From contig RPFO01000015.1 of the NCBI GenBank assembly GCA_009746045.1, positions 3,088,932 through 3,152,931 on the forward strand: a DNA stretch of 64,000 nucleotides, written 5' to 3'. Position 1 is the stretch's first letter, and every line of letters begins with the position of its first letter. Below, piece after piece: positions 1 through 64,000 of the stretch. The notes under the pieces were generated by a model. It was not told where the DNA came from, ran no database searches, and saw only the letters and a list, made by a program, of their open reading frames with translations. The position numbers were made by a program, and so were the translations under genes. This stretch comes from Mesostigma viride (Eukaryota > Streptophyta > Mesostigmatophyceae > Mesostigmatales > Mesostigmataceae).

Positions 1-191
1 CCGGTCGATGAGATTTAACGGAGAAGTCGGGTATATAATTGATCCTCTTGGTAGATCTTAATTGATCTCTGGCCCCCCTGTTTGAGTTGCGCGACCTTTG
101 AAATTTGAAACTTGAAATTGGACTCGAGACAATCAGTACAATTATGTAATTGAACTGATCAATCTGAACTGATCTGAACTGATTAATCTAA

Positions 192-314
192 GTAAGTACT
201 TGCGTGTCATGCGCAAAGGCATGCCACGGAGTACTATGCTAATCTCATTAGAAAAATAATTACACAAAAGTTTAAACAAATATCAAACAAACAAACAAAA
301 GTTTTAACAAATAT
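192..314 (-). mobile_element. RTE-2 LINE, 5'-truncated 3' end
   Basis: This 123-bp piece matches the 3' untranslated end of the larger RTE-2 copy at 16154-24521. It runs on the minus strand and ends in CTTA repeats, read as TAAG on the plus strand. It is flanked by an 11-bp direct repeat, GATTAATCTAA, at 181-191 and 315-325. That repeat marks it as an independent, strongly 5'-truncated insertion. Short 3' ends with simple-repeat tails are usual for the RTE clade. Confidence 0.8.
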
Positions 315-353
315 GATTAATCTAACTCTAAGCAAATCTAATCAAAATAAAAA

Positions 354-622
354 AGATGATGGACAAGGCAAGTGGGCCCAGGTCATAGAGGACAACAACC
401 CCCCTGCAGTGGGGAAGCCGCGCGTTTGCGCACGTGGTAAACATGCTCGACAAGGCCCCTAGGGTCGCGGGCACCATAGCTATAGAGTAGGACTGTTTTG
501 TAGATAGCTTGTAGATAGCTTAGACCGGTAGGATTGCGGGTACCCATCCATTCATCCATCCATCCATCGGGGTTAATGCTCCGTGACTCCCCAACGGGAG
601 CACAATTAATTAATTAATATGT
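354..622 (+). mobile_element. RTE-1 LINE, 5'-truncated 3' end
   Basis: The segment matches the last coding codons and 3' UTR of RTE-1 as seen at 16930-17223 and 30115-30407. It carries the conserved block with CATC repeats followed by GGGGTTAATGCTCCGTGACT, and ends in an ATTA-type repeat tail. The reading frame is damaged relative to the other copies. No clear target-site duplication was found. Confidence 0.75.
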
Positions 623-1859
623 TGCCCATAGCTCGTGCAAGAAGCCAGATTTTTTTCATGAACCATTTGTGAATAAGCACATGACTTGTGACCTAGGGTC
701 AACAAATCGCGGTCATGGTCAGACCCCCCTGTATTCAAACCAGTGTATCTCTCTAATGAATCAGCATTTTGTAGGTCTGAGTAGCTCAAAAAATCCTTTT
801 ATTTATGGGCTTTCAGGAAAGTATACACATGACTATGAAAAAAAAAAATTCCCTAGATGTTATGACGTGTTCTATAAATAGCTCACAACGCAATATATCG
901 CGTTCTAAAAAAAAACACGGGTTAAGCATACAAAACCATGTGTATTTCCTCACATCATCAATAACAAGACAGTAGGCACCGCTGCACTGCCATCTGGTAA
1001 GGATGCAAAAAGTAACGTGCGTAAACTAAATGGAAAAGGACATACTTACGACCGTTGAAAAAACGGGGTTTCAAAGGACTTACCTTGGGGCTTGCCTTCG
1101 GTTTCCTGCTCCAAAGCCTTCTTGCAGCGCTTTTTCCGGCCCGGGTTTTATTCCGATGAAAAGGCTCCATCATGTCAGGACTTCGAATCAATGAGCCCCT
1201 TGACGCCCACGACAAAAAAACAAAAGTTTGCACGCTATGTTTCGCCGCAGGGGATTATCCCTCAGGGAGGGCTGAGAAGCATACGTGATGCCTATGTCAG
1301 GCTACTAATGTGTGCTTTTGTGCCAGCAACCAAAGTTGTTCAACTCATCAACGCATTAAAACCCTCTTCCAAAATGCCCAACAAACCGGGAACGTGGAGG
1401 ACCAGACACGCAGTATATACACAGAAGATAGGCTGAATTTTTATCCGGCAGCCCCTGGCTAGCTGCTCTTGCTAGCATTAATTGGAGGCTATCCTTTACT
1501 CCTACGCTTGCAGGACAAAAGCAATGCGATGAAAAGCACTATTCCCTCCGCTTCCATCCCCTCCGTTCCATACCCACCCCCACCTCCCGCTGCATCCATC
1601 CCCGCGGCTTTGCCCCCCCCTCCATCCATCCACGGGAATATGTGCTACATGATCTCCCAACGGAGTCATGTTATCATTTAATTTTAATCCTTTACTCAGG
1701 ATCATAATATTTGAAAGGATCATAATGGGAAAGATCATAATATTTGAACAACCTAGCTGATGCATGTGCCACCAATGCATTGTGTCCAATAAAAAATGGA
1801 CACTGCCTCCTTTCTAACAAGCAGGAGCAACTTTATTTAGAAGACAGGTGCTAGCTCGT
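623..1859. other. Intergenic, no gene recognised
   Basis: Short open frames occur on both strands, but none shows a recognisable motif or a pair of splice sites supporting an exon. A 16-bp direct repeat, GATCATAATATTTGAA, occurs at about 1699 and 1733. I see no RNA gene or terminal inverted repeat here. Confidence 0.4.
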
Positions 1860-2695
1860 CAGTGTCTGGGGACAATGATGCCGCTGCTGAGGAAGACTGC
1901 GTGAGTTCCCTCGAACACAACTGTCAATAAGCAAATGAAATTCAGAGAAATAATGCGAACTCCAGCATGACACCTTCCCGACAGGTTGCGGGCCACGCGT
2001 TGTAGCAAGCCAGCCACATAGACGAAGCCGCTACAGAACCATCCAGGAAACTAATGATGCGGCTCCAGGACACGCAATTTAATGGCAGCACCTGGCCGGA
2101 AAGAAGGCAAAAAACTTCCTTTTAACGAGCTAACAAAGCAGGAAAACGCTAGTTAAAGACGTTTAATACAAGAACGTACCATAACGGGCATTTTTTGTGC
2201 CCAGGCGCACGAGAAAGGCCAGCCGTTCATGCGGAGGTCGGGCGCGCATCGCGCAGGCCTGAACGTCATCTAACCGCACATGACGGGAAAGGTAAAGAAA
2301 GCAGCAGAAATTTTTATGGATTCTGAAATATCAGTACAATACCTTCCCTTACAACCATGAAAGCTTGTAAACCTCGACAATCACAGCCGCAGGCACCAAT
2401 TATACTTTATTCATCCCAACTGAAATTTCAGGTCGGACCCCCCCTGCCGATGGTAAAGAAAGAAAACCAGCGACCTTGTAGATCGCAACCATCCCGCCAT
2501 GAAATAGATTCAGTAACTAATTTTCTTCGACATTCGAGCATTGTTGCTGCCTTCCGCACGCCAGATTTGTCACCTGTCGCCTGAAAGCAGTCGCCATGGC
2601 CGCAAGAGATGCGCGCATGGTGCACCCAATTTTCCGCGGAAGACCTTTGGCGCGGAAAAAAAACGCCGCGCCGACTGCCGAGTCCCCTGAACCGG
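1860..2695. repeat. Diverged relative of the TTAA element
   Basis: This stretch is collinear with 19110-19789, the right half of the TTAA-flanked element. Shared blocks in the same order include GCAGGCCTGAAC (GCAGGTCTGAAC there), GCCGATGG followed by an A-rich run, and GCAGTCGCCATGGCC near the right end. Identity is patchy and an intact terminal repeat is not visible, so this looks like an old, decayed copy of the same family. No coding capacity is seen. Confidence 0.5.
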
Positions 2696-3272
2696 CATCC
2701 GCGCGAAAGCCTGTCGCTCAGTTCAGTTCATTCCGCTCACTCCGCTGGTGTGGGAGAATATTGTAATATCGTTGGTTAATACTAGGAATAAAAATCTCGT
2801 ATCTTCGCGCCGATTGGTCCATTTTTCACACCATAACTGGAAAACCCTTAACACCACTCCCAAGAAATTTGCCGCCCCCCGCGTGACGTCGGTCTGGTCG
2901 TCTTCACTCGTCTGGTCTCCCCACGTAACCTTGCTGTCCAACGAACGGCATGTTGTAACAAGTGTGCTGCCTGCATGCGTAAGGGTTGTTGCCAGCGATG
3001 GCGACCATGGCAACCGCCCGCAGCCCTATGTTGGTATGCCTTTATGTTTCCAGCGGCGCCCAGAATTTTTGAAAATTTTTAAAAAGGAGCTTTACTAACA
3101 AAGACGTGTAGATTCGATTTGTGTTAGTGCCCCCAAAAGGTAACATTGTAGCCGCCATAAACGGTTCCTAGAGTGCCGGACTGACGGCCACATCCTTACA
3201 GTGTGGCTGGCATTGGCGCAAGATATATTCCTCATTACGTGCTGCTAATCATCAAATATAGAAACTGTCGCC
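2696..3272 (+). other. Region upstream of the host gene
   Basis: This is the 577 bp before the predicted start codon of the flavin split-barrel gene. It probably holds the promoter and 5' UTR. No clear TATA box or initiator could be assigned. An open frame at 2748-3098 has no protein-like features and was not called. The context just before the ATG, GTCGCCATGG, is a good eukaryotic start context. Confidence 0.4.
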
Positions 3273-6200
3273 ATGGGTAGCTTCAAAGCGTTGCTGCAGA
3301 CAGGCCCCCTCGCCTCGCCGTCCCTCCATGCCACATTTTTTGGCGAGGGAATTTCCGTACAGCCGCGACCCATGCCGCCCGGATGCCCTAAAAGGGGATC
3401 TGCTTTTCCTGTTGTGCTACTGAGTCGGTGTCGGGGAGGCTCGGGTCGTTACAGGAGAACTAGCTTGTCGAGAAAGTTGTCTGGCACAGCAAGCCCTGGA
3501 TCAGCGTCTCGTCGTAGCCTGGAAGGGGCAACAAGCACGAATGCTAGTGAAAGAGCCGGTGCTCCGGGGATGGGGACAGAAGGACCAGCGCCGCAAGGGA
3601 TGGATGGAAATTCAAGCCCACAAACCGAGACCTGGAAAGTCAGCGGCAAGAGCTTGTCGGCTGGGGAGGAAATGGCGCTGTCTGCGGCATCCATGATGGA
3701 CGTGTTTGACCTTGAAAACGGAGACAAATTCCACGCTCCTGATACCCATACTGAGGAGAGCGACTGGCGCGTTCCTAAACTTGAGTCATCCGCCCCCCCT
3801 ACCTCGCCAAAGAAAGTTGTTCCCGGGGAGATGCTTTCTGGCCCTCGTTCGGGCTTGTTCCGGACCCCAATCTCCGGAGGAGTGCAAACGGCCACGTTAT
3901 CCCATGACCTGCCGGGTCCAGCAGTCGCCGCGGCCAACCTTCTTTCCCAGGTAACCGCCTGGTCCCAACTGTTGCAACCCCGATGAAATATCTGGCGACC
4001 TGTATGCGTGGTAGCTGTCATTTGGCAGAGTATCCGGTGGTGAGATATCCCCGCATGCCTTTTAACAAAATGGCAATCTGTACCTTGCATTCTGTTGTGT
4101 GGTGGACTAAGCGTCCCCTGTCACTTGCCCCCTGGTGGCCATCGGCCGTTGACTACATAGGCCCGTTGGTTTTGTCGCCCCAGAGTCCCTGGATACCATG
4201 GAAGCCTCATGTTTCAAGTGTTTTGGGCTGCTTGCAGAGGGTATTTCCTGATGATCTTTGGTATTGAAATATTCCTGGAGGAGAGGCTCCGTGACCTCCC
4301 AACCCCACGGGCATATGTGTGATCCAACCTATTGCCAGAAACTAGGCGCACTGCGTGTGCCCGAGCCGCTGCATGTCTCCAGCATGTCTTTTTAATAATC
4401 CTCCTAGAATTGAGCAAACGTCCTATTATCACCTCCATATATTCTGTCTCCTTCCTCCCTTCCCCCGAAATGCAATGGCTGTGCACATTCATGCCCCCGT
4501 TCAAGGCTGCCCCAATTCGGGCTGTCTCTGCTGCCGACTGCCTCAACCATTTTCACCCCAGATGCGGCGGAGCGATGAGACTCATTTTATTCACACTACG
4601 TTGCCAATGTTTTCCTTTTCCTTTCCCCGTCCCTTCCCTCCCTCTGTCCCTCCCCTCCCCCCACCCAATTCCTCGCTGCAGGCCCGGTTTGGCTTGCTGT
4701 GCACGATCATGTCGCGCATGCACCACCGCCGGAAAGGGTACCCCTTTGGGTCGCTTGTGGATTACGCGACCGACGAGTTTGGACGTGAGTTTGGACGAGT
4801 TTGGACGTGTTAATCCGTGAATGGGGCACGTTGCACACCATCTGTGTCCAAGCTGCGCGGTTGTGGAGGGGTGCAGGGTGGGATAATGTGAGCGGCATCA
4901 TGCCATCGTCAGGGTGATGCCCGCATACGTGGGTACATGCCTTTAATGTTGAGCACAAGGCATACTTATGCCCGAACATGATGTCCTATAGATGTGGTGT
5001 ACAGTCCAGGCATGGTGCATTCCGATTTGTACTGGTATGTGGATCTCTACGTGCCCTGCGGATGCCCTTATAGAGACGCAAGCTCACAGCGCTCATGTCA
5101 CGTTGTCAAGTTCCATCGCCGCGGTTTGGCTATGCCCTGGCTGCCGTGGATGCCTTCGCTGCCATACTAGAAGGGTCGCAGTCACCGCCTTGCCAGCATT
5201 CTAGATGATTTGCCGGGCTGGTACCCACTTTTTGTATACCCCCCCCCTCCCTTTTCAGGGCCGTTTCTCCCTCTCTCCCTGCCCACTGCCTGCTTGCCAG
5301 CATACATGCGTTGACACGCTATTTTGTAGTTTATATTTTTCAAGTCAACGTGTTATCTCAACCCTCTACTAGGAGCACCAGTACACATGTGCACGGTCGC
5401 TTTGGATGACCTCAGTAGGACCTCCAGTATCACCCCTATACTGCTGTCCCGGCCTCTAGGATAACTCATCACTCATGCATGAATGCGGTAACCACCATCA
5501 ATATAAACCTTGTACCATCATGCAGACCTTCGTATCACCCCTACGCAAGCGTGCTGTCCCAGTACCGCTGCATGAGCCACCAGGGGGAATGTCCAGCAGT
5601 CCGTGGTGACGCGGTTCAAGCGACCATTGAATGCCAACAATACTCACTTGGCGCGCTAACTAGTGCTCTGGTGTTTGCTGGGTAGACCCCTGTCAGGGGT
5701 TTTCGTGCCCTGGTGTTCCTATCTTTCGGTTGCTAGAGGTGCGCTACCCTGCCCGTACTCGGTGTACCTTGTGATCTTTTTCTGTACCGTACAGCCCCTT
5801 TTGTCCTCCCTGTTTCCCTCTTGTTCGCCCCTCTTTTAGCGCACCACCTGCAAGTTTTGAATGTCGGATGCTGTCGCTGACGCTCAAAGATCGAATTCTC
5901 GCAAGAGTGAAGTCTTCCGCTTGAATGCGCAGCCCCCATATGTTGTCCTGTCTGCATCCACCGCCATCCACCGCCCTCATTCACACCCCTCATGTGCGTC
6001 CTTGCCACGTGCCATCGGCCCACCCATCGTGGGCATCACCCGCCCTGCGCGGAGCCTGCAGGTCCCATCTTCTCGCTGTCCCCCCTGGCCATCCACACGC
6101 GCAACGTGCTGGTGGACCCGCGCTGCACGCTCGTGGTGCAGGTGCGCGCGTGAGGGAGGGGGAAAAGTGCGCGTGTGAGGGAGAGGGGGAAAAGTGCGCG

Positions 6201-9200
6201 CGTGAGGGGGGAGGGAGGGGGAAAAGTGCGCGCGTGAGGGGGGAGGGGGAAAAGTGAGTGGTGAGGGGGGAGGGAGGGGGGAAAATGCGCACGGGAGGGG
6301 GGAGCGAGGGAAGTGTGCAGTCGTGGCGTAGGGGGCAAGAGTGGGAAGGGGGGGAGGTGCACACACCAGGGGGACAGGAGGGGGATGGAGAGGCGCACAT
6401 TGTGTGGGCATGGGCGGGAGGAAAACAGGCGGCGGTGTGGGTAATGGATAGCGAGACACGGAATGGGTGCCGAGTAGATATGCTACTTGATATTGCATGA
6501 ACTTTGTTGTCATTGCCTTACAAAGATATCTGTTGTTATAGTTATTTTGATGTGTGGGTGCTTTGTTTCTGTTGTCAAATGCGTCCTTGGTGGGGACATG
6601 GGCAGGTAGGCAGGTAGGCAGGTAGGCAGGTAGGCAGGTAGGCAGGTAGGCAGGTAGGCAGGTAGGCAGGTAGGCAGGTAGGCAGGTAGGCAGGTAGGCA
6701 GGTAGGCAGGTAGGCAGGTAGGCAGGTAGGCAGGTAGGCAGGTAGGCAAGTAGGCTGGTAGGCTGGTAGGCTGGTAGGCTGGTAGGCAGGTAGGCAGGTA
6801 GGCAGGTAGGCAGGTAGGCAGGTAGGCAGGTAGGCAGGTAGGCAGGTAGGCAGGTAGGCAGGTAGGCAGGTAGGCAGGTAGGCAGGTAGGCAAGTAGGCA
6901 GGTAGGCAGGTAGGCAGGTAGGCAGGTAGGCAGGTAGGCAGGCAGGTAGGCAGGTAGGCAGGTAGGCAGGTAGGCAGGTAGGCAGGTAGGCAGGTAGGCA
7001 AGTAGGCAGGTAGGCAGGTAGGCAGGTAGGCAGGTAGGCAGGTAGGCAGGTAGGCAGGTAGGCAGGTAGGCAGGTAGGCAGGTAGGCAGGTAGGCAGGTA
7101 GGCAGGTAGGCAGGTAGGCAGGTAGGCAGGTAGGCAGGTAGGCAGGTAGGCAGGTAGGCAGGTAGGCAGGTAGGCAGGCAGGCAAGTAGGCAAGTAGGCA
7201 AGTAGGCAGGTAGGCAGGTAGGCAGGTAGGCAGGCAGGCAGGTAGGCAGGTAGGCAGGTAGGCAAGTGGGGAGATTGGGTAGAGGGATGGACGGTAGACT
7301 GGGCAGATGGCGGTTGCGTGGGCAGATAGACAGGTAGGCAGGCAGGCGGCCTGTGCGGGTACGATACTGGTTGGCTGCGTGGGTGGGCGAGCGGGCAGGC
7401 GGGCAGGTGGGTGGGTGCATGCAGGGATGGCTGAGTTTGTAAATGCCTGCTGCTCCTTTTGGGCTATGGAACCCTGAAAGGTTTGGGTTTTCTCCATGGG
7501 GGATTGCTCATCTTTTTTTCCTATTAGGTGGACTATAGTAATAGCATGATGCTGGCGGCATGATGGGTGCCAGGCTGGAGCAGCTATCTGCTCGCAAGGC
7601 TTGTACCCCTAAGGCTCTGTTGTGATGGCTCGGTCGTGGCGTGTGGCAGGTGCCGGGCTGGAGCGGCCTCGCCAACGCACGCATCGTCCTCTTCGGGGAG
7701 GTCTCTGTCATCCCGGCGGAGGAGCAGGTGGGAATGCTGGCACCAGGGCTAAGGTTTCCGTAGAAGCAGCGTGTTTATGTCTGGGAATGCTGGCACCAGG
7801 GCTAAGGTTTCCGTAGAAGCAGCGTGTTTATGTCTGGGTTGTTTATGCCAGTGTTGTGGGTTTGACATTTAGCAGACTGGGGATGCTTAGGGCTTGTGCT
7901 TGAGGCTGTCTGTTGGCATTGCTAGCGGTGCCCGTTTATTTAGAAAATGTTGACGATTCTGATCCCTGCCTTTTTTTCCCAACTCCCTTACAGCCCTCAT
8001 ACCACTTCGTTTATAGGAAAAAAATCCACTTTTTGGCATCAATTGTACTCTGTTGCCACTATATGTGACTGGATTTGTGGCGCGTTATGTCGAGGTTAGA
8101 GATCTAACCAGCTAACCCACCCACCTATCCACCCACCCGCCGGCCCAGCGACCGACCAGCCAGCCAGCCAGCCAAAAACCAACCAAGTTTTTCAGCGTCT
8201 TCCTCACCTGGTTGTCACGCACGCCCTCTGCCACACGTTTCTGTGGACCTGCTCTGTCCCTTATCCCATGCTTTTAGGTCCTTAATTTCCTGCCCTTTCT
8301 GCTTGTTGCGCCTTGCTTTGTTTTTCAGGAGGCGGCCAAACGCATCCACGAGGCCAAGCACCAGATTGGCCACCGCCAGCAGTGGGCCAACTTCACCTAC
8401 TTCAAGATGACGCGCATCCTGTGAGTGGCGTGGCACTTGTCATAAATAGTTGGTGCTGCAGCCTCGGCCCAGCCCGACGGTAGGCTGTCCGTGCTTAGTT
8501 TTTTCCTCTCCGGCTTACAAATAGTTTAATCTAATCACGGCATTGTTGTATCGCCCTCGAAGGATTTTCAGAAACACTTCAGTCTTGGATGGCAGGTTAC
8601 GTAGACCCACCCTGAGCTGCCTTCAGGAAGTTGTCAAGGTCGTGGATGGGCGCTGCGAATTCCTCTTGAATGCTCTTTACCCCATCATGGAAAGATGGGT
8701 GCTTGGCTCTTATAGCCTGATACTGTCTACAGGGTTTTGATATCAAGCCTTTCCCTGTGGCACATGGCCCGCCAACAGAGGGACGACCTTGTTCTGCGAT
8801 CTTGCATCGTGTCTCCCTCGTGGACCACTCTCACCCGGCTGGCCTGCTTTATTTCCTGAGATGTCAGTTTTTATGGCGTTTGTACCATCCCATCCGTATC
8901 CCGTCGAGGGTGCCCCCCCCCCCATCCTTTCTTATATGTTTCTGCGGCCCCATGTGTCTCCACTACAGTAACTAAGGTTGTAGTAGTGTTACCTTAGCAC
9001 TATCTGTCTGGCAAGTCCCACATTTCAGGAGGCAGCGGTTTCGCGTGTGGAGGCATTTCTGGGCAGCACCTGCGACAAAATCTTATCTCCTTGCACTGTT
9101 GTTTGACGTAGCTGTACCCTCCATACCGTCAAACCCTACACCATGCACCCTGAACACGACACTGTCTGTTCTCAACCCTATGCCTTCATGCCCCTGCCTC

Positions 9201-12200
9201 TCGCGCACGCTCCATGCGCCTCATTTGGTTCGTTGCCGCAGCGACATTTACTTTGTGGGCGGCTTTGGCACGGTCACGTGGGTGGACGTCAACGACTACC
9301 TGCGTGCGCGGCCCGATCCCATCGCCGCCAAGCAGGCGCACATCACGATCCGGGTAGGAGCCCTTTGTTACATCCGTGTGTTGTGCGCTCGTGCGGTGTG
9401 GTCAGTGGCATGGCGTGTGGTCTAGTCTAGAGTATCCCACCTGCGTGGTTTTACTACCAGGGCAACTTAATCCATGTGGTGCACACTGACTTTTGCAAGA
9501 CCCCATTCTTAGAGTATCATGTTAGTTGTTGCGTTCTTTGGCCCAAATTTGCTTTCCGAGGAAGATAATTACTAAGATGATAAGATGATCGGTTTTCTCT
9601 TAATATAGTTTAATGAACGCATGCAGTAAAGATAGGGCCGCTATGCCTTGGCCTGCATGTGGAAGGCTGTCTGCGACATGGGCTGACGAATTCGATTTGT
9701 GCAAAGGGTTTCATGCTCGCCTGAATTTTCCTTGGATGACCCGGTTGTTTATAAGGGTCGGTGGCTATTAATTAGTGGTCCGAGAAAATTAATTGTAGGT
9801 TTTATACGACTTGCTTGCAAAGATTTGTATTTGGTTGCACCGGCTAAGATTAGCTGGGGACCTGTAGGGTCAGCTGGTTGCTTAACGAATCTTTGACTGA
9901 TTTGTTTTTTTTAGTGAGTCGTGATTAATTATTGTATAGTGGACTCGGACCCGCCCAAGAGGTCGATGGGCGAGTTTTATGTTTGTCAGTCTTGAGAACC
10001 TTGTACGACTACCTGTACGGCTAACGCACTAGCCTGTGGGTGCGTGGCCACATTATTTGTAGTGGCTTTTTCAGCACTGTTCAGGCCGGCGTGTGACGCA
10101 TGCCAGTGTTACTTAGTTTAGGATGATGTCAGCTTGTGTGTCGGCGGACCATGCCTCAAGCAAGCTAGGCTGGCAATGATCCGCAATTGTTTCTCTTACA
10201 ATAATACCTCTGGTGCATTAAAATTTGTCAAAAGTCTTTTTTTTAAGAAAAGGAAATTGCCTGGTGGGGCAAAAAACGAAGGGACCATCCGAAAAGTAAA
10301 AGAGTAATAGGTGCGGAGCGTTGGATCCTGGATCCAACGGACAACGTTAGACGGATACGTTATAAAGTCGATACGTCCGTCCAAAACAAGAAGAAAAAGA
10401 ACTAATGCCCGAAGGAGAAAATCATGACAATCGTACGAATACTGCAGAAGTACGGCCGAAAGGGGTAGGCGGGGAAGGAACACGTTACTCTTCCCCTCCG
10501 GAGCGCAGGGAAGGAGCACGTTACTGAGAAGTCCGAACATTGCGTTGGCCTGAAATCTACGGTAGGGGCACCGCGTGCAGAGTAGCAGCGGGTAACTGGG
10601 CGCCGGGTGGCACGCCTGCCAAGGCTAACGTTAGGCACCAGCGGTTGGCCGCAGGGGGGGGGGGGGGGGGGGGGGGACTGAGGGACTGCGGGCGCGGCGC
10701 GGCGGGCAAATGGGTGGCGTACCCGGCGGGCCAGCGGGCGGGTCGGCGGGCCACAATTCACCTGCGGGCGGGGCCAGCGGGCCGGGACGGCGGGGGTGGC
10801 CGCGGGCGCGCCCACGGGTGCGCCAGCACTTAGCACGGGGCCTGTGGCGGGCCAGCCCGGCGCTGCGGGAGGGCCGCGGGGCGACTGGCCCCTGTTTTGG
10901 GCTGGGTAAAGCCAGTGGGTCACGCTAGTACCGGTAACAAAAGGAACCAATACTCCACTAGCCGAATGAGAAAATCGTGACTACTACGAGAAGTACGGCC
11001 GAAAGTGGTAGGCGCCATGCCAACATGCGGACACGCACGAAACGTACGAGCTGTGCGGCAAATGAATCCACGAAATGGATACCGGATTCAGTCCCAGTTT
11101 TTCATGGAACCTAAAGTGAACGCGTGGCGCCAACCACTGGCAAGATATCGGCATCCGTCCGATGAAGCAATTTTCACCGTTGGATTGTTTTCCAAAACCC
11201 AACGTCGGCCTGTCCCCATGCGAAAACATATTTACGGCGGGACGTGCCCAATCGGTTTCATGTTGAAGGCTGCTCGCCCGCACCTCAGGTGGCCAACGCC
11301 CGGGGGTGCGTAGCGTTAGCATGAGGTGTTTTTGTAACTTGATAAATTTTATGTAGAACTCGGAGAGCTCCAAGAATCACACATTAAAAGGAAAAAAATG
11401 TTTCCAAGAAAAATAGGACATGGGTGGTCCTGCAAACTAGATATGCTGGAAGGGTAGGAATAGTACTAGTTTGGGCCGAAAAGGTGGCAGCATTAGAATC
11501 CAGAAGTACCCCAAAAAATAGCGGGGTTAAGAATTGCGCTTTATGGGGGGTATATAGTAAATTAATGGAAAAATTTTGAAAAATTCTTTTCAATTCTTTC
11601 TAGACGTGGGTCCCCCCCCTCACCTTTCTTGAGGTGTCCAAGATAGCTTTTTATGGCCTGTTGTCGCATGTTCGCAGGTCTTGCTTGTTGGGTCGCGGGA
11701 AACAATGTAGTGCATCAACTTGCCTTGCCAGCTGAGCGCTCCTATGGTGGCATTACTCAATACTACCTCCGGGCCATTAAAATATCTACAATGCCATTTT
11801 TTGCCAAAATTTCAAAATTTGTATAGTGGGCAAACAGAAACTGTGGAAAAAATAGGAAATGGGTGGCCCAACAAACTAGATATTCTTAAAGGGTAGGAAA
11901 AGTACTTTTTTTGGCCCAAGGGCTGCCAGCATTAGGAATTGGGAGTACCTTGAAAAGTACCTCAGAAAACTCGTGGCAAAAATATGTGTTTTAGGGGTGT
12001 CTGTGGTAAATTCACGCAAATGAGAAATCGGAGGATTTTGTCCGTCCAGATGATTCGGTTGGTACAAGTAGGTCGTACCGGATCTCGGATGCTTGGGGTA
12101 GGTCGGTCAGACCAGGAAATTCACGAAAATGACGAGGAATGCGGTTCGGCCATAAAAAAGCGAATTTGGCGATGGGCTGGCTACGGAGTTCATGCTTGCC

Positions 12201-15200
12201 AGCGTTAAACGCGATGCTGAGTTAGTAGAATACTTGTTTATGATGAAACATGTTCGCGCCTGAAAACTGGTTTGGTTTGGGGGGGCGCAGCGGTTCTTTT
12301 TTTAATGGTTGGTTATACCTGAGTACTTGCTTGATTTTTGCAGCAGCGGCCTGCTGAGCGTCATATTTTATTCCGCAGTTTTCATTGTGTAATAAGATGT
12401 TCTACGATATGGGTTTTCCTTAGCAATGCATTTAAACTTACTGGGCGGGAAATGGCTGCCTGCGGAGGAGTAAGTCGGTGGTCAGATAGTGCAAGGTCGC
12501 TGCTGCGAGCCCAAGAGCTGCTGGGACCTCAGCGGACAGGCATACGATGCCATGGTTGAGCTAGAAACGCAGCTGCCGGTGCGTGGGATCGGTATTCTCG
12601 TCATTTCGCAACTATAAAACGATTTCAACGCGACAGTGCAGATATTGCGTGTGAAAATGGCAGCGGAAACTGCGGACGCTGGCCGGCTTCCTAAACGGCA
12701 CATCGCTGAAAGGTATGCGCTTCTCAAACATGGTAGACAGCGCCAAGAAAGGGGAGAATGACATGCGGGTATCTTACTAACCTTTGGCAACACTGCAAAA
12801 AGTGGAAAAGGCGTGGAGTTCTGATGGATGAACAGGTGCTGGAAGTATAGTGTCCTGGATCACGTTAGAAAATGAGCAATTGTTTTGTAAAAATGCTGCA
12901 GTAAATTTGTCAGTGTTTTCTGGTTCGTGTGAGAATGCATGCAATTTTAGCAACCAGATATCCCTTTTTAAGAATGCTGTTGGCAAGATGCCAGCAAGGC
13001 AGCCTAGGGCTTAAGCAAGTTAGTACTCTTTTCCTCTTGCCTCTGCCCACTTTCCCATAGGTAAATTCTCAGCATGTGAAGGTAAAAACGTCGGATGGGT
13101 TTCTTAGTATTGGCTAGGCAGCATTTACACAAGCAATTACTAAAGTGTGCAACACCACTGCTTTACACCACTATAAAGGCAGATGCAAGGTTCTAATGGG
13201 GTGCAAGAAAGCGGCCCTAGCGTAGTACAAGGTGACTAAAGGCCTTGCAATAGGACAGTTTGCATTCATTTACATGCCAAGCGTGCTTCTTTAGCACTGG
13301 CTTTGCAGCCTTCAGCGCCGGTTTAATTGTCATTAGTAATGATATGCCGCCACTTTAAGGTTGAAGTGGTTTTGCCCAGTTTTTTGAACCATACGCTTGT
13401 CACAGGTGGTATGGTTGATGTTTGGTGGCATGAAATGGGCATGCCCATGCGTGCATCCTCTCGCCTAGTAAACTGCAGGCCCACATGCTGGGTGCTGGGA
13501 TTTAGACTCTCTACATTGTATTGCACCAATTTTGAGTGTGGCAGCCTCTCCCATTGCCATTTAAGGAATGTATTGCACAGATTTTCAAGTCTGTAGGGCA
13601 TGGGAAGGTCCTTTTTTGTGATGATTTTGTAGGCATTATTTACGCCAGTCATGGGTTAATGGTCCCTAACTGTGGCTTTAGAGGTGCCACTCTCTTGTAC
13701 ACAAGTCTGGGGATGCTACAATAAGAGGGCTCTCAAAGACCTGTTCATTTAAAGAAGTTATAAGCCTGCATGTAACTGAAAGTGTGAATAAAAAATTTAA
13801 CTGAAATGTCCCTGAAAAATACCCATGTGCACCATGGCAGTTTTATGTGCCCAAACGCTTTGCGATTGGGCCCCAAATTGGTGGGCTCATACCCAAGTGT
13901 GCCACCAGCATGGATGTGATGTCAAATCCCACACGTGGTTCCTATCTCTCATTTGCACTAATTTAACGCGGGCATGTGTGCCAAAATTAGCCAAGGGCCA
14001 GGTGACCCCCCTAGGTGTCTTTTTGTGGTGCCTTTAACTTCAGAGTCCAAACCCAGATTTTTTTTCATAGGTGTTTGCTATACATCTCTAGGTATGAGGA
14101 CATGGAAGGGCTTTGAAAAATTCCCATATAAATTACCGTGGTAGTGCCTCATACACAGTGTCCAATATGTAGATATTTTAATGGCCCACCCTCGTAGATA
14201 TTTTAATGGCCCGGAGGTAGTATGTTTATTGGAAATAGCTCCGTTTGAAGATCTTGGATCTATCAATATTGTTGGTTATTACAATTGCCACTTTAATGTA
14301 ACTGCTTATTGTAACCCCTTTATAAATCGTTGGTGCTGCCCACCCACCCACCCACCCACCCACCCACCCACCCACCCACCCACCCACCCACCCACCCACC
14401 CACCCACCCACCCACCCACCCACCCACCCACCCACCCACCCACCCACCCACCACCCACCCATCCTCCCACCCACTAGATCCTGAATGAGAAGTTCTCGTC
14501 GCGCCTGCGCCGCCTGCTGGAGGCGTCATTCTCGCACAACATCGGCCTGGTGGACGAGGCCAACATGAGCACGGTGGATGAGGCGAGCATCATCTCGATT
14601 GACCGGCAGGGCGTGGACGTGAAAGTGCGGCGCGCCGACTACGTAAGTGTTCAGTGTTTGCACGCACACACACAAGTTCACAAATACAAACACACGCACA
14701 CTCACATACACGTGCAACACACCCCCACATGCGCAGACACACACACGCACACGCACACGCACACGCACACGCCCGCATAAACACGCACACGCACAAATGG
14801 GCATACCCAGACAGATGCAAACGCACTCGTACACGTACATACTGTGATTGGTTTGCTTCTTGTAATTGTTTGGTGAATTTACCCAGCTGCGGCTTGTGCG
14901 AAGTTCGTAAAGTTGAGACGTCGCTAGGTGGTTCAGGTCAAGCTTTGTTTAACATCAGCTAGTAAGGGAAAGAACCGAAATTTGGGTGAGGTGCGCGAAA
15001 TGTCTATGTTTTTAGGGTGAATGGTTGCTAGCTGCATGGGTTGGGAGCTTATTCCCAGGAGTTAATGCCCAGGTTGGTGAGAGAGGCGTTCAAGAGAATT
15101 TGTAGCAGGGAGTTTTCCAGACGGCTGGACCAAGGTTGGGGGATTCTGGGTACCATATGGTGCTGCGCGGGGCATGCACTATGACTGGTCCCCTTGGCAT

Positions 15201-16021
15201 GTCTCTTGCGCAGTTAGGTACACCCCACCACGCAAAACAGTTTCCCACTGTGTATTTTTTTTTGCACTCCCTGCGCTGAAAGCATTGCAGTTAGCTGCCC
15301 ATTTGTGCCTTTCCTTTAGTATAATAGTGGAGTCCAGGCGGCATTGCTTGGATGATAAACATTCGGAGCACAGGAACCTTGGCTGCCACATCTGGGCGGG
15401 AGTTTCTTCTTTGGGGCTTGCTTTTTCCATGTGTCACGATATCTCGAAGCACGCGGACACCATGCTGTCTCCAAGTTTTTGTTAGAGGCTGGATGCCTGT
15501 TGCGTTTCCCACTGTAGCAGGACTGTTCTTCCTGGCATGCAACCATTAAACAAACAGATAGTTGTCTCACTTAAGACAAACTCTATCTGCCCGTTGTCTT
15601 GCTATCGGCTTTCCTTAGATCTGACCCCATGTTTCCCACTTGTTGTCAAACATCGTTCTGCCGTTTATGCTTCTTATTGTTGGTTGCCAAGCAAGACTGC
15701 ATCTTTGTCAGTTGATGGCATGCTAAGGCGGTACCCGTGAATGCACCACGAATATGGGGTGATGCAAGCCTCAGCGCCTGCCCCGCCGGCACCTGGGACT
15801 ACAACTTTACCATAGAAGCATCTCCTTGTTTGTCAACCTTATTTACATGGACTTCCTAATGGAAACCTTACCCTAAGACACGAGCATGCTACTTGGCTTG
15901 TTTAACCCTCGTGGCACATCTGCAGATCCATGTCACTCGCCTGACGTTCCCTTTCACCGTCCACACCTTGGAGCGCGCGGAGGAGGCGCTGGCTGAGCTG
16001 ACAAATGGCATTAGAGACTGA
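3273..16021 (+). CDS. HugZ/HOZ-like split-barrel DUF2470 protein, 8 exons
   Basis: Exons: 3273-3950, 4682-4784, 6062-6141, 7650-7727, 8329-8420, 9242-9353, 14478-14642, 15926-16021. All seven introns are GT-AG, and phases join without a break to give 467 residues. Residues 1-226 (exon 1) are rich in S, R and P and probably include a plastid-targeting leader. Residues 227-345 form the FMN-binding split barrel: ARFGLLCT, GYPFGSLVDYA, PIFSLSPLAIHTRN, PGWSGLANARIVLFGEV, then the FTYFKM strand. DIYFVGGFGTVTWVD follows. The C-terminal DUF2470 domain (about 382-467) has DEASIISIDRQGVDVKVR and a final FTVHTLERAEEAL helix. Plant relatives (the pyridoxamine-phosphate-oxidase-like family, including Arabidopsis HOZ) are chloroplast proteins linked to haem handling. 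Haem oxygenase activity here is inference. The start is chosen for its Kozak context and because exon 1 is open throughout; an upstream non-coding exon is possible. Confidence 0.88.
6601..7265. repeat. 8-bp satellite GGTAGGCA, about 80 copies, in intron 3
   Basis: About 665 bp of tandem GGTAGGCA units lie inside host intron 3 (6142-7649). A few units are variant: GGCAGGCA, AGTAGGCA and GGTAGGCT. Each unit junction spells CAGGTAGG, which resembles a 5' splice site. The long open frames it creates on the minus strand (repeats of PAYLPTCL) are artefacts of a period that is not a multiple of three. Confidence 0.95.
7730..7835 (+). repeat. 53-bp tandem duplication at the start of intron 4
   Basis: Two identical 53-bp units, beginning GGGAATGCTGGCACCAGG, start two bases after the exon 4 donor (7727/7728). 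The copies show no differences, so the duplication is recent or conserved by conversion. It does not alter the donor itself. Confidence 0.9.
10403..11020. repeat. GC-rich block with poly-G, bounded by direct repeats (intron 6)
   Basis: Related sequences of about 60 bp at 10403-10470 and 10962-11020 both contain GAAGTACGGCCGAAAG. They bound a very GC-rich segment that holds an uninterrupted run of about 23 G at 10655-10677. A hairpin, CGTTGGATCC-T-GGATCCAACG, lies just before it at about 10319-10339. This looks like a repeat unit or an LTR-like remnant; no coding function was recognised. Confidence 0.55.
11394..12025 (+). repeat. Diverged direct repeat, about 185 bp, two copies
   Basis: Copies at about 11394-11580 and 11842-12025 share long blocks such as AAACTAGATAT, AAGGGTAGGAA and CAGCATTAG, at roughly three quarters identity by eye. 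The second copy lies inside the mariner-like element at 11763-14220 and the first lies outside it, so the repeat is not simply part of that element. Confidence 0.65.
11763..14220. mobile_element. Mariner-like non-autonomous element, 27-bp perfect TIRs
   Basis: The left end (11763-11789) begins CTACCTCCGGGCCATTAAAA, and the right end (14194-14220) is its exact reverse complement over all 27 bases. Both ends are flanked by TA (11761-11762 and 14221-14222), the target duplication of the Tc1/mariner superfamily. A partial extra copy of the inner TIR lies at 14169-14187. No transposase frame was recognised in the 2458 bp, so it is probably non-autonomous or an ancient relic. It sits in host intron 6 and accounts for almost half of it. 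Confidence 0.75.
14339..14460 (+). repeat. CCCA microsatellite next to a 3' splice site
   Basis: About 30 copies of CCCA end roughly 17 bases before the exon 7 acceptor (CCACTAG at 14471-14477). The tract occupies the place of the polypyrimidine tract and is pyrimidine-rich (three C per four bases). The minus-strand glycine/tryptophan-rich frames over it are artefacts. Confidence 0.9.
14666..14800 (+). repeat. CA-rich microsatellite in intron 7
   Basis: Interrupted ACAC and GCAC dinucleotide repeats lie just after the exon 7 donor (GTAAGT at 14643). They have no coding value. Confidence 0.85.
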
Positions 16022-16289
16022 TGCTTATCTGCCAGTGCAAAGGATGCCACAGAGAGAGGTTAACCCATGTGTGCGTCTATGGGGTACCGTGTACACATGA
16101 ACGAGGTTTCCAGTAAATTTTACAAGCTTGTTTATCGCAAGGATTGCGTACGGTAAGTAAGTAAGTAAGTAAGTACTTGCGTGTCATGCGCAGAGGCATG
16201 CCACGGAGTACTATGCTAATCTCATTAGAAAAATAATTACACAAAAGTTTAAACAAATATCCTCTGCATCATCCCCCAACCGTTAAGCA

Positions 16290-17489
16290 CTAGATGGGGA
16301 TGTAATCCTCATCCGAGCTGTCCTCTACTGTAATGGCAGATGAGGCGGTAGTGTAGCGGCTATCCTCAGGACCAATAACCTCCACCTGCGGACTTCTACC
16401 CTGGCTAGCAACGGGCCTGCTCCCCAGCTGCGAGGTTGATGTGGACCATCGCATCTCCCTCGCCTGGCACGCTTTACGCCAGTACCGGGCCCTGTGGCGC
16501 AAGCCCCTGGGCAAGATCGAGAAACAGGACCTGTTCAAGGTCCTCGTCCTTCCTGTTCTCACGTATGGCGCCGAGACGTGGACCCTCACCGCCGACCTGG
16601 CCCGCAAGCTGGACGGCGCGGTCACCAGCATGCTGCGTTCCATTTTCAGAGTAGGATACGCTGCTCATGTCCGCAATGAGGACCTGTACCAGGGCATGCC
16701 CTATATCACCAGCACCATTAAGCAACGCCGCCTGCAGCTAGTAGGGCACCTCGCTCGCACCAATCAGGTAGACACCTCACGTGGCCCCCCCGCAGGACTG
16801 CGACCAGCCCAGCCTGGCCGGCACCTCCTGACGTGGGCTGGGCCCAGTGATGTTAGACGCCGCAAGGCCCGCACCTTCAAAGAACAGCTAGTAGAGGACA
16901 TGGGGGGCCTAGGCCTCTCCGTGATTTGGAAGAAGATGATGGACAAGGCCAAGTGGGCCCAGGTCATAGAGGACAACGAGCCCCCCCCAGTGGGGAAGCG
17001 CCCGCGTGTGCAATCCCGCGGGAGGCACGCCAGATAGCTCCCCCTAGGGCAGCGTGCGGCTGCCTAGATAGATGTTGTAGTTAGAATGCTGTTAGACAGA
17101 TGTAGTATGTAGCCAATGTAGATAGATTAGACCGGTAGGAATGTTTGCACCCATCCATCCATCCATCGGGGTTAATGCTCCGTGACTCCCCAACGGGAGC
17201 ACGAGTCTAATTAATTAATTAATTAGCAACGGGCCGCGGGGCCCGTGGGGAGAAAACAGGAGCATACCCCTCGGGAAGGTGCTTATCGCAGATGGCAGCC
17301 CATTTCTCCTTGTCAATCATGCGGGCGCGGAGTACGGATAGTCCCAGAAGCCCTGCATCTTCAAGCAGTTGTGTCACATAGGTCCGGGTCGCGCCGCGCC
17401 GGTGCCCGGCGCGCGCAAGTTTGCCAGTGGGTTGCGATGGGACAAGGGGACCCTGCCATAGGAGGAGGTGTCTACCTGGTTGGCCCGTC
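16290..17489 (-). pseudogene. RTE-2 C-terminal domain, split by RTE-1
   Basis: After the TTAA element the frame continues at 17489 with KTGQPGRHLLLWQG, then RTYVTQLLEDAGL and KEKWAAICDKHL, to RPVA at 17236. RTE-1 with its 12-bp duplication interrupts it here. The last part, 16417-16290, runs SQGRSPQVEVIGPED to the acidic end DSSDEDYIPI and a TAG stop. Removing one copy of each target duplication rejoins all three parts in frame. The 3' UTR and CTTA tail follow to 16154. Confidence 0.8.
16418..17223 (+). mobile_element. RTE-1 copy A, 5'-truncated, inside RTE-2
   Basis: This 806-bp plus-strand piece of RTE-1 is flanked by TAGCAACGGGCC at 16406-16417 and 17224-17235. The frame 16441-17037 encodes the RT thumb and C-terminal domain: VLTYGAETWTLTADLARKLD, TIKQRRLQLVGHLARTNQVD, then KEQLVEDMGGLGLS. 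It ends RGRHAR before the stop. The 3' UTR has the CATC repeats and the TTAATGCTCCGTGACTCCCC block, and the tail is AATT repeats. The sequence is almost identical to copy B (29010-30407), so the family moved recently. Confidence 0.9.
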
Positions 17490-17493
17490 TTAA

Positions 17494-19789
17494 GGGGAGG
17501 GGACACCCCTAAAGGGCACTTTTCTGGAAACCATACCTATGCATATGCTAAAAATCCAATTATGATTGGGGACCATAAATATGATTTAAAAAAAAATTCC
17601 AACCACTTGGGGCGGGTACTAGCCCCCACCAGATGCCGGTTACGCGCTAAAAATAGAAAAAGACGCTACTTTTGGCATATTTTCCCTAGGACAATGGGCA
17701 AACATATTTGGACCAAATCATATATTTCCATATAGTTCCCCCACTTTTGAGAAAGTCTGCCTAATTTTGAGCAAAAAACAATGATGTTTAGACACATTGA
17801 TGGATTTTCCCGCAAAAAAAGGGTACTTTTTTTCAACAAAAAAAATAAAACAAATCATAAACACATGGAATCATGCCATATCTTATATTTTCAAATACTA
17901 GAGAGGGGGGGACATGCAGCCCCAAATTTTCAGGTCATTCTGACAAGCGCAGCCCTATTTGATGGATATTCCTAGATTGCCACCTGTGACGAAGCTAAGG
18001 GAGGTTTTAGCTAGTATTTAACCACACTAACACCCCTTTATACATCTAAGCCTCATGAAAACTGGCCAAACCACATACTACCATTCTCTGCACATATGGT
18101 ACCTCCTATGTTCAAGGTTTGATGCCATTCTGACAAGGACTGCCCAAGTTACAACCATTCCAAGACGGCCACCCATGTAGACGCTACAAGGAAATTAGAG
18201 TAACCATTTAGCCACACTAGCACCTCCTTCTTCATCAAAGACATCTGCAAACTGACCAAAGCACACATAATCAACTCTTGCACGCTGACGGCAACGCATG
18301 CTCAATGTGGGGGGTCATTGTGACAAGAACTGCTCAAGTTGATGGGTTTCCTATATGACCACATGACAAGGCGCTAAGGACCACTCAGTAAGTTAGTAAC
18401 CCCACAGTGCCACTTAATATGCCATCCAACATGCACCAAAACCATGCAGAGTATGTTTACAAAGTACAAAGGGGTGGCCACGCACCTCATATGTCTTCAT
18501 CATCCCTCCAGCATGGCCAGCCTTGTAAATATGTGCATAGCCTTGACGATGGTAGCCCTAACATGCCTAAGCAGCATTTCCTATGTTTCTCCCAGGTTAG
18601 GGTGTTTACAAGGTTGATGCCAACCAAGCTAATCAACACAACAACACCTCCTAAACTGTCCTCCCCGGCATGGATGACAAACTGGGACTATGGAGGGCAA
18701 GGAACCAAGTAAGAACATGGTATATATAGCTTGCATGCAGTCATGCATGTCAACCATGGTTGGCTCAGCACATTGTAGTCTTGTCACATCATCATAACAA
18801 AGGAAAGCTCAAACAACCATTGGTGCCAGCTATCTACATGCAGTCACACAAATGCAATATCTCCAACATCATCATCACTATAACACTTCCATCCCTGCAC
18901 GATAAAATGCACAGAAACCATTGGCGGCCCTTCATGCACCGCATGAGCGCTGTGATGCCGCTGCGGCCTGTGAGGAGAGGGTGCGTCACTCTCAAACAAC
19001 AAGAAGCGTCCATACGCACAACATCCTTGCCAGAACACGTTTTATGAAATGCCTTATACCTTCCCGAAGAGCTATAGGCTGCGACTGAAGCGGCCCTGAT
19101 CACGACATCAACGAAAACAATCTAAAGCTGCCAGGTATTCGACAACACAACGGCAAGCGACGGCGAGCTAGCTGGCGGAAACTGCCCAAAAAGAACGCAA
19201 AAAACCTCGAACGATGAGCTCATAGAAGAAAGCACCGATAGCAGATAACGTTCGCGACAAATCTGTACCTTGCCCTCGTAAATCCCTCGCCCAGGCGCGC
19301 AACAACAGCCGTTCTTCCATGGACAGGTCAGACACGCACTGCGCAGGTCTGAACAATTACTTACCGATAATGGCCGAAAATCTGGCAAAAAGCACCAGCT
19401 CGGTGTAGAATTCGATGCAACCGATATTAATGCCTGCTTCAAGGTCAGAACAGCCCCCAAAACCGCTATTTTACAGCCGCTATCATGAATTCTATTTCAT
19501 TCCGCGCGACAAAAAAATTCAGATTACCCCCCATGCCGATGGCATAAAAAAACAACAGCAATATTGTAAACAAGCTGATTTCTGCCACAAACTAACATCA
19601 TAAACTCATCTCCTTTTAGATTCGAGTAAAATTTTTGCATTTCGCCTGCCCTAGTGTGGTAGTTTTGCCTGAATGCAGTCGCCATGGCCACTTCCGCAAG
19701 GGGTGCGCGCACCGTGCACGTGAAATTTGTGACCTTCGGCTCCGGCGCGAATTTTTTGGCGCCAAAAAATTCGGGGGTGTCCCGTCCCC
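17494..19789. mobile_element. TTAA-flanked non-autonomous DNA element in RTE-2
   Basis: The left end GGGGAGGGGACACCCC and the right end (reverse complement GGGGACGGGACACCCC) match at 15 of 16 bases. Each is bordered by TTAA (17490-17493 and 19790-19793). Deleting the element and one TTAA restores the RTE-2 frame exactly, from GPAGGLK to TGQPGRH. TTAA duplications are typical of piggyBac and a few other superfamilies. No transposase frame is present in its 2296 bp. The interior holds diverged 190-bp tandem repeats, and the right half is related to 1860-2695. Confidence 0.8.
17932..18700 (+). repeat. Diverged tandem repeat, period about 190 bp
   Basis: Related units start at about 17932, 18122 and 18313 with KGTCATTSTGACAAG-like blocks (GTCATTCTGACAAG, GCCATTCTGACAAG, GTCATTGTGACAAG). 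Each is followed by a second shared block resembling CCACACTAACACC. A weaker fourth unit seems to follow to about 18700. The repeat lies in the left half of the TTAA element. Confidence 0.6.
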
Positions 19790-19793
19790 TTAA

Positions 19794-20985
19794 GCCCCCC
19801 GGCAGGGCCCACATCGGTATTCACCTGGTCTGTGCGGGCAAGATGGCCGGCAAAGAGGAGGCGGCGGTGTCGGATGGTATGGGTGACAAGAGGGAGCTCA
19901 CAGTAGAGCTCGGCCCGGGTGCGGCGTTCTTGGTAGCGGACGCCGAGGATATGACGGAGCATTCGAGTGACGGTGCCGTCAAGCTGCTGGCTCAGCGCCT
20001 GGTCCAGGGTCCACGCCTCGCAGCCATAAAGGAGGATGCTGAGGACAAGGGCCTTGAACAGAATGCGCTTGCGTCGCTCACTCAGGTAGCGGCAGGTCCA
20101 GAACCTGTCGAGGCGGCGGAGGGCCGCCCAGGCCTGGCCAATGCGGGTGTTGATGTCGTCGGCCGTGGAGGGAAGCCAGCTGCCAAGGAGCTTGAAGCGA
20201 GTCGCCGGGGGGACGGGGCTGCCGTCCAGCAAGAGGAGGGTGGGTGGGGCTATCCCAGCAGGGAAGCCGATGGCCATGACCTCCGTTTTCTTGCTGATCG
20301 ACAATAAGCCCCACCGCCCGCGCTTCCAGTGATAAGCTGTCTAGCCAGAGTTGGGCTGACTCCGGGGTTTCCACGAGTGTCGTGTCATCAGCGTAGATCA
20401 GATCGCTCAGGCGGTAGGGTGGGTCAACCCCGCCGTAGCTGGCGTACTCCGTGACCTCGATCCCCGGCGGGCGTCCCTCCACCCGGGCGAAGCGGGCTTG
20501 TGCACGCCGCATAATATAGTCCACCATAATGATGAATAGATATGGGGAGAGCACACAGCCCTGCCCGACACCCCGGTGTGCAGGGGGAACACCGGAGTGA
20601 CGCCGTCCGGGCGGTACGGACCTGGGCTTGGGACCCTTCATAGAACTGGCGGATGATCTCAACGATGTACGATGGGACACGGAACAGGTGAAGGACCACC
20701 CACAGGGCGTCCCATATAACCGTATCGAATGCCTTGGTGTAATCCACGAAGATCAATAGCAATGGCAAGAGGCCCACTTCCTCGATCAGGCGGCGCGCGG
20801 TAGTAGTGACCATAACACAATTGCGACCAACACGGAAGCCCATCTGGGACTCACCTAGGTGGGGATCGAGGCTGGCGCGCATGCGGTTCAGCAGGAGACG
20901 CATGAAGACTTTCAGCACGCAGCTTTGGAGGCATACGCCGCGGTAGTTGCCGGTATCCGCGGCGGACCCCTTTGTCACGGACGCG
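19794..20985 (-). pseudogene. RTE-2 reverse transcriptase core and thumb
   Basis: Read on the minus strand, it carries NYRGVCLQS, FVDYTKAFDTV (the first catalytic aspartate), GQGCVLSPYLF, and LIYADDTTL with the catalytic YADD. LSISKKTEVMA and YGCEAWTLDQALSQQLDG then lead to TIRHRRLLFAGHLART. The last two blocks are typical of RTE-clade elements. Frameshifts lie near 20590 (before GQGCVLSP) and near 20305 (before SISKKTE), so no intact enzyme is encoded. The TTAA element cuts the frame at 19790. Confidence 0.85.
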
Positions 20986-22270
20986 AGCTATGTCATCCGG
21001 GCGCCCACTATGCACAAGACCGGTGACGTGCGCAAGGAATTTGTTTTCTGCGCATTTTCGACAAAGGCTAGTGACCGGGGGGGGGACACTAGCACTTGCA
21101 GCATAAGAGCGGACGAAAGTGCGCGTGCGCGCGCGCCGGGCCAGGCACGGCTGGGCGCGCAGCACTGACGTACTTGAGCGGACGGCAGCACAAGTGCGCA
21201 GCGTCGAGAGGATCATACGCGAGTTAGTGGACAGCTGGAGCTGGAGCTGGAGCTGGAGCTGGAGCTGGAGCTGGAGCTGGAGCTGGAGCTGCAGCTGGAC
21301 TGGTGGACTTCAACAGCGCCGAGGCTATTGACAGGCCAGGTGTCTTTGTGGTGTAGAATAGCGGGTCAACGTTATGAGGACTGGACAGAAAATGGAAAAG
21401 GACAATTTGCGGTGCGGAGCCAGATCGCTGGAATGAATGCGAAATCGCTGGCAGCCCTACAAAGGGATTTCTTCTAGAAAGGAAAGATTAGAAGCAATGT
21501 TTGCTGGGCCACTCACACGCAAGGTGTGAGCGTGCAGATTGTTTGAAGGATATTATGCTTCGACCTTGGTGGTCGTGACTAAATGCCGGACATTCCCAGG
21601 GACAGAAATGCCGGAGCCTCTAGGAGATGAGATCGGCAACAGGGTAGCAATTTAGATTTGTCGGGATGCCTTCCTGTTTTTGTTGGCATGTGTGGTAGTA
21701 AGCCAGGACGGCAACTGGAATGCGGTTTCTGTTTGCATGGTTCAGGCAGCAAGATAGTTTTGGCATTCCTGGCTGGACTGACAAGTGTGGCGTGTGTCAT
21801 GCGTGTGGCATGACGAATGGTTTGGTTCATAGTCGAAGAGGACTCTCACGTAGCGTGTAGTCTCTTTGAGTCTCTCGTTAGTGGCCTTCGTGTTTCTCCC
21901 TTTCCTTGGGAGCAAGGCCGGTAGCATGTCATGGAGCGCTGCCTAACTGCGGGCTCGTGAGCATGGAGTGCATCGATATTGAGACTATCAACGTGTTGTA
22001 ATTGTATTAACTTTCTCAATAAATTCCGCATGTGCGGCTTCATCATCAGACTGTGCAAAGTGTGTGTTGTGAAAACATTGTTCTATAGCAGGGGAGGCAA
22101 AAGCATTAAGGTGGTCATCAGGCACGAGGGACAGTTCCTTGTCCTCGGCTGAGAACCCTCCACCGGGCATGCAGTTAAGGCAGGCACGTCAGCTCAGCTC
22201 GTTTGGGTTTTACCAAAGCTGAGCATGGCCAGCCGCCATGGTGGCGCCGGAGATTGTGGTACGCAGACGC
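20986..22270. mobile_element. Unidentified 1.3-kb insertion inside RTE-2
   Basis: RTE-2 coding sequence stops at LYKGK (about 22270) and resumes at KGSAADTGNYRG (about 20985); in related elements these blocks adjoin. The intervening DNA has no LINE similarity. It holds a GGAGCT hexanucleotide repeat at 21233-21292 and a 60-codon minus-strand frame at 21988-22170 (MPGGGFSAEDKELSL...) that reads like protein but that I do not recognise. Junctions share roughly CAAGG on both sides, too little to prove a target duplication. Confidence 0.5.
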
Positions 22271-23687
22271 GACACCTTGCCCTTGTAGAGCATGACCCGG
22301 ACAGCGGTCTTCCAATACGTCGGCGGGGGGAGGCCATATCTCGTAGAATCCGGTTGCAAACACCCCGGAGGAAAGGCTCAAGCTCAGGCATCATTGCCAC
22401 CGCCGGTGAAATATTGTCCACTCCCATGGCAGCATCATTGCGGAGGGTGGAGATGGCAGCAGCCCATTCCTGGGGAGTCCACTCGTCGTGGGGGCCGTCC
22501 ACCAGGGGGCCGGAGAGCGGTGGGACCATGGGTAGTCCGTCTCGCTGGTGGGCGCCTAGCTGCGGGGGCTCAATGGGGCCGCCTCGGCTGGCCGCAGGGC
22601 GTGCAGCTGCAGCGGGATCAAGCGGGGGGGGCGGGCCAGGGGCCCCCGATAGTTTGGCCTGGGAGCTGAACCAAATCTCAAGGCGTTCACTGGGGGTTCC
22701 TGGGATGTCAGCCCGTTGCGTTTCCCGCCGTCCGGTGAGACGGTCGAGAGAGCGCCAGGCCGCCTTGTGCTGGTTGGCGGCCGCGTGGCGATTGATTTCA
22801 GCGGCAAGTGTCTCCACCTCCTCCGCATGTGCGGCAGTATATGCTTGAGTAAGCCGTTCCTGGTACGGGTACAGGTCCTCCCCGCGGCGGCGGGCCTGCG
22901 CTAGCGCCAGCCGGGCGGCAACCACCCGGGCGTGACTCGCGCAGGTAGAGCGGGGCTGGTCGGGCGCGGGGTTGCTCGGGGAGAAGCTTATAGAGCCAAG
23001 CTCCACCGATCGCATGAACAGTTCGTAGGGCCGGTGGCGTGAGATCTACACCGCGATCTGCGTCCAGGTATACATCAAAGGTTGCGCGTCCACGAAGGCA
23101 GACCTGATTGCATCGCGGCGTATCTCATCCGCTGACCACTTCTCCCTGCGCCCACGGACGGGGCGTAAGCAGGTCCAGTCAGGGCGGGGCCGGGGGCGGC
23201 GGCGCGCAGGGGCCTGAAGACGTAGGCGCAAGGTTGCGGTGACCATGCGGTGATCCGATGCGACACTGGGGGTGGTCAGCGTACGGGCATCGATGACGGA
23301 AGAGCGCCAGCACTTGCGCACAAGTATGTAGTCCAAGCATACACATCGCCGCCGAGGGAGCATCGAGCCAGCCGCCCTGCGCATGGGGCCCACAAAGGTC
23401 ACTAGTGCATCAGGCGGTTTGGCAAACAGCGTATTGGCAGCAGTCAAGTCCCCCTCAGTGAGCAGTTGCTCAAGTAGGGGGGTGTTGGCATTGCTATCGG
23501 TTAGGCGCGGCGCATACATGCAGCCCCCGCGGCCCACGGGCAGGGTCGCGTTGGCATCCACCAAGATGGCAACGATGTATTGACGTGGGATCTGTTTCTC
23601 TATGTCGAGCAACTGGTTGAAGAACGCTGCGCGGTCCTCGGCCGGGTGCCCAGCATGTGGGGCATATCCGACAATTACCGAGAGCAT
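22270..23687 (-). pseudogene. RTE-2 endonuclease C-terminus, linker, start of RT
   Basis: The frame resumes with MLSVIVGYAPHAG, then LVDANATL, CLDYILVRK and the closing endonuclease motif VASDHRMV. A TAG at 23046-23048 breaks the frame after WTQIAV; the same frame continues downstream, so this is a single nonsense mutation. The linker is followed by the first reverse-transcriptase block, NDAAMGVDNISP. A frame change near 22290 then leads to YWKTAVRVMLYKGK, after which the foreign segment begins. Confidence 0.75.
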
Positions 23688-23689
23688 AA

Positions 23690-23824
23690 GTAAGTAAGTA
23701 AGTACTTGCGTGTCATGCGCAAAGGCATGCCACGGAGTACTATGCTAATCTCATTAGAAAAATAATTACACAAAAGTTTAAACAAATATCGTCTGCATCA
23801 TCCCCCAACCGTTAAGCACTAGAA
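23690..23824 (-). mobile_element. RTE-2 3' end inserted into RTE-2 itself
   Basis: This 135-bp piece begins, on the minus strand, almost at the RTE-2 stop codon and runs through the whole 3' UTR to the CTTA tail. It is bordered by ACCGAGAGCATAA at 23677-23689 and 23825-23837. It splits the endonuclease region of the larger RTE-2 copy. Its small size makes it look like a SINE, but the sequence is the parent element's 3' end. Confidence 0.85.
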
Positions 23825-23837
23825 ACCGAGAGCATAA

Positions 23838-24363
23838 TGGGGGTCCGTCCTTCAAGGGAGCGGAAAGTGCACTGAAGGATCCGATTAGAGCAAAGTTTGT
23901 GGTCCACGAGCTGGGCGGCAGCGGGGGGGAAGCACAGCAGACCCACTCCTCCCTGACCCGGTGCATGCGCCGGGCCGCACAGCAGTTGCCATTGTAGGGC
24001 GAGGGTGACACGCTGAACGGGGCCCTCAAAGGAGCGTCGGTGCTCTTGGACCCCAAGCACATCAATGCCATATAGGCGGCAGTAGTGGACAAGCTCGTTG
24101 GCCCGCGGGGGGGCATCTCCCCCGGGCAGGGTGCGGACATTGTAGGTAGCGATGCACAGCGAGTGGTGCCGGCGTTGGCCCAGCAGGGGCCGCCGGGGAC
24201 CCGCGGTGTCGGCAGGGGGTTGGGGGATAGAGGCTGGCGGGGACGTGTGTGCGGCGTGAGATAACATAGTACTTTTCAACGCGCATAGGGCACCCTCCAG
24301 GCGGGCGGCGCGACTTGCTCGCCTGGTCTTGGGGGTTTTGTGTACGGGTAAAGAGCGAAACAT
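23838..24363 (-). pseudogene. RTE-2 endonuclease, N-terminal part
   Basis: The frame begins MFRSLPVHK and contains the first conserved block of apurinic/apyrimidinic-type LINE endonucleases, IATYNVRTL, followed by GIDVLGVQEHRR, where the glutamate is the metal ligand. These enzymes nick the target DNA and start target-primed reverse transcription. The frame is cut at 23837 by the RTE-2 stub and resumes at 23676 after it, with ACCGAGAGCATAA duplicated. Confidence 0.8.
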
Positions 24364-24576
24364 GCATTAACCTTGGAAGCACTCTTATTGGCCTCCTCGG
24401 ACTGAGTCATTTTCTACTCATGGCTCGACTCGGTTCTTTATTCCGGTTTCTAAAAATAAACAAGAAAAGGGGGTTTCCCCCCCCCCAAAAGTAAGAAAAT
24501 TTTACAAGTTTTTTTATTAAAAAGGATTGCGTACGGTTGAAGAGCGAAACACGCATTTAGTTTGAAAGCACTCTTC

Positions 24577-25667
24577 TAAACGTTGGTCACCGGCAGCCGC
24601 TCACAATGGGTCTGGACGCCAAGTGAGCTTCAGCCTGCGGATGGGCCTTCGCGGGGGCTTCCGATGGCTGTCTCGGTGGCCGGGTGGGTCCGCGATTTGA
24701 CTCGCGAGGGTGTTCATCCCAATGCCGGGCCTCGGCTTGGCGCTAGCTACTTGACCCTTCTTGAGGGCAAGGTGAAGCCGGCTACTTTGATGGTTTACCA
24801 TCGGGGCCTTAGTAGGTCCTTTTTCGCATGGTGGGCGAGCCGGCGGGGTCGGGCTGGCAGCTTGTTGCGCGGCTTGACGATTGAGGAATACTATTGCGAC
24901 GGTATGTCGCTTGGGCGCACTCACGGTGTTACAGCCGCCAGTTGTGTGTCAATGCGCTTATGGGCCTGAATTTGTACTTTCCCCGGGAGGTGCGGGATTG
25001 GGCCTTGGCACGAAGTGTTTTGGCTGGCTGGCGCACGTTGGCACCCCCTCGGGCCCCCCCCCCCATTCCATGGGAGGCTGCGTTTGCGCTTACTTGTACT
25101 ATGGTGCTCCAGCGGCAGCCTCGTGCGGCTATGATGGTCATCTTTATTTTCCAACAATACCTGCGGGTATCGGAGGCGCTCAACCTGTTGGTCGGCCATG
25201 TGCGCTTGCAGCCTGATGTTCGGTTGCGGGGTTCGCAGCGGGGCGCCTTGTTGTTGATGTCAGCTAAGACGGCGAAGGGGGAGGTGCAGTCTGTGGTGGT
25301 CGAGGATGTCATGACTGAGACCCTCTTGCTGGCTTGTATGCGTGGCAAGGCGGCCTGGGAGCGGGTGTTCCCTTACGATTATGCCCAGTTCAGCCGGGTT
25401 TGGCATCAGGCCACGCAGGCTTTGGGGGTCGACACGGTGTTTACCATTCACGGGCTGCGGCATGGGGGGGCTACCTATGATTTTTTGCGGCAGCGCAGCA
25501 TGGCTGATATTCAGCATCGGGGTCGCTGGCGCAGCAGCAAAACTGTCGCCCACTATGTGGGATTGCACCGGAGCTTGGCCCTCCCCCTTCCTGACGCCTT
25601 GGTTCGGGCTATCGCCGCCTGCCCCCCGCGCATTTGGCGGAGCGTCTTTTCTCTGCCTTCCTCTTAA
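24577..25667 (+). pseudogene. DIRS/PAT-type retroelement: end of RNase H and tyrosine recombinase
   Basis: The first frame (24583-24969) begins with WTPSELQPADGPSRG, the closing motif of a retroelement RNase H. It is followed by an N-terminal recombinase region (LEGKVKPATLMVYHRGL). A frameshift near 24900-24960 moves to the frame ending at 25667, which carries the tyrosine-recombinase residues: R in FQQYLRVSEAL, K in SAKTAKGE, HGLRHGGATYDFL (H-x-x-R), RGRW, and the tyrosine in VAHYVGL. These enzymes integrate DIRS-type elements without a target duplication. Everything 5' of the RNase H end is missing, so this is a truncated, inactive copy. Confidence 0.82.
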
Positions 25668-25743
25668 GTTCCCTTCATTCTTGTCTTATGCGTCCACCGG
25701 TTTTTGTTTTGCCCCTGGCTTGGGTCGCCAGGGAGGGATGTAA

Positions 25744-25877
25744 GGGTAAGGCTAGCCTTTTTGGACATAAAGTGTTCCCATGGGTAAGGATGGCCAGTTG
25801 AGGGCCACTTCCCGATGTGCTCTACTTATTGTTTTAATAAAGAGTCTGGTTACCTTGGAGTTCCACGGTTAATAGAA
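25744..25877 (+). repeat. Direct repeat, first copy (candidate B1)
   Basis: This 134-bp block begins GGGTAAGGCTAGCC and ends GGTTAATAGAA, 77 bp after the recombinase stop. It recurs at 26299-26437 with one 4-bp insertion and few other differences. It contains AATAAA and so may carry the transcript end. With the 421 bp between the copies it fits the B1-A2-B2 end of a PAT-type element. Confidence 0.75.
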
Positions 25878-26298
25878 TCGGGTTCTCTGAACATAGTTTC
25901 TTTATAGTGATACGGAAGGGGAGCCGCTGATGCTAGGTGAAATAGAGCTGGGTGATGTGATCGTAATAAGGTTGATTAGGCTTCTATAGTGTACGAGTAT
26001 TACGGATGATATGGCCTAATTGTTGCGGCCCATACCTTGACGGTGTGCTGAGTACCTTGACGACGGATTTTTGCGCCTAGGTTCTCCTAACAGATCTGTG
26101 ATTGCGGACGGGTTTGCAACAAGCAATATCTGAAGTAAAACTTGACGGCTAAAACTGTTTAGAGGCCGTTGCCGGATCTGGGCATCTGGCCGTTGGTAGA
26201 GAGCCGTTGGCCTTGAAACACGCTAAAAGCTTGCTCACCTAGCTCATGGCGGTCTCTTTTGTTTTCCCACCCGCCCTCCCTGTGTGTTGCCTGTTTGG

Positions 26299-26437
26299 GG
26301 GTAAGGCTAGCCTTTTTGGACATAAAGTGTTCCCATGGGTACATAAGGATGGCCAGTTGAGGGCCACTTCCCGATGTGCTCTACTTATTGTTTTAATAAA
26401 GAGTCTGGTTACCTTGGAGTTCCACGGTTAATAGAAA
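26299..26437 (+). repeat. Direct repeat, second copy (candidate B2)
   Basis: This is the second copy of the block at 25744-25877, with ACAT inserted after CCCATGGGT. In split-direct-repeat elements this would be the outer right end. An alternative reading is that it belongs to an LTR of the copia relic that follows, because TGGTTCCAGAG, which resembles a primer-binding site, begins at about 26448. Confidence 0.65.
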
Positions 26438-26487
26438 TTTTTTTCTTGGTTCCAGAGTTAACGGATTAATTTAATAATTCCCCAGCT

Positions 26488-27645
26488 GTGTTCTTTCTTC
26501 GGCATCGGCATCGGCATCGGCATCGGCATCGGCATCGGCATTGGCAGTTTTCATCGGGAGTCGCAGAAACAACGGAGGGCTTTGAAGACGGCGAGATACG
26601 CGACGAACGGGTGTTGCGCGGTCAGAATTTTAATCGTCCTCAAGCAGCAGCAGCAGCAGCAGCCGAGCTAGCTGCCCCGCAGAGCCAAGGCCCAGGAGGG
26701 CTTTGCTATTCTCAATCAGCTGCCCAGTCTCAAGGAGCACTGGACTGTTAAGGATAAGGACATCACTATTAGGCACCTTAAGGGATATAAGGGCTTGTAT
26801 AATGGTAATAATCCTCTGCAGGTGCTGTGTATGTCTCAGTACCTTCTTACTGTAAGGGTCCCAAGAGGGTGCAGAAGTATGTAAATGACAAGTTTGAGGA
26901 CGGAGATACCTGGGATGATTTTATAGCTGGGTTCGAGGTATTCCTAGACATGATAAGAGGGCTAGTGATGGGTCCTTTTGGAAGAAGGAGTACATTGATT
27001 TCAAGGCTGAGGGCCTGATTCTGCAGGCATTTGAGGATTTTCAGGAGCTGAGGCACAATTGTGCTGGCAAGGGGTATGTAGTGTCAGATGAGATTGCCAT
27101 GGATGATTTCCTAGGTAGCCTGGGATTGGATGAGGTCACCTTGGATAAGTTGCAGGTGCACATGCGTACAAGGACCACCTGGGCTGCTATGGTGGCCAAG
27201 GTCAAGGATTATTTCAGGGGCAAGTATGTGGGAGGCAAGAAGGAGGCAGACAAGGCCAGGGAGAAGCAGAAGGAGAAGGACAAGGTGGAGGTGGCAGCCG
27301 CAGCAGGGGGTAGCGTTCCCAAGGTCAAGGGCAACCAATGGGGGGGGCAGCCCTCCAACGGTTATGGCCCGCCCAGGTCAGGGGCTTCCAAGCGTGGGGG
27401 CTTCCAGGCCAATGGCTTCAGTGGCTTCAAGCGTCGTGGAGGTCCTTCCCAGAAGCAGCCAGCGGCTCAGCGTCCCAGATTTGATTTTAACAGGGTGGGG
27501 TCCCAGCGGGGACCACCTGCATGGGGTGGGGACACCTCGTATCACGTGTTATTTCTGCCATCAGCAGGGCCACATCCGTAAGGACTGCCCTCGCTGGCGT
27601 AGGCAAACTGAAAGGGGCCAAGGTGGGCATAACAACCCAACCTGA
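26488..27645 (+). pseudogene. Copia-2 gag with CCHC zinc knuckle
   Basis: Gag sequence is spread over several frames. One has VQKYVNDKFEDGDTWDDFI (26870-26930). The main piece, 27081-27560, runs from DEIAMDDFLGSLGLDEVTL to a basic, glycine-rich tail. After a shift near 27530 the knuckle CYFCHQQGHIRKDC (C-x2-C-x4-H-x4-C) is read in the frame ending at 27645. No protease motif follows the knuckle. Confidence 0.75.
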
Positions 27646-27701
27646 CAGGCTCAGCCTTCCCTGGGCTTAATTGCTAGGGTCCGCCAGGGAGGGGGCTAAG
27701 A

Positions 27702-29000
27702 GTGACCCCCCCATTACTCTGGATGGCACTGAAGAAGTTGATTTGCTCCCTGCATGCACGGGTTGAGAGTCTCCCACTTGAGGTTGAGAGTCTCCCTGCA
27801 CAGGTTGAGGGTGCATCCATGGAGGAAGAACACAATGGGGTAGTGACTGGGTCTTCCCACGTCACCGTGGTGAAAGCAGTTACCACAAGGCAACAACGTT
27901 CCCACATGGCTCTTGGAGGTAGTTTGCGTACTCCTTCAATGTTGGAGGGTGGAAGTCCTGCCTTAGGGCAGGAGGCTCCTTTAGAGGAGGAGCTGGGTGA
28001 GGCTGATGGCCTGAATGATGCAATGGGGAGCATGGTTGTAAGTGAGGGTGCTGTTCCAAGCACCTCACCACCTGTATTTAATAAAATGTCTCTTGTGTCC
28101 AACATTGCATTGAGATTGCATCACATGTTTGGTCATGCTGCCCAGGCACTCCAGTTTGCAAGGAGGCTGGGAGGGACATCTTTGTTTAATGCAGTAAAGC
28201 AGGTTGCTGAGGCTTGTTCCTGTAGGCTGGTTGCTCCCAAGCCTAAGAATTAAGTCTCATATCAGACAACCTGTGTTGCAGCCTGGATATGTGCAATGTG
28301 ATATCCAAGAAATCAGGAAACTGATTTTGTTGGTTGGTGTTGACAGATACACCAAGTACAAGGTGCTGGAGCTGTTGCAAGACAAGTCTAAGCCATGTTT
28401 GGTGGCTGGGCTCCAGGCTATCAGATCTGGACAGAATGAAACCAGTGATCCAGCTGCAGTGTGATTTAGAATTTGAGTGCTGCATATGGGGCATGAAGAC
28501 CTCCCTGAGTTATTTGTTGTACACAGGGAGTCCCATGGCAGTCAAGGCGTGGTGGAGAGGACAATCAGAGAACTCAAGACTATTCTGCTGACGGAGAAGA
28601 AGATTCCCAGATTGGTTCCAGCTATATTATCAAGACGGCCTGGTTGAGGTCAGTTGAGGACAGATTGAATGTCAGGGCATCCATGTATGTTGGAGAGGTC
28701 CCTGTGACTCCATTATCATTGCATCTTCGGGAGCTCCCTACTGAGGTTGAGCAAGCCTGGAAAGATAGCCTTATGTTCAAGTTTGCCAAGTTGAGGCAGA
28801 AAGACAAGGGCTGGAGTGTTCTGCAACCTGTTGTTGGCCAGAGGGTAATTGTGTGGAAAGAGCCCAAGCTTGCAGGCAAGCGTGGTAGCTGGCACCCTGG
28901 AGTAGTGACCAGGGTGGAACTAGCTGGGCACAAGTGCTGGGTGAAGATGGAGGATCCTCCCCAGAATGTGCACCGTCTGTCGTGGTCATATGTACGTCTA
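27702..29000 (+). pseudogene. Copia-2 integrase region
   Basis: The frame 27702-28253 ends with LHHMFGHAAQ and a CSC-type pair, the remains of the HHCC zinc site that precedes copia integrases. After shifts, GYVQCDIQEIRKLILLVGVDRYTKY represents the first catalytic region. DLEFEC may mark the second aspartate, and ESHGSQGVVERTIRELKT holds the catalytic glutamate. The frame 28644-29000 continues the integrase C-terminal part (VGQRVIVWKEPKLAGKRGSW, a chromatin/DNA-binding SH3-like region). RTE-1 B then interrupts it and accidentally extends the open frame. Confidence 0.7.
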
Positions 29001-29009
29001 AGGGGTACT

Positions 29010-30407
29010 TGCAGCCGAATTCGATCCCCTTTGCACCTCGTGCTGGTGGACTTCATCAAAGCCTTCGATTCTGTGTTCTGGCCTGCGCTTTGGGACATCC
29101 TCGAGTTGTTCCGGATCCCCCGCCCCCTGATTGCTGTCATCCGCAACCTGTATGAAGGGTCCACCACTTCGGTGCGCACTTCTTACGGGACCACGCCCCC
29201 ATGCCCTTTACAGAAGGGGGTGTGGCAGGGCTGCGTGCTCTCGCCCTACCTGTTCATTATTGTTGTCGAATACGTAATGATTCAGGCGCGCAAGCGATTT
29301 GCCCGCATCGTGGGCAGGGAACCAGGAGTGCAGGTTGCTAACAAATTCTGGCATGGCGGTGCGGACACGGAGATTCGGCTGGCAGACATCATCTACGCAG
29401 ACGACACCACCCTCTTCGAGGACACTGAGCATGTGCAGACATGGCTTGACTGCCTGGCTCTCGAGGCCCGTGCAGTGGGGCTTGAGGTCAGCAAGAAGAC
29501 AGAGGCCCTGGCGGTTGGGCTCACCAACCCACCGCCGCCCCTCTTTCTCCTAGACGGCTCTCGAGTCCTGTATCGGGACCGCGTTAAGCTGCTTGGCAGC
29601 CTGCTCCCCAGCTGCGAGGTTGCTGTGGACCACCGCATCTCCCTCGCCTGGCACGCTTTACGCCAGTACCGGGCCCTGTGGCGCAAGCCCCTGGGCAAGA
29701 TCGAGAAACAGGACCTGTTCAAGGTCCTCGTCCTTCCTGTTCTCACGTATGGAGCCGAGACGTGGACCCTCACCGCCGACCTGGCCCGCAAGCTGGACGG
29801 CGCGGTCACCAGCATGCTGCGATCCATTTACAGAGTAGGATATGCTGCTCATGTCCGCAATGAGGACCTGTACCAGGGCATGCCCTATATCACCAGCACC
29901 ATTAAGCAACGCCGCCTGCAGCTATAGTAGGGCACCTAGCTCGTACCAACCAGGTAGACCCCTCACGTGGCCCCCCCGCAGGACTGCGACCAGCCCAGCC
30001 TGGCCGGCACCTCCTGACGTGGGCTGGGCCCAGTGATGTTAGACGCCGCAAGGCCCGCACCTTCAAAGAACAGCTAGTAGAGGACATGGGGGGCCTAGGC
30101 CTCTCCGTGATTTGGAAGAAGATGATGGACAAGGCCAAGTGGGCCCAGGTCATAGAGGATAACGAGCCCCCCCCAGTGGGGAAGCGCCTGCGTGTGCAAT
30201 CTCGCGGGAGGCACGCCAGATAGCCCCCTAGAGCAGCGTGCGGCTGCCTAGATAGATGTTGTAGTTAGAATGTTGTTAGATAGATGTAGTATGTAGCCGA
30301 TGTAGCTAGACTAGACCGGTAGGACTGTTTGCACCTATCCATCCATCCATCGGGGTGAATGCTCCGTGACTCCCCAACGGGAGCACGAGTCTAATTAATT
30401 AATTAAT
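29010..30407 (+). mobile_element. RTE-1 copy B inside copia-2
   Basis: This 1398-bp piece is flanked by TAAGGGGTACT at 28999-29009 and 30408-30418. Its frame is fused by chance to the copia integrase upstream. It encodes LVDFIKAFDSVFWPALWD (catalytic D), GCVLSPYLFIIVVEYVM, DIIYADDTTLFED (YADD) and the RTE thumb motif VLTYGAETWTL. A two-base insertion after RRLQL at 29925 breaks the frame that copy A keeps open. The 3' UTR and AATT tail match copy A. Removing it rejoins copia-2 in frame (SYVRLRGTEAGA). Confidence 0.9.
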
Positions 30408-30418
30408 TAAGGGGTACT

Positions 30419-30952
30419 GAAGCAGGGGCAGTAACTCCTGATGTGACAACCTTGCCAGTTGGTCATGACGTCATCCCTGATCATCACGTTCCGGCTGGAA
30501 GTAATCCCCAGGTAAGTCCTGGCCAGACCCCTGGACCGGTTAACTTTCCAGATTTAGAACAGGCAGATGTGGTCCCCTCTAGCCTCACTAAGCATAGAGG
30601 TGTGGGCCTGAAAGATGTGGTGCTGGCTATGCAAAAAGCCAAGCAAAAGCCTCGGGTGTCCAAGCTCAGCCAGTTGGGGGAGTCCGAGTGCACTGCACCA
30701 GAAGTAGATACCAATGCAGAGGTCTCCATCATGGGGTCTCAGCATACAGGGCAGCGGCAGATTGGCAAGTCTAGCTGTTCCTGGGTGTCTGACTTTAGTG
30801 GCAGGGTTCATCTGAAAGTGGTAGGAGAAATCATCTTGCCATTTATGGGTGTAGATGTTTCCTTCCTAGTGCTGGAAGACTATGATGGATGGCCCTATCA
30901 TTTTGGGTCAGAACTTTCTTTGCACCCCTGGAGTTGTGGTTGTATCTCATAG
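30419..30952 (+). pseudogene. Copia-2 retropepsin-like segment after the integrase
   Basis: The frame 30443-30952 contains PEVDTNAEVSIMGSQ and, further on, VSDFSGRVHLKVVGEIILPF and MGVDVSFLVLEDYDG. It aligns block by block with the protease region of copia-1 (AVDTQASVSIISRRAA, VTDFAGTSAYQVTG, VLGIDTPFHVVDGYED). The position downstream of the integrase is unusual for copia. The frame ends at a stop next to the X-1 terminus. Confidence 0.7.
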
Positions 30953-32589
30953 GGTGGTCCCACGCGGAATGGGGTCATTTTTTGCGCATTTTGCAAGAAA
31001 AAAACGCTAGTTTCAATCGTCCGATCGCGTTTTTTCGCGCGAATTTGGCGTCCGATCGCGTATTTTCGAGCTAATTTGGTGTCATAATGCTTAATTCATG
31101 TCAATTTGAGCGTACATTCCACATCGAGAGGCTTGAAATTTAGTAAAACATGTCAATCTAAGGGTATATTTCACATGGAGAGACTCGACAACAACCTAAA
31201 CCTCGAATCTAAAACAATAGGACGAGCATTGCCAACCACATGGAGCGCTCATCATTTCCCCTCAACTTTTTTCCTGTGGGGGAGGACGGAGGGAAGTTGA
31301 AGAGGCAGTTGTACTGGATGCCGCTAGACTATGCGATAAAGGTGGCAGAGCTGACGGACAGCAAGAGGAGGAAGTCGAAAACGCAAGAGCAGATTGCGGA
31401 AGCGAAATTACGGATAAGGCCCTCAAAAAATTAAGTGCGACTGACGACCCTCCTATTGGTGTCGTATCCAGACATCTGCCCATAAAGCATCACGTCTTCT
31501 AACTTTGCATACATTGGATTCTCCGGATCCTTGTTCCCTGCCTTCATAACGGCAGAAGTCCACCCATCAGACCAAAAGGCCTCTCGTGCTCCAAAGTCTT
31601 TTTCCCCGTCCATAGTTGTCTCACTTAATAAGTCTCATTTCCAACGTGGGCTTCTCATCACCCTCATTGCCCGCCCCCTTAGCCTCTCTTCCGCCCCCTT
31701 AGCCTTCCCTCCGGAAGTGTCAGCATGTTGAGCCGCTGGTCCGAAGTCCACCGCCACATTTGCCAAGTGTAGGATCCGCTCCACATCCTCCTTACCTGCG
31801 CGCATACCGATCAACCCATCAACGAGTGACTAAAATCGAGTTATTAGAAGAAGAGGGATTGCCAAAGTTTGGATATCAAGTGAGGACACAATCCACTCGC
31901 AGAAATTTTAGATTACCCTTCTTATAATTTACCCTTGTTGTCTTTGCACATGGTGCGGTTCGTCCTTCAACCTCTCCTCGCAGATAGACCCGGGCTGGCA
32001 TAATCTTACTACGTACTCAAGGCACGGAAAGTTGGGGGGGGCAAAAGTGAAAGTTCCTGAGAGCCGACATGAAGATTCAAGGGTCGGCGGAGGAATCGGG
32101 AAGTCGTCCGTCAAATACGGTAAGCAGAGATTCTTAATACCTGGAATCGTCTTTTCGACGCACACCAAACCCGTAAAGGAAGGTTGACCTGCGTTGGATA
32201 CGTCCGATTTCTGAAATCCTGGACACGGGGGCAACTAGCCAACTACACGAAAACTCACGAAAATCGGTGTCAAATGCCTGGGCAGCAACCCAGAATTACT
32301 GCTTGATCAGGCATTTTTTTTTTTGAGAGTTTTATCGAGACAAATGAAAAAGACAATCCGAGCGTTATCCGTTCCTCGCTGCCAGATTCTACTGGATTCC
32401 ATGCGCTGACTCGCGTTGACCAAGCTTTATTCTTTGGGTTATCGGCTTCCCAACTTTCCGTGTACTAGACTGGGCCTAAGCCTAAACATAGTACTGCTGG
32501 TTGTCTCCTTGATAGTACCACCGATACTAAATATATCCGGCCCTCGGCCACTACAGATTCTCTGCTGCCCATGTGCGGCGTGAGACACA

Positions 32590-32950
32590 ACAACAACAAC
32601 AACAAGCCTAAACAGTACGGCGTCCAGGTCCGCGCCGACCCAGGGGCCCGCTAGCCCTCCAGGTCCACGCAGTCCTCCCGGAGCCGCGGGCAAAAAAGAA
32701 CTTCCGCAGGTACTTACTTACTCCTTAAAGAAGCCGGCGGTAAGGGTCCCCAAGGCCCCGAACTCCAAGACGAAGGGCACCACACGGTGGTGCCCGACAT
32801 CGCCTTAGGCCGTGGGCTTGGCCCGCTCAACCCGATCCGCCGGGTAGCCCGGCCGCCGCCTGGGATGCACCAACTGAACCATGCGCACATGGCTAAGAGC
32901 CAAGGGGCGAGCCACAGAAACGTCAATGAGCAAGTGCCGGCTGTCTTATA
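32590..32950 (-). pseudogene. RLE-type LINE C-terminal fragment
   Basis: On the minus strand, in shifting frames, it encodes VSVARPLALSHV, GDVGHHRVVPFVLEF and LREDCVDLEG. These match the C-terminal end of the RLE LINE at 56512-57282. It ends in ACA/AAC repeats (32587-32610) rather than the AT-rich tail, so it belongs to a related but different family. Confidence 0.7.
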
Positions 32951-33014
32951 TATTTGAAACATTAAGGAGACAACCACATGGCAGCAAGTATCACGGTTTT
33001 CCATATACACCGTT

Positions 33015-33091
33015 TCCATCCATCCATCGATCCATCGGGGTTAATGCTCCGTGACTCCCCAACGGGAGCACAAGTCTAATTAATTAATTAG
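33015..33091 (+). mobile_element. RTE-1 copy D, extreme 3' stub
   Basis: Only the CATC repeats, the GGGGTTAATGCTCCGTGACT block and the AATT tail of RTE-1 remain. A convincing target-site duplication is not seen. Confidence 0.75.
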
Positions 33092-33664
33092 TATACATCC
33101 TTTCCCGTTCATCACAACCCTCAAACTTGTACTTCTGGACTCGCCAAATCAATCAACGAGCGTCGCCCATAAAAAAGCACGACAAGGTATGACACTCCCA
33201 ACATCCGACTTCAACTGTAAAATGCACGATTCGGCAATCTTCAAAACATGAAAAATGTAGTCCTCCTTGACACTGTTCCCGATTAGGGATCACGCTATGG
33301 CTTCCAACATCGCAATGTGGTCCAGCCAGTTATCTGTGTAAGCTACACTCTCGCACAACTTAATTTGCGCGCCGACGGCACCCGCACCCGCCATCTCAAC
33401 ACATAGCAAGCACTTAGTATGGCAAGCGGATTATGGCCTTATCCACTTAATAGCCCGCCTCACCCTTCAAAAGTTTCATTACCGTCAATGTCTCGGGCTG
33501 CACATAACACAACAAAAAAACAGTCACGCATACCGTCGTCAAGCACCTGTAGTCTACGACGCGTCGCTCGAAAACATTTACAAAAAATGATGCAAAGCAA
33601 CGGAGGCATTTCGAAAGTATTCGACGAATCAAGTACCCCCGCACAAAAGCATGTTTCACAACCT

Positions 33665-34245
33665 CGAATTGGGGAGGGGTCTCGCTGCAGCTAGACCCTT
33701 CCGTGAACGCAAAAAATAAACATCGAATAACTGGGAGGTCTTCCTGCAACTAGACCCCTCAAATCATACAAAGATGAAACATTGAAGTTGGGAGGGGTCT
33801 AGCTGCAGCTAGACCCTTACAGGAATGCGAAAAAACAACCAATAATTGGGAGGGTCTACCTGCAGCTAGACCCTTACATGCAATCAAAAAGGATGAAACC
33901 TTGGAAGTTGGGTGGGGTCTAGCTGCAGCTAGACCCTTACAGGAATGCGAAAAAACAACCAATAATTGGGAGGGTCTACCTGCAGCTAGACCCTTACATG
34001 CAATCAAAAAGGATGAAACCAGGGAAGTTGGGAGGGGTCTAGCTGCAGCTAGACCCTTACAAGAATGCGAAAAAACAACCAATAATTGGGAGGGTCTACC
34101 TGCAGCTAGACCCTTACATGCAATCAAAAAGGATGAAACCTGGGAAGTTGGGAGGGGTCTAGCTGCAGCTAGACCCTTACAGGAATTCGAGAACTTTATC
34201 ACAAATGAGTAACATCGTCTCTCTGCAAAGAGACCCTTGCCAAAC
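33665..34245. repeat. Array A, left: 22-bp CTGCAG palindromes every 60 bp
   Basis: About ten copies of a palindrome, GGGTCTAGCTG plus its reverse complement, lie 57-63 bp apart. Two spacer types alternate: one with AATGCGAAAAAACAACC, the other with CAATCAAAAAGGATG. This gives a 120-bp higher-order unit. Some copies have one half-site changed (GGTCTACCTGCAG...). Frames reading LAAARPLQ over it are artefacts. Confidence 0.9.
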
Positions 34246-35405
34246 ATGCAAGGACTGGCGTGGGTGTGGTGGGTGGCTGGCATGCGTGCGTGGGTGTGGT
34301 GGTGGGCTAGCATGTGTGCGTGGGTGTGGTGGGTGGCTGGCATGCGTGCGTGGGTGTGGTGGGTGGCTGGCATGCGTGCGTGGGTGTGGTGGGTGGCTGG
34401 CATGCGTGCATGGGTGTGATGGGTGGCTGGCATGCGTGCGTGAATGTGGTGGTGGGCTAGCATGCGCGCGTGGATGTGGTGGTGGGCTGGCCTGCGTGCG
34501 TGGGTGTCTGGGGTGGCTGGCATGCGTGCGTGGGTGTGGTGGGTGGCTGGCATGCGTGCGTGAATGTGGTGGTGGGCTAGCATGCGTGCGTGGGTGTGGT
34601 GGATGGCTGGCATGCGTGCGTGGGTGTGGTGGGTGGCTGGCATGGGTGGCTGGCATGTGCGTGTGTGGTGGTGGGCTAGCATGCGCGCATGCGTGCTGGG
34701 GTGGCTGGCATGTGCGTGGTGGCTGGCATGCTGGTGCATGTGTGGGTGTGGTGGTGGCATGGCATGCGTGCGTGGGTGTGTGTGCTGGCTGCCATGCGTG
34801 CGTGGGTGTGGTGGATGCGTGCATGGGTGTGGTGGGTGGCTGGCATGCGTGCGTGGGTGTGGTGGGTGGCTGGCATGCGTGCGTGGGTGTGGTGGTGGGC
34901 TGGCATGCGTGCGTGGGTGTGTTGGATGGGTAGCATGCGTGCGTGGGTGTGGTGGGTGGCTGGCCTGCGTGCGTGGGTGTGGTGGATGGCTGGCCTGCGT
35001 GCGTGGGTGTACGTGGTGGATGTGTGCGTGGGTGTGGTGGGTGGCTGGCATGCGTGCGTGGGTGTGGTGGGTGGCTGGCATGCGTGCGTGGGTGTGGTGG
35101 GTGGCTGGCCTGCGTGCGTGGGTGTGGTGGATGGCTGGCCTGTGTGCGTGGGTGTGGTGGATGTGTGCGTGGGTGTGGTGGGTGGCTGGCATGCGTGCGT
35201 GGGCGTGGTGGGTGGCTGGCATGCGTGCATGGGTGTGGTGGGTGGCTGGCATGCGTGCGTGGGTGTGGTGGGTGGCTGGCATGCGTGCGTGGGTGTGTTG
35301 GATGGGTGGCATGCGTGCGTGGGTGTGTTGGATGGGTGGCATGCGTGCGTGGGTGTGTCGGATGGGTGGCATGTGTGCGTGGGTGTGGTGGTGGATGCGT
35401 GGCAT
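34246..35405. repeat. Array B, left: 30-bp satellite, about 38 units
   Basis: The unit reads GTGGTGGGTGGCTGGCATGC then GTGCGTGGGT. Variants include ATGGCTGG and CTAGCATG. The period of 30 is a multiple of three, so all frames stay open on both strands. The long frames there (up to 572 codons) are not genes. Confidence 0.92.
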
Positions 35406-35508
35406 GCGGGAAGTGACGCAACGAATGTTATGGCCGAGCAAACTGGGCCTCCTTGCCCGTGGCTGAAGGAAATACAATTCAAAAAACAGACGGCCTCAAA
35501 GCATAGTA

Positions 35509-36910
35509 ATGCATGCAACGACGTTCAAAAGCGTCCCAGATCGACATGAAAAGAAACCGAGCGCTAAAGCTGGTAGAATACATGCATGGCGGGACATGAT
35601 GTATTGGAAAAGCCTGGTTGCCTCCGTATCCGCTCCTGACGTGAACAAATGGAAAGAGACCGCCTGGAAGCCAACATATGCATGCGCCACTGTTCCGAAG
35701 CCCAGCAAACACGAACAGAGCTTACCCAGGCGTCATTCCGGGTGCCACCATCTTACCCTGACAGTCGTCATCCTAGCAACCTCTAGCAGAGCTTACGGCC
35801 CCCACAGTCCAGGAGTTTCCATGACCCATCATTACGTACCTCAGCATCGGTGATTTTAAAACCACGCTTCTAAGCGTACAAGAATATCACTAGCTTTCCT
35901 GTAACAAACATGACCAACTGAGCACGTCGCTGTCAACAGCCATACCATTTGTCCAGCGGCCATTTGCGACGCGATGCAATTGATGTGCATTATTTTGCTG
36001 GGCCCGTGGGCCACATCGCCGTCAACGGCTCAACGCTGCGCTCTGGTGGGTCTTCACGTGTGGGCGTCAGCCTTCAAGTGTCGTCCAATCTGCTTTCTCG
36101 GTTTCAAAAAATTTGGTCGAGACGATTGCCATCGGCGCCGCGCTTCCACTTTCCGGCGACTGCGAGGATGCCACGTTACCGTTTTCTACCCTTTTACAGC
36201 CGTACGCTTTGCGACCGTTTTCATTACTAGTGTTCCTTTGGAAAACGACATTCTTAGTAACCGAGCAAGAAGATTGGACGACACTCGAGGGCTGACGGTT
36301 CACACGTAAAAACTCAAAGCGCAGCGTTGAGCCGTTGACGGCGATGATCGTGGCCCACGGGCCCAACAAAATGATGCACATCACAATTCTAACAAAAACC
36401 AGTAGCCCACCTATTACCTACCCAACCCTAATTGCATCACGCTGCAAATGGCCACGGGATTACGGTATGGCTGTCGATAGGAAAGTGTTCAGTTCGTCAT
36501 GCCGTTGGGAAAGCTAGCTCTCTTTTTGTGCGCTTAGGAGCGCGGTTTTAAAATCACCGATGCTAAGGTACGTAATGATGGGTCATGCAAGCTTCTGGAC
36601 TGTGGGGGCCGTAAGCTCTTGGAGAGGTTGCTGGGATGACGACTGTCAGGGTAAGACGGTGGCACCCGGAATGACGCCTGGGTAAGCTGCATTTTTGTTT
36701 TCTGGGCTTTGGAACGGTGTCGCCTGCATATGTTGGCTTCCAGGCGGTCTCTTTCCATTTGTTCACGTCAGGAGCGGATACGAAGGCAACCAGGCTTTTC
36801 CAATACATCATGCCCCGCCATGCATATATTCCGATATGCATATATTCCACTGTATTTTGCGCTCGGTTTCGTTTTATTTCGATTTGGGACGCTTTTGAAC
36901 GTCGTTGCAT
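35509..36910. other. Inner foldback arms with a matching small frame in each
   Basis: The arms 35480-36125 and 36230-36967 pair over most of their length. Each carries the same roughly 114-codon frame, at 35509-35853 (+) and 36563-36910 (-), with shared MMYWKSLVA, SAPDVNKWKETAWKPTYA and SLPRRHSGCH. No known domain is recognised. It could be a remnant exon or a chance frame kept by arm similarity. Confidence 0.4.
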
Positions 36911-36972
36911 GCATTACCATGCTTCGAGGCCGTCTGTTTGAGGTGTGTTTCCGTCAGCAACGGGAAAGGAGG

Positions 36973-37710
36973 TTTAACACGTATGGCTATTTAGAATAGC
37001 GCCTTGAAGGATTGAGAACGAATGCGAAAGACCTTTGATTTCCTATGCGTCACAGCGCACGATGGTGGCTTAAGAATACTCGTCACACAATACGAATAAG
37101 CTCAAACCCGGAAAACCGGTTTCGTATATTACAATGTCACCACACAGATTAAAACACTCAATGCGGGAAGACTTACACCCAGTAGGCGAGGGATTCACAC
37201 TCGAGCCCACAGGAGATTTACACTCCAGGATTAAGCGATGGTAAATAATCTGTAGAGCAACGTGGTAAATTACGATACAAGGTCCGGATTGCTGGCATAG
37301 CTCGTGCCTTCCTATTTTGTCCCTTCGTCCCCGTTGGCGGCTGCGCCTGGCGCTGCCAACCAGGCATGACGTGAGGTCCGCGGGGACGGGCTTCTCGAAC
37401 CGTCTAGAACACATTAAAGACCAGTACGGCTAGAGGCCTCTCCTGAAAAATATCCAAATGTCCGTAGGTACCATCATAACGCATGTGCAGTGCCACTTGG
37501 CTGTCCCGTAACTCCCGTTCAGGCGCTAGGTCTGCCTACGGCGCAAAGGCCAAGTTCGTCAGCAAAACTTCTACACTTATACTTCCACACGGGTTGCCTC
37601 GGCTGCCAACTACTATGGCCTCGGCACTGGCGCCGGATTACGGTCGGCGCCGATCGACCGGGACGGATAATTTATATTTACCACAAACGGCATGTTGCAT
37701 CCGTGCAACA
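36973..37710 (-). repeat. Gypsy 3' LTR
   Basis: This 738-bp LTR reads on the minus strand from TGTTGCACGG to CGTGTTAAA. It has TG at the start but AA rather than CA at the end, as fixed by the GGAGG target duplication. It is almost identical to 51936-52673. Confidence 0.9.
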
Positions 37711-37730
37711 CACCTCCCCCCCCAACAAAA
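37711..37730 (-). other. Gypsy polypurine tract
   Basis: On the minus strand the bases just before the 3' LTR read GTTGGGGGGGGAGGTG. This is a purine run suited to prime plus-strand DNA synthesis. Confidence 0.7.
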
Positions 37731-37840
37731 GAGGCGGCTACTCCTGTAGCCGGGACTTATAAATGACTGTATACATGGTCACTGTTCCCTTCCAGGGCAC
37801 GCATCGATCGTGCCAATTGTCACCGTCCGTTGGCGATGGT

Positions 37841-39088
37841 TTACGGCGCCGGGCGGTAAGGGCTCGGGCGGTGACCCCCACGAGCGGAGCCCCCACGGCC
37901 ATGCCCGCGCAGAGGTGCGGCCGGGCGTTGACGCCGGTGGACACGCTCAGCCGGCGCGGCCTCAGCCGGCTCGGGAAGAGGCAGGCCATTGGCCTGGACT
38001 AGGGCGTGCTGGAAGGTGAGTTGCCGCTCGCCGGCGCGTGCATCATGGCGTTTGGCCAGGTTGACATCCCGCAGCGCCTCCAGTGGGAAAACGCTCAAGA
38101 AGGCGGCGAGGAACGTGTGTCGGGTGAGGGACACCGAACCTCCTGTCCAAACGATACCGCAGTGGTGGGTCCCGACAAAGGATGCCATGGCCTGGTCGAG
38201 GACAGACCGGGCGCCCCATGGGTCCGTGAACTGTACGGCAGAGAACATCTCTGGCGGGAGCACGTGCCGATAAAACTCCACCGGCTGATCCGCGTGAAAC
38301 CGCGGATGTGCAGCACCTGCATGGGCGCCGCCCGGGGTGTCCCCCGCGAGATCGTACATGATCCCGTCGATCACGTGGGTTGGGGCCACGATGCGGCGGC
38401 GCTCCGCAACCGGCACCGCCAGCGGCACGTCGACGTCAAGCTCCAGTAAGGACATGCCCTCCGGTTGCGCCAACTGAACGCCTAAGGTGGGACGCACCCT
38501 CACGCGGGCCCACACGAAACCCAGGGGGGCAGGCCCAGCATCGGCGCACATGACACGCACGCGAGCAATGGTGGCAGCCTGCGTACGCCGTAGAACCGTG
38601 GTTACAGTCGTGAAACGCCGGGGGCGCAGGACAGGGGCGGGCGGAATCGACCGAGGCACTGTGGTCGCGGCAGCGGGAGTAACCGATGCCGGGGCTTGCT
38701 GGGCTCCGAGGAGATGTTGCACCAAAAGAGACTGCTGTCGCAACATCTCTTGCAGCATATGTGACTGCTGCTGGAAAAGCTCGACCAGCTGGGGGGTACT
38801 AGCCACGGCGGCCGCGTTGGGAGCGTGGGCTCCACCCGCCAGCGCAGGCAACGCACCAGCAACCTGCCCCTGAGCCGGCTCAGCTGCCGTCCGCGGCAGG
38901 GGGGCGCTGCCGGGAGCGGTTGGACCCATCGCGCCGCGCTCACCAACCCCTGAGTCGCCCGCAGAGGAACTGTTGTCATCTGCCACCGCAGGGGATGCAT
39001 TTCCACCACCGGCGGTATCCGCACCGAATAACTCGATGTCGCCCATGGACTCCTGGGGCGGGGCGGCCTGCATCAAGGCAATGCACAT
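37841..39088 (-). CDS. Gypsy third ORF, unknown function
   Basis: It lies between the end of pol (stop at 39128) and the 3' LTR. The first ATG is at 39088 (MCIALMQAAPP), giving about 415 codons uninterrupted. The N-terminal third is low-complexity A/G/P. A glutamine-rich, probably coiled-coil stretch follows (QLVELFQQQSHMLQEMLRQQ). A central region with PVEFYRHVLPPEMFSAVQF and TRHTFLAAFLSVFP may be globular, and the end is basic (RGHGRGGSARGGHRP). It has no signal peptide or membrane span, so it is not a typical envelope protein. It has no zinc knuckle or retroviral motif; a second gag-like or RNA-binding protein is possible. The open frame in an element with a broken pol is notable. Confidence 0.65.
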   Translation of the reverse strand: MCIALMQAAPPQESMGDIELFGADTAGGGNASPAVADDNSSSAGDSGVGERGAMGPTAPGSAPLPRTAAEPAQGQVAGALPALAGGAHAPNAAAVASTPQLVELFQQQSHMLQEMLRQQSLLVQHLLGAQQAPASVTPAAATTVPRSIPPAPVLRPRRFTTVTTVLRRTQAATIARVRVMCADAGPAPLGFVWARVRVRPTLGVQLAQPEGMSLLELDVDVPLAVPVAERRRIVAPTHVIDGIMYDLAGDTPGGAHAGAAHPRFHADQPVEFYRHVLPPEMFSAVQFTDPWGARSVLDQAMASFVGTHHCGIVWTGGSVSLTRHTFLAAFLSVFPLEALRDVNLAKRHDARAGERQLTFQHALVQANGLPLPEPAEAAPAERVHRRQRPAAPLRGHGRGGSARGGHRPSPYRPAP

Positions 39089-39127
39089 GCAAGGAGCATT
39101 ACGCAAAAGGTAAGAGATGGGCCAGAA

Positions 39128-40786
39128 TTATGCCAACCCTGCCCGGGCTTTGTACTCCTGTAGCAAGCGTGCACAGCCCGTGAGTCCAGCCTCAGCTACC
39201 CATGAGTGCTCTAGCTCTGTTTGGGAGAACTTCCACTTAAGGAGGTACTCGCGGCGACGGCCTCGATTGCGGTGGGCTACAATGTCCTCCACCTCATCCT
39301 CGGGTTCGCCCGTCTCGGGGTTGAACTCCAAGGGGGCGGGTGCCATGACACGACCTGGGAAGGTGCTCTTGCGGTAAAGCTTAAGCTGGTCAACGTGGAA
39401 AACATTGGACTTCAGCTGCCACGAGTCCGGGATGGCGACAGACACCATCACCTCATTGAACACCTTCTCCACCAGATACGGTCCAAGGAATAAGGGGCGG
39501 AGCTTGACCTTCAGGCTGTCCTCGAACTTGTGCGAGAAGCGGCCTTGGTGGGGGCCCTCAATTAAAACCAAGTCACCTGCTTCGATTGCAGGGGTGCGCC
39601 TGTCCAGGGTACTTTGGACTCGCGCCATGTACTTGGCACGCGCCTGACGTAGGCCACTTATGGCGCTGGAATGAGCTTGCACCATCCGTTGTACCAGCTC
39701 CCGCGCCCCTGCGACTGTGGAGCGTAGCTCCGTTGTCGTGGTGATGGCTGGGGCGGTCAAGAGATCGGTGGGAGTAAGGGGATGCCTGCCTGTATCAAGA
39801 AAGAACGGGGTATACCCGTGGGCAGAATGGGGGGCATTATTGAGTGAAAACTCAATGAATCCCAGCACTTCGTCCCAATTCCTCCCGTCTCGATCCAGGT
39901 AGTGCCGCAGTGCCTCTTCCACCACCCGATTCACTCTCTCCACCATGTGAGAAGAGCTACTGTGATAGGCCGTACCCATAGACAACTTAGTCCCGACGAC
40001 CTGAAAAAATGAGGTCCAAAATTTTGACGTGAACAGTTTGTCCTTGTCGGTGATAAATTGTCGGGGCATGCCATGGAGCCGGAACACATTGTTTAGGAAC
40101 AAGTGGGCACACTCTTCAGCCGTCAGGGTGGCCTTGCAGGGGATTAAATGGCATCTCCGCGTGAGCCGGTCCACCACTACCAGGATCTGAGCATTGCCCG
40201 CCTTGGTCTCTGGCAAGGGCCCAATGAAATCCATCATCACCGAGTCCCAAGGGAACATGGGGTCTGGAATTTCCTTTGGAACGCCCTGTTTGCCCGTATT
40301 CCGTGGCTTCATGTGCTGGCAGCTGTCACAGGTACTGACATACTCCCGCACATCACGAGCCATCTTAGGCCAATAGTAGGACCTCCGGGCCCTCGCTAAC
40401 AGCCTATCCTGGCCTTGGTGTCCCCCCAAGACGGAGTCATGTAACTCAAATAATACCTCGGCGCGGCATATTTGGGGGACATACAAGCGCCATGAGTCTT
40501 GACGGGCCGCCTGGCCACTGACATTCACGTAAAGGAACCCGTTTTGAAACTTGGCTGGGTAGCCGTCCATGCTCTGAGGGCGGGCAGCTATGGCTTCATT
40601 TGCCTTGTCCTCAGTGACCGTGAAGCGCGAGATGAGGCGCTCTAGGTCCGAGCTGATGACGACCGTTGTTGCAGTATTTGCCAACGTGAATGCCTCTCCA
40701 ACGGGCTGCATTGGAGGGTAGACTCCTGTCGCCGGCACCATATGGCTGTACGGGGCCGAAGTCCTTCCCCCCCTGCGGCTGCGCAC
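39128..40786 (-). CDS. Gypsy integrase with C-terminal chromodomain
   Basis: The zinc site is HDSVLGGHQ ... CDSCQ. The catalytic triad is D in MMDFIGPLP, D in FITDKDKLF, and E in SHMVERVNRVVEE. The GPY/F-type module follows (LRPLFLGPYLVEKV). The C-terminus, EDEVEDIVAHRNRGRRREYL and LKWKFSQTELEHSWV, is a chromodomain, which marks the chromovirus branch and can guide integration to marked chromatin. The frame is shifted relative to the RNase H frame, with overlap at 40611-40786. Confidence 0.9.
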   Translation of the reverse strand: MRSRRGGRTSAPYSHMVPATGVYPPMQPVGEAFTLANTATTVVISSDLERLISRFTVTEDKANEAIAARPQSMDGYPAKFQNGFLYVNVSGQAARQDSWRLYVPQICRAEVLFELHDSVLGGHQGQDRLLARARRSYYWPKMARDVREYVSTCDSCQHMKPRNTGKQGVPKEIPDPMFPWDSVMMDFIGPLPETKAGNAQILVVVDRLTRRCHLIPCKATLTAEECAHLFLNNVFRLHGMPRQFITDKDKLFTSKFWTSFFQVVGTKLSMGTAYHSSSSHMVERVNRVVEEALRHYLDRDGRNWDEVLGFIEFSLNNAPHSAHGYTPFFLDTGRHPLTPTDLLTAPAITTTTELRSTVAGARELVQRMVQAHSSAISGLRQARAKYMARVQSTLDRRTPAIEAGDLVLIEGPHQGRFSHKFEDSLKVKLRPLFLGPYLVEKVFNEVMVSVAIPDSWQLKSNVFHVDQLKLYRKSTFPGRVMAPAPLEFNPETGEPEDEVEDIVAHRNRGRRREYLLKWKFSQTELEHSWVAEAGLTGCARLLQEYKARAGLA

Positions 40787-41654
40787 GTGCCCTCACGTGC
40801 AGGGGTGCTGCCGGCAGGCGCCCGGAATGGTCAACAGTGTCAACCTCCGCGGTTGTGGCGCCACAGAAGAGGAAGGGGCTCATCGGGTCGCTCAAGCGGT
40901 CGCCAAAGGGGGCGACGGGACCATGGGAGGGGATCAACGTCGTGGCCAAAACGTCAAGATCCTCATAAAACCAATAGTCGGGGCGACGCGACAGGGCGTC
41001 AGGGACCGTGTTGTCAAGGCCCTTGACATATTCGATCTTGAACGGACCGAACTGTGCCAAATATTCAAGCCAACGGGCTTGGCGTGGCGTAAGCGTGGGC
41101 TGCGTCAACAAGTGCGTGAGGGGCCGATGGTCGGTCTGGATGATCAAGCGGTACGGGTCCGCAGGGTCGGGTTCGGCCATGGCCACGTTGAACTGAGCAC
41201 CCAGAAGATGGTGCCGCCAAGTATGGCAACAGTACACCACGGCCAACAACTCTTGCTGATGGACCGGGTAATTTCTTTCGGCCGGGATCATCGTCCGGGA
41301 GATATACTCGACCGGTTGGAGACCGAGACCATGGTCTTGGAGCAGCACACCGCCAATAGCAACCTTGCTAGAATCGCTATTGACCACGAATGGCTTGGTG
41401 GGATCCGGAAGGATGAGGACAGGCGCAGTGGCGAGCCTGGCCTTCAGCAGGTCAAAGGCCTGTTGACACAGGCCTGACCATTCCCACGGTACGTCCTTCT
41501 TGAGGAGGTGAGTAAGCGGGGCCGCAATGGTCGCGAAACGCGGGATGAAGCGGCGATAATACGATACCAAGCCCAAGAAGCTGCGCAAGGCGCGAACATT
41601 CGCGGGAACAGGCCACTGTTGGACGGCGGCGACCTTATCGGGGTCCGTGGACAC
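40611..41654 (-). CDS. Gypsy RT C-terminus and RNase H
   Basis: It starts within the RT thumb (WPVPANVRALRSFLGLVSYY, RRFIPRFATIAAPLTHLL). RNase H follows: VNSDSSKVAIGGVLLQ, HQQELLAVVYCCHTWRHHL and IQTDHRPLTHLL. The connection motif VPDALSRRPDY is near 41000. The preceding frame ends at 41678 after SVPF. The sequence LLGHILSDKGV bridges the two only if one base is restored near 41690, so this is a frameshift mutation in the copy. Confidence 0.88.
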   Translation of the reverse strand: MSTDPDKVAAVQQWPVPANVRALRSFLGLVSYYRRFIPRFATIAAPLTHLLKKDVPWEWSGLCQQAFDLLKARLATAPVLILPDPTKPFVVNSDSSKVAIGGVLLQDHGLGLQPVEYISRTMIPAERNYPVHQQELLAVVYCCHTWRHHLLGAQFNVAMAEPDPADPYRLIIQTDHRPLTHLLTQPTLTPRQARWLEYLAQFGPFKIEYVKGLDNTVPDALSRRPDYWFYEDLDVLATTLIPSHGPVAPFGDRLSDPMSPFLFCGATTAEVDTVDHSGRLPAAPLHVRARAQPQGGKDFGPVQPYGAGDRSLPSNAARWRGIHVGKYCNNGRHQLGPRAPHLALHGH

Positions 41655-41677
41655 GCCCTTGTCCGAGAGAATGTGGC

Positions 41678-43165
41678 CTAAAAGGGGACGCTGCGGCCTG
41701 ATTCTACCTTGCTGCGGCGGGCGGACAGTTTATTATCCGCCATGATCTGCAAAACCGCGGCAACATCCTCCAAGTGCTCCTCGAACGTGCGAGAGAAAAT
41801 GAGGATGTCATCCAAGTAGATGGCCACGCAGGTGCGTTTGTACGGCTGCGTCCCCGGGTCCCACGGGATAGTCGGGTCGCGCAGGTCTGCCGAGACCTGG
41901 GGCAGCCGACTAGTGCCCATCACCGACCTAAAGAGGTGGTTCATGAGCATCTGAAAAGAGGCAGGGCTGTTACACAAGCCCATGGCCGCCACGCGGAATT
42001 GGTAATGGCCAAAAGGCGTGGCAAAGGCTGTTTTATGGCAATCTTCGGGGGCGATCCGAAGTTGCCAAAAACCGTCTGCACAATCGAGCACCGTAAAGTA
42101 CTTTGCGCCCTCCACCTTATTAAATATATCATCGATGCGGGGGAGGGGATACTTGGACTTCACGGTGATCGCATTGAGTTTGCGATAATCCGTAACCAGA
42201 CGCCACTTCCCATTGGGTTTGGGCACCAGCAACACGCCCGCGCTGTAAGGGCTATTGCTGGGCTCGATCAAGCCGGCCTCCAACAAGCCGACCAAGATCT
42301 TCTTGAGCTCTGCCAACTCCACGGGCCCCATGCGAAAAATGGGTGAGGTGGTAGGTGGGTGCCCCTCCTGCAAATGAATGCGGTGGAGCACCGGTCTGGC
42401 CGGGGGAAACGTAGGTGTTTTCTCCTCAAACACGGCTGAATACTGATCGAGCACTGCGTTGAGTCGTTTCACCTCGTCTTCCGACAAGTCCATGCCAAGC
42501 GAGTTTAACGAAACTCCAGCTTGGGCATGCTGGGCGCTGGGCCCGCGCGTGTGGGCAAGGGCGTCCAGACGAATGGAGTAAACGGGAGGAGGCTGTCGGG
42601 CTCTCATCATCCGCTTGAACTCCCTTTTGGACATGAGAATGTCCGCAAGGCGACGACGGTCACTCTTGAGGGCAGGCGTGTCATCGGTGATGGTCATGCC
42701 GTTGGCCGCATACTGCCGCTCAGGTAACCAGAATGACCCATCTGGGAAGTGGGTAACCATGGTACCAAAAGAGACGGTCACCTTGGATATGTGCAGCCAG
42801 TCAATCCCTAGGATGATATCAGCCGCTTGTAAGGGAATGACCGTGGCGCGAATGGGCACGCTGGTGCCTTGTACGATAGGGGCCAAGTCCGCATAGCCCG
42901 GGGATGGCTGAGTGTAGCCATCCGAGTATCGCACGCGCCGAGCAATGGTATGGGGAGTCGGGGTTACTCCCAGGCGCTGCACTATGGCCTCACTGACGAA
43001 GGTGGTAGCCGCACCACTGTCAATGAGGACCTTGATGCCCTCCAAACAACGCCCAGAGCCCTGGGGGTCTGGTAGGCTTCCAGTGAAGAGGAGTAGTTGC
43101 CGCGGGCCTTCGCTAGGCTCCGCTTGCCATTCCTGGGTCTCTGTCACCACATTACATGGTAACAA
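41678..43165 (-). CDS. Gypsy protease and reverse transcriptase
   Basis: The retropepsin has VLIDSGAATTFVSE, with DSGA as active site, and the IILGIDWL motif. The RT follows with LIEPSNSPYSAGVLLVPKP, KWRLVTDYRKLN, YFTVLDCADGFWQLRI (first aspartate), FGHYQFRVAAMGLCNSPASF and AIYLDDILIFS with YLDD. The frame begins about 60 bp after the gag stop in another frame. It is truncated by a frameshift at its end. Confidence 0.92.
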   Translation of the reverse strand: MLPCNVVTETQEWQAEPSEGPRQLLLFTGSLPDPQGSGRCLEGIKVLIDSGAATTFVSEAIVQRLGVTPTPHTIARRVRYSDGYTQPSPGYADLAPIVQGTSVPIRATVIPLQAADIILGIDWLHISKVTVSFGTMVTHFPDGSFWLPERQYAANGMTITDDTPALKSDRRRLADILMSKREFKRMMRARQPPPVYSIRLDALAHTRGPSAQHAQAGVSLNSLGMDLSEDEVKRLNAVLDQYSAVFEEKTPTFPPARPVLHRIHLQEGHPPTTSPIFRMGPVELAELKKILVGLLEAGLIEPSNSPYSAGVLLVPKPNGKWRLVTDYRKLNAITVKSKYPLPRIDDIFNKVEGAKYFTVLDCADGFWQLRIAPEDCHKTAFATPFGHYQFRVAAMGLCNSPASFQMLMNHLFRSVMGTSRLPQVSADLRDPTIPWDPGTQPYKRTCVAIYLDDILIFSRTFEEHLEDVAAVLQIMADNKLSARRSKVESGRSVPF

Positions 43166-43224
43166 AACGTGGGCGACTTGTTCATGGCCGGGTAAGGTGT
43201 CGCCCGGAGTGCCCTCCCGGCCTC

Positions 43225-44379
43225 TCAGTCCAACGCCTCTCCTGCAGGCCCCTCGTCCACCGGTGTGCCTCGCAGGTGGCCGGATGCGGCCGCGGAAGAG
43301 CCATCATCAGGCTCGGCCGCGTCTGCGGCATCCAGTTGGTTGAGGGCATGCCCAGCTTGCTGGTAGGCGCTTGGGGGCGCCTTGGGTTGTTGGTACAGCC
43401 GGGGCTGTTGGCGCGCTTGTTGCAAGCGTCGGGCACGCTCACCCGCACTGGGAGCTGTGCGCATATTTCGCGCCGGTGGTGGCCTCGAGGCCATTTGCGG
43501 GGAGGCCGCTTGGAAGTTGTTGCGTTGCACAGGCGGGGCCTGGTCCAGCGGAGGGAGATCAGGGCACTCACGTTTGATGTGCCCCACGCGGTTGCAGTGG
43601 TAGCACTGAATCCGGGAAGTGTCCAAGGCATTAATGTCCAGGACCTCGCACTGTAGCTCATCCACCCACACGGGGGCGAATCCCAGCTCATTGAGTTCCA
43701 GTGCATTCACGCGGGGTTTTGGGGTCCGCTGCACCAAGGGAGCTATCTCCGCTAGGTAGGTCTTGATGTCCTGCAGGTTCCATTGAGCCCAGGAGAGGTG
43801 GGCGAATTTCCGCTTCACCTCATCCCGGAATTCGGGTTGCAAGCCCTCATAGAACCTTGCCAAGGCTTCTGGGCCCATCAGGTCATCAACCCGCCCAGCT
43901 AGAAGCTCGAACTTGGTCATATATTCCCGATAGCTCAGGTTCCCCTGCTTGAACGCCCCAAAAGCCTCCCGGTCCAGCTTGTCTTGGTCGGGTGGCAGGT
44001 ACTTGGCCCGTGCTCGCCAAAATAATTCAGCCAAGCTGCTGGGGAAGCCATTGGCCAGGGCGCTTTCGCAATGGAGAGCTTGTCTCACATCGGGAGCCAG
44101 TGCCTCGCTGGACACCAGCTTGACCTTGATATCCTCGTCCAAGAGCTTGCGATTGTATGTCTCCCAGATGTCGATCTTCTGAGACACTGCAATCTCCCAA
44201 GCCTCAAACTCTTGGTACGAGCAGTCGGGTTTAAACTTGGGAATATCCGACAGCTTGGGCAACGGTGGTAGTCGCCCTGCATTGTGAGTATCATCGTCAT
44301 GATGGCCCATGATACTCGCGGGTCTCCCGGGCCTGGCCACACCTTGCGAGGTGTGCCCACGCGGGTAACCTGCGGGGGG
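43225..44379 (-). CDS. Gypsy gag, C-terminal part
   Basis: This continues the gag frame broken by copia-1 at 44380. The core has YQEFEAWEIAVSQKI, YLPPDQDKLDREAF and LARFYEGLQPEFRDEVKRKF, features of the retrotransposon capsid (Retrotrans_gag). The zinc knuckle is CYHCNRVGHIKREC. The tail is rich in Q, A and P. There is no methionine near the copia junction; the true N-terminus is at 51259. Confidence 0.88.
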   Translation of the reverse strand, partial: PPAGYPRGHTSQGVARPGRPASIMGHHDDDTHNAGRLPPLPKLSDIPKFKPDCSYQEFEAWEIAVSQKIDIWETYNRKLLDEDIKVKLVSSEALAPDVRQALHCESALANGFPSSLAELFWRARAKYLPPDQDKLDREAFGAFKQGNLSYREYMTKFELLAGRVDDLMGPEALARFYEGLQPEFRDEVKRKFAHLSWAQWNLQDIKTYLAEIAPLVQRTPKPRVNALELNELGFAPVWVDELQCEVLDINALDTSRIQCYHCNRVGHIKRECPDLPPLDQAPPVQRNNFQAASPQMASRPPPARNMRTAPSAGERARRLQQARQQPRLYQQPKAPPSAYQQAGHALNQLDAADAAEPDDGSSAAASGHLRGTPVDEGPAGEALD

Positions 44380-44724
44380 AGTTGAGTAACTCTAGAGCCC
44401 TAGGATCTGGCTCTAAGTTCCCCATGTCCGTCCGCACGCCTCCCGCTAGCGTCCGCTAAGCCGCCGGCTATAATCCGGCGGTCCGACGCGGGCGACCGGT
44501 CTAAGGGCGGCGCCTAGGGCCGGCGCCACCTAGGCCCCAGTCCGGGGCCTTATCCGGGTCAGTACGGACGGCTAGCTTGTCCCACGGTTACGGCTAACCG
44601 GATAGGGTTTGCTGGCTAAGACATAAACCAGTGGTGGGCCAGCTCCGACGGTAGTTCTCTGTGTTCACCTTATCCCAAGCTCAACGTGACCGACCGCCAT
44701 AGCTGAGCCGGTCGGGCTTTAACT
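44380..44724 (+). repeat. Copia-1 5' LTR
   Basis: This 345-bp LTR starts AGTTGAGTAACTC and ends GGGCTTTAACT. The inverted ends AGTT/AACT replace the usual TG/CA. It matches the 3' LTR at every position compared. The gag ATG lies only 19 bp downstream, leaving little room for a leader; a clear primer-binding site was not assigned. Confidence 0.93.
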
Positions 44725-44743
44725 TGTATTCATAAAAATCCCG

Positions 44744-46525
44744 ATGGCTTCCGGTACACGGAGCCGCACGGGCGAACACACAGATACGCCAAGTGGCGAG
44801 GCCGCAGGGTCCGTCCTGCCACGCTTTAGTGCGGACGAGGCCACGAGGTTGATGCAAACCCTCGTGGCGCAACCGGAACTGGCCAAGCAGTTCAAGCATC
44901 TCATGCTGGCTGCTGACGATGCACTAAATCGCGGCCCTCTCAAGCAAACGGAGGTGCCCGCAGATCTACCGGCCGACTATACGGCGGACGACGCAGCAGA
45001 TTTTCTAGCTGCTCTCAAGCGTCTGCGCGATGGACGCGCAGACAAAGATTCGGAGCTGATTGGCAAGTTCCGTGCAGTATTCTGCAGTACAACAAAGCAC
45101 CCAAACATTGCCAATCTAGTTCGCATTGCGGACGACAACAAACAAACCTGGGAAGTTTTTTACAACGGTCTAGATGCCCACTTGTCGCGGTCTAAGGAAG
45201 AGGCCGACGAGCAAGCCTTCAACGACTTCGAGGGCTATGCAGTTAATAAGGCAAATTTGCCCGGGGCTGCACGTGATTTCCAGGTCTTCGTGCACAAGCA
45301 CAAGCTGCTAGATACTCTCAAGCCCATTTTCCTGTGCAATCGCTTTCTCAAGAAATGCGACCTGTCGTCGGATGTGCATCTGACCATAGCGACGGAACTC
45401 AAAAAGAAGAGTGCCGTCAGTTTCGACGAGGGCATGCTGTATTTGATTTCATGCTTCAAGAGTGCGCAGTCCAAGCCGGCTGCCTCGGCTGCTCTGCCAT
45501 CCCTGCGCAAGGTGGATGCCGGCGCGTCTTCTTCTTCAGGCGCAGAGGCTCCAATTACGCGGTCGGAGCTTACGGCCATCCTGAAAAAGGTCGTCGGCCA
45601 CGGCAACAACGGGGGCCAGCGAGGGCGCAAGCGCGGGCATGGTGGCGACGCCAAGCAGGGTGATCATCCCCCGGCCAAGCGGCAGCAGGGGGCGTCTACT
45701 GACCGCAAGCAACGCTGTGAGCGCTGCTTCGGACGTCGCCATGTCCGGGATGACTGCCGAGTTCGCCCGGACCTGGAGCTCGAGGACAACCTTTGCCGCA
45801 AGTGCCACGACGTTCTGCGTGGTCACAGCGTGGAGGCGTGCAAGGCCAAGCGCATCGTCGTCCACGGCACACGCGAGGAGTGGGCAGAGCGACGGGCAGC
45901 ACGAAAGTCAGGTGAGAGCACGCTCGATACCCCTTCTTTTGCTCAATGCGTCACGCTGAACCGGGCCGTCGTAGAGCCTGACGTCGTTCCTAAAAGCAAC
46001 GTGACTGCATCCTCTGTCTCATTCCGTGATGTGCTCACGCAATCCGTTGATGCTGCTCTGGCTCTGTCGCGCCAGGATCACGTGCTTCCTGAGCACGGGT
46101 CTACAATGCGTGACCTAAGCAATGTGGTGTCTTCTAGGTCGGGTGTGTACAACGCCGAGCGACCAAGCACTACTGCAGCACCCCAGCTAGATACTGGGGC
46201 GGTTGGGCCTATGAGGAATGTTGTGACAGTGCAAGAGAATGCTGGGCGGGCAGATGTTCTCGGTACACACCACCCTAGTGTGGATCTTCACATTGGCAAG
46301 GTGCTCACACGGGCGGCCTTTCGTGCAGCCTCTGAAGCTGCCCAGTTAGCCAATGTCACTACCCCAGTAGTCACCCCACCTGTTGAGAATCCTGACAATG
46401 CCACTGCACCTCAGGCTGTCACCCTGAAACTGTTAGCATACCAGATGCACCGTGCATACGGGCATGAGGCCCAAGCCGAGGTAGAGGGGGCACACATGTT
46501 GGGGCACCTTTATACAACGAGCTGA
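44744..46525 (+). CDS. Copia-1 gag and pre-integrase zinc region
   Basis: This 593-codon frame starts MASGTRSRTGEHTD. The capsid-like part runs to about residue 240. Two zinc motifs follow: CERCFGRRHVRDDC (C-x2-C-x4-H-x4-C) and CRKCHDVLRGHSVEAC. The end holds MHRAYGHEAQAE, the histidine half of the HHCC site of copia integrases. The cysteine half (CPAC) lies in the next frame, so a -1 shift near 46500 is needed to complete the site. A lone LDTGAV near residue 485 is not set in protease-like sequence. Confidence 0.88.
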   Translation: MASGTRSRTGEHTDTPSGEAAGSVLPRFSADEATRLMQTLVAQPELAKQFKHLMLAADDALNRGPLKQTEVPADLPADYTADDAADFLAALKRLRDGRADKDSELIGKFRAVFCSTTKHPNIANLVRIADDNKQTWEVFYNGLDAHLSRSKEEADEQAFNDFEGYAVNKANLPGAARDFQVFVHKHKLLDTLKPIFLCNRFLKKCDLSSDVHLTIATELKKKSAVSFDEGMLYLISCFKSAQSKPAASAALPSLRKVDAGASSSSGAEAPITRSELTAILKKVVGHGNNGGQRGRKRGHGGDAKQGDHPPAKRQQGASTDRKQRCERCFGRRHVRDDCRVRPDLELEDNLCRKCHDVLRGHSVEACKAKRIVVHGTREEWAERRAARKSGESTLDTPSFAQCVTLNRAVVEPDVVPKSNVTASSVSFRDVLTQSVDAALALSRQDHVLPEHGSTMRDLSNVVSSRSGVYNAERPSTTAAPQLDTGAVGPMRNVVTVQENAGRADVLGTHHPSVDLHIGKVLTRAAFRAASEAAQLANVTTPVVTPPVENPDNATAPQAVTLKLLAYQMHRAYGHEAQAEVEGAHMLGHLYTTS

Positions 46526-46530
46526 AGAAT

Positions 46531-47526
46531 GTGCGTGCTCAGTGTCCTGCCTGCATCAAGATCAGGAAGAAGTCGCGTAGGCGGCATGCCAAGACTCCAC
46601 CCTTGGAGCGAGGGTACCTTGTGGGGGATGTCATGCACATGGAAGGGGGGGACACCTATTTCATAGTCAAGGATAGGTTCAGCAAGGCCACCTACATTGA
46701 GCCGCTGCCTCACATGTTTGAGGCTGACCTGCACAGGGCTATCAAGATCAGCCTGGCTTTCTTTCATCCCGTAGTGGAGCTCATGCTAGACCAGCAGTTC
46801 CGCTGTGTGCAAGGTTTGCCGGGGATGGAGGCCGTGGTCATCGTGGGGCGTGAGGATCACGGCAATATGGGCATGATAGATCGCACTGTAAGCTATGTCA
46901 AGACTGTGGCAGCCAAGCGACAGGATAACCCACATGGCAAATCCTACGCGGTCAAGACGGCGTGGTGCAAGGAGCTCATGCATGTGTGCAACCATAGGCA
47001 CGTGCTTGATGTCAAGGGCTTTGGGCTAGTCACGCCTCGGGGGCTGTCAGCGGGCACCTACTCACCCGAGGTAGTAGAGGCATACCAACAGCATCTACAG
47101 GATACCGCCGCCAAGCTGCGGCTCAAGGATGCCACGCTGCCTGATTTGTCTAGCGCTTTTGAGGTCGGGCAGTTGGTCATGTTCCACAAGGAGAGCTCGC
47201 CCAGCGGCAAACGGGGCACCATGCAGGGGCCTGGGGCCATCACAAAGTTAGACTGGCCGCTGCGGGTCATAGACATAGAGTGGAATGATCGGGTGTATAG
47301 GGTACCATGGGCATCGGTGGCAGGCTATAAGCAAGGGGATAGCATGGAGAGTGAGCTGGCAGCCAACAGGGCACTGGGGTGGGTAGTGAAGGATAATGCG
47401 CCTGTCGTAGCATCTGAGGTGGTACCCCACGGGTCGCTCCCAGGGGCAGACACAGCTACACCCCCCCCTCCCCTGGGCCCCAATATGACCCCGTGGATGG
47501 GTGGGATGAGGATGGGGTGGGTTTGA
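46531..47526 (+). CDS. Copia-1 integrase
   Basis: The frame opens with VRAQCPACIKIRKKSRRR, completing the zinc site. The catalytic core begins GYLVGDVMHMEGGD (first D), followed by KDRFSKATYIEPL. The second D is probably in ELMLDQQFRC. The block aligned to the catalytic glutamate reads HGNMGMIDRTVSYVKT, with D where copia-2 has E (HGSQGVVERTIRELKT). A C-terminal SH3-like part follows (SSAFEVGQLVMFHKESSPSG, VYRVPWASV). The frame overlaps the next one by 34 bp in a -1 relation. Confidence 0.8.
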   Translation: MRAQCPACIKIRKKSRRRHAKTPPLERGYLVGDVMHMEGGDTYFIVKDRFSKATYIEPLPHMFEADLHRAIKISLAFFHPVVELMLDQQFRCVQGLPGMEAVVIVGREDHGNMGMIDRTVSYVKTVAAKRQDNPHGKSYAVKTAWCKELMHVCNHRHVLDVKGFGLVTPRGLSAGTYSPEVVEAYQQHLQDTAAKLRLKDATLPDLSSAFEVGQLVMFHKESSPSGKRGTMQGPGAITKLDWPLRVIDIEWNDRVYRVPWASVAGYKQGDSMESELAANRALGWVVKDNAPVVASEVVPHGSLPGADTATPPPPLGPNMTPWMGGMRMGWV

Positions 47527-49811
47527 CGGGACCTAGTGCACGTAGTGACTCACCTCCTGTGCTAGCCACGGATAATGTGGGAGGCCCGCCTAGCGTGGCC
47601 TCGCCGGAGGGTCAGGGTCCTGCCCATGCGCCTCGCCCACCTAGGGACCTGGCTTCAACGGTCACGGCCTTGTGGCGTGCTCAGGCGCTTAAAGCGAAAG
47701 CTGCATCAGGGGTGGCTCAGGTCAAAACTCTCTCACAGGGGGTCAGGCCGGTTAAGTCAGCCTTGTTTCCTACGTGTAGACCGTGGCAGCTGGTGGCTGT
47801 GGACACGCAAGCATCCGTGTCTATTATCTCTCGTCGGGCAGCCACCCTGTATCCAGTGCTAGAGTCGCCGTACAAATCGGTGACCGACTTTGCAGGCACT
47901 TCGGCATATCAAGTTACCGGGATGGTGGTGCTGCCGGTGTTGGGCATTGACACGCCGTTTCACGTCGTGGATGGCTACGAGGATGTGGCCTTGCTGGGCG
48001 AACCTTTCGTATCATACCCGGGGTTCTCAGTGTCCGCTGACTTGCTGTCAGTCGCGGGGGTGGGCAGCATCCCGCTTCGCGAGTACCACGCTCCATTGGG
48101 GGTGGTGGTCGGGCAGCCCGGCGTCGTGCGGCGCTTACCGATGGCGGCGTTTTCCACACCGCCGCTCGTCCAGTCCATCATTCAGCCTCAGGATTGGCAC
48201 CCGCGCAGCTTCGGCCTCCACTCACACTCACTGGCGGCGGATAGCCCTGTGACGTGGGAGCAACTTGTCCTGGACTGTCAAGATCCTCTCAAGTTTGCTT
48301 TGTGGCGCGACGCGTTCATTCGAGCCAAGGAGCAGTGGCGAGAGCGCGAGGTCTACCGAGGATTGGAGAGTGTGCCAGCCGGGGCCACGCGGTTGCGGTT
48401 GAAGTTCGTGCTCACCTACAAGCCGGACGAGACCAACTCTTCGGTGGTGTTCCGGGTAAGGCCCGTGGTCACGGAGACGAAGGGGTCCTCCCCGCTGGAC
48501 GCCAAGGATCTTTATACCCCTGGGCTCAACCATGTTTCGCATCGGCTACTGACGGTCATCTACTTGGGCAAGCGGAACGCGGGCAAGGACTACGGGATGT
48601 GGTGCGGTGACTTTCAGCGGGCATTCCTCCACAGCGACGCTGGGGTCGCGCAGCAAACATGGCAAGGCACCCGCTACGTGGTGAAGGTCCCGGTGGTCTG
48701 GCAGGATGGCACCATTGGCAGCGAGTATATCGAGCTGTTGACAGGGGTGGAGGGGCTGCAGAGCTCTCCCATCATCTTCCGCATTTCCGCGGAGGAGGTC
48801 TTGCAGAGCTTAGGGGCCACGTACCATCGCGCGGATCCTAACTTCTTTGTGGTCCCCACCGGCGTCCCTGGCGAGCCAGCCCTCTTCGTGTGGCATGGCG
48901 ATGACTTCAAGCTGGTGGCACCTCGCACCTTTGCTACCCAGTTTCTTGCTGCAGTGGCGGCTAAGTTTCCCCTGGGCAGGGCGGTGGATCATGAGGAGGG
49001 TAAACCCGTGGTGTTTTGCGGCGTGCAGTCTACGTTGCAGCGGGATTCGCGTTCTGGCGAATGGGTCATGCACATGCAGGATAGCCGCAACTATGTGGTT
49101 GACCTGCTGGCCGACCTCCCGTCCCCGCTGTTGGCAACCCATGGGCCCTCGGTTAAGGGCAAGCTCGGGTGGTTGGCGGACACGGTGGCACCTGATTTGG
49201 CGGTGCTCGCTCGCCTGCCCGATGATGTGCTGGAAGGACTAGGGTCCATTCATGTTCGGCGGCAGCTGGCCATGACGCCCGGCATTGTGCTTCGTGGGCT
49301 CGATTGCTCACAGCCGGTGCACCTCGAGATAGTGACGGATGCTAATCTAGAGACGCGCACAGTCAGCCAAGTGCGGGCCCGCATGGGGGCACTGTTCTTT
49401 ATTAGCAATGAGGGACAGCCTGGCATGTTGTTAGATTGGTACTCGCGCTTGCACAGCCGCATTGCCACTAGCCCCAACACGGCTGAATGCCGGGGCATTG
49501 TTTCAGCTATCTCACATGGCATGTGGCTGCGGTACTTGCTGGGTTGGGTATTTGGCTCGTGTGGGTTCACTCTTCACTGGACTAGCACGGTGCACACTGA
49601 CTCACAAAGTTGTTTGGCCTTCCTTGACAATCCCTATGCGCGGTCACAGGACGTTGATTACCTCGTACTCGCTGAGGCGGCCTCCTGCGTCACGCGTCTC
49701 CAGCACATCGCGGATGAACTCAATCCCGCGGATGCACTCACCAAGGAGGCGCGGGAGGCTGCCCCGCAGTACGCAGTGTTGCGCAAGCGCATGACGATGC
49801 AACACCCGTGA
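47493..49811 (+). CDS. Copia-1 protease, reverse transcriptase and RNase H
   Basis: In this 772-codon frame residues 97-180 look like a retropepsin: WQLVAVDTQASVSIISRRAA (DTQA in place of DSGA) and VALLGEPFVSYPG as the second-lobe motif. The copia RT follows with VFRVRPVVTETKGSS, YGMWCGDFQRAFLHSD (first catalytic D), LLTGVEGLQSSP, and FVWHGDDFKLV, where HGDD replaces the usual YVDD. RNase H runs from LEIVTDANLET through TSPNTAECRGIV and TVHTDSQSCL to HIADELNPADALTKEA, the classic copia ending. The frame is fully open. Confidence 0.9.
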   Translation: MDGWDEDGVGLTGPSARSDSPPVLATDNVGGPPSVASPEGQGPAHAPRPPRDLASTVTALWRAQALKAKAASGVAQVKTLSQGVRPVKSALFPTCRPWQLVAVDTQASVSIISRRAATLYPVLESPYKSVTDFAGTSAYQVTGMVVLPVLGIDTPFHVVDGYEDVALLGEPFVSYPGFSVSADLLSVAGVGSIPLREYHAPLGVVVGQPGVVRRLPMAAFSTPPLVQSIIQPQDWHPRSFGLHSHSLAADSPVTWEQLVLDCQDPLKFALWRDAFIRAKEQWREREVYRGLESVPAGATRLRLKFVLTYKPDETNSSVVFRVRPVVTETKGSSPLDAKDLYTPGLNHVSHRLLTVIYLGKRNAGKDYGMWCGDFQRAFLHSDAGVAQQTWQGTRYVVKVPVVWQDGTIGSEYIELLTGVEGLQSSPIIFRISAEEVLQSLGATYHRADPNFFVVPTGVPGEPALFVWHGDDFKLVAPRTFATQFLAAVAAKFPLGRAVDHEEGKPVVFCGVQSTLQRDSRSGEWVMHMQDSRNYVVDLLADLPSPLLATHGPSVKGKLGWLADTVAPDLAVLARLPDDVLEGLGSIHVRRQLAMTPGIVLRGLDCSQPVHLEIVTDANLETRTVSQVRARMGALFFISNEGQPGMLLDWYSRLHSRIATSPNTAECRGIVSAISHGMWLRYLLGWVFGSCGFTLHWTSTVHTDSQSCLAFLDNPYARSQDVDYLVLAEAASCVTRLQHIADELNPADALTKEAREAAPQYAVLRKRMTMQHP

Positions 49812-50189
49812 GCCACACAGGGTTACGGCTCGGGCGCTTTATGAATACAGCCATAACTCACCCTGTGTTGCTAGCATTCACGAATATCATGGTGGTAGTT
49901 TTTTTTGCTTGTCCTGACCATACCCTAGCCACGTTGGACGGTGCCTTGGGCCCGTCGGCGGGTCACTGGTCCTAATAAATGGGTCACCTTTTGTCTGGTG
50001 GCATAGTTGTTTTTTTCTCGATACTTATTACATCACTATTCATGTGTGATCACAAGGGCGCGGGTCGATACCGTGGTGATTTTGACGGCCTTGAGGCCCC
50101 CTTGAGTTCCCTACCTTAGAGGGTTTTGTATGGTCTGCATTTGATGTAATTATTTTGATAATTAATCAAAGAACAAAAGAGTATGTCGG
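49812..50189 (+). other. Copia-1 3' untranslated region before the LTR
   Basis: This is non-coding sequence between the RNase H stop and the 3' LTR. It ends with AATCAAAGAACAAAAGAG, a purine-rich stretch that may serve as polypurine tract about 10 bp before the LTR. Confidence 0.6.
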
Positions 50190-50534
50190 AGTTGAGTAAC
50201 TCTAGAGCCCTAGGATCTGGCTCTAAGTTCCCCATGTCCGTCCGCACGCCTCCCGCTAGCGTCCGCTAAGCCGCCGGCTATAATCCGGCGGTCCGACGCG
50301 GGCGACCGGTCTAAGGGCGGCGCCTAGGGCCGGCGCCACCTAGGCCCCAGTCCGGGGCCTTATCCGGGTCAGTACGGACGGCTAGCTTGTCCCACGGTTA
50401 CGGCTAACCGGATAGGGTTTGCTGGCTAAGACATAAACCAGTGGTGGGCCAGCTCCGACGGTAGTTCTCTGTGTTCACCTTATCCCAAGCTCAACGTGAC
50501 CGACCGCCATAGCTGAGCCGGTCGGGCTTTAACT
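50190..50534 (+). repeat. Copia-1 3' LTR
   Basis: Identical to 44380-44724 by eye. The element side reads GTATGTCGG before AGTT, and the flank side begins GGGGGGCTGC, continuing the gypsy gag sequence. Confidence 0.93.
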
Positions 50535-51259
50535 GGGGGGCTGCAATCATCCTCACCCGGGTGCTCATACCCATGTGGGTAGTGGGCGCGGCTTGCATAA
50601 TGATGGGCGGCGGTGGCCGCTGGGTGCTGCGCTCGTGGGTCACCCGGAGCCAGGCGGTCGTATGCTGAGTTGGGGAGGGGAATCGCCTCCCCTGCGACCC
50701 CGAAGGAAAACCGACCGGTCCGTGCGGTGCCATGGCCCTGCCCAGCCATATTTGGCGAGGCATAGCCGAAGGGGCTAGCCCCAAGGGGTCCAGGCGCATG
50801 ATAGGACGCCCGATTCGCAGCGCGGCGAGACCGCGATCGGCTATCATACAAGGGTGGCGCCGGGGCGCTGCTGGGCCAAGTGGCCAATGTAGGTTGCGGC
50901 AGCACCGTAGGCAGGGCCCCACTCCTACCGTAGTGCAGGGTAACATTATTCCCCTGCGTCCCCGCGCCGGCTCCTACACCAAGGGCCGGACCCGCCGACA
51001 ATCCCGCGATGGATGTTCCACTAGGTGGTCCATTAAGGGGATTCACTACGGGGCTATCAGGTGGTGCACCGGCAGCCGCCGAGGAATTCCCTCCCAAACG
51101 TGGGGTTTGTGCTGGGGATGACCCCCTAGAGCCACGCTCACTACTCGGGCGTGAGTGATTTTGGGTAGCTCTCTCTGCCGCCTCGAGTGCTGCCACGAGG
51201 GAAGGGGCAGGAGAGAAGCGATGGGCCTCTCGTCGCCCTCGCTCAATACCGTCAGCCAT
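50535..51259 (-). CDS. Gypsy gag, N-terminal part
   Basis: It starts MADGIERGRREAH at 51259 and runs about 240 codons of low-complexity A/S/P/G-rich sequence to GEDDCSPP. Copia-1 interrupts it there, and the frame resumes at 44379 (GYPRGHTSQGVARPG). The full gag would be about 620 codons. Long disordered N-termini are common in chromovirus gag proteins. Confidence 0.82.
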
Positions 51260-51920
51260 CGCGTGGTGGCTGGTACAGTGTGAAACAATGTGCCTTTAGT
51301 CTTGGCAGGGTGATAAATTAATAATAATCCTCACACACACCCACAGCTTCCAAACAGGTTACACAATGCTCTAACAAGGGGGTAGGGCATGTTCCTTGTT
51401 AGCCTACAATGTACCTGGTTGTCCATGCGGATCCGCTGGAAGCGCAGTCCCTTGAACGACCGGTGCTGGAATAGATCCGTGGAAGCGTCCTCTCGGGCAC
51501 TGTCACGCGAACCGGGTCACGGGGACCAAGCACCAAAATACGTCAATCAAGGGACGTGAGATATTCATGCAGCTTGCCGGAGCTGACAGTATATATCCCA
51601 GATATAGGGTGTGAGGCAATATCCAAGACGCCAAATAATGCGTGAAATCGCAACCCACAAAGCGTTTCCTTATAAAGCACGCAGTATAAGGAGATTCGTT
51701 TCCGGACGAATCCCTTAGGTCAACCGGACAAGGCCAGGTTGGGGCATGCAAGAACCGCAATGTGGGTAACGGGTATGGACAGATAGGATTGTGGGGATCC
51801 GACCCCCACAATGAATTACTGCAAGCGGAATTAGTAAGGGTTCCGGCCCTTATATAATTCCGTTGCTGATCCGGATCAGATTACAGAAAAACGGGACGGG
51901 ATAGAGGCCACTGGGAAAGT
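51260..51920 (-). other. Gypsy 5' leader
   Basis: This is non-coding sequence of about 660 bp between the primer-binding site and the gag start on the minus strand. Packaging and translation signals would lie here; none can be named from sequence alone. Confidence 0.6.
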
Positions 51921-51935
51921 TTCCTCCGAGTCCAG
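51921..51935 (-). promoter_or_regulatory. Gypsy primer-binding site
   Basis: On the minus strand the bases directly after the 5' LTR read CTGGACTCGGAGGAA. The TGG, one base after the LTR, fits pairing with a tRNA 3' CCA end. The tRNA identity was not determined. Confidence 0.6.
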
Positions 51936-52673
51936 TTTAACACGTATGGCTATTTAGAATAGCGCCTTGAAGGATTGAGAACGAATGCGAAAGACCTTTG
52001 ATTTCCTATGCGTCACAGCGCACGATGGTGGCTTAAGAATACTCGTCACACAATACGAATAAGCTCAAACCCGGAAAACCGGTTTCGTATATTACAATGT
52101 CACCACACAGATTAAAACACTCAATGCGGGAAGACTTACACCCAGTAGGCGAGGGATTCACACTCGAGCCCACAGGAGATTTACACTCCAGGATTAAGCG
52201 ATGGTAAATAATCTGTAGAGCAACGTGGTAAATTACGATACAAGGTGCGGATTGCTGGCATAGCTCGTGCCTTCCTATTTTGTCCCTTCGTCCCCGTTGG
52301 CGGCTGCGCCTGGCGCTGCCAACCAGGCATGACGTGAGGTCCGCGGGGACGGGCTTCTCGAACCGTCTAGAACACATTAAAGACCAGTACGGCTAGAGGC
52401 CTCTCCTGAAAAATATCCAAATGTCCGTAGATACCATCATAACGCATGTGCAGTGCCACTTGGCTGTCCCGTAACTCCCGTTCAGGCGCTAGGTCTGCCT
52501 ACGGCGCAAAGGCCAAGTTCGTCAGCAAAACTTCTACACTTATACTTCCACACGGGTTGCCTCGGCTGCCAACTACTATGGCCTCGGCACTGGCGCCGGA
52601 TTACGGTCGGCGCCGATCGACCGGGACGGATAATTTATATTTACCACAAACGGCATGTTGCATCCGTGCAACA
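51936..52673 (-). repeat. Gypsy 5' LTR
   Basis: This 738-bp copy matches 36973-37710 except at two observed positions (G for C near 52247, A for G near 52432). As the upstream LTR on the minus strand it should carry the promoter. Confidence 0.9.
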
Positions 52674-52678
52674 GGAGG

Positions 52679-53084
52679 CCCAGTTTGCTCGGCCATAACA
52701 TTCGTTGCGTCACTTCCCGCAAGGCAGGTATGACTCCCGCTCTTTGTTTATGTATTTCGATTTTGGACAACGCCTTTTTATTCTCTTACCAGCAACCGGG
52801 CAGTGTTTTTCCGTTGTGTTTCGGTCAGCAACGCTTACCGAGCATCTCTGGTGCGTTATTCCCTGTCACGCAGATATTCCTTCGTTCTTCTAACTGGGGT
52901 CTGTTGTATTTCGATTGTAAGTTTTATGAGATTCCCATCAACTGATTTGTTGGCATATTTTGGCTGTTGCACTTACTGCATGCAACTTTGGATAGGCAAC
53001 GATTAATAGCTATTATATATTATGTTTGGTTACTATATGTCCTTTTTTAAACTATGTTATTCTCAGTATATAAACGCCAGCCCC
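52679..53084. other. Foldback right arm, shared block and extra segment
   Basis: 52679-52732 is the inverted match of 35405-35455 (GGCCATAACATTCGTTGCGTC). 52733-53084 has no counterpart in the left arm; it is T-rich and I recognise no gene in it. TATATAAACG at 53069-53078 resembles a TATA box but has no evident gene. Confidence 0.5.
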
Positions 53085-54305
53085 CCCAACACACCCAGGC
53101 ACGCATGCCACCCATCCAACACACCCACGCACGCATGCCAGCCATCCACCACACCCACGCACGCATGCCAGCCACCCACCACACCCACGCACGCATGCCA
53201 GCCACCCACCACACCCACGCACGCATGCCAGCCACCCACCACACCCAGTCACCCACGCACGCATGCTAGCTCACCACCACACCCACACATGCATGCCACG
53301 CATCCACCACACCCACGCATGCATGCCAGCCACCCACCACACGCACGCACGCATGCTAGCCCAACACCACACTCACGCATGCATGCCAGCCCACCACCAC
53401 ACCCACACACGCATGCCAGCCATCCATTACTCCCATGCACGCATGCCAGCCATCCACCACACCCACGCGCGCATACCAGCCAGCCACCACACCCACGCAC
53501 GCATGCCAGCCCAACACCACATCCACGCATGCATGCCAGCCACCCACGCACGCATGCCAGCCACCCACCACACCCATGCACGCATGCCACCCATCCACCA
53601 CACCCACGCACGCATGCCAGCCATCCACCACACCCACGCACGCATGCCAGCCCACCACCACACCCACGCACGCATGCTAGCCCACCACCACATTCACGCA
53701 CGCATGCCAGCCACCCACCACAACCAGGCACGCATGCCAGCCACCCACCACACCCACGCACACATGCCAGGCACCCACCACATCCACGCACGCATGCCAG
53801 CCCACCACCACACTCACGCACGCATGCTAGCCCACCCGCGCACGCATGCCAGCCATCCACCGCACCCACGCACGCATGCCACGCATCCACCACACCCACG
53901 CACGCATGCCAGCCATCCACCACACCCACGCACGCATGCCAGCCCACCACCACACCCACGCACGCATGCTAGCCCACCACCACATTCACGCACGCATGCC
54001 AGCCACCCACCACACCCACGCACACATGCCAGGCACCCACCACACCCACGCACACATGCCAGGCACCCACCACACCCACGCACACATGCCAGGCACCCAC
54101 CACACCCACGCACGCATGCCAGCCCACCACCACACTCACGCACGCATGCTAGCCCACCCGCGCACGCATGCCAGCCATCCACCGCACCCACGCACGCATG
54201 CCACCCATCCACCACACCCACGCACGCCATGGCAGCCACCCACCACACGCACGCATCCACCACACCCACGCACGCATGCGACACACCCATGCCAGTCCTC
54301 ACATG
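53085..54305. repeat. Array B, right: 30-bp satellite, about 40 units
   Basis: This is the reverse complement of the left array B, with unit ACCCACGCACGCATGCCAGC then CACCCACCAC. Variation among units (for example TCACCACCAC and GGCACCC) differs from the left array. The histidine/proline-rich frames over it are artefacts of the 30-bp period. Confidence 0.92.
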
Positions 54306-54354
54306 ATTGGATTAGGTCTCTCTTCAGATCTGCTCCCATGAATTTGTGATAGAA

Positions 54355-55010
54355 TTCTCGCCTTCGTTGAAGGGTCTACCTGCAGAGAGACCCCTCCCAA
54401 CTTCCAAGGTTTCATCCTTTTTGATTGCTTGTAAGGGTCTAGCTGCAGGTAGACCCTTCCAATTATTGGTTGTTTTTTCGCATTCCTGTAAGGGTCTAGC
54501 TGCAGCTAGACCCCTTCAAACTTCCAAGGTTTCATCCTTTTTTATTGCATGTAAGGGTCTAGCTGCAGGTAGACCCTCCCAATTATTGGTTGTTTTTTCG
54601 CATTCCTGTAAGGGTCTAGCTGCAGCTAGACCCCTCCCAACTTCCAAGGTTTCATCCTTTTTTATTGCATGTAAGGGTATAGCTGCAGGTAGACCCTCCC
54701 AATTATTGGTTGTTTTTTCGCATTCCTGTAAGGGTCTAGCTGCAGCTAGACCCCTCCCAACTTCCAAGGTTTCATCCTTTTTTATTGCATGTAAGGGTCT
54801 AGCTGCAGGTAGACCCTCCCAATTATTGGTTGTTTTTTCGCATTCCTGTAAGGGTCTAGCTGCAGCTAGACCCCTCCCAACTTCAATGTTTCATCTTTGT
54901 ATGATTTGAGGGGTCTAGCTGCAGGAAGACCTCCCAGTTATTCGCTGTTTATTTTTTGCGTTCACGGAAGGGTCTAGCTGCAGCGAGACCCCTCCCAACT
55001 TGGAGGTTGC
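54355..55010. repeat. Array A, right: CTGCAG palindromes
   Basis: This is the inverted counterpart of 33665-34245, with about eleven palindromes and the same alternating spacers (CAATTATTGGTTGTTTTTTC and TTTCATCCTTTTTTATTGC). Most half-sites are GGGTCTAGCTG. The two outermost copies have the variants GAAGACCTC and GCGAGACCCC, matched at the outer end of the left array. Confidence 0.9.
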
Positions 55011-55120
55011 GAAAAAATTGTTTCTCAGGTCTACATGATTCTTACGGATACTTTCGAAATTGCTCCATGGCTTTGTATCATTTGCTGCAGATGTCTTGGA
55101 ACGATGCGTCCTATTCTTCA

Positions 55121-56455
55121 AAGGCCAAGGCCACCAATGTTTCACCGCAAACAGTGAGCCCCCCGGGATCTCCGGATTAGGTGGGGAAGGTTCCAGAGGA
55201 CTTTCCGGCCTTGCCTCCTCGTGCGTCCCCTCAGACGCCTTAGGGGTCTGTCATGTCCGTTAGGTCTCCAGCTCCGGCCACACTGCCCGCATCGTTAATT
55301 TTGATTTAGCCGAAAGGCCCTTCGGAATTAGACGATAGCGTTTTATTAGCTGCAAGTGCTACTGTGCCCGTGCAAATAAATAATTAGTAGCTTGTTTTTT
55401 TTGTTAACGAACAACTCTTGAACTTGCTGCGCAACTTAATAATTCTTTGTTTGTTTGGTATAACCCAACGGAAGGGGGGTTGAGGCACGCATGTTGAGAA
55501 CGGGGAGGTTAAGTGTGAAGTTGCACACACCATATGGTAGAATCGATGTTGAGCAAGTGGGCGAGGGTCTAGCTGCAGAGAGTCCTCAATTGCAATTATT
55601 TTCGTTTCGCTTTGTGCAAGTATTCCAATTGGAGTTGAATTCGGAAATATATACCTGCGCTGGTTGTCTCCTTGATAAGCCGACTCAGTACAGTCGAGTG
55701 TGATGGGATGGATGGCGCTTATTATCGAAGTCCTATGTAGTTACAGGGGTATGTGGGCACCACGGCCCGAATCTGGGGTACTGTGAATGCCTCCCACCGG
55801 CTTGGGGGTGTCACACACTGGCTTGGGGGTGGTCTCCTTCATTACTAATTGCCACCTATCCTTGCGAAAAATTGGCCCCCAGATTACAGACACATCGATG
55901 GATTACGACACTACTTTGCAATACTCGTCGCAAATGAGGGACGTCTTGAAGTCACATGTGACGGGATGGGCCGCGGCAACAGGGGTTATAATTTTGCTGC
56001 TGTTGTTCGAAGGGGCGCACTTTGACATGTATTTTCTACACTTTGACATGTATGCTCGGTTTCTTTCAAAGCACACCTAGTCAATGTTTGCGGTGGTTCA
56101 CGCACGAGATGAAGGAGCAAGAGGTGGCCCGGAACGAGGGTGAGTGAAGGTGAGTCGTTTTTTGTTGAATTGAGGGAATTACTATTCTATGCATGCGGTC
56201 AAGATAGAGCCATCAGGTTTCTTCCTAGTATTCTGATCCTAGTATTGTTGGTGATGGTTGTTGTGAAGCCTCTTTTTGCAGCGCGACCTTTATTTTATTA
56301 GTTAAGTTATGTGTAAATGGTATAGGCAACGGACGAACTGAAGTGCACGCGATAGCAGGAACGGTAGTAGTCCGAAAGACTTCGACAATTTCCGTCATCA
56401 GGTTGTCCCCGCACCTTTTTCTAGGCACATTGCCTTGTCAATTAGTACATGCAAA
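55121..56455. other. Flank of the foldback, no clear gene
   Basis: A degenerate palindrome lies at about 55563 (GGTCTAGCTGCAGAGAG). A frame at 55787-56080 (+) ends MDYDTTLQYSSQMRDVLKSH and a hydrophobic run TGVIILLLLFEGAHF. It could be a real exon with one membrane segment, but no family is recognised. 56456-56505 is an AT-rich simple repeat. Confidence 0.35.
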
Positions 56456-56511
56456 TATATATATATATATATATTGTTGGTATATATGTATTGTTGGTAT
56501 ATATATATTGG

Positions 56512-57425
56512 CTGTTCTCGCTTTCCTTGCGGAGTGTGGGCTCGGCGTACCTTCGTGCTCTTCCCATGGCCCCCCCATTCGCCTTGGCTCCCAGCCACTA
56601 CTCGGTGGCGCTCCGGCACCAGCTATTTGCCCCGCAGCCTCTTGTTCCGGCCGGGCGGCCTTGTGGTAGCTGTGGGCAGCCGCTGGATCCCACGGGGACT
56701 CACTACCTTGCCTGCATGGGGGGCCAACAGAATCAGAATTGGTATTTGTATTTGCACACTGTCCTCCTGACGGTGGTGCTCGCCATGATTCGGTCGGTTT
56801 TCCCCCACGCGAACATCCGGTCCGAGGATGCGGATGGCGCTGCCTTCTATTCCCCCAACCACCGGCCTGACATCGTGGTGCTGGACTTTGAGGGGGGTGG
56901 CCGGCATCTGCTTATTGACGTTTCGGTGGCGCGGCCCTTGGCTCTTAGCCACGTGGCTGGGGCCTCCCTCACGGCAGGTTACACGGCGGACCGGGCGGAG
57001 CGGGCCAAGCTCCTGGCCTACGGCGACGTCGGGCACCATCGTGTGGTGCCCTTTGTCCTGGAGGAGTTTGGGGCCATGGGGCCCCTGACCTCCGCCTTCT
57101 TCAAGGAGTGTTGCCGGCTCCGGGAGGATCGGCTGGACCTGGAGGGCCAGCGGGCCCCATGGTCGGCGCGGACCTGGACGTCATATTGGCGTCAGCGCTT
57201 GTCGGTGGCGCTGACTCGGGCCATGGCTGACATCATGCTCCGCCGTACGCGGGCTGATTTTGCGGTGCAGCAGGGCTATTAGGTTCCTCCCGTTAGGCGT
57301 TTCCATTGGTCTTATCGTAGTATAGAGCTTTGACATGGCTCTGTATATAGGTTTATAGCTGGGCGTTTGCTTTGGTTTGAGTGATTTCACTCTGCTGTAA
57401 GTAATTATATTTTTAATATATATAT
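56512..57425 (+). mobile_element. RLE-type LINE (LINE-3), C-terminal half and 3' end
   Basis: The frame to 57282 encodes the C-terminal part of a LINE with a restriction-like endonuclease: a CCHC zinc site (CGSCGQPLDPTGTHYLAC), then SPNHRPDIVVLDFEGGGRHL and LIDVSVARPL, the PD...D core of the nuclease. This domain nicks the target in R2-like and related LINEs. RT and upstream regions are missing (5' truncation), and the upstream in-frame sequence is only AT repeat. The 3' UTR (TTTGAGTGATTTCACTCTGC) ends in an AT-rich tail. Confidence 0.82.
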
Positions 57426-57460
57426 TGTATTATATTTTTAATATATATATTGTTGGTATG

Positions 57461-57535
57461 GTTTATAGCTGGGCGTTTGCTTTGGTTTGAGTGATTTCAC
57501 TCTGCTGTAAGTAATTATATTATTATAATATATAT
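57461..57535 (+). mobile_element. LINE-3 3' stub in the tail of the first copy
   Basis: This repeats GTTTATAGCTGGGCGTTTGC through CTGCTGTAAGTAATTATAT, the last 70 bp of LINE-3, directly after the AT tail of the copy at 56512-57425. Confidence 0.8.
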
Positions 57536-57540
57536 ATTAA

Positions 57541-57891
57541 AAATATAATTACTTACAACAGAGTGAAATCACTCAAACCAAAGCAAACGCCCAGCTATAA
57601 ACCTATATACAGAGCCATGTCAAAGCTCTATACTACGATAAGACCAATGGAAACGCCTAACGGGAGGAACCTAATAGCCCTGCTGCACCGCAAAATCAGC
57701 CCGCGTACGGCGGAGCATGATGTCAGCCATGGCCCGAGTCAGCGCCACCGACAAGCGCTGACGCCAATATGACGTCCAGGTCCGCGCCGACCATGGGGCC
57801 CGCTGGCCCTCCAGGTCCAGCCGGTCCTCCCGGAGCCGGCAACACTCCTTGAAGAAGGCGGAGGTCAGGGGCCCCATGGCCCCAAACTCCT
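57541..57891 (-). mobile_element. LINE-3 3' end in inverted orientation
   Basis: This is the reverse complement of about 57040-57400; a 69-codon shadow frame is identical in the two copies. Tail meets tail through the AT repeat at 57520-57545, so the two copies form a near-perfect hairpin. The 5' truncation point adjoins the X-2 terminus at 57892. Confidence 0.85.
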
Positions 57892-58339
57892 GGGTGGTCC
57901 CACGCGGAATGGGGTAGATTTTTGCAAGAAAAAAACGCTAATTTCAATCGTCCGAAAACCGGACATTGCGCCGAAATTCTTGCCGAAAATTTGGCAGCCG
58001 AGCGAATTTTTCGCCCGACGGACTTTGCGCCGAAATTTTGTGTCTGCCGTGCTTCGAACTCAACCGACTCCTGCTGTTGCGTGCACTTTGTCCGATGCCT
58101 GCAGGCCACGCACGAATTTTGCGACCGAAATATGACGACTAGACAAGTTTATCGACGACCTACATCGATCTATTGCCACTTTTGAAGTCCTTGGCTTGCT
58201 AGCAGCTTTTGATTATCAATGCCGGGAACAAAATTGCCGAAATTTTTTATTGAATCAGTACATATATGTGCACATGTCCGTAATTTTATCATTCGCAATT
58301 TTGACATTGTCGGAGTATTTGACAACTTAGGCATTGCGC

Positions 58340-58978
58340 CTAGAAAAAGGTGCCCCATCCGTCGATGTCAAAATCGCCGAAGGAGTACACTCCCTGGTAC
58401 TGGTCTCCCCTGTAGTTGGGAGGCTCGCCTGTATACATTTTGGTGTTCCACTTGGCCCCGCCGTTCTCCGCAGCAGCCAGGAACTCCTGCTGGGCCTCGG
58501 CCCTCAGGCGCATCATTGATACATTGGGAGAGCCCGGAATTTCCGTGCTCTCCACCACCACTCTCGCCTGATTGTCAGGCACGCATTGGTAAGCAGGGTT
58601 CAAATCTGAATCGGGTGGCACCAGATCGATCATGCCATTGCCGAACGCAATGACACCTGCACCCCACTGTGCAGAAGGTCCGAGCAACTCTACATCAATT
58701 CTGATGTTTGCAGCGTGCTCATTTTTGTCGACCATCACATAGGTATGCTGAGAACCGAAAATATTGCTCTGCTCCATTTGTGACAGTGTTAAATTTCGGC
58801 AAGGTTGGCTGCTTGCAATCGACAGGAAATTGGTGACCCCGACAGCCAGACGCGCAAGGGTTATAACTGCAGGTAGAACCCAAAATTTGTCGATAAGGAG
58901 TAATGGAAGGGCACGACCACCAGTCACTAGTATTCGCTTCACCGGACACCTTTTCAGCTTCCGGATAAAATTCAGCAA
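58340..58978 (-). CDS. Unrecognised 213-codon ORF in X-2
   Basis: The frame starts MLNFIRKLKRCPVKR. A hydrophobic stretch follows (LPAVITLARLAVGVTNFLSI) that could be an anchor or, more likely, an intron read through. The later part is protein-like: MEQSNIFGSQHTYVMVDKNE, RIDVELLGPSAQWGAGVIAF, EAQQEFLAAAENGGAKW, and the end YSFGDFDIDGWGTFF. No family is recognised. It lies downstream of the transposase-like gene on the same strand and may be a second X gene. The true 5' end may be in another exon. Confidence 0.45.
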   Translation of the reverse strand: MLNFIRKLKRCPVKRILVTGGRALPLLLIDKFWVLPAVITLARLAVGVTNFLSIASSQPCRNLTLSQMEQSNIFGSQHTYVMVDKNEHAANIRIDVELLGPSAQWGAGVIAFGNGMIDLVPPDSDLNPAYQCVPDNQARVVVESTEIPGSPNVSMMRLRAEAQQEFLAAAENGGAKWNTKMYTGEPPNYRGDQYQGVYSFGDFDIDGWGTFF

Positions 58979-59094
58979 GAGCAGCGGCGATTAGATACTA
59001 AATATTGCGTTATTGGTTCGTACCGTACCCAGACAAAAATTGTACTAGTGACGCAATTGTACTAGGCGGAATGACAACTGCGCCCGGCAAATAA

Positions 59095-59310
59095 GTATTT
59101 ATTGCTCCAACCCCAACCTAACTTGTTCCGGAGCTGTTCGAAGCGAAGAGCAATGGAAGGGATCGGACCCGAGCCAGATTTGAGTGCGGAACATGATGGC
59201 TGGCCTACCTCACTCCGAACATTAATGTGGACCCGGGTTCGAATCCTGTCAGTGCTATTCGCTTCGAACAGTTCCGGAACGATTTTTTTTGTGGGGGTGG
59301 AGCAATAAAT
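59095..59310. repeat. Hairpin repeat with a B-box-like motif
   Basis: 59095-59165 pairs with 59240-59310 (ATTTATTGCTCCA..., CTGTTCGAAGCGAA...). The right arm contains GGGTTCGAATCC, which matches the T-loop/B-box of tRNA genes, and TGATGGCTGG lies upstream where an A box might be. No complete cloverleaf can be drawn, so it is at most a tRNA-derived relic or a small foldback element. Confidence 0.4.
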
Positions 59311-59597
59311 TCTCGACATGCAGAAACAAATGTCGAATAGATTGTGCAAAAAAATATCGAAATCCTTATCATTATTTAAATATACAGCATAAAATTATGT
59401 TGCAGTAAAAAATAACTGTTAATTGAAGGCCGCAAAAAATTATCAACTACCCTTAAACTTGACCACAGAAAGATCTCGAAAAATATATACAATATATGCG
59501 GCCACCTTTTTACACCCTACTGAAGCCCCACTCTAAAGATATAATACGAGCCGAAACTAGGGCGTCGTCTACCCGCAGCGAGACCCCAATTTCTTGT

Positions 59598-62500
59598 TTA
59601 AGTCGGTGCCGGCCCCTCCGGGGCTTCATCCTTGATCACCAGCGTAGTAAGCCACTTGTCGAGCTCCTTGCTCATCCTGATGTCGGCACACATTCCGTCG
59701 CTGCGCACGCGTGCTTCTAGCCGGAGAGCCGGAGCGACGCAGAGATAGCAATTCACAAGCTCGGGCTGGCGTGACGGTGGCCAATCCTCAACGTTGAGCG
59801 TGAAATGCAGGGGGTCATGCTTATCCCGCTTCCAAATCCGAACGGGAAGAATGCCGTTCCCGGCGAGGAACAGCTCCTTCTCCCGTCCGTTCCGGCCCTC
59901 GACCCACCTCTCGAAGTTCTCGTCTAACACGATCGGCCCGGCTTCGCTTACAACCTCAGCCAACCAGAACGGGTGGATGGGATCGTGATCCGTGTCCTTG
60001 TCCGATGGAACTGCCACATAGTCGTGGAGTCTCATCTGCCGGCCCATCGCCTCCCGCTTGTCCTTCAGCTGCTCCCCCCGCGTCACCATGCGAACCGGAG
60101 GGTTGGGCTGGCTCGGTGGCAGCAAACGGACAGTTTTCATCGAGCTTCCTGCATCATTGAACTCGATGATAAACGACCACTCGCTTAGACATCCCTCAAA
60201 CCGCCCAGCCAAACAGGGCGGACAGTAGCAGGAATAGCGCCTAATCATCAAAAGGCCAGGGTCGGACTTGTCCAGTCGCCACCAATGCGCCTTCTTGATG
60301 CCAGGCACCTCCTCAACCTCCGCGCGTCGGCCGGACTCGACGTCCTGTCATCAAATAGTTAGGACAAAAAGAATACCGTTCAAATTAGCAAAATTGACCA
60401 AAAACCAATAAAACAGGGTATAGCTGCAGAGAGACCCCTTAAAAAAAAATTAACGACAAGACATCAAGTGATCAAAATTCGACACAGGGTATAGCTGCAG
60501 AGAGACCCCATTCGAATCATAATAACAACGTACGACAAGATATCAAGTGATCAAAATTCGACACAGGGTATAGCTGCAGAGAGACCCCATTCGAATCATA
60601 ATAACAACGTACGACAAGATATCAAGTGATCGAAATTCGACACAGGGTATAGCTGCAGAGAGACCCCTTCATACCGAAAGAACAAGCGAAATTTCATACC
60701 TAAAAGAAAAGCAACCCATGGACAGTATATAGGGTCTCTCTGCAGAGATACCTTTATTGGGTTTGAATTTTTATAGAACAGCGGCAGTTGACGTCTTAAA
60801 ACCTGAAATAACACAAAATTCCGTACCGGGGGTAAAAGGAAGAAGTGGCGAGTGACGTTCTCGGCCCGCGCGCGGGCCGACTCCCTGCTCGATGTCTTGC
60901 CGCCCTGCCAGTTCTGGTTCAAGTAGGCGACTAGCTGGTGGGTCTCAAGTATGTGCTGGTTTTCGGGAATCCTCTGCATTTCCCTCAAGACGCACTTGCA
61001 CTTCGCTCCTTGACCATCCACCTCCCCCTTCCCATGCTGCTCCCCCATGTAGTGGAACTCAAAGGCCTGCAGGTCGGGATCCCCCATGAGCAGACCGTTA
61101 ATCTGGTTAATCACGTACCTGGACTTAAACTGCACCGCGCAGTTGTCCGAGCACATGTACAGGTTTCGCACCTCTACCCCTACTTCTACCCGCAGGGTTT
61201 CCAGAATCTTGCGAAGAGCGTATACGAGTGCGCGCTCGCCCCGCTTGATACTGGAATCCCCCAGGAAAAAGAAGACGCGCTTTTCCAGCTCGCCGTTGAG
61301 CCGATAACGCACGATCATGGGCATCAGGATGTGGCTGCGCTTGTGGAAGTACTGCGACTGCAGTTGGACGTAGCTGCTGTTCTCGTAGTTCTCGGCCCAG
61401 TCGCCGTGCACGAGCACGTCCCCCTCTCTCAGATTCTTCTCCCGATCCTTGATTGTATCCGCCTGCGACCAGGCCGTAAAGCAGTGCACGGTGAACTTGT
61501 CCCACATCTTAAGAATCTCGTCCCGCAGCTCAGCTGGGGTGGACCTCATTTGGACTTGCTCGGGCCGCTTCACCTTCTTCGCCGCCCTGCCATCGGTCTC
61601 GCCCTGTTTCGCAAAGGTCCGCAGACAGTTTCGATTTGCAATAAAATCGCATTTCGATAAGATAACTGCAACTCACAAAGGGTCTCGCTGCAGCTATAGG
61701 TCACAAAAAAAAAAGTCAACAACATATTAACGGAGAAATAAAATCGAAACCAACTCACATTCACCCGTCGGGTCACAGTCTGCTCCACCATCTCGAACTT
61801 GAACCAATTCAGAATCTCCGTGGAATTCTTGTCCCGATCACACTGCACCCAGTTATTATGGATGCCGCATGATTCCTCAGGACAGAACCCCTCCACACAC
61901 GCCATCTTCAGTATGCGGTGAACCCTCTCCGTCCTCGGCACCCCATCTTCGTCCTCCACCAGCCTCTCAGAAATGTCGAGGTCTTCCAGGTCCCGTCCCC
62001 GCCATTCATCTTCCCCCTCCCCCTCTTCCATCCCCCCGCCCATTCCGCCCCCTTCACGCAGCCCGTTATCCCTGCCGTCAGTCTCGGCGGACACCGGGCA
62101 GTGAAAGTGCTTGATCCAGTCCGTCGAGTGAATGGCTTTCCACATTCCGCAAGTACCGTCCGGCTCTCTGTACTTGGAGCATCCCGCACACTCCGCGCCA
62201 CACTTGCAGTTCTTGCCGTGGTTCGCATTGGAGTGCTTGGTCCACGCCCCCATGGCCGACTGCATGGTGACGTGCTTCTCACACGCGCACAGGTTCCTCT
62301 CCTTCCACTTGCCCTTGATGCAATCGGGCGCGTATTTGCAGAAGGTCGTGTAGCCCACGTGAATGCCCACGTCCTTATCATACTGGTTACTCCTTTTGTT
62401 CCAGTACGCATGCTTTTCGAGAAAGTGATTGTACATGTCCTCCTTGGAGGTCATGTAATAGCGCGCTCCCTCAACGGCGACGAGCACCCCGTGATTGCCA

Positions 62501-63683
62501 CGACCCTCCCTGCTGTAAGTGCGCTTGACATCCTTCATCTGGGAGGAGGCGCGCGACTCATCATCGTGCATCCACGCGTCCACTATCGCGTCAATCACGA
62601 ATTGCGGCAAAGGGCGCCCCTTGCGAGCCTGCGCGTGTCTGAGGTAGTCCAACTTCTGCTGCCTTCGTATCGCGCGAATTCCGCGAATCTTCTTGGCGTC
62701 CATCCCCGTCAGGTTCTCCAACTCCGCGGCCGAAAACTCCTTCTCCAAGTCGTCACCACAGTAAAGCGTGGACATCAGCACCATCCTGACGTCTCTGTCT
62801 GCGTCGCTTTTGGTCAGACCATCAAAAAAGCCGTTAATCCGAGCCACCCAGAACCTGTTCAGTTCTGCCATCCGCTCCTGATTGTAAAGCTTTTTCGCCT
62901 CCTCATGATACTTCCCGTGACCTAGTTCAGCGGCCCTAGAGTTAAAGCCAGCAATCATCTGGTCGAAAGCCGGCCCCCGCCCCTCGGGTTTTGTCATCGC
63001 CTGAGCCGCTTCAAACGCCTGGTCAGCGAAATATTCCCCAATAACCCTCTTTGATTTCGAGTATTCTCCCGGCCGCTTGACTTCCTTGGCTTCAGGCTGC
63101 GCTGGATTCTGGTTCTCATCTCCGAAAACCCTTTTTGCGCCAGTTGACTGCTTCGTCCCGGTGTTCAACTTAATTGCACTGAATCCTGGACGACCGGACG
63201 CAAGGGCGAAAACTCCCACCCGTTCGCGTGCTGCATGCCATGACGACCGGCACAACGAAATCCATGCAAATCGAGTATCGTTGGGAAAAGCGACAATTAC
63301 AGACAAAGTTCGAAAGTGTATCATTTTTTACCACGATTGGGGTCTAGCTGCAGCTAGACCCTTAGAGGGGCTTTTTCCGTTAGACGAAAAGATTACCTGA
63401 TGTGGTGAACTTAGCATACCCCGACCAAGATTGGGGTCTCGCTGCAGCTAGACCCTTCATTGCGGCGTGCGATTGTTAAATCACAGACTTCTGATTCATT
63501 AATTTTATAGCAACCATAAAGAGGGTCTAGCTGCAGCGAGACCCTTGAATTTAAGCTATAGCTTGTGGTTATAAATGGTCTAGCTGCAGAGAGACCCCAA
63601 TAAGGACGAAAAGATTTCAGGTTTTCCTCACCTTCGCGGCTCATTCTCTTATTAGTTCTCCCAGAACACTCAGATACCTGCAT
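59598..63683 (-). CDS. DDE-transposase-like protein, 4 exons, 1000 residues
   Basis: Exons on the minus strand: 63683-63632, 63185-61759, 61603-60827, 60344-59598. All junctions are GT-AG and the phases agree (total 3003 nt). Exon 1 alone codes only MQVSECSGRTNKRMSRE and is the least certain; the frame is open further up to 63324 if exon 1 is wrong. A Cys/His-rich zinc region spans about 330-400 (FCKYAPDC, CACEKHV, CKCGAECAGC). Next come HGDWAENYENSSYVQLQSQ (about 559-579), FFFLGDSS, YMCSDNCAVQFKSRYV (D about 646), and HYMGEQHGKGEVDGQGA (about 677-693). Spaced acidic residues in these blocks suggest an RNase H-fold DDE catalytic core. The last exon has VPGIKKAHWW and CYCPPCLAGRFEGC. Similar proteins with SDGCAAQYKNR and HGKG motifs are abundant in animal and algal genomes as transposon genes; I do not assign a superfamily. 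Confidence 0.7.
60417..60752. repeat. Five CTGCAG palindromes in intron 3 of the X-2 gene
   Basis: Copies at about 60417, 60487, 60566, 60645 and 60732 read GGGTATAGCTGCAGAGAGAC or close variants, 70-87 bp apart. Shared spacer sequence (CAAGATATCAAGTGATC) separates the middle copies. All lie within the 482-bp intron 60826-60345. Confidence 0.85.
61679..61700. repeat. CTGCAG palindrome in intron 2 of the X-2 gene
   Basis: GGGTCTCGCTGCAGCTATAG lies inside the 155-bp intron 61758-61604. It is the only repeat in that intron. Confidence 0.8.
63339..63598. repeat. Four CTGCAG palindromes in intron 1 of the X-2 gene
   Basis: Copies at about 63339, 63433, 63522 and 63577 include one perfect 22-bp palindrome (GGGTCTAGCTG plus reverse complement). 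All fall within the predicted intron 63631-63186. Even if the first exon is wrong, they lie outside the coding frame. Confidence 0.85.
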
Positions 63684-64000
63684 GGCGAGAATAACAAAAA
63701 TAACACAGTAGCATTGATAAAATTGTTTATCAGAAAATATATATTAAAAATATAATTACTTACAGCAGAGTGAAATCACTCAAACCAAAGAAAATATATA
63801 TACTAATTACAGTATATTTTGCAAAAGATTTTATAATATATTGTGAATAGCATGGTTAAATTCCACATACTTTAATAATATGGTATGTTAAAGTATATAG
63901 AATCATTATTTAGTAAATGATTTACAAGAAAAAGTGGTATAGACTATTATTATTATATAGTTCGGCAATCTATGATAGTAAGACACACCGGATGTCAGGT
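63684..64000. other. AT-rich end of window with a LINE-3 stub
   Basis: 63735-63792 is the reverse complement of the last 55 bp of LINE-3 (CAGCAGAGTGAAATCACTCA), sitting in ATATAT-rich DNA. The rest is AT-rich and I see no gene. Confidence 0.65.

Follow-up and report, generated by a model that had tools for sequence, protein, structure and literature searches.

A copia-related LTR retrotransposon lineage of Mesostigma viride with a retropepsin-like domain downstream of its integrase

Results

The window analyzed here, a stretch of 64,000 nucleotides of Mesostigma viride DNA, harbors an LTR retrotransposon, copia-1, whose reading frames lie where the sequence-only reading had placed them and are enclosed by exact LTR repeats. 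The 5' LTR (44380..44724, 345 nt, AGTTGAG...CTTTAACT) is an exact direct repeat, identical to the 3' LTR (50190..50534), and its ends are fixed by 5-bp target duplications, in this copy GGGGG at 44375..44379, to the left of the 5' LTR, and at 50535..50539, to the right of the 3' LTR. All features of the element are on the forward strand. The position of the primer binding site (PBS; TGTATTCATAAAAATCCCGA, 44725..44744), of which the first 12 nt are complementary to 49838-49849, has the same sequence in five of five copies read (the window copy and L078-L081), and is followed by gag with two zinc knuckles recognized by eye, a spacer, and the first half of an HHCC motif (44744..46525). The integrase (IN), with the second half of the HHCC motif, a catalytic core and a C-terminal beta domain in a weak structure model, occupies 46468..47523, and its frame overlaps that of the downstream domains at 47418..47523 in a -1 relation, with a slippery-type heptamer at 47463 in a run of C. 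Downstream of it lie a retropepsin-like protease (PR) domain with an LLG motif (47784..48101; DTQA at 47802-47813) and, identified by sequence and profile comparison, a copia-like reverse transcriptase (RT) with RNase H (RH) (48240..49808; DFQRAFLH, HGDD, ADALTK). A 3'UTR stretch complementary to the PBS (49830..49849), a proposed self-primer, is identical in 20 of 20 copia-1 loci.

The order gag-IN-PR-RT-RH in copia-1, with the DTQA block after the integrase and inside residues ~97-203 of frame 47493-49811, stands as originally read. A matching block had also been claimed for copia-2, after its integrase, and this held for strand and order, with an integrase remnant at 28518..28919 (forward strand; tblastn against the window, E 1.3e-10) and a retropepsin block with DTNA at 30704..30886 (forward strand; tblastn of ORF3 against the window, E 2.4e-6), but not for the placement, as the frame 30407-30952 contains the protease block and not the integrase. 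A LINE-type RT fragment is inserted between the two. In three related families of the same genome, at 27-61% protein identity, a single open frame runs through IN-PR-RT-RH, so that the arrangement is common to four families: copia-1, the P0002 family, whose gag is matched by that of copia-1 (E 9e-11), the copia-2 family, with the intact relatives L111 and L112, and a fourth family (68% identity to copia-2 in the IN piece). The order is real and is a lineage trait, as had been argued from two copies, and not one rearrangement. In Pfam, pieces of copia-2 also gave weak, sub-threshold Agenet and DUF matches.

For the integrase, a structure model of low confidence (pLDDT 42) returned retroviral integrases as all 50 listed PDB matches (best E 3.8e-9), and such fold-level tests support the putative assignment. 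In a motif alignment, copia-1 and the P0002 family have D as the third acidic residue of the integrase and thus lack the DDE triad, and E is retained in the copia-2 and fourth families (GVVER).

The protease assignment received a divided answer, since sequence profiles recognized no protease and low-confidence structure models matched retropepsins. Even at E 10, Pfam found no match in any of the three copia-1 frames, which makes the profile test powerless here, and likewise none with P0002 and the cut segments; a PDB profile search with the PR domain found no retropepsin (best match ribosomal uS2, E 0.065), PDB sequence searches gave chance-level matches or none, and the PR profile had no significant hhalign match to gypsy PR (E 0.23) or copia PR (E 0.13). 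With a model of pLDDT 54, retropepsins made up 22 of the first 26 Foldseek rows (best E 0.11) and all 50 listed matches in VIA, with Z at most 6.0, a range that VIA calls common. The motifs DT[Q/M/N]A, F-x-G and [IL][IL]G are conserved across the four families. Family by family the active-site motif reads DTQA, DTMA, DTNA and DTNA, so that D[ST]G[AS] is found in none of them. The models support the reading of the DT-x-A domain after IN as a putative retropepsin, which could be inactive because none of the four families keeps the Gly of DTGA.

In the window copy of copia-1, gag and IN lie in different frames. By frame arithmetic, 16 of 20 other copies put them in one frame at that junction (with a further single-base indel within IN in 7 of the 16), two resemble the window copy, and two are too diverged to assess; after this comparison, a programmed shift at the gag/IN junction was dropped as a candidate. 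Single-base indels vary among copia-1 copies at several places, and may in part be assembly errors. Of the 20 copies, none of the 18 with complete indel lists has an indel in the IN/PR overlap. The near-identical transcript protein P0006 has IN and PR in one frame, and this, together with the indel differences among copies, means that the copia-1 IN/PR frameshift may be an artefact or a variant. In the three other families, gag and pol are in the same frame, with one UGA stop and then a C between them.

In two families, copia-1 and P0002, the sequence that follows the 5' LTR is complementary to the 3'UTR of the same element, with pairing up to the LTR border, and it lacks a TGG start. Within the copia-1 element the 3'UTR site is the sole occurrence of TGAATAC, with none in the 5' LTR, unlike a Tf1-type PBS. 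In the examined stretches of the copia-2 and fourth families (L111, L112), in which no LTRs were found, self-complementarity was not found. Together with a 23-nt exact complement of the 3'UTR stretch in the PBS of one insertion, the pairing suggests that minus-strand synthesis may be primed from the element's own 3'UTR. A hairpin around the 3'UTR stretch is not claimed, as it was better than shuffles in the short copia-1 cut alone (z -2.5 in 73 nt, -0.5 in 111 nt; P0002 family, z 0.3 and 0.5).

Activity is evident from copy comparisons. All 58 scored ORF3 places are identical over 772 aa, and 5-bp target duplications were seen in 11 of 15 copia-1 copies with both ends found (none in the other 4); in 6 of the 20 copies retrieved, a 5' end was either not located or outside the retrieved sequence. 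Thus copia-1 is recently active, and the lineage is abundant.

By profile, the RT is copia-like. It aligned with copia RT over 211 columns (hhalign, E 2.6e-4, probability 42%) and with one copia sequence at E 1e-3 (probability 21%), far better than with the LINE RT (E 0.098, 0.6%) or gypsy (E 0.25, 0.2%) controls, the latter being the single gypsy element in the window. Direct Pfam matches to the copia-type RT (RVT_2) were sub-threshold only (E 0.076, in one of two intact relatives). The copia label given by the sequence-only reading therefore fits the RT, but not the broken domain order, the LTR ends, which are AGTT..AACT rather than TG..CA (copia-1 and one P0002-family copy, the latter with the 5-bp target duplication ACGCT), or the protease, which is of no recognizable copia type. 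On these sequence comparisons we call it a new copia-related lineage.

Discussion

The domain order of Ty1/copia elements is gag-PR-IN-RT-RH (PMC6317226), and the same genome also contains ordinary copia elements, in which PR precedes IN. The copia protease motif is DTG(C/A), and GalEa makes 5-bp target duplications (PMC5445492). The lineage described here shares with Ty1/copia an IN upstream of RT, a copia-like RT, ADxxTK at the RNase H end and the 5-bp duplication, and differs in having PR after IN, AGTT..AACT ends, no recognizable copia-type PR, D as the third integrase acid in two families, and a PBS without the TGG start expected of a site for a tRNA 3' end. Like Ty3/gypsy, BEL and retroviruses, it has PR directly upstream of RT-RH and a retropepsin-like end with an [IL]LG motif, whereas its IN lies upstream of PR and not after RNase H, and its RT is not gypsy-like. 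Troyka offers a parallel, as an independent lineage marked by LTR ends that are not TG..CA, but has CG..CG ends and 3-bp duplications; its author places it as sister to a group with Gypsy and retroviruses, and reports it from animals (PMC12440569). In Tf1, the PBS is complementary to the first 11 nt of the element's own RNA (PMC7175516); Tf1/sushi self-primed elements and the present lineage have in common a PBS complementary to RNA of the element itself, for about 10-12 nt as far as the LTR border, but here the complement lies in the 3'UTR after pol.

Several other explanations were weighed against this picture. Rearrangement or assembly error of one element could be argued from the gag/IN frame change in the window copy and from the indels that vary among copies, and is refuted by the recurrence of the order in four families, at many places each and in three of them in one frame. 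It is also very improbable that an ordinary copia protease lies between gag and IN, with the DT-x-A block as a second, unrelated domain. In its favor, copia-1 ORF1 has a DTGA string at residue 483, between the zinc knuckles and HHCC, but only 25 residues separate it from a VLG string, too few for a retropepsin. The 127-aa spacer between gag and IN in the intact P0002 family is without D[ST]GA; the conserved stretch begins beyond the DTGA, and on both counts the copia-1 string reads as chance. Pfam Pol_BBD, moreover, is found at this position in the ordinary copia L109 and was not detected in the pol of L111 and L112.

The DT-x-A domain might instead be a retropepsin relic that retains the fold as a spacer or dimerization module between IN and RT, with maturation by something else. 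The replacement of the usual active-site Gly by Q, M or N and the failure of every sequence profile to recognize the domain would agree with this, but D, T and A and the V-S after them do not vary among the four families, as a working site should show, and no other protease candidate was seen by eye in these polyproteins. The protease of foamy viruses uses DSQA, which also counts against a relic, and we regard this alternative as improbable, if less remotely so than a spacer protease. The pairing between PBS and 3'UTR might merely circularize the RNA, with a host RNA as the true primer, as Ty1 shows long-range 5'-3' pairing without priming (CYC5-CYC3; PMC4974528), and in 15 of 17 P0002-family sites the pairing is limited to 10 nt. 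However, in both families Watson-Crick pairing stops precisely at the LTR border, and insertion L071 has in its PBS, with similar flanks, an exact 23-nt complement of the 3'UTR stretch, as would result from copying of that RNA in plus-strand synthesis; we consider circularization rather unlikely, though a real contender.

Our preferred reading, which we hold to be quite probable as a whole, is that of a recently active copia-related element with IN-PR-RT-RH order, a single-chain Gag-Pol, a self-releasing protease and priming from the 3'UTR. In three families, Gag-Pol would be made as one chain by readthrough of the UGA-C that separates the two same-frame genes; copia-1 may instead shift by -1 at the C-run between IN and PR, unless that is an indel variant. 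The retropepsin, given its fold and the conserved D-T-x-A, would free itself and its neighbors by cutting. Minus-strand synthesis would start from the own 3'UTR stretch, the 3' end of which pairs exactly to the LTR border, and IN would insert the cDNA, making the 5-bp target duplications that were observed.

LTR superfamilies are defined partly by domain order, and these elements indicate that a protease placed after the integrase is compatible with continued spread of the element. The order IN-PR-RT, or a PR downstream of integrase, was absent from the literature searched, a search that most subscription papers lay outside. It is possible, although we would put it at somewhat below even, that this is an undescribed LTR lineage, conceivably of superfamily rank, defined by IN-PR-RT-RH, a non-copia retropepsin, AGTT..AACT ends, gag-UGA-pol, and priming by an excised segment of the element's own 3'UTR. 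In a survey of 80 green-plant species, elements of unexpected order were discarded as likely wrong predictions (PMC6317226); since the pol of this lineage is below every Pfam cut-off and its order is unexpected, order filters and profile searches would both miss it. With PBS/3'UTR pairing in two families and a copied-in footprint, self-priming from the 3'UTR is now directly testable.

In searches of a set of 5.8 billion proteins, PR-RT matched two Mesostigma proteins, which point to Mesostigma viride as the host, and IN matched three proteins, one from Mesostigma and two labelled as Prorocentrum lima. The latter, which are transcript-derived, are near-identical to copia-1 and copia-2, and are probably the result of cross-contamination.

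Integrase precedes protease in several families

The three frames of copia-1 lie within 44744-49811, as the sequence-only reading had placed them, and its claim that the protease (PR) follows the integrase (IN) in this element and in the broken relative copia-2 was confirmed for both, in copia-2 by tblastn, and for further families in single open frames. Within the window, tblastn put both copia-2 domains on the same strand: the integrase lies at 28518-28919 (E 1.3e-10), the protease block at 30704-30886 (E 2.4e-6), and a LINE-type reverse transcriptase (RT) fragment, identified by eye, is inserted between them at about 28970-29927. The order in copia-2 therefore stood, but the coordinates earlier assigned to its integrase belong to the protease frame. 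The P0002 family, a related family in the same genome that is 46-47% identical to copia-1 across PR, RT and RNase H, has a single 1249-residue open frame that starts ahead of HHCC (the N-terminal integrase motif) and extends through the end of RNase H. Frames of 1198 residues in L111 (copia-2 family) and 1196 residues in L112 (a fourth family) hold, one after another, HHCC, IN, the protease motif DT-x-A, RT and RNase H, and a search for relatives of these two families matched at least 150 places in the genome, many with frames of 1196-1198 residues. Since the P0002, copia-2 and fourth families have uninterrupted frames, the order is established without joining frames, which supports the earlier argument for a lineage trait rather than one rearrangement. 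The gag stop and HHCC of the P0002 family are only 127 residues apart; D[ST]GA is absent from this spacer, and the portion matching copia-1 starts downstream of the stray DTGA of copia-1. A description of the IN-PR-RT order was not found in the literature searched, a search outside which most subscription journals fall.

The second frame of copia-1, which holds the integrase, had no Pfam match. A structure was modelled for this frame together with its P0002-family counterpart and the copia-2 piece (mean pLDDT 42, low), and Foldseek against the PDB returned 129 matches with E of at most 0.001, of which the 50 listed were all retroviral integrases (best E 3.8e-9), with low TM scores of about 0.2, as expected given the uncertainty of the model. 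The integrases were compared by motif alignment (window 46468-47523; L043, a P0002-family copy, 1-1500; L111; L112). In copia-1 and the P0002 family the acid residues fall in GDVMH(M/L)E, MLDQQF and HGN-x-G-x-IDR; the third site reads GVVER in the copia-2 and fourth families (L111, L112). By this alignment, D replaces E as the third acid in the former pair, with E present in the latter. Weak, sub-threshold Agenet matches in the C-terminal part of IN (window 28875-28955, E 0.00068; L111 pol residues 399-425, E 0.013) might mark a Tudor-like chromatin-reading tail.

Relation to copia

A profile of the lineage RT aligned with the copia RTs of the genome over 211 columns (E 2.6e-4, probability 42%) and with one copia RT at E 0.001 (21%), compared with E 0.098 (0.6%) for the LINE RT of the window and E 0.25 (0.2%, without an RT alignment) for the neighbouring gypsy polyprotein. 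Judged against these controls, the lineage RT is copia-like. Of two intact relatives, one gave an RVT_2 Pfam match, sub-threshold at E 0.076; ordinary copia elements of the same genome gave at least 150 RVT_2 matches, all above cut-off. The order is gag, protease, integrase in the two ordinary elements with upstream parts examined, and in L109, the one scanned with Pfam, the copia domain Pol_BBD precedes the integrase core. An exact 347-nt repeat flanks copia-1, of which 345 nt form each LTR (44380-44724 and 50190-50534), with the ends fixed by target duplications; the LTR starts with AGTT and ends with AACT, versus TG and CA. The copia label holds for the RT and fails for domain order, LTR ends and protease motif; the lineage is not filed under Ty1/copia and is instead called copia-related.

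Frames and gag-pol expression

One copy each was read from the P0002, copia-2 and fourth families: a single UGA with C after it closes gag (L071 2428-2430; L111 1767-1769; L112 1848-1850), and pol carries on without a change of frame. A UGA before C is known as leaky, and this is likely a readthrough site. A gag/IN frame change as a lineage trait was rejected: the frame changes there in the window copy of copia-1, but frame arithmetic puts gag and IN in one frame at the junction in 16 of 20 other copies (seven of the 16 have a further single-base indel inside IN), with two resembling the window and two too diverged to judge.

The IN and PR-RT-RNase H frames of copia-1 share an overlap of 106 nt with a -1 offset, at a C-run holding a slippery-type heptamer, and no indel occurs at the overlap in the 18 of 20 copies with full indel lists. 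In P0006, a protein otherwise near-identical to copia-1, IN and PR share a frame, so the break at this homopolymer is possibly a variant or an assembly effect. P0006, and P0005, which is near-identical to copia-2, are labelled Prorocentrum lima, which would reflect contamination or transfer.

A primer binding site that pairs with the element's own 3'UTR

The 20 nt after the 5' LTR of copia-1 (primer binding site, PBS; 44725-44744) are complementary at 17 positions to 49830-49849, a 3'UTR stretch beginning 18 nt past the third-frame stop. The first 12 nt pair unbroken from the LTR border; among 400 random 20-mers within copia-1, one reached 11 and none 12. The PBS is identical in 5/5 copies and the 3'UTR stretch in 20/20 loci. 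In the P0002 family the stretch differs in sequence from that of copia-1, also lies shortly past the pol stop, and is identical in 30/30 loci. Its PBS, located in 17 of 27 regions, pairs with it over 10 nt in 15 of them, 11 nt in L095 and 23 nt without mismatch in L071, whose PBS has flanks on both sides like those of the other copies. In both families Watson-Crick pairing ends exactly at the LTR border.

We propose that minus-strand synthesis would be primed by a piece cut out of the element's own 3'UTR, an RNA with ...TGAATACA at its end, and that in L071 plus-strand synthesis would have copied further into this primer than usual, leaving a footprint seen in one insertion. The pairing may instead serve circularisation purely, a role known from Ty1 (PMC4974528), and the L071 match is possibly a product of gene conversion. 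Priming from the 3'UTR would be a new route, and a credible one. Self-priming is described in Tf1/sushi and predicted for two plant lineages, TAR and Tcn1 (PMC6317226), and PMC7175516 gives the Tf1 primer as the first 11 nt of its RNA; no 3'UTR self-primer was seen in the literature searched, which comprised partial texts, most subscription journals lying outside it.

Copies and surroundings of copia-1

Of 20 genome copies sampled for target duplications, both ends were located in 14, five had no 5' LTR at the expected place and the 5' end of one was left out; with the window, identical 5 bases flank both sides in 11 of 15. The 772-residue third frame is found at 100% identity at all 58 places scored in the genome (440 Mb, 2243 contigs), a lower bound as scoring covered the best candidates only, and we conclude from this identity that the family spread very recently. 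Protein and profile searches with this frame returned the same pair of proteins, which belong to the gene set of Mesostigma viride.

A Ty3/gypsy-type element read by eye on the minus strand (37841-44340 and 50480-51259; gag, PR with DSGA, RT, RNase H, integrase) seems to be the insertion target of copia-1. The flank of L071 (1-748) holds gag as in this element. Also on the minus strand, 60596-63324 contains a pair of long open frames; by eye, the longer one has Cys-rich clusters.
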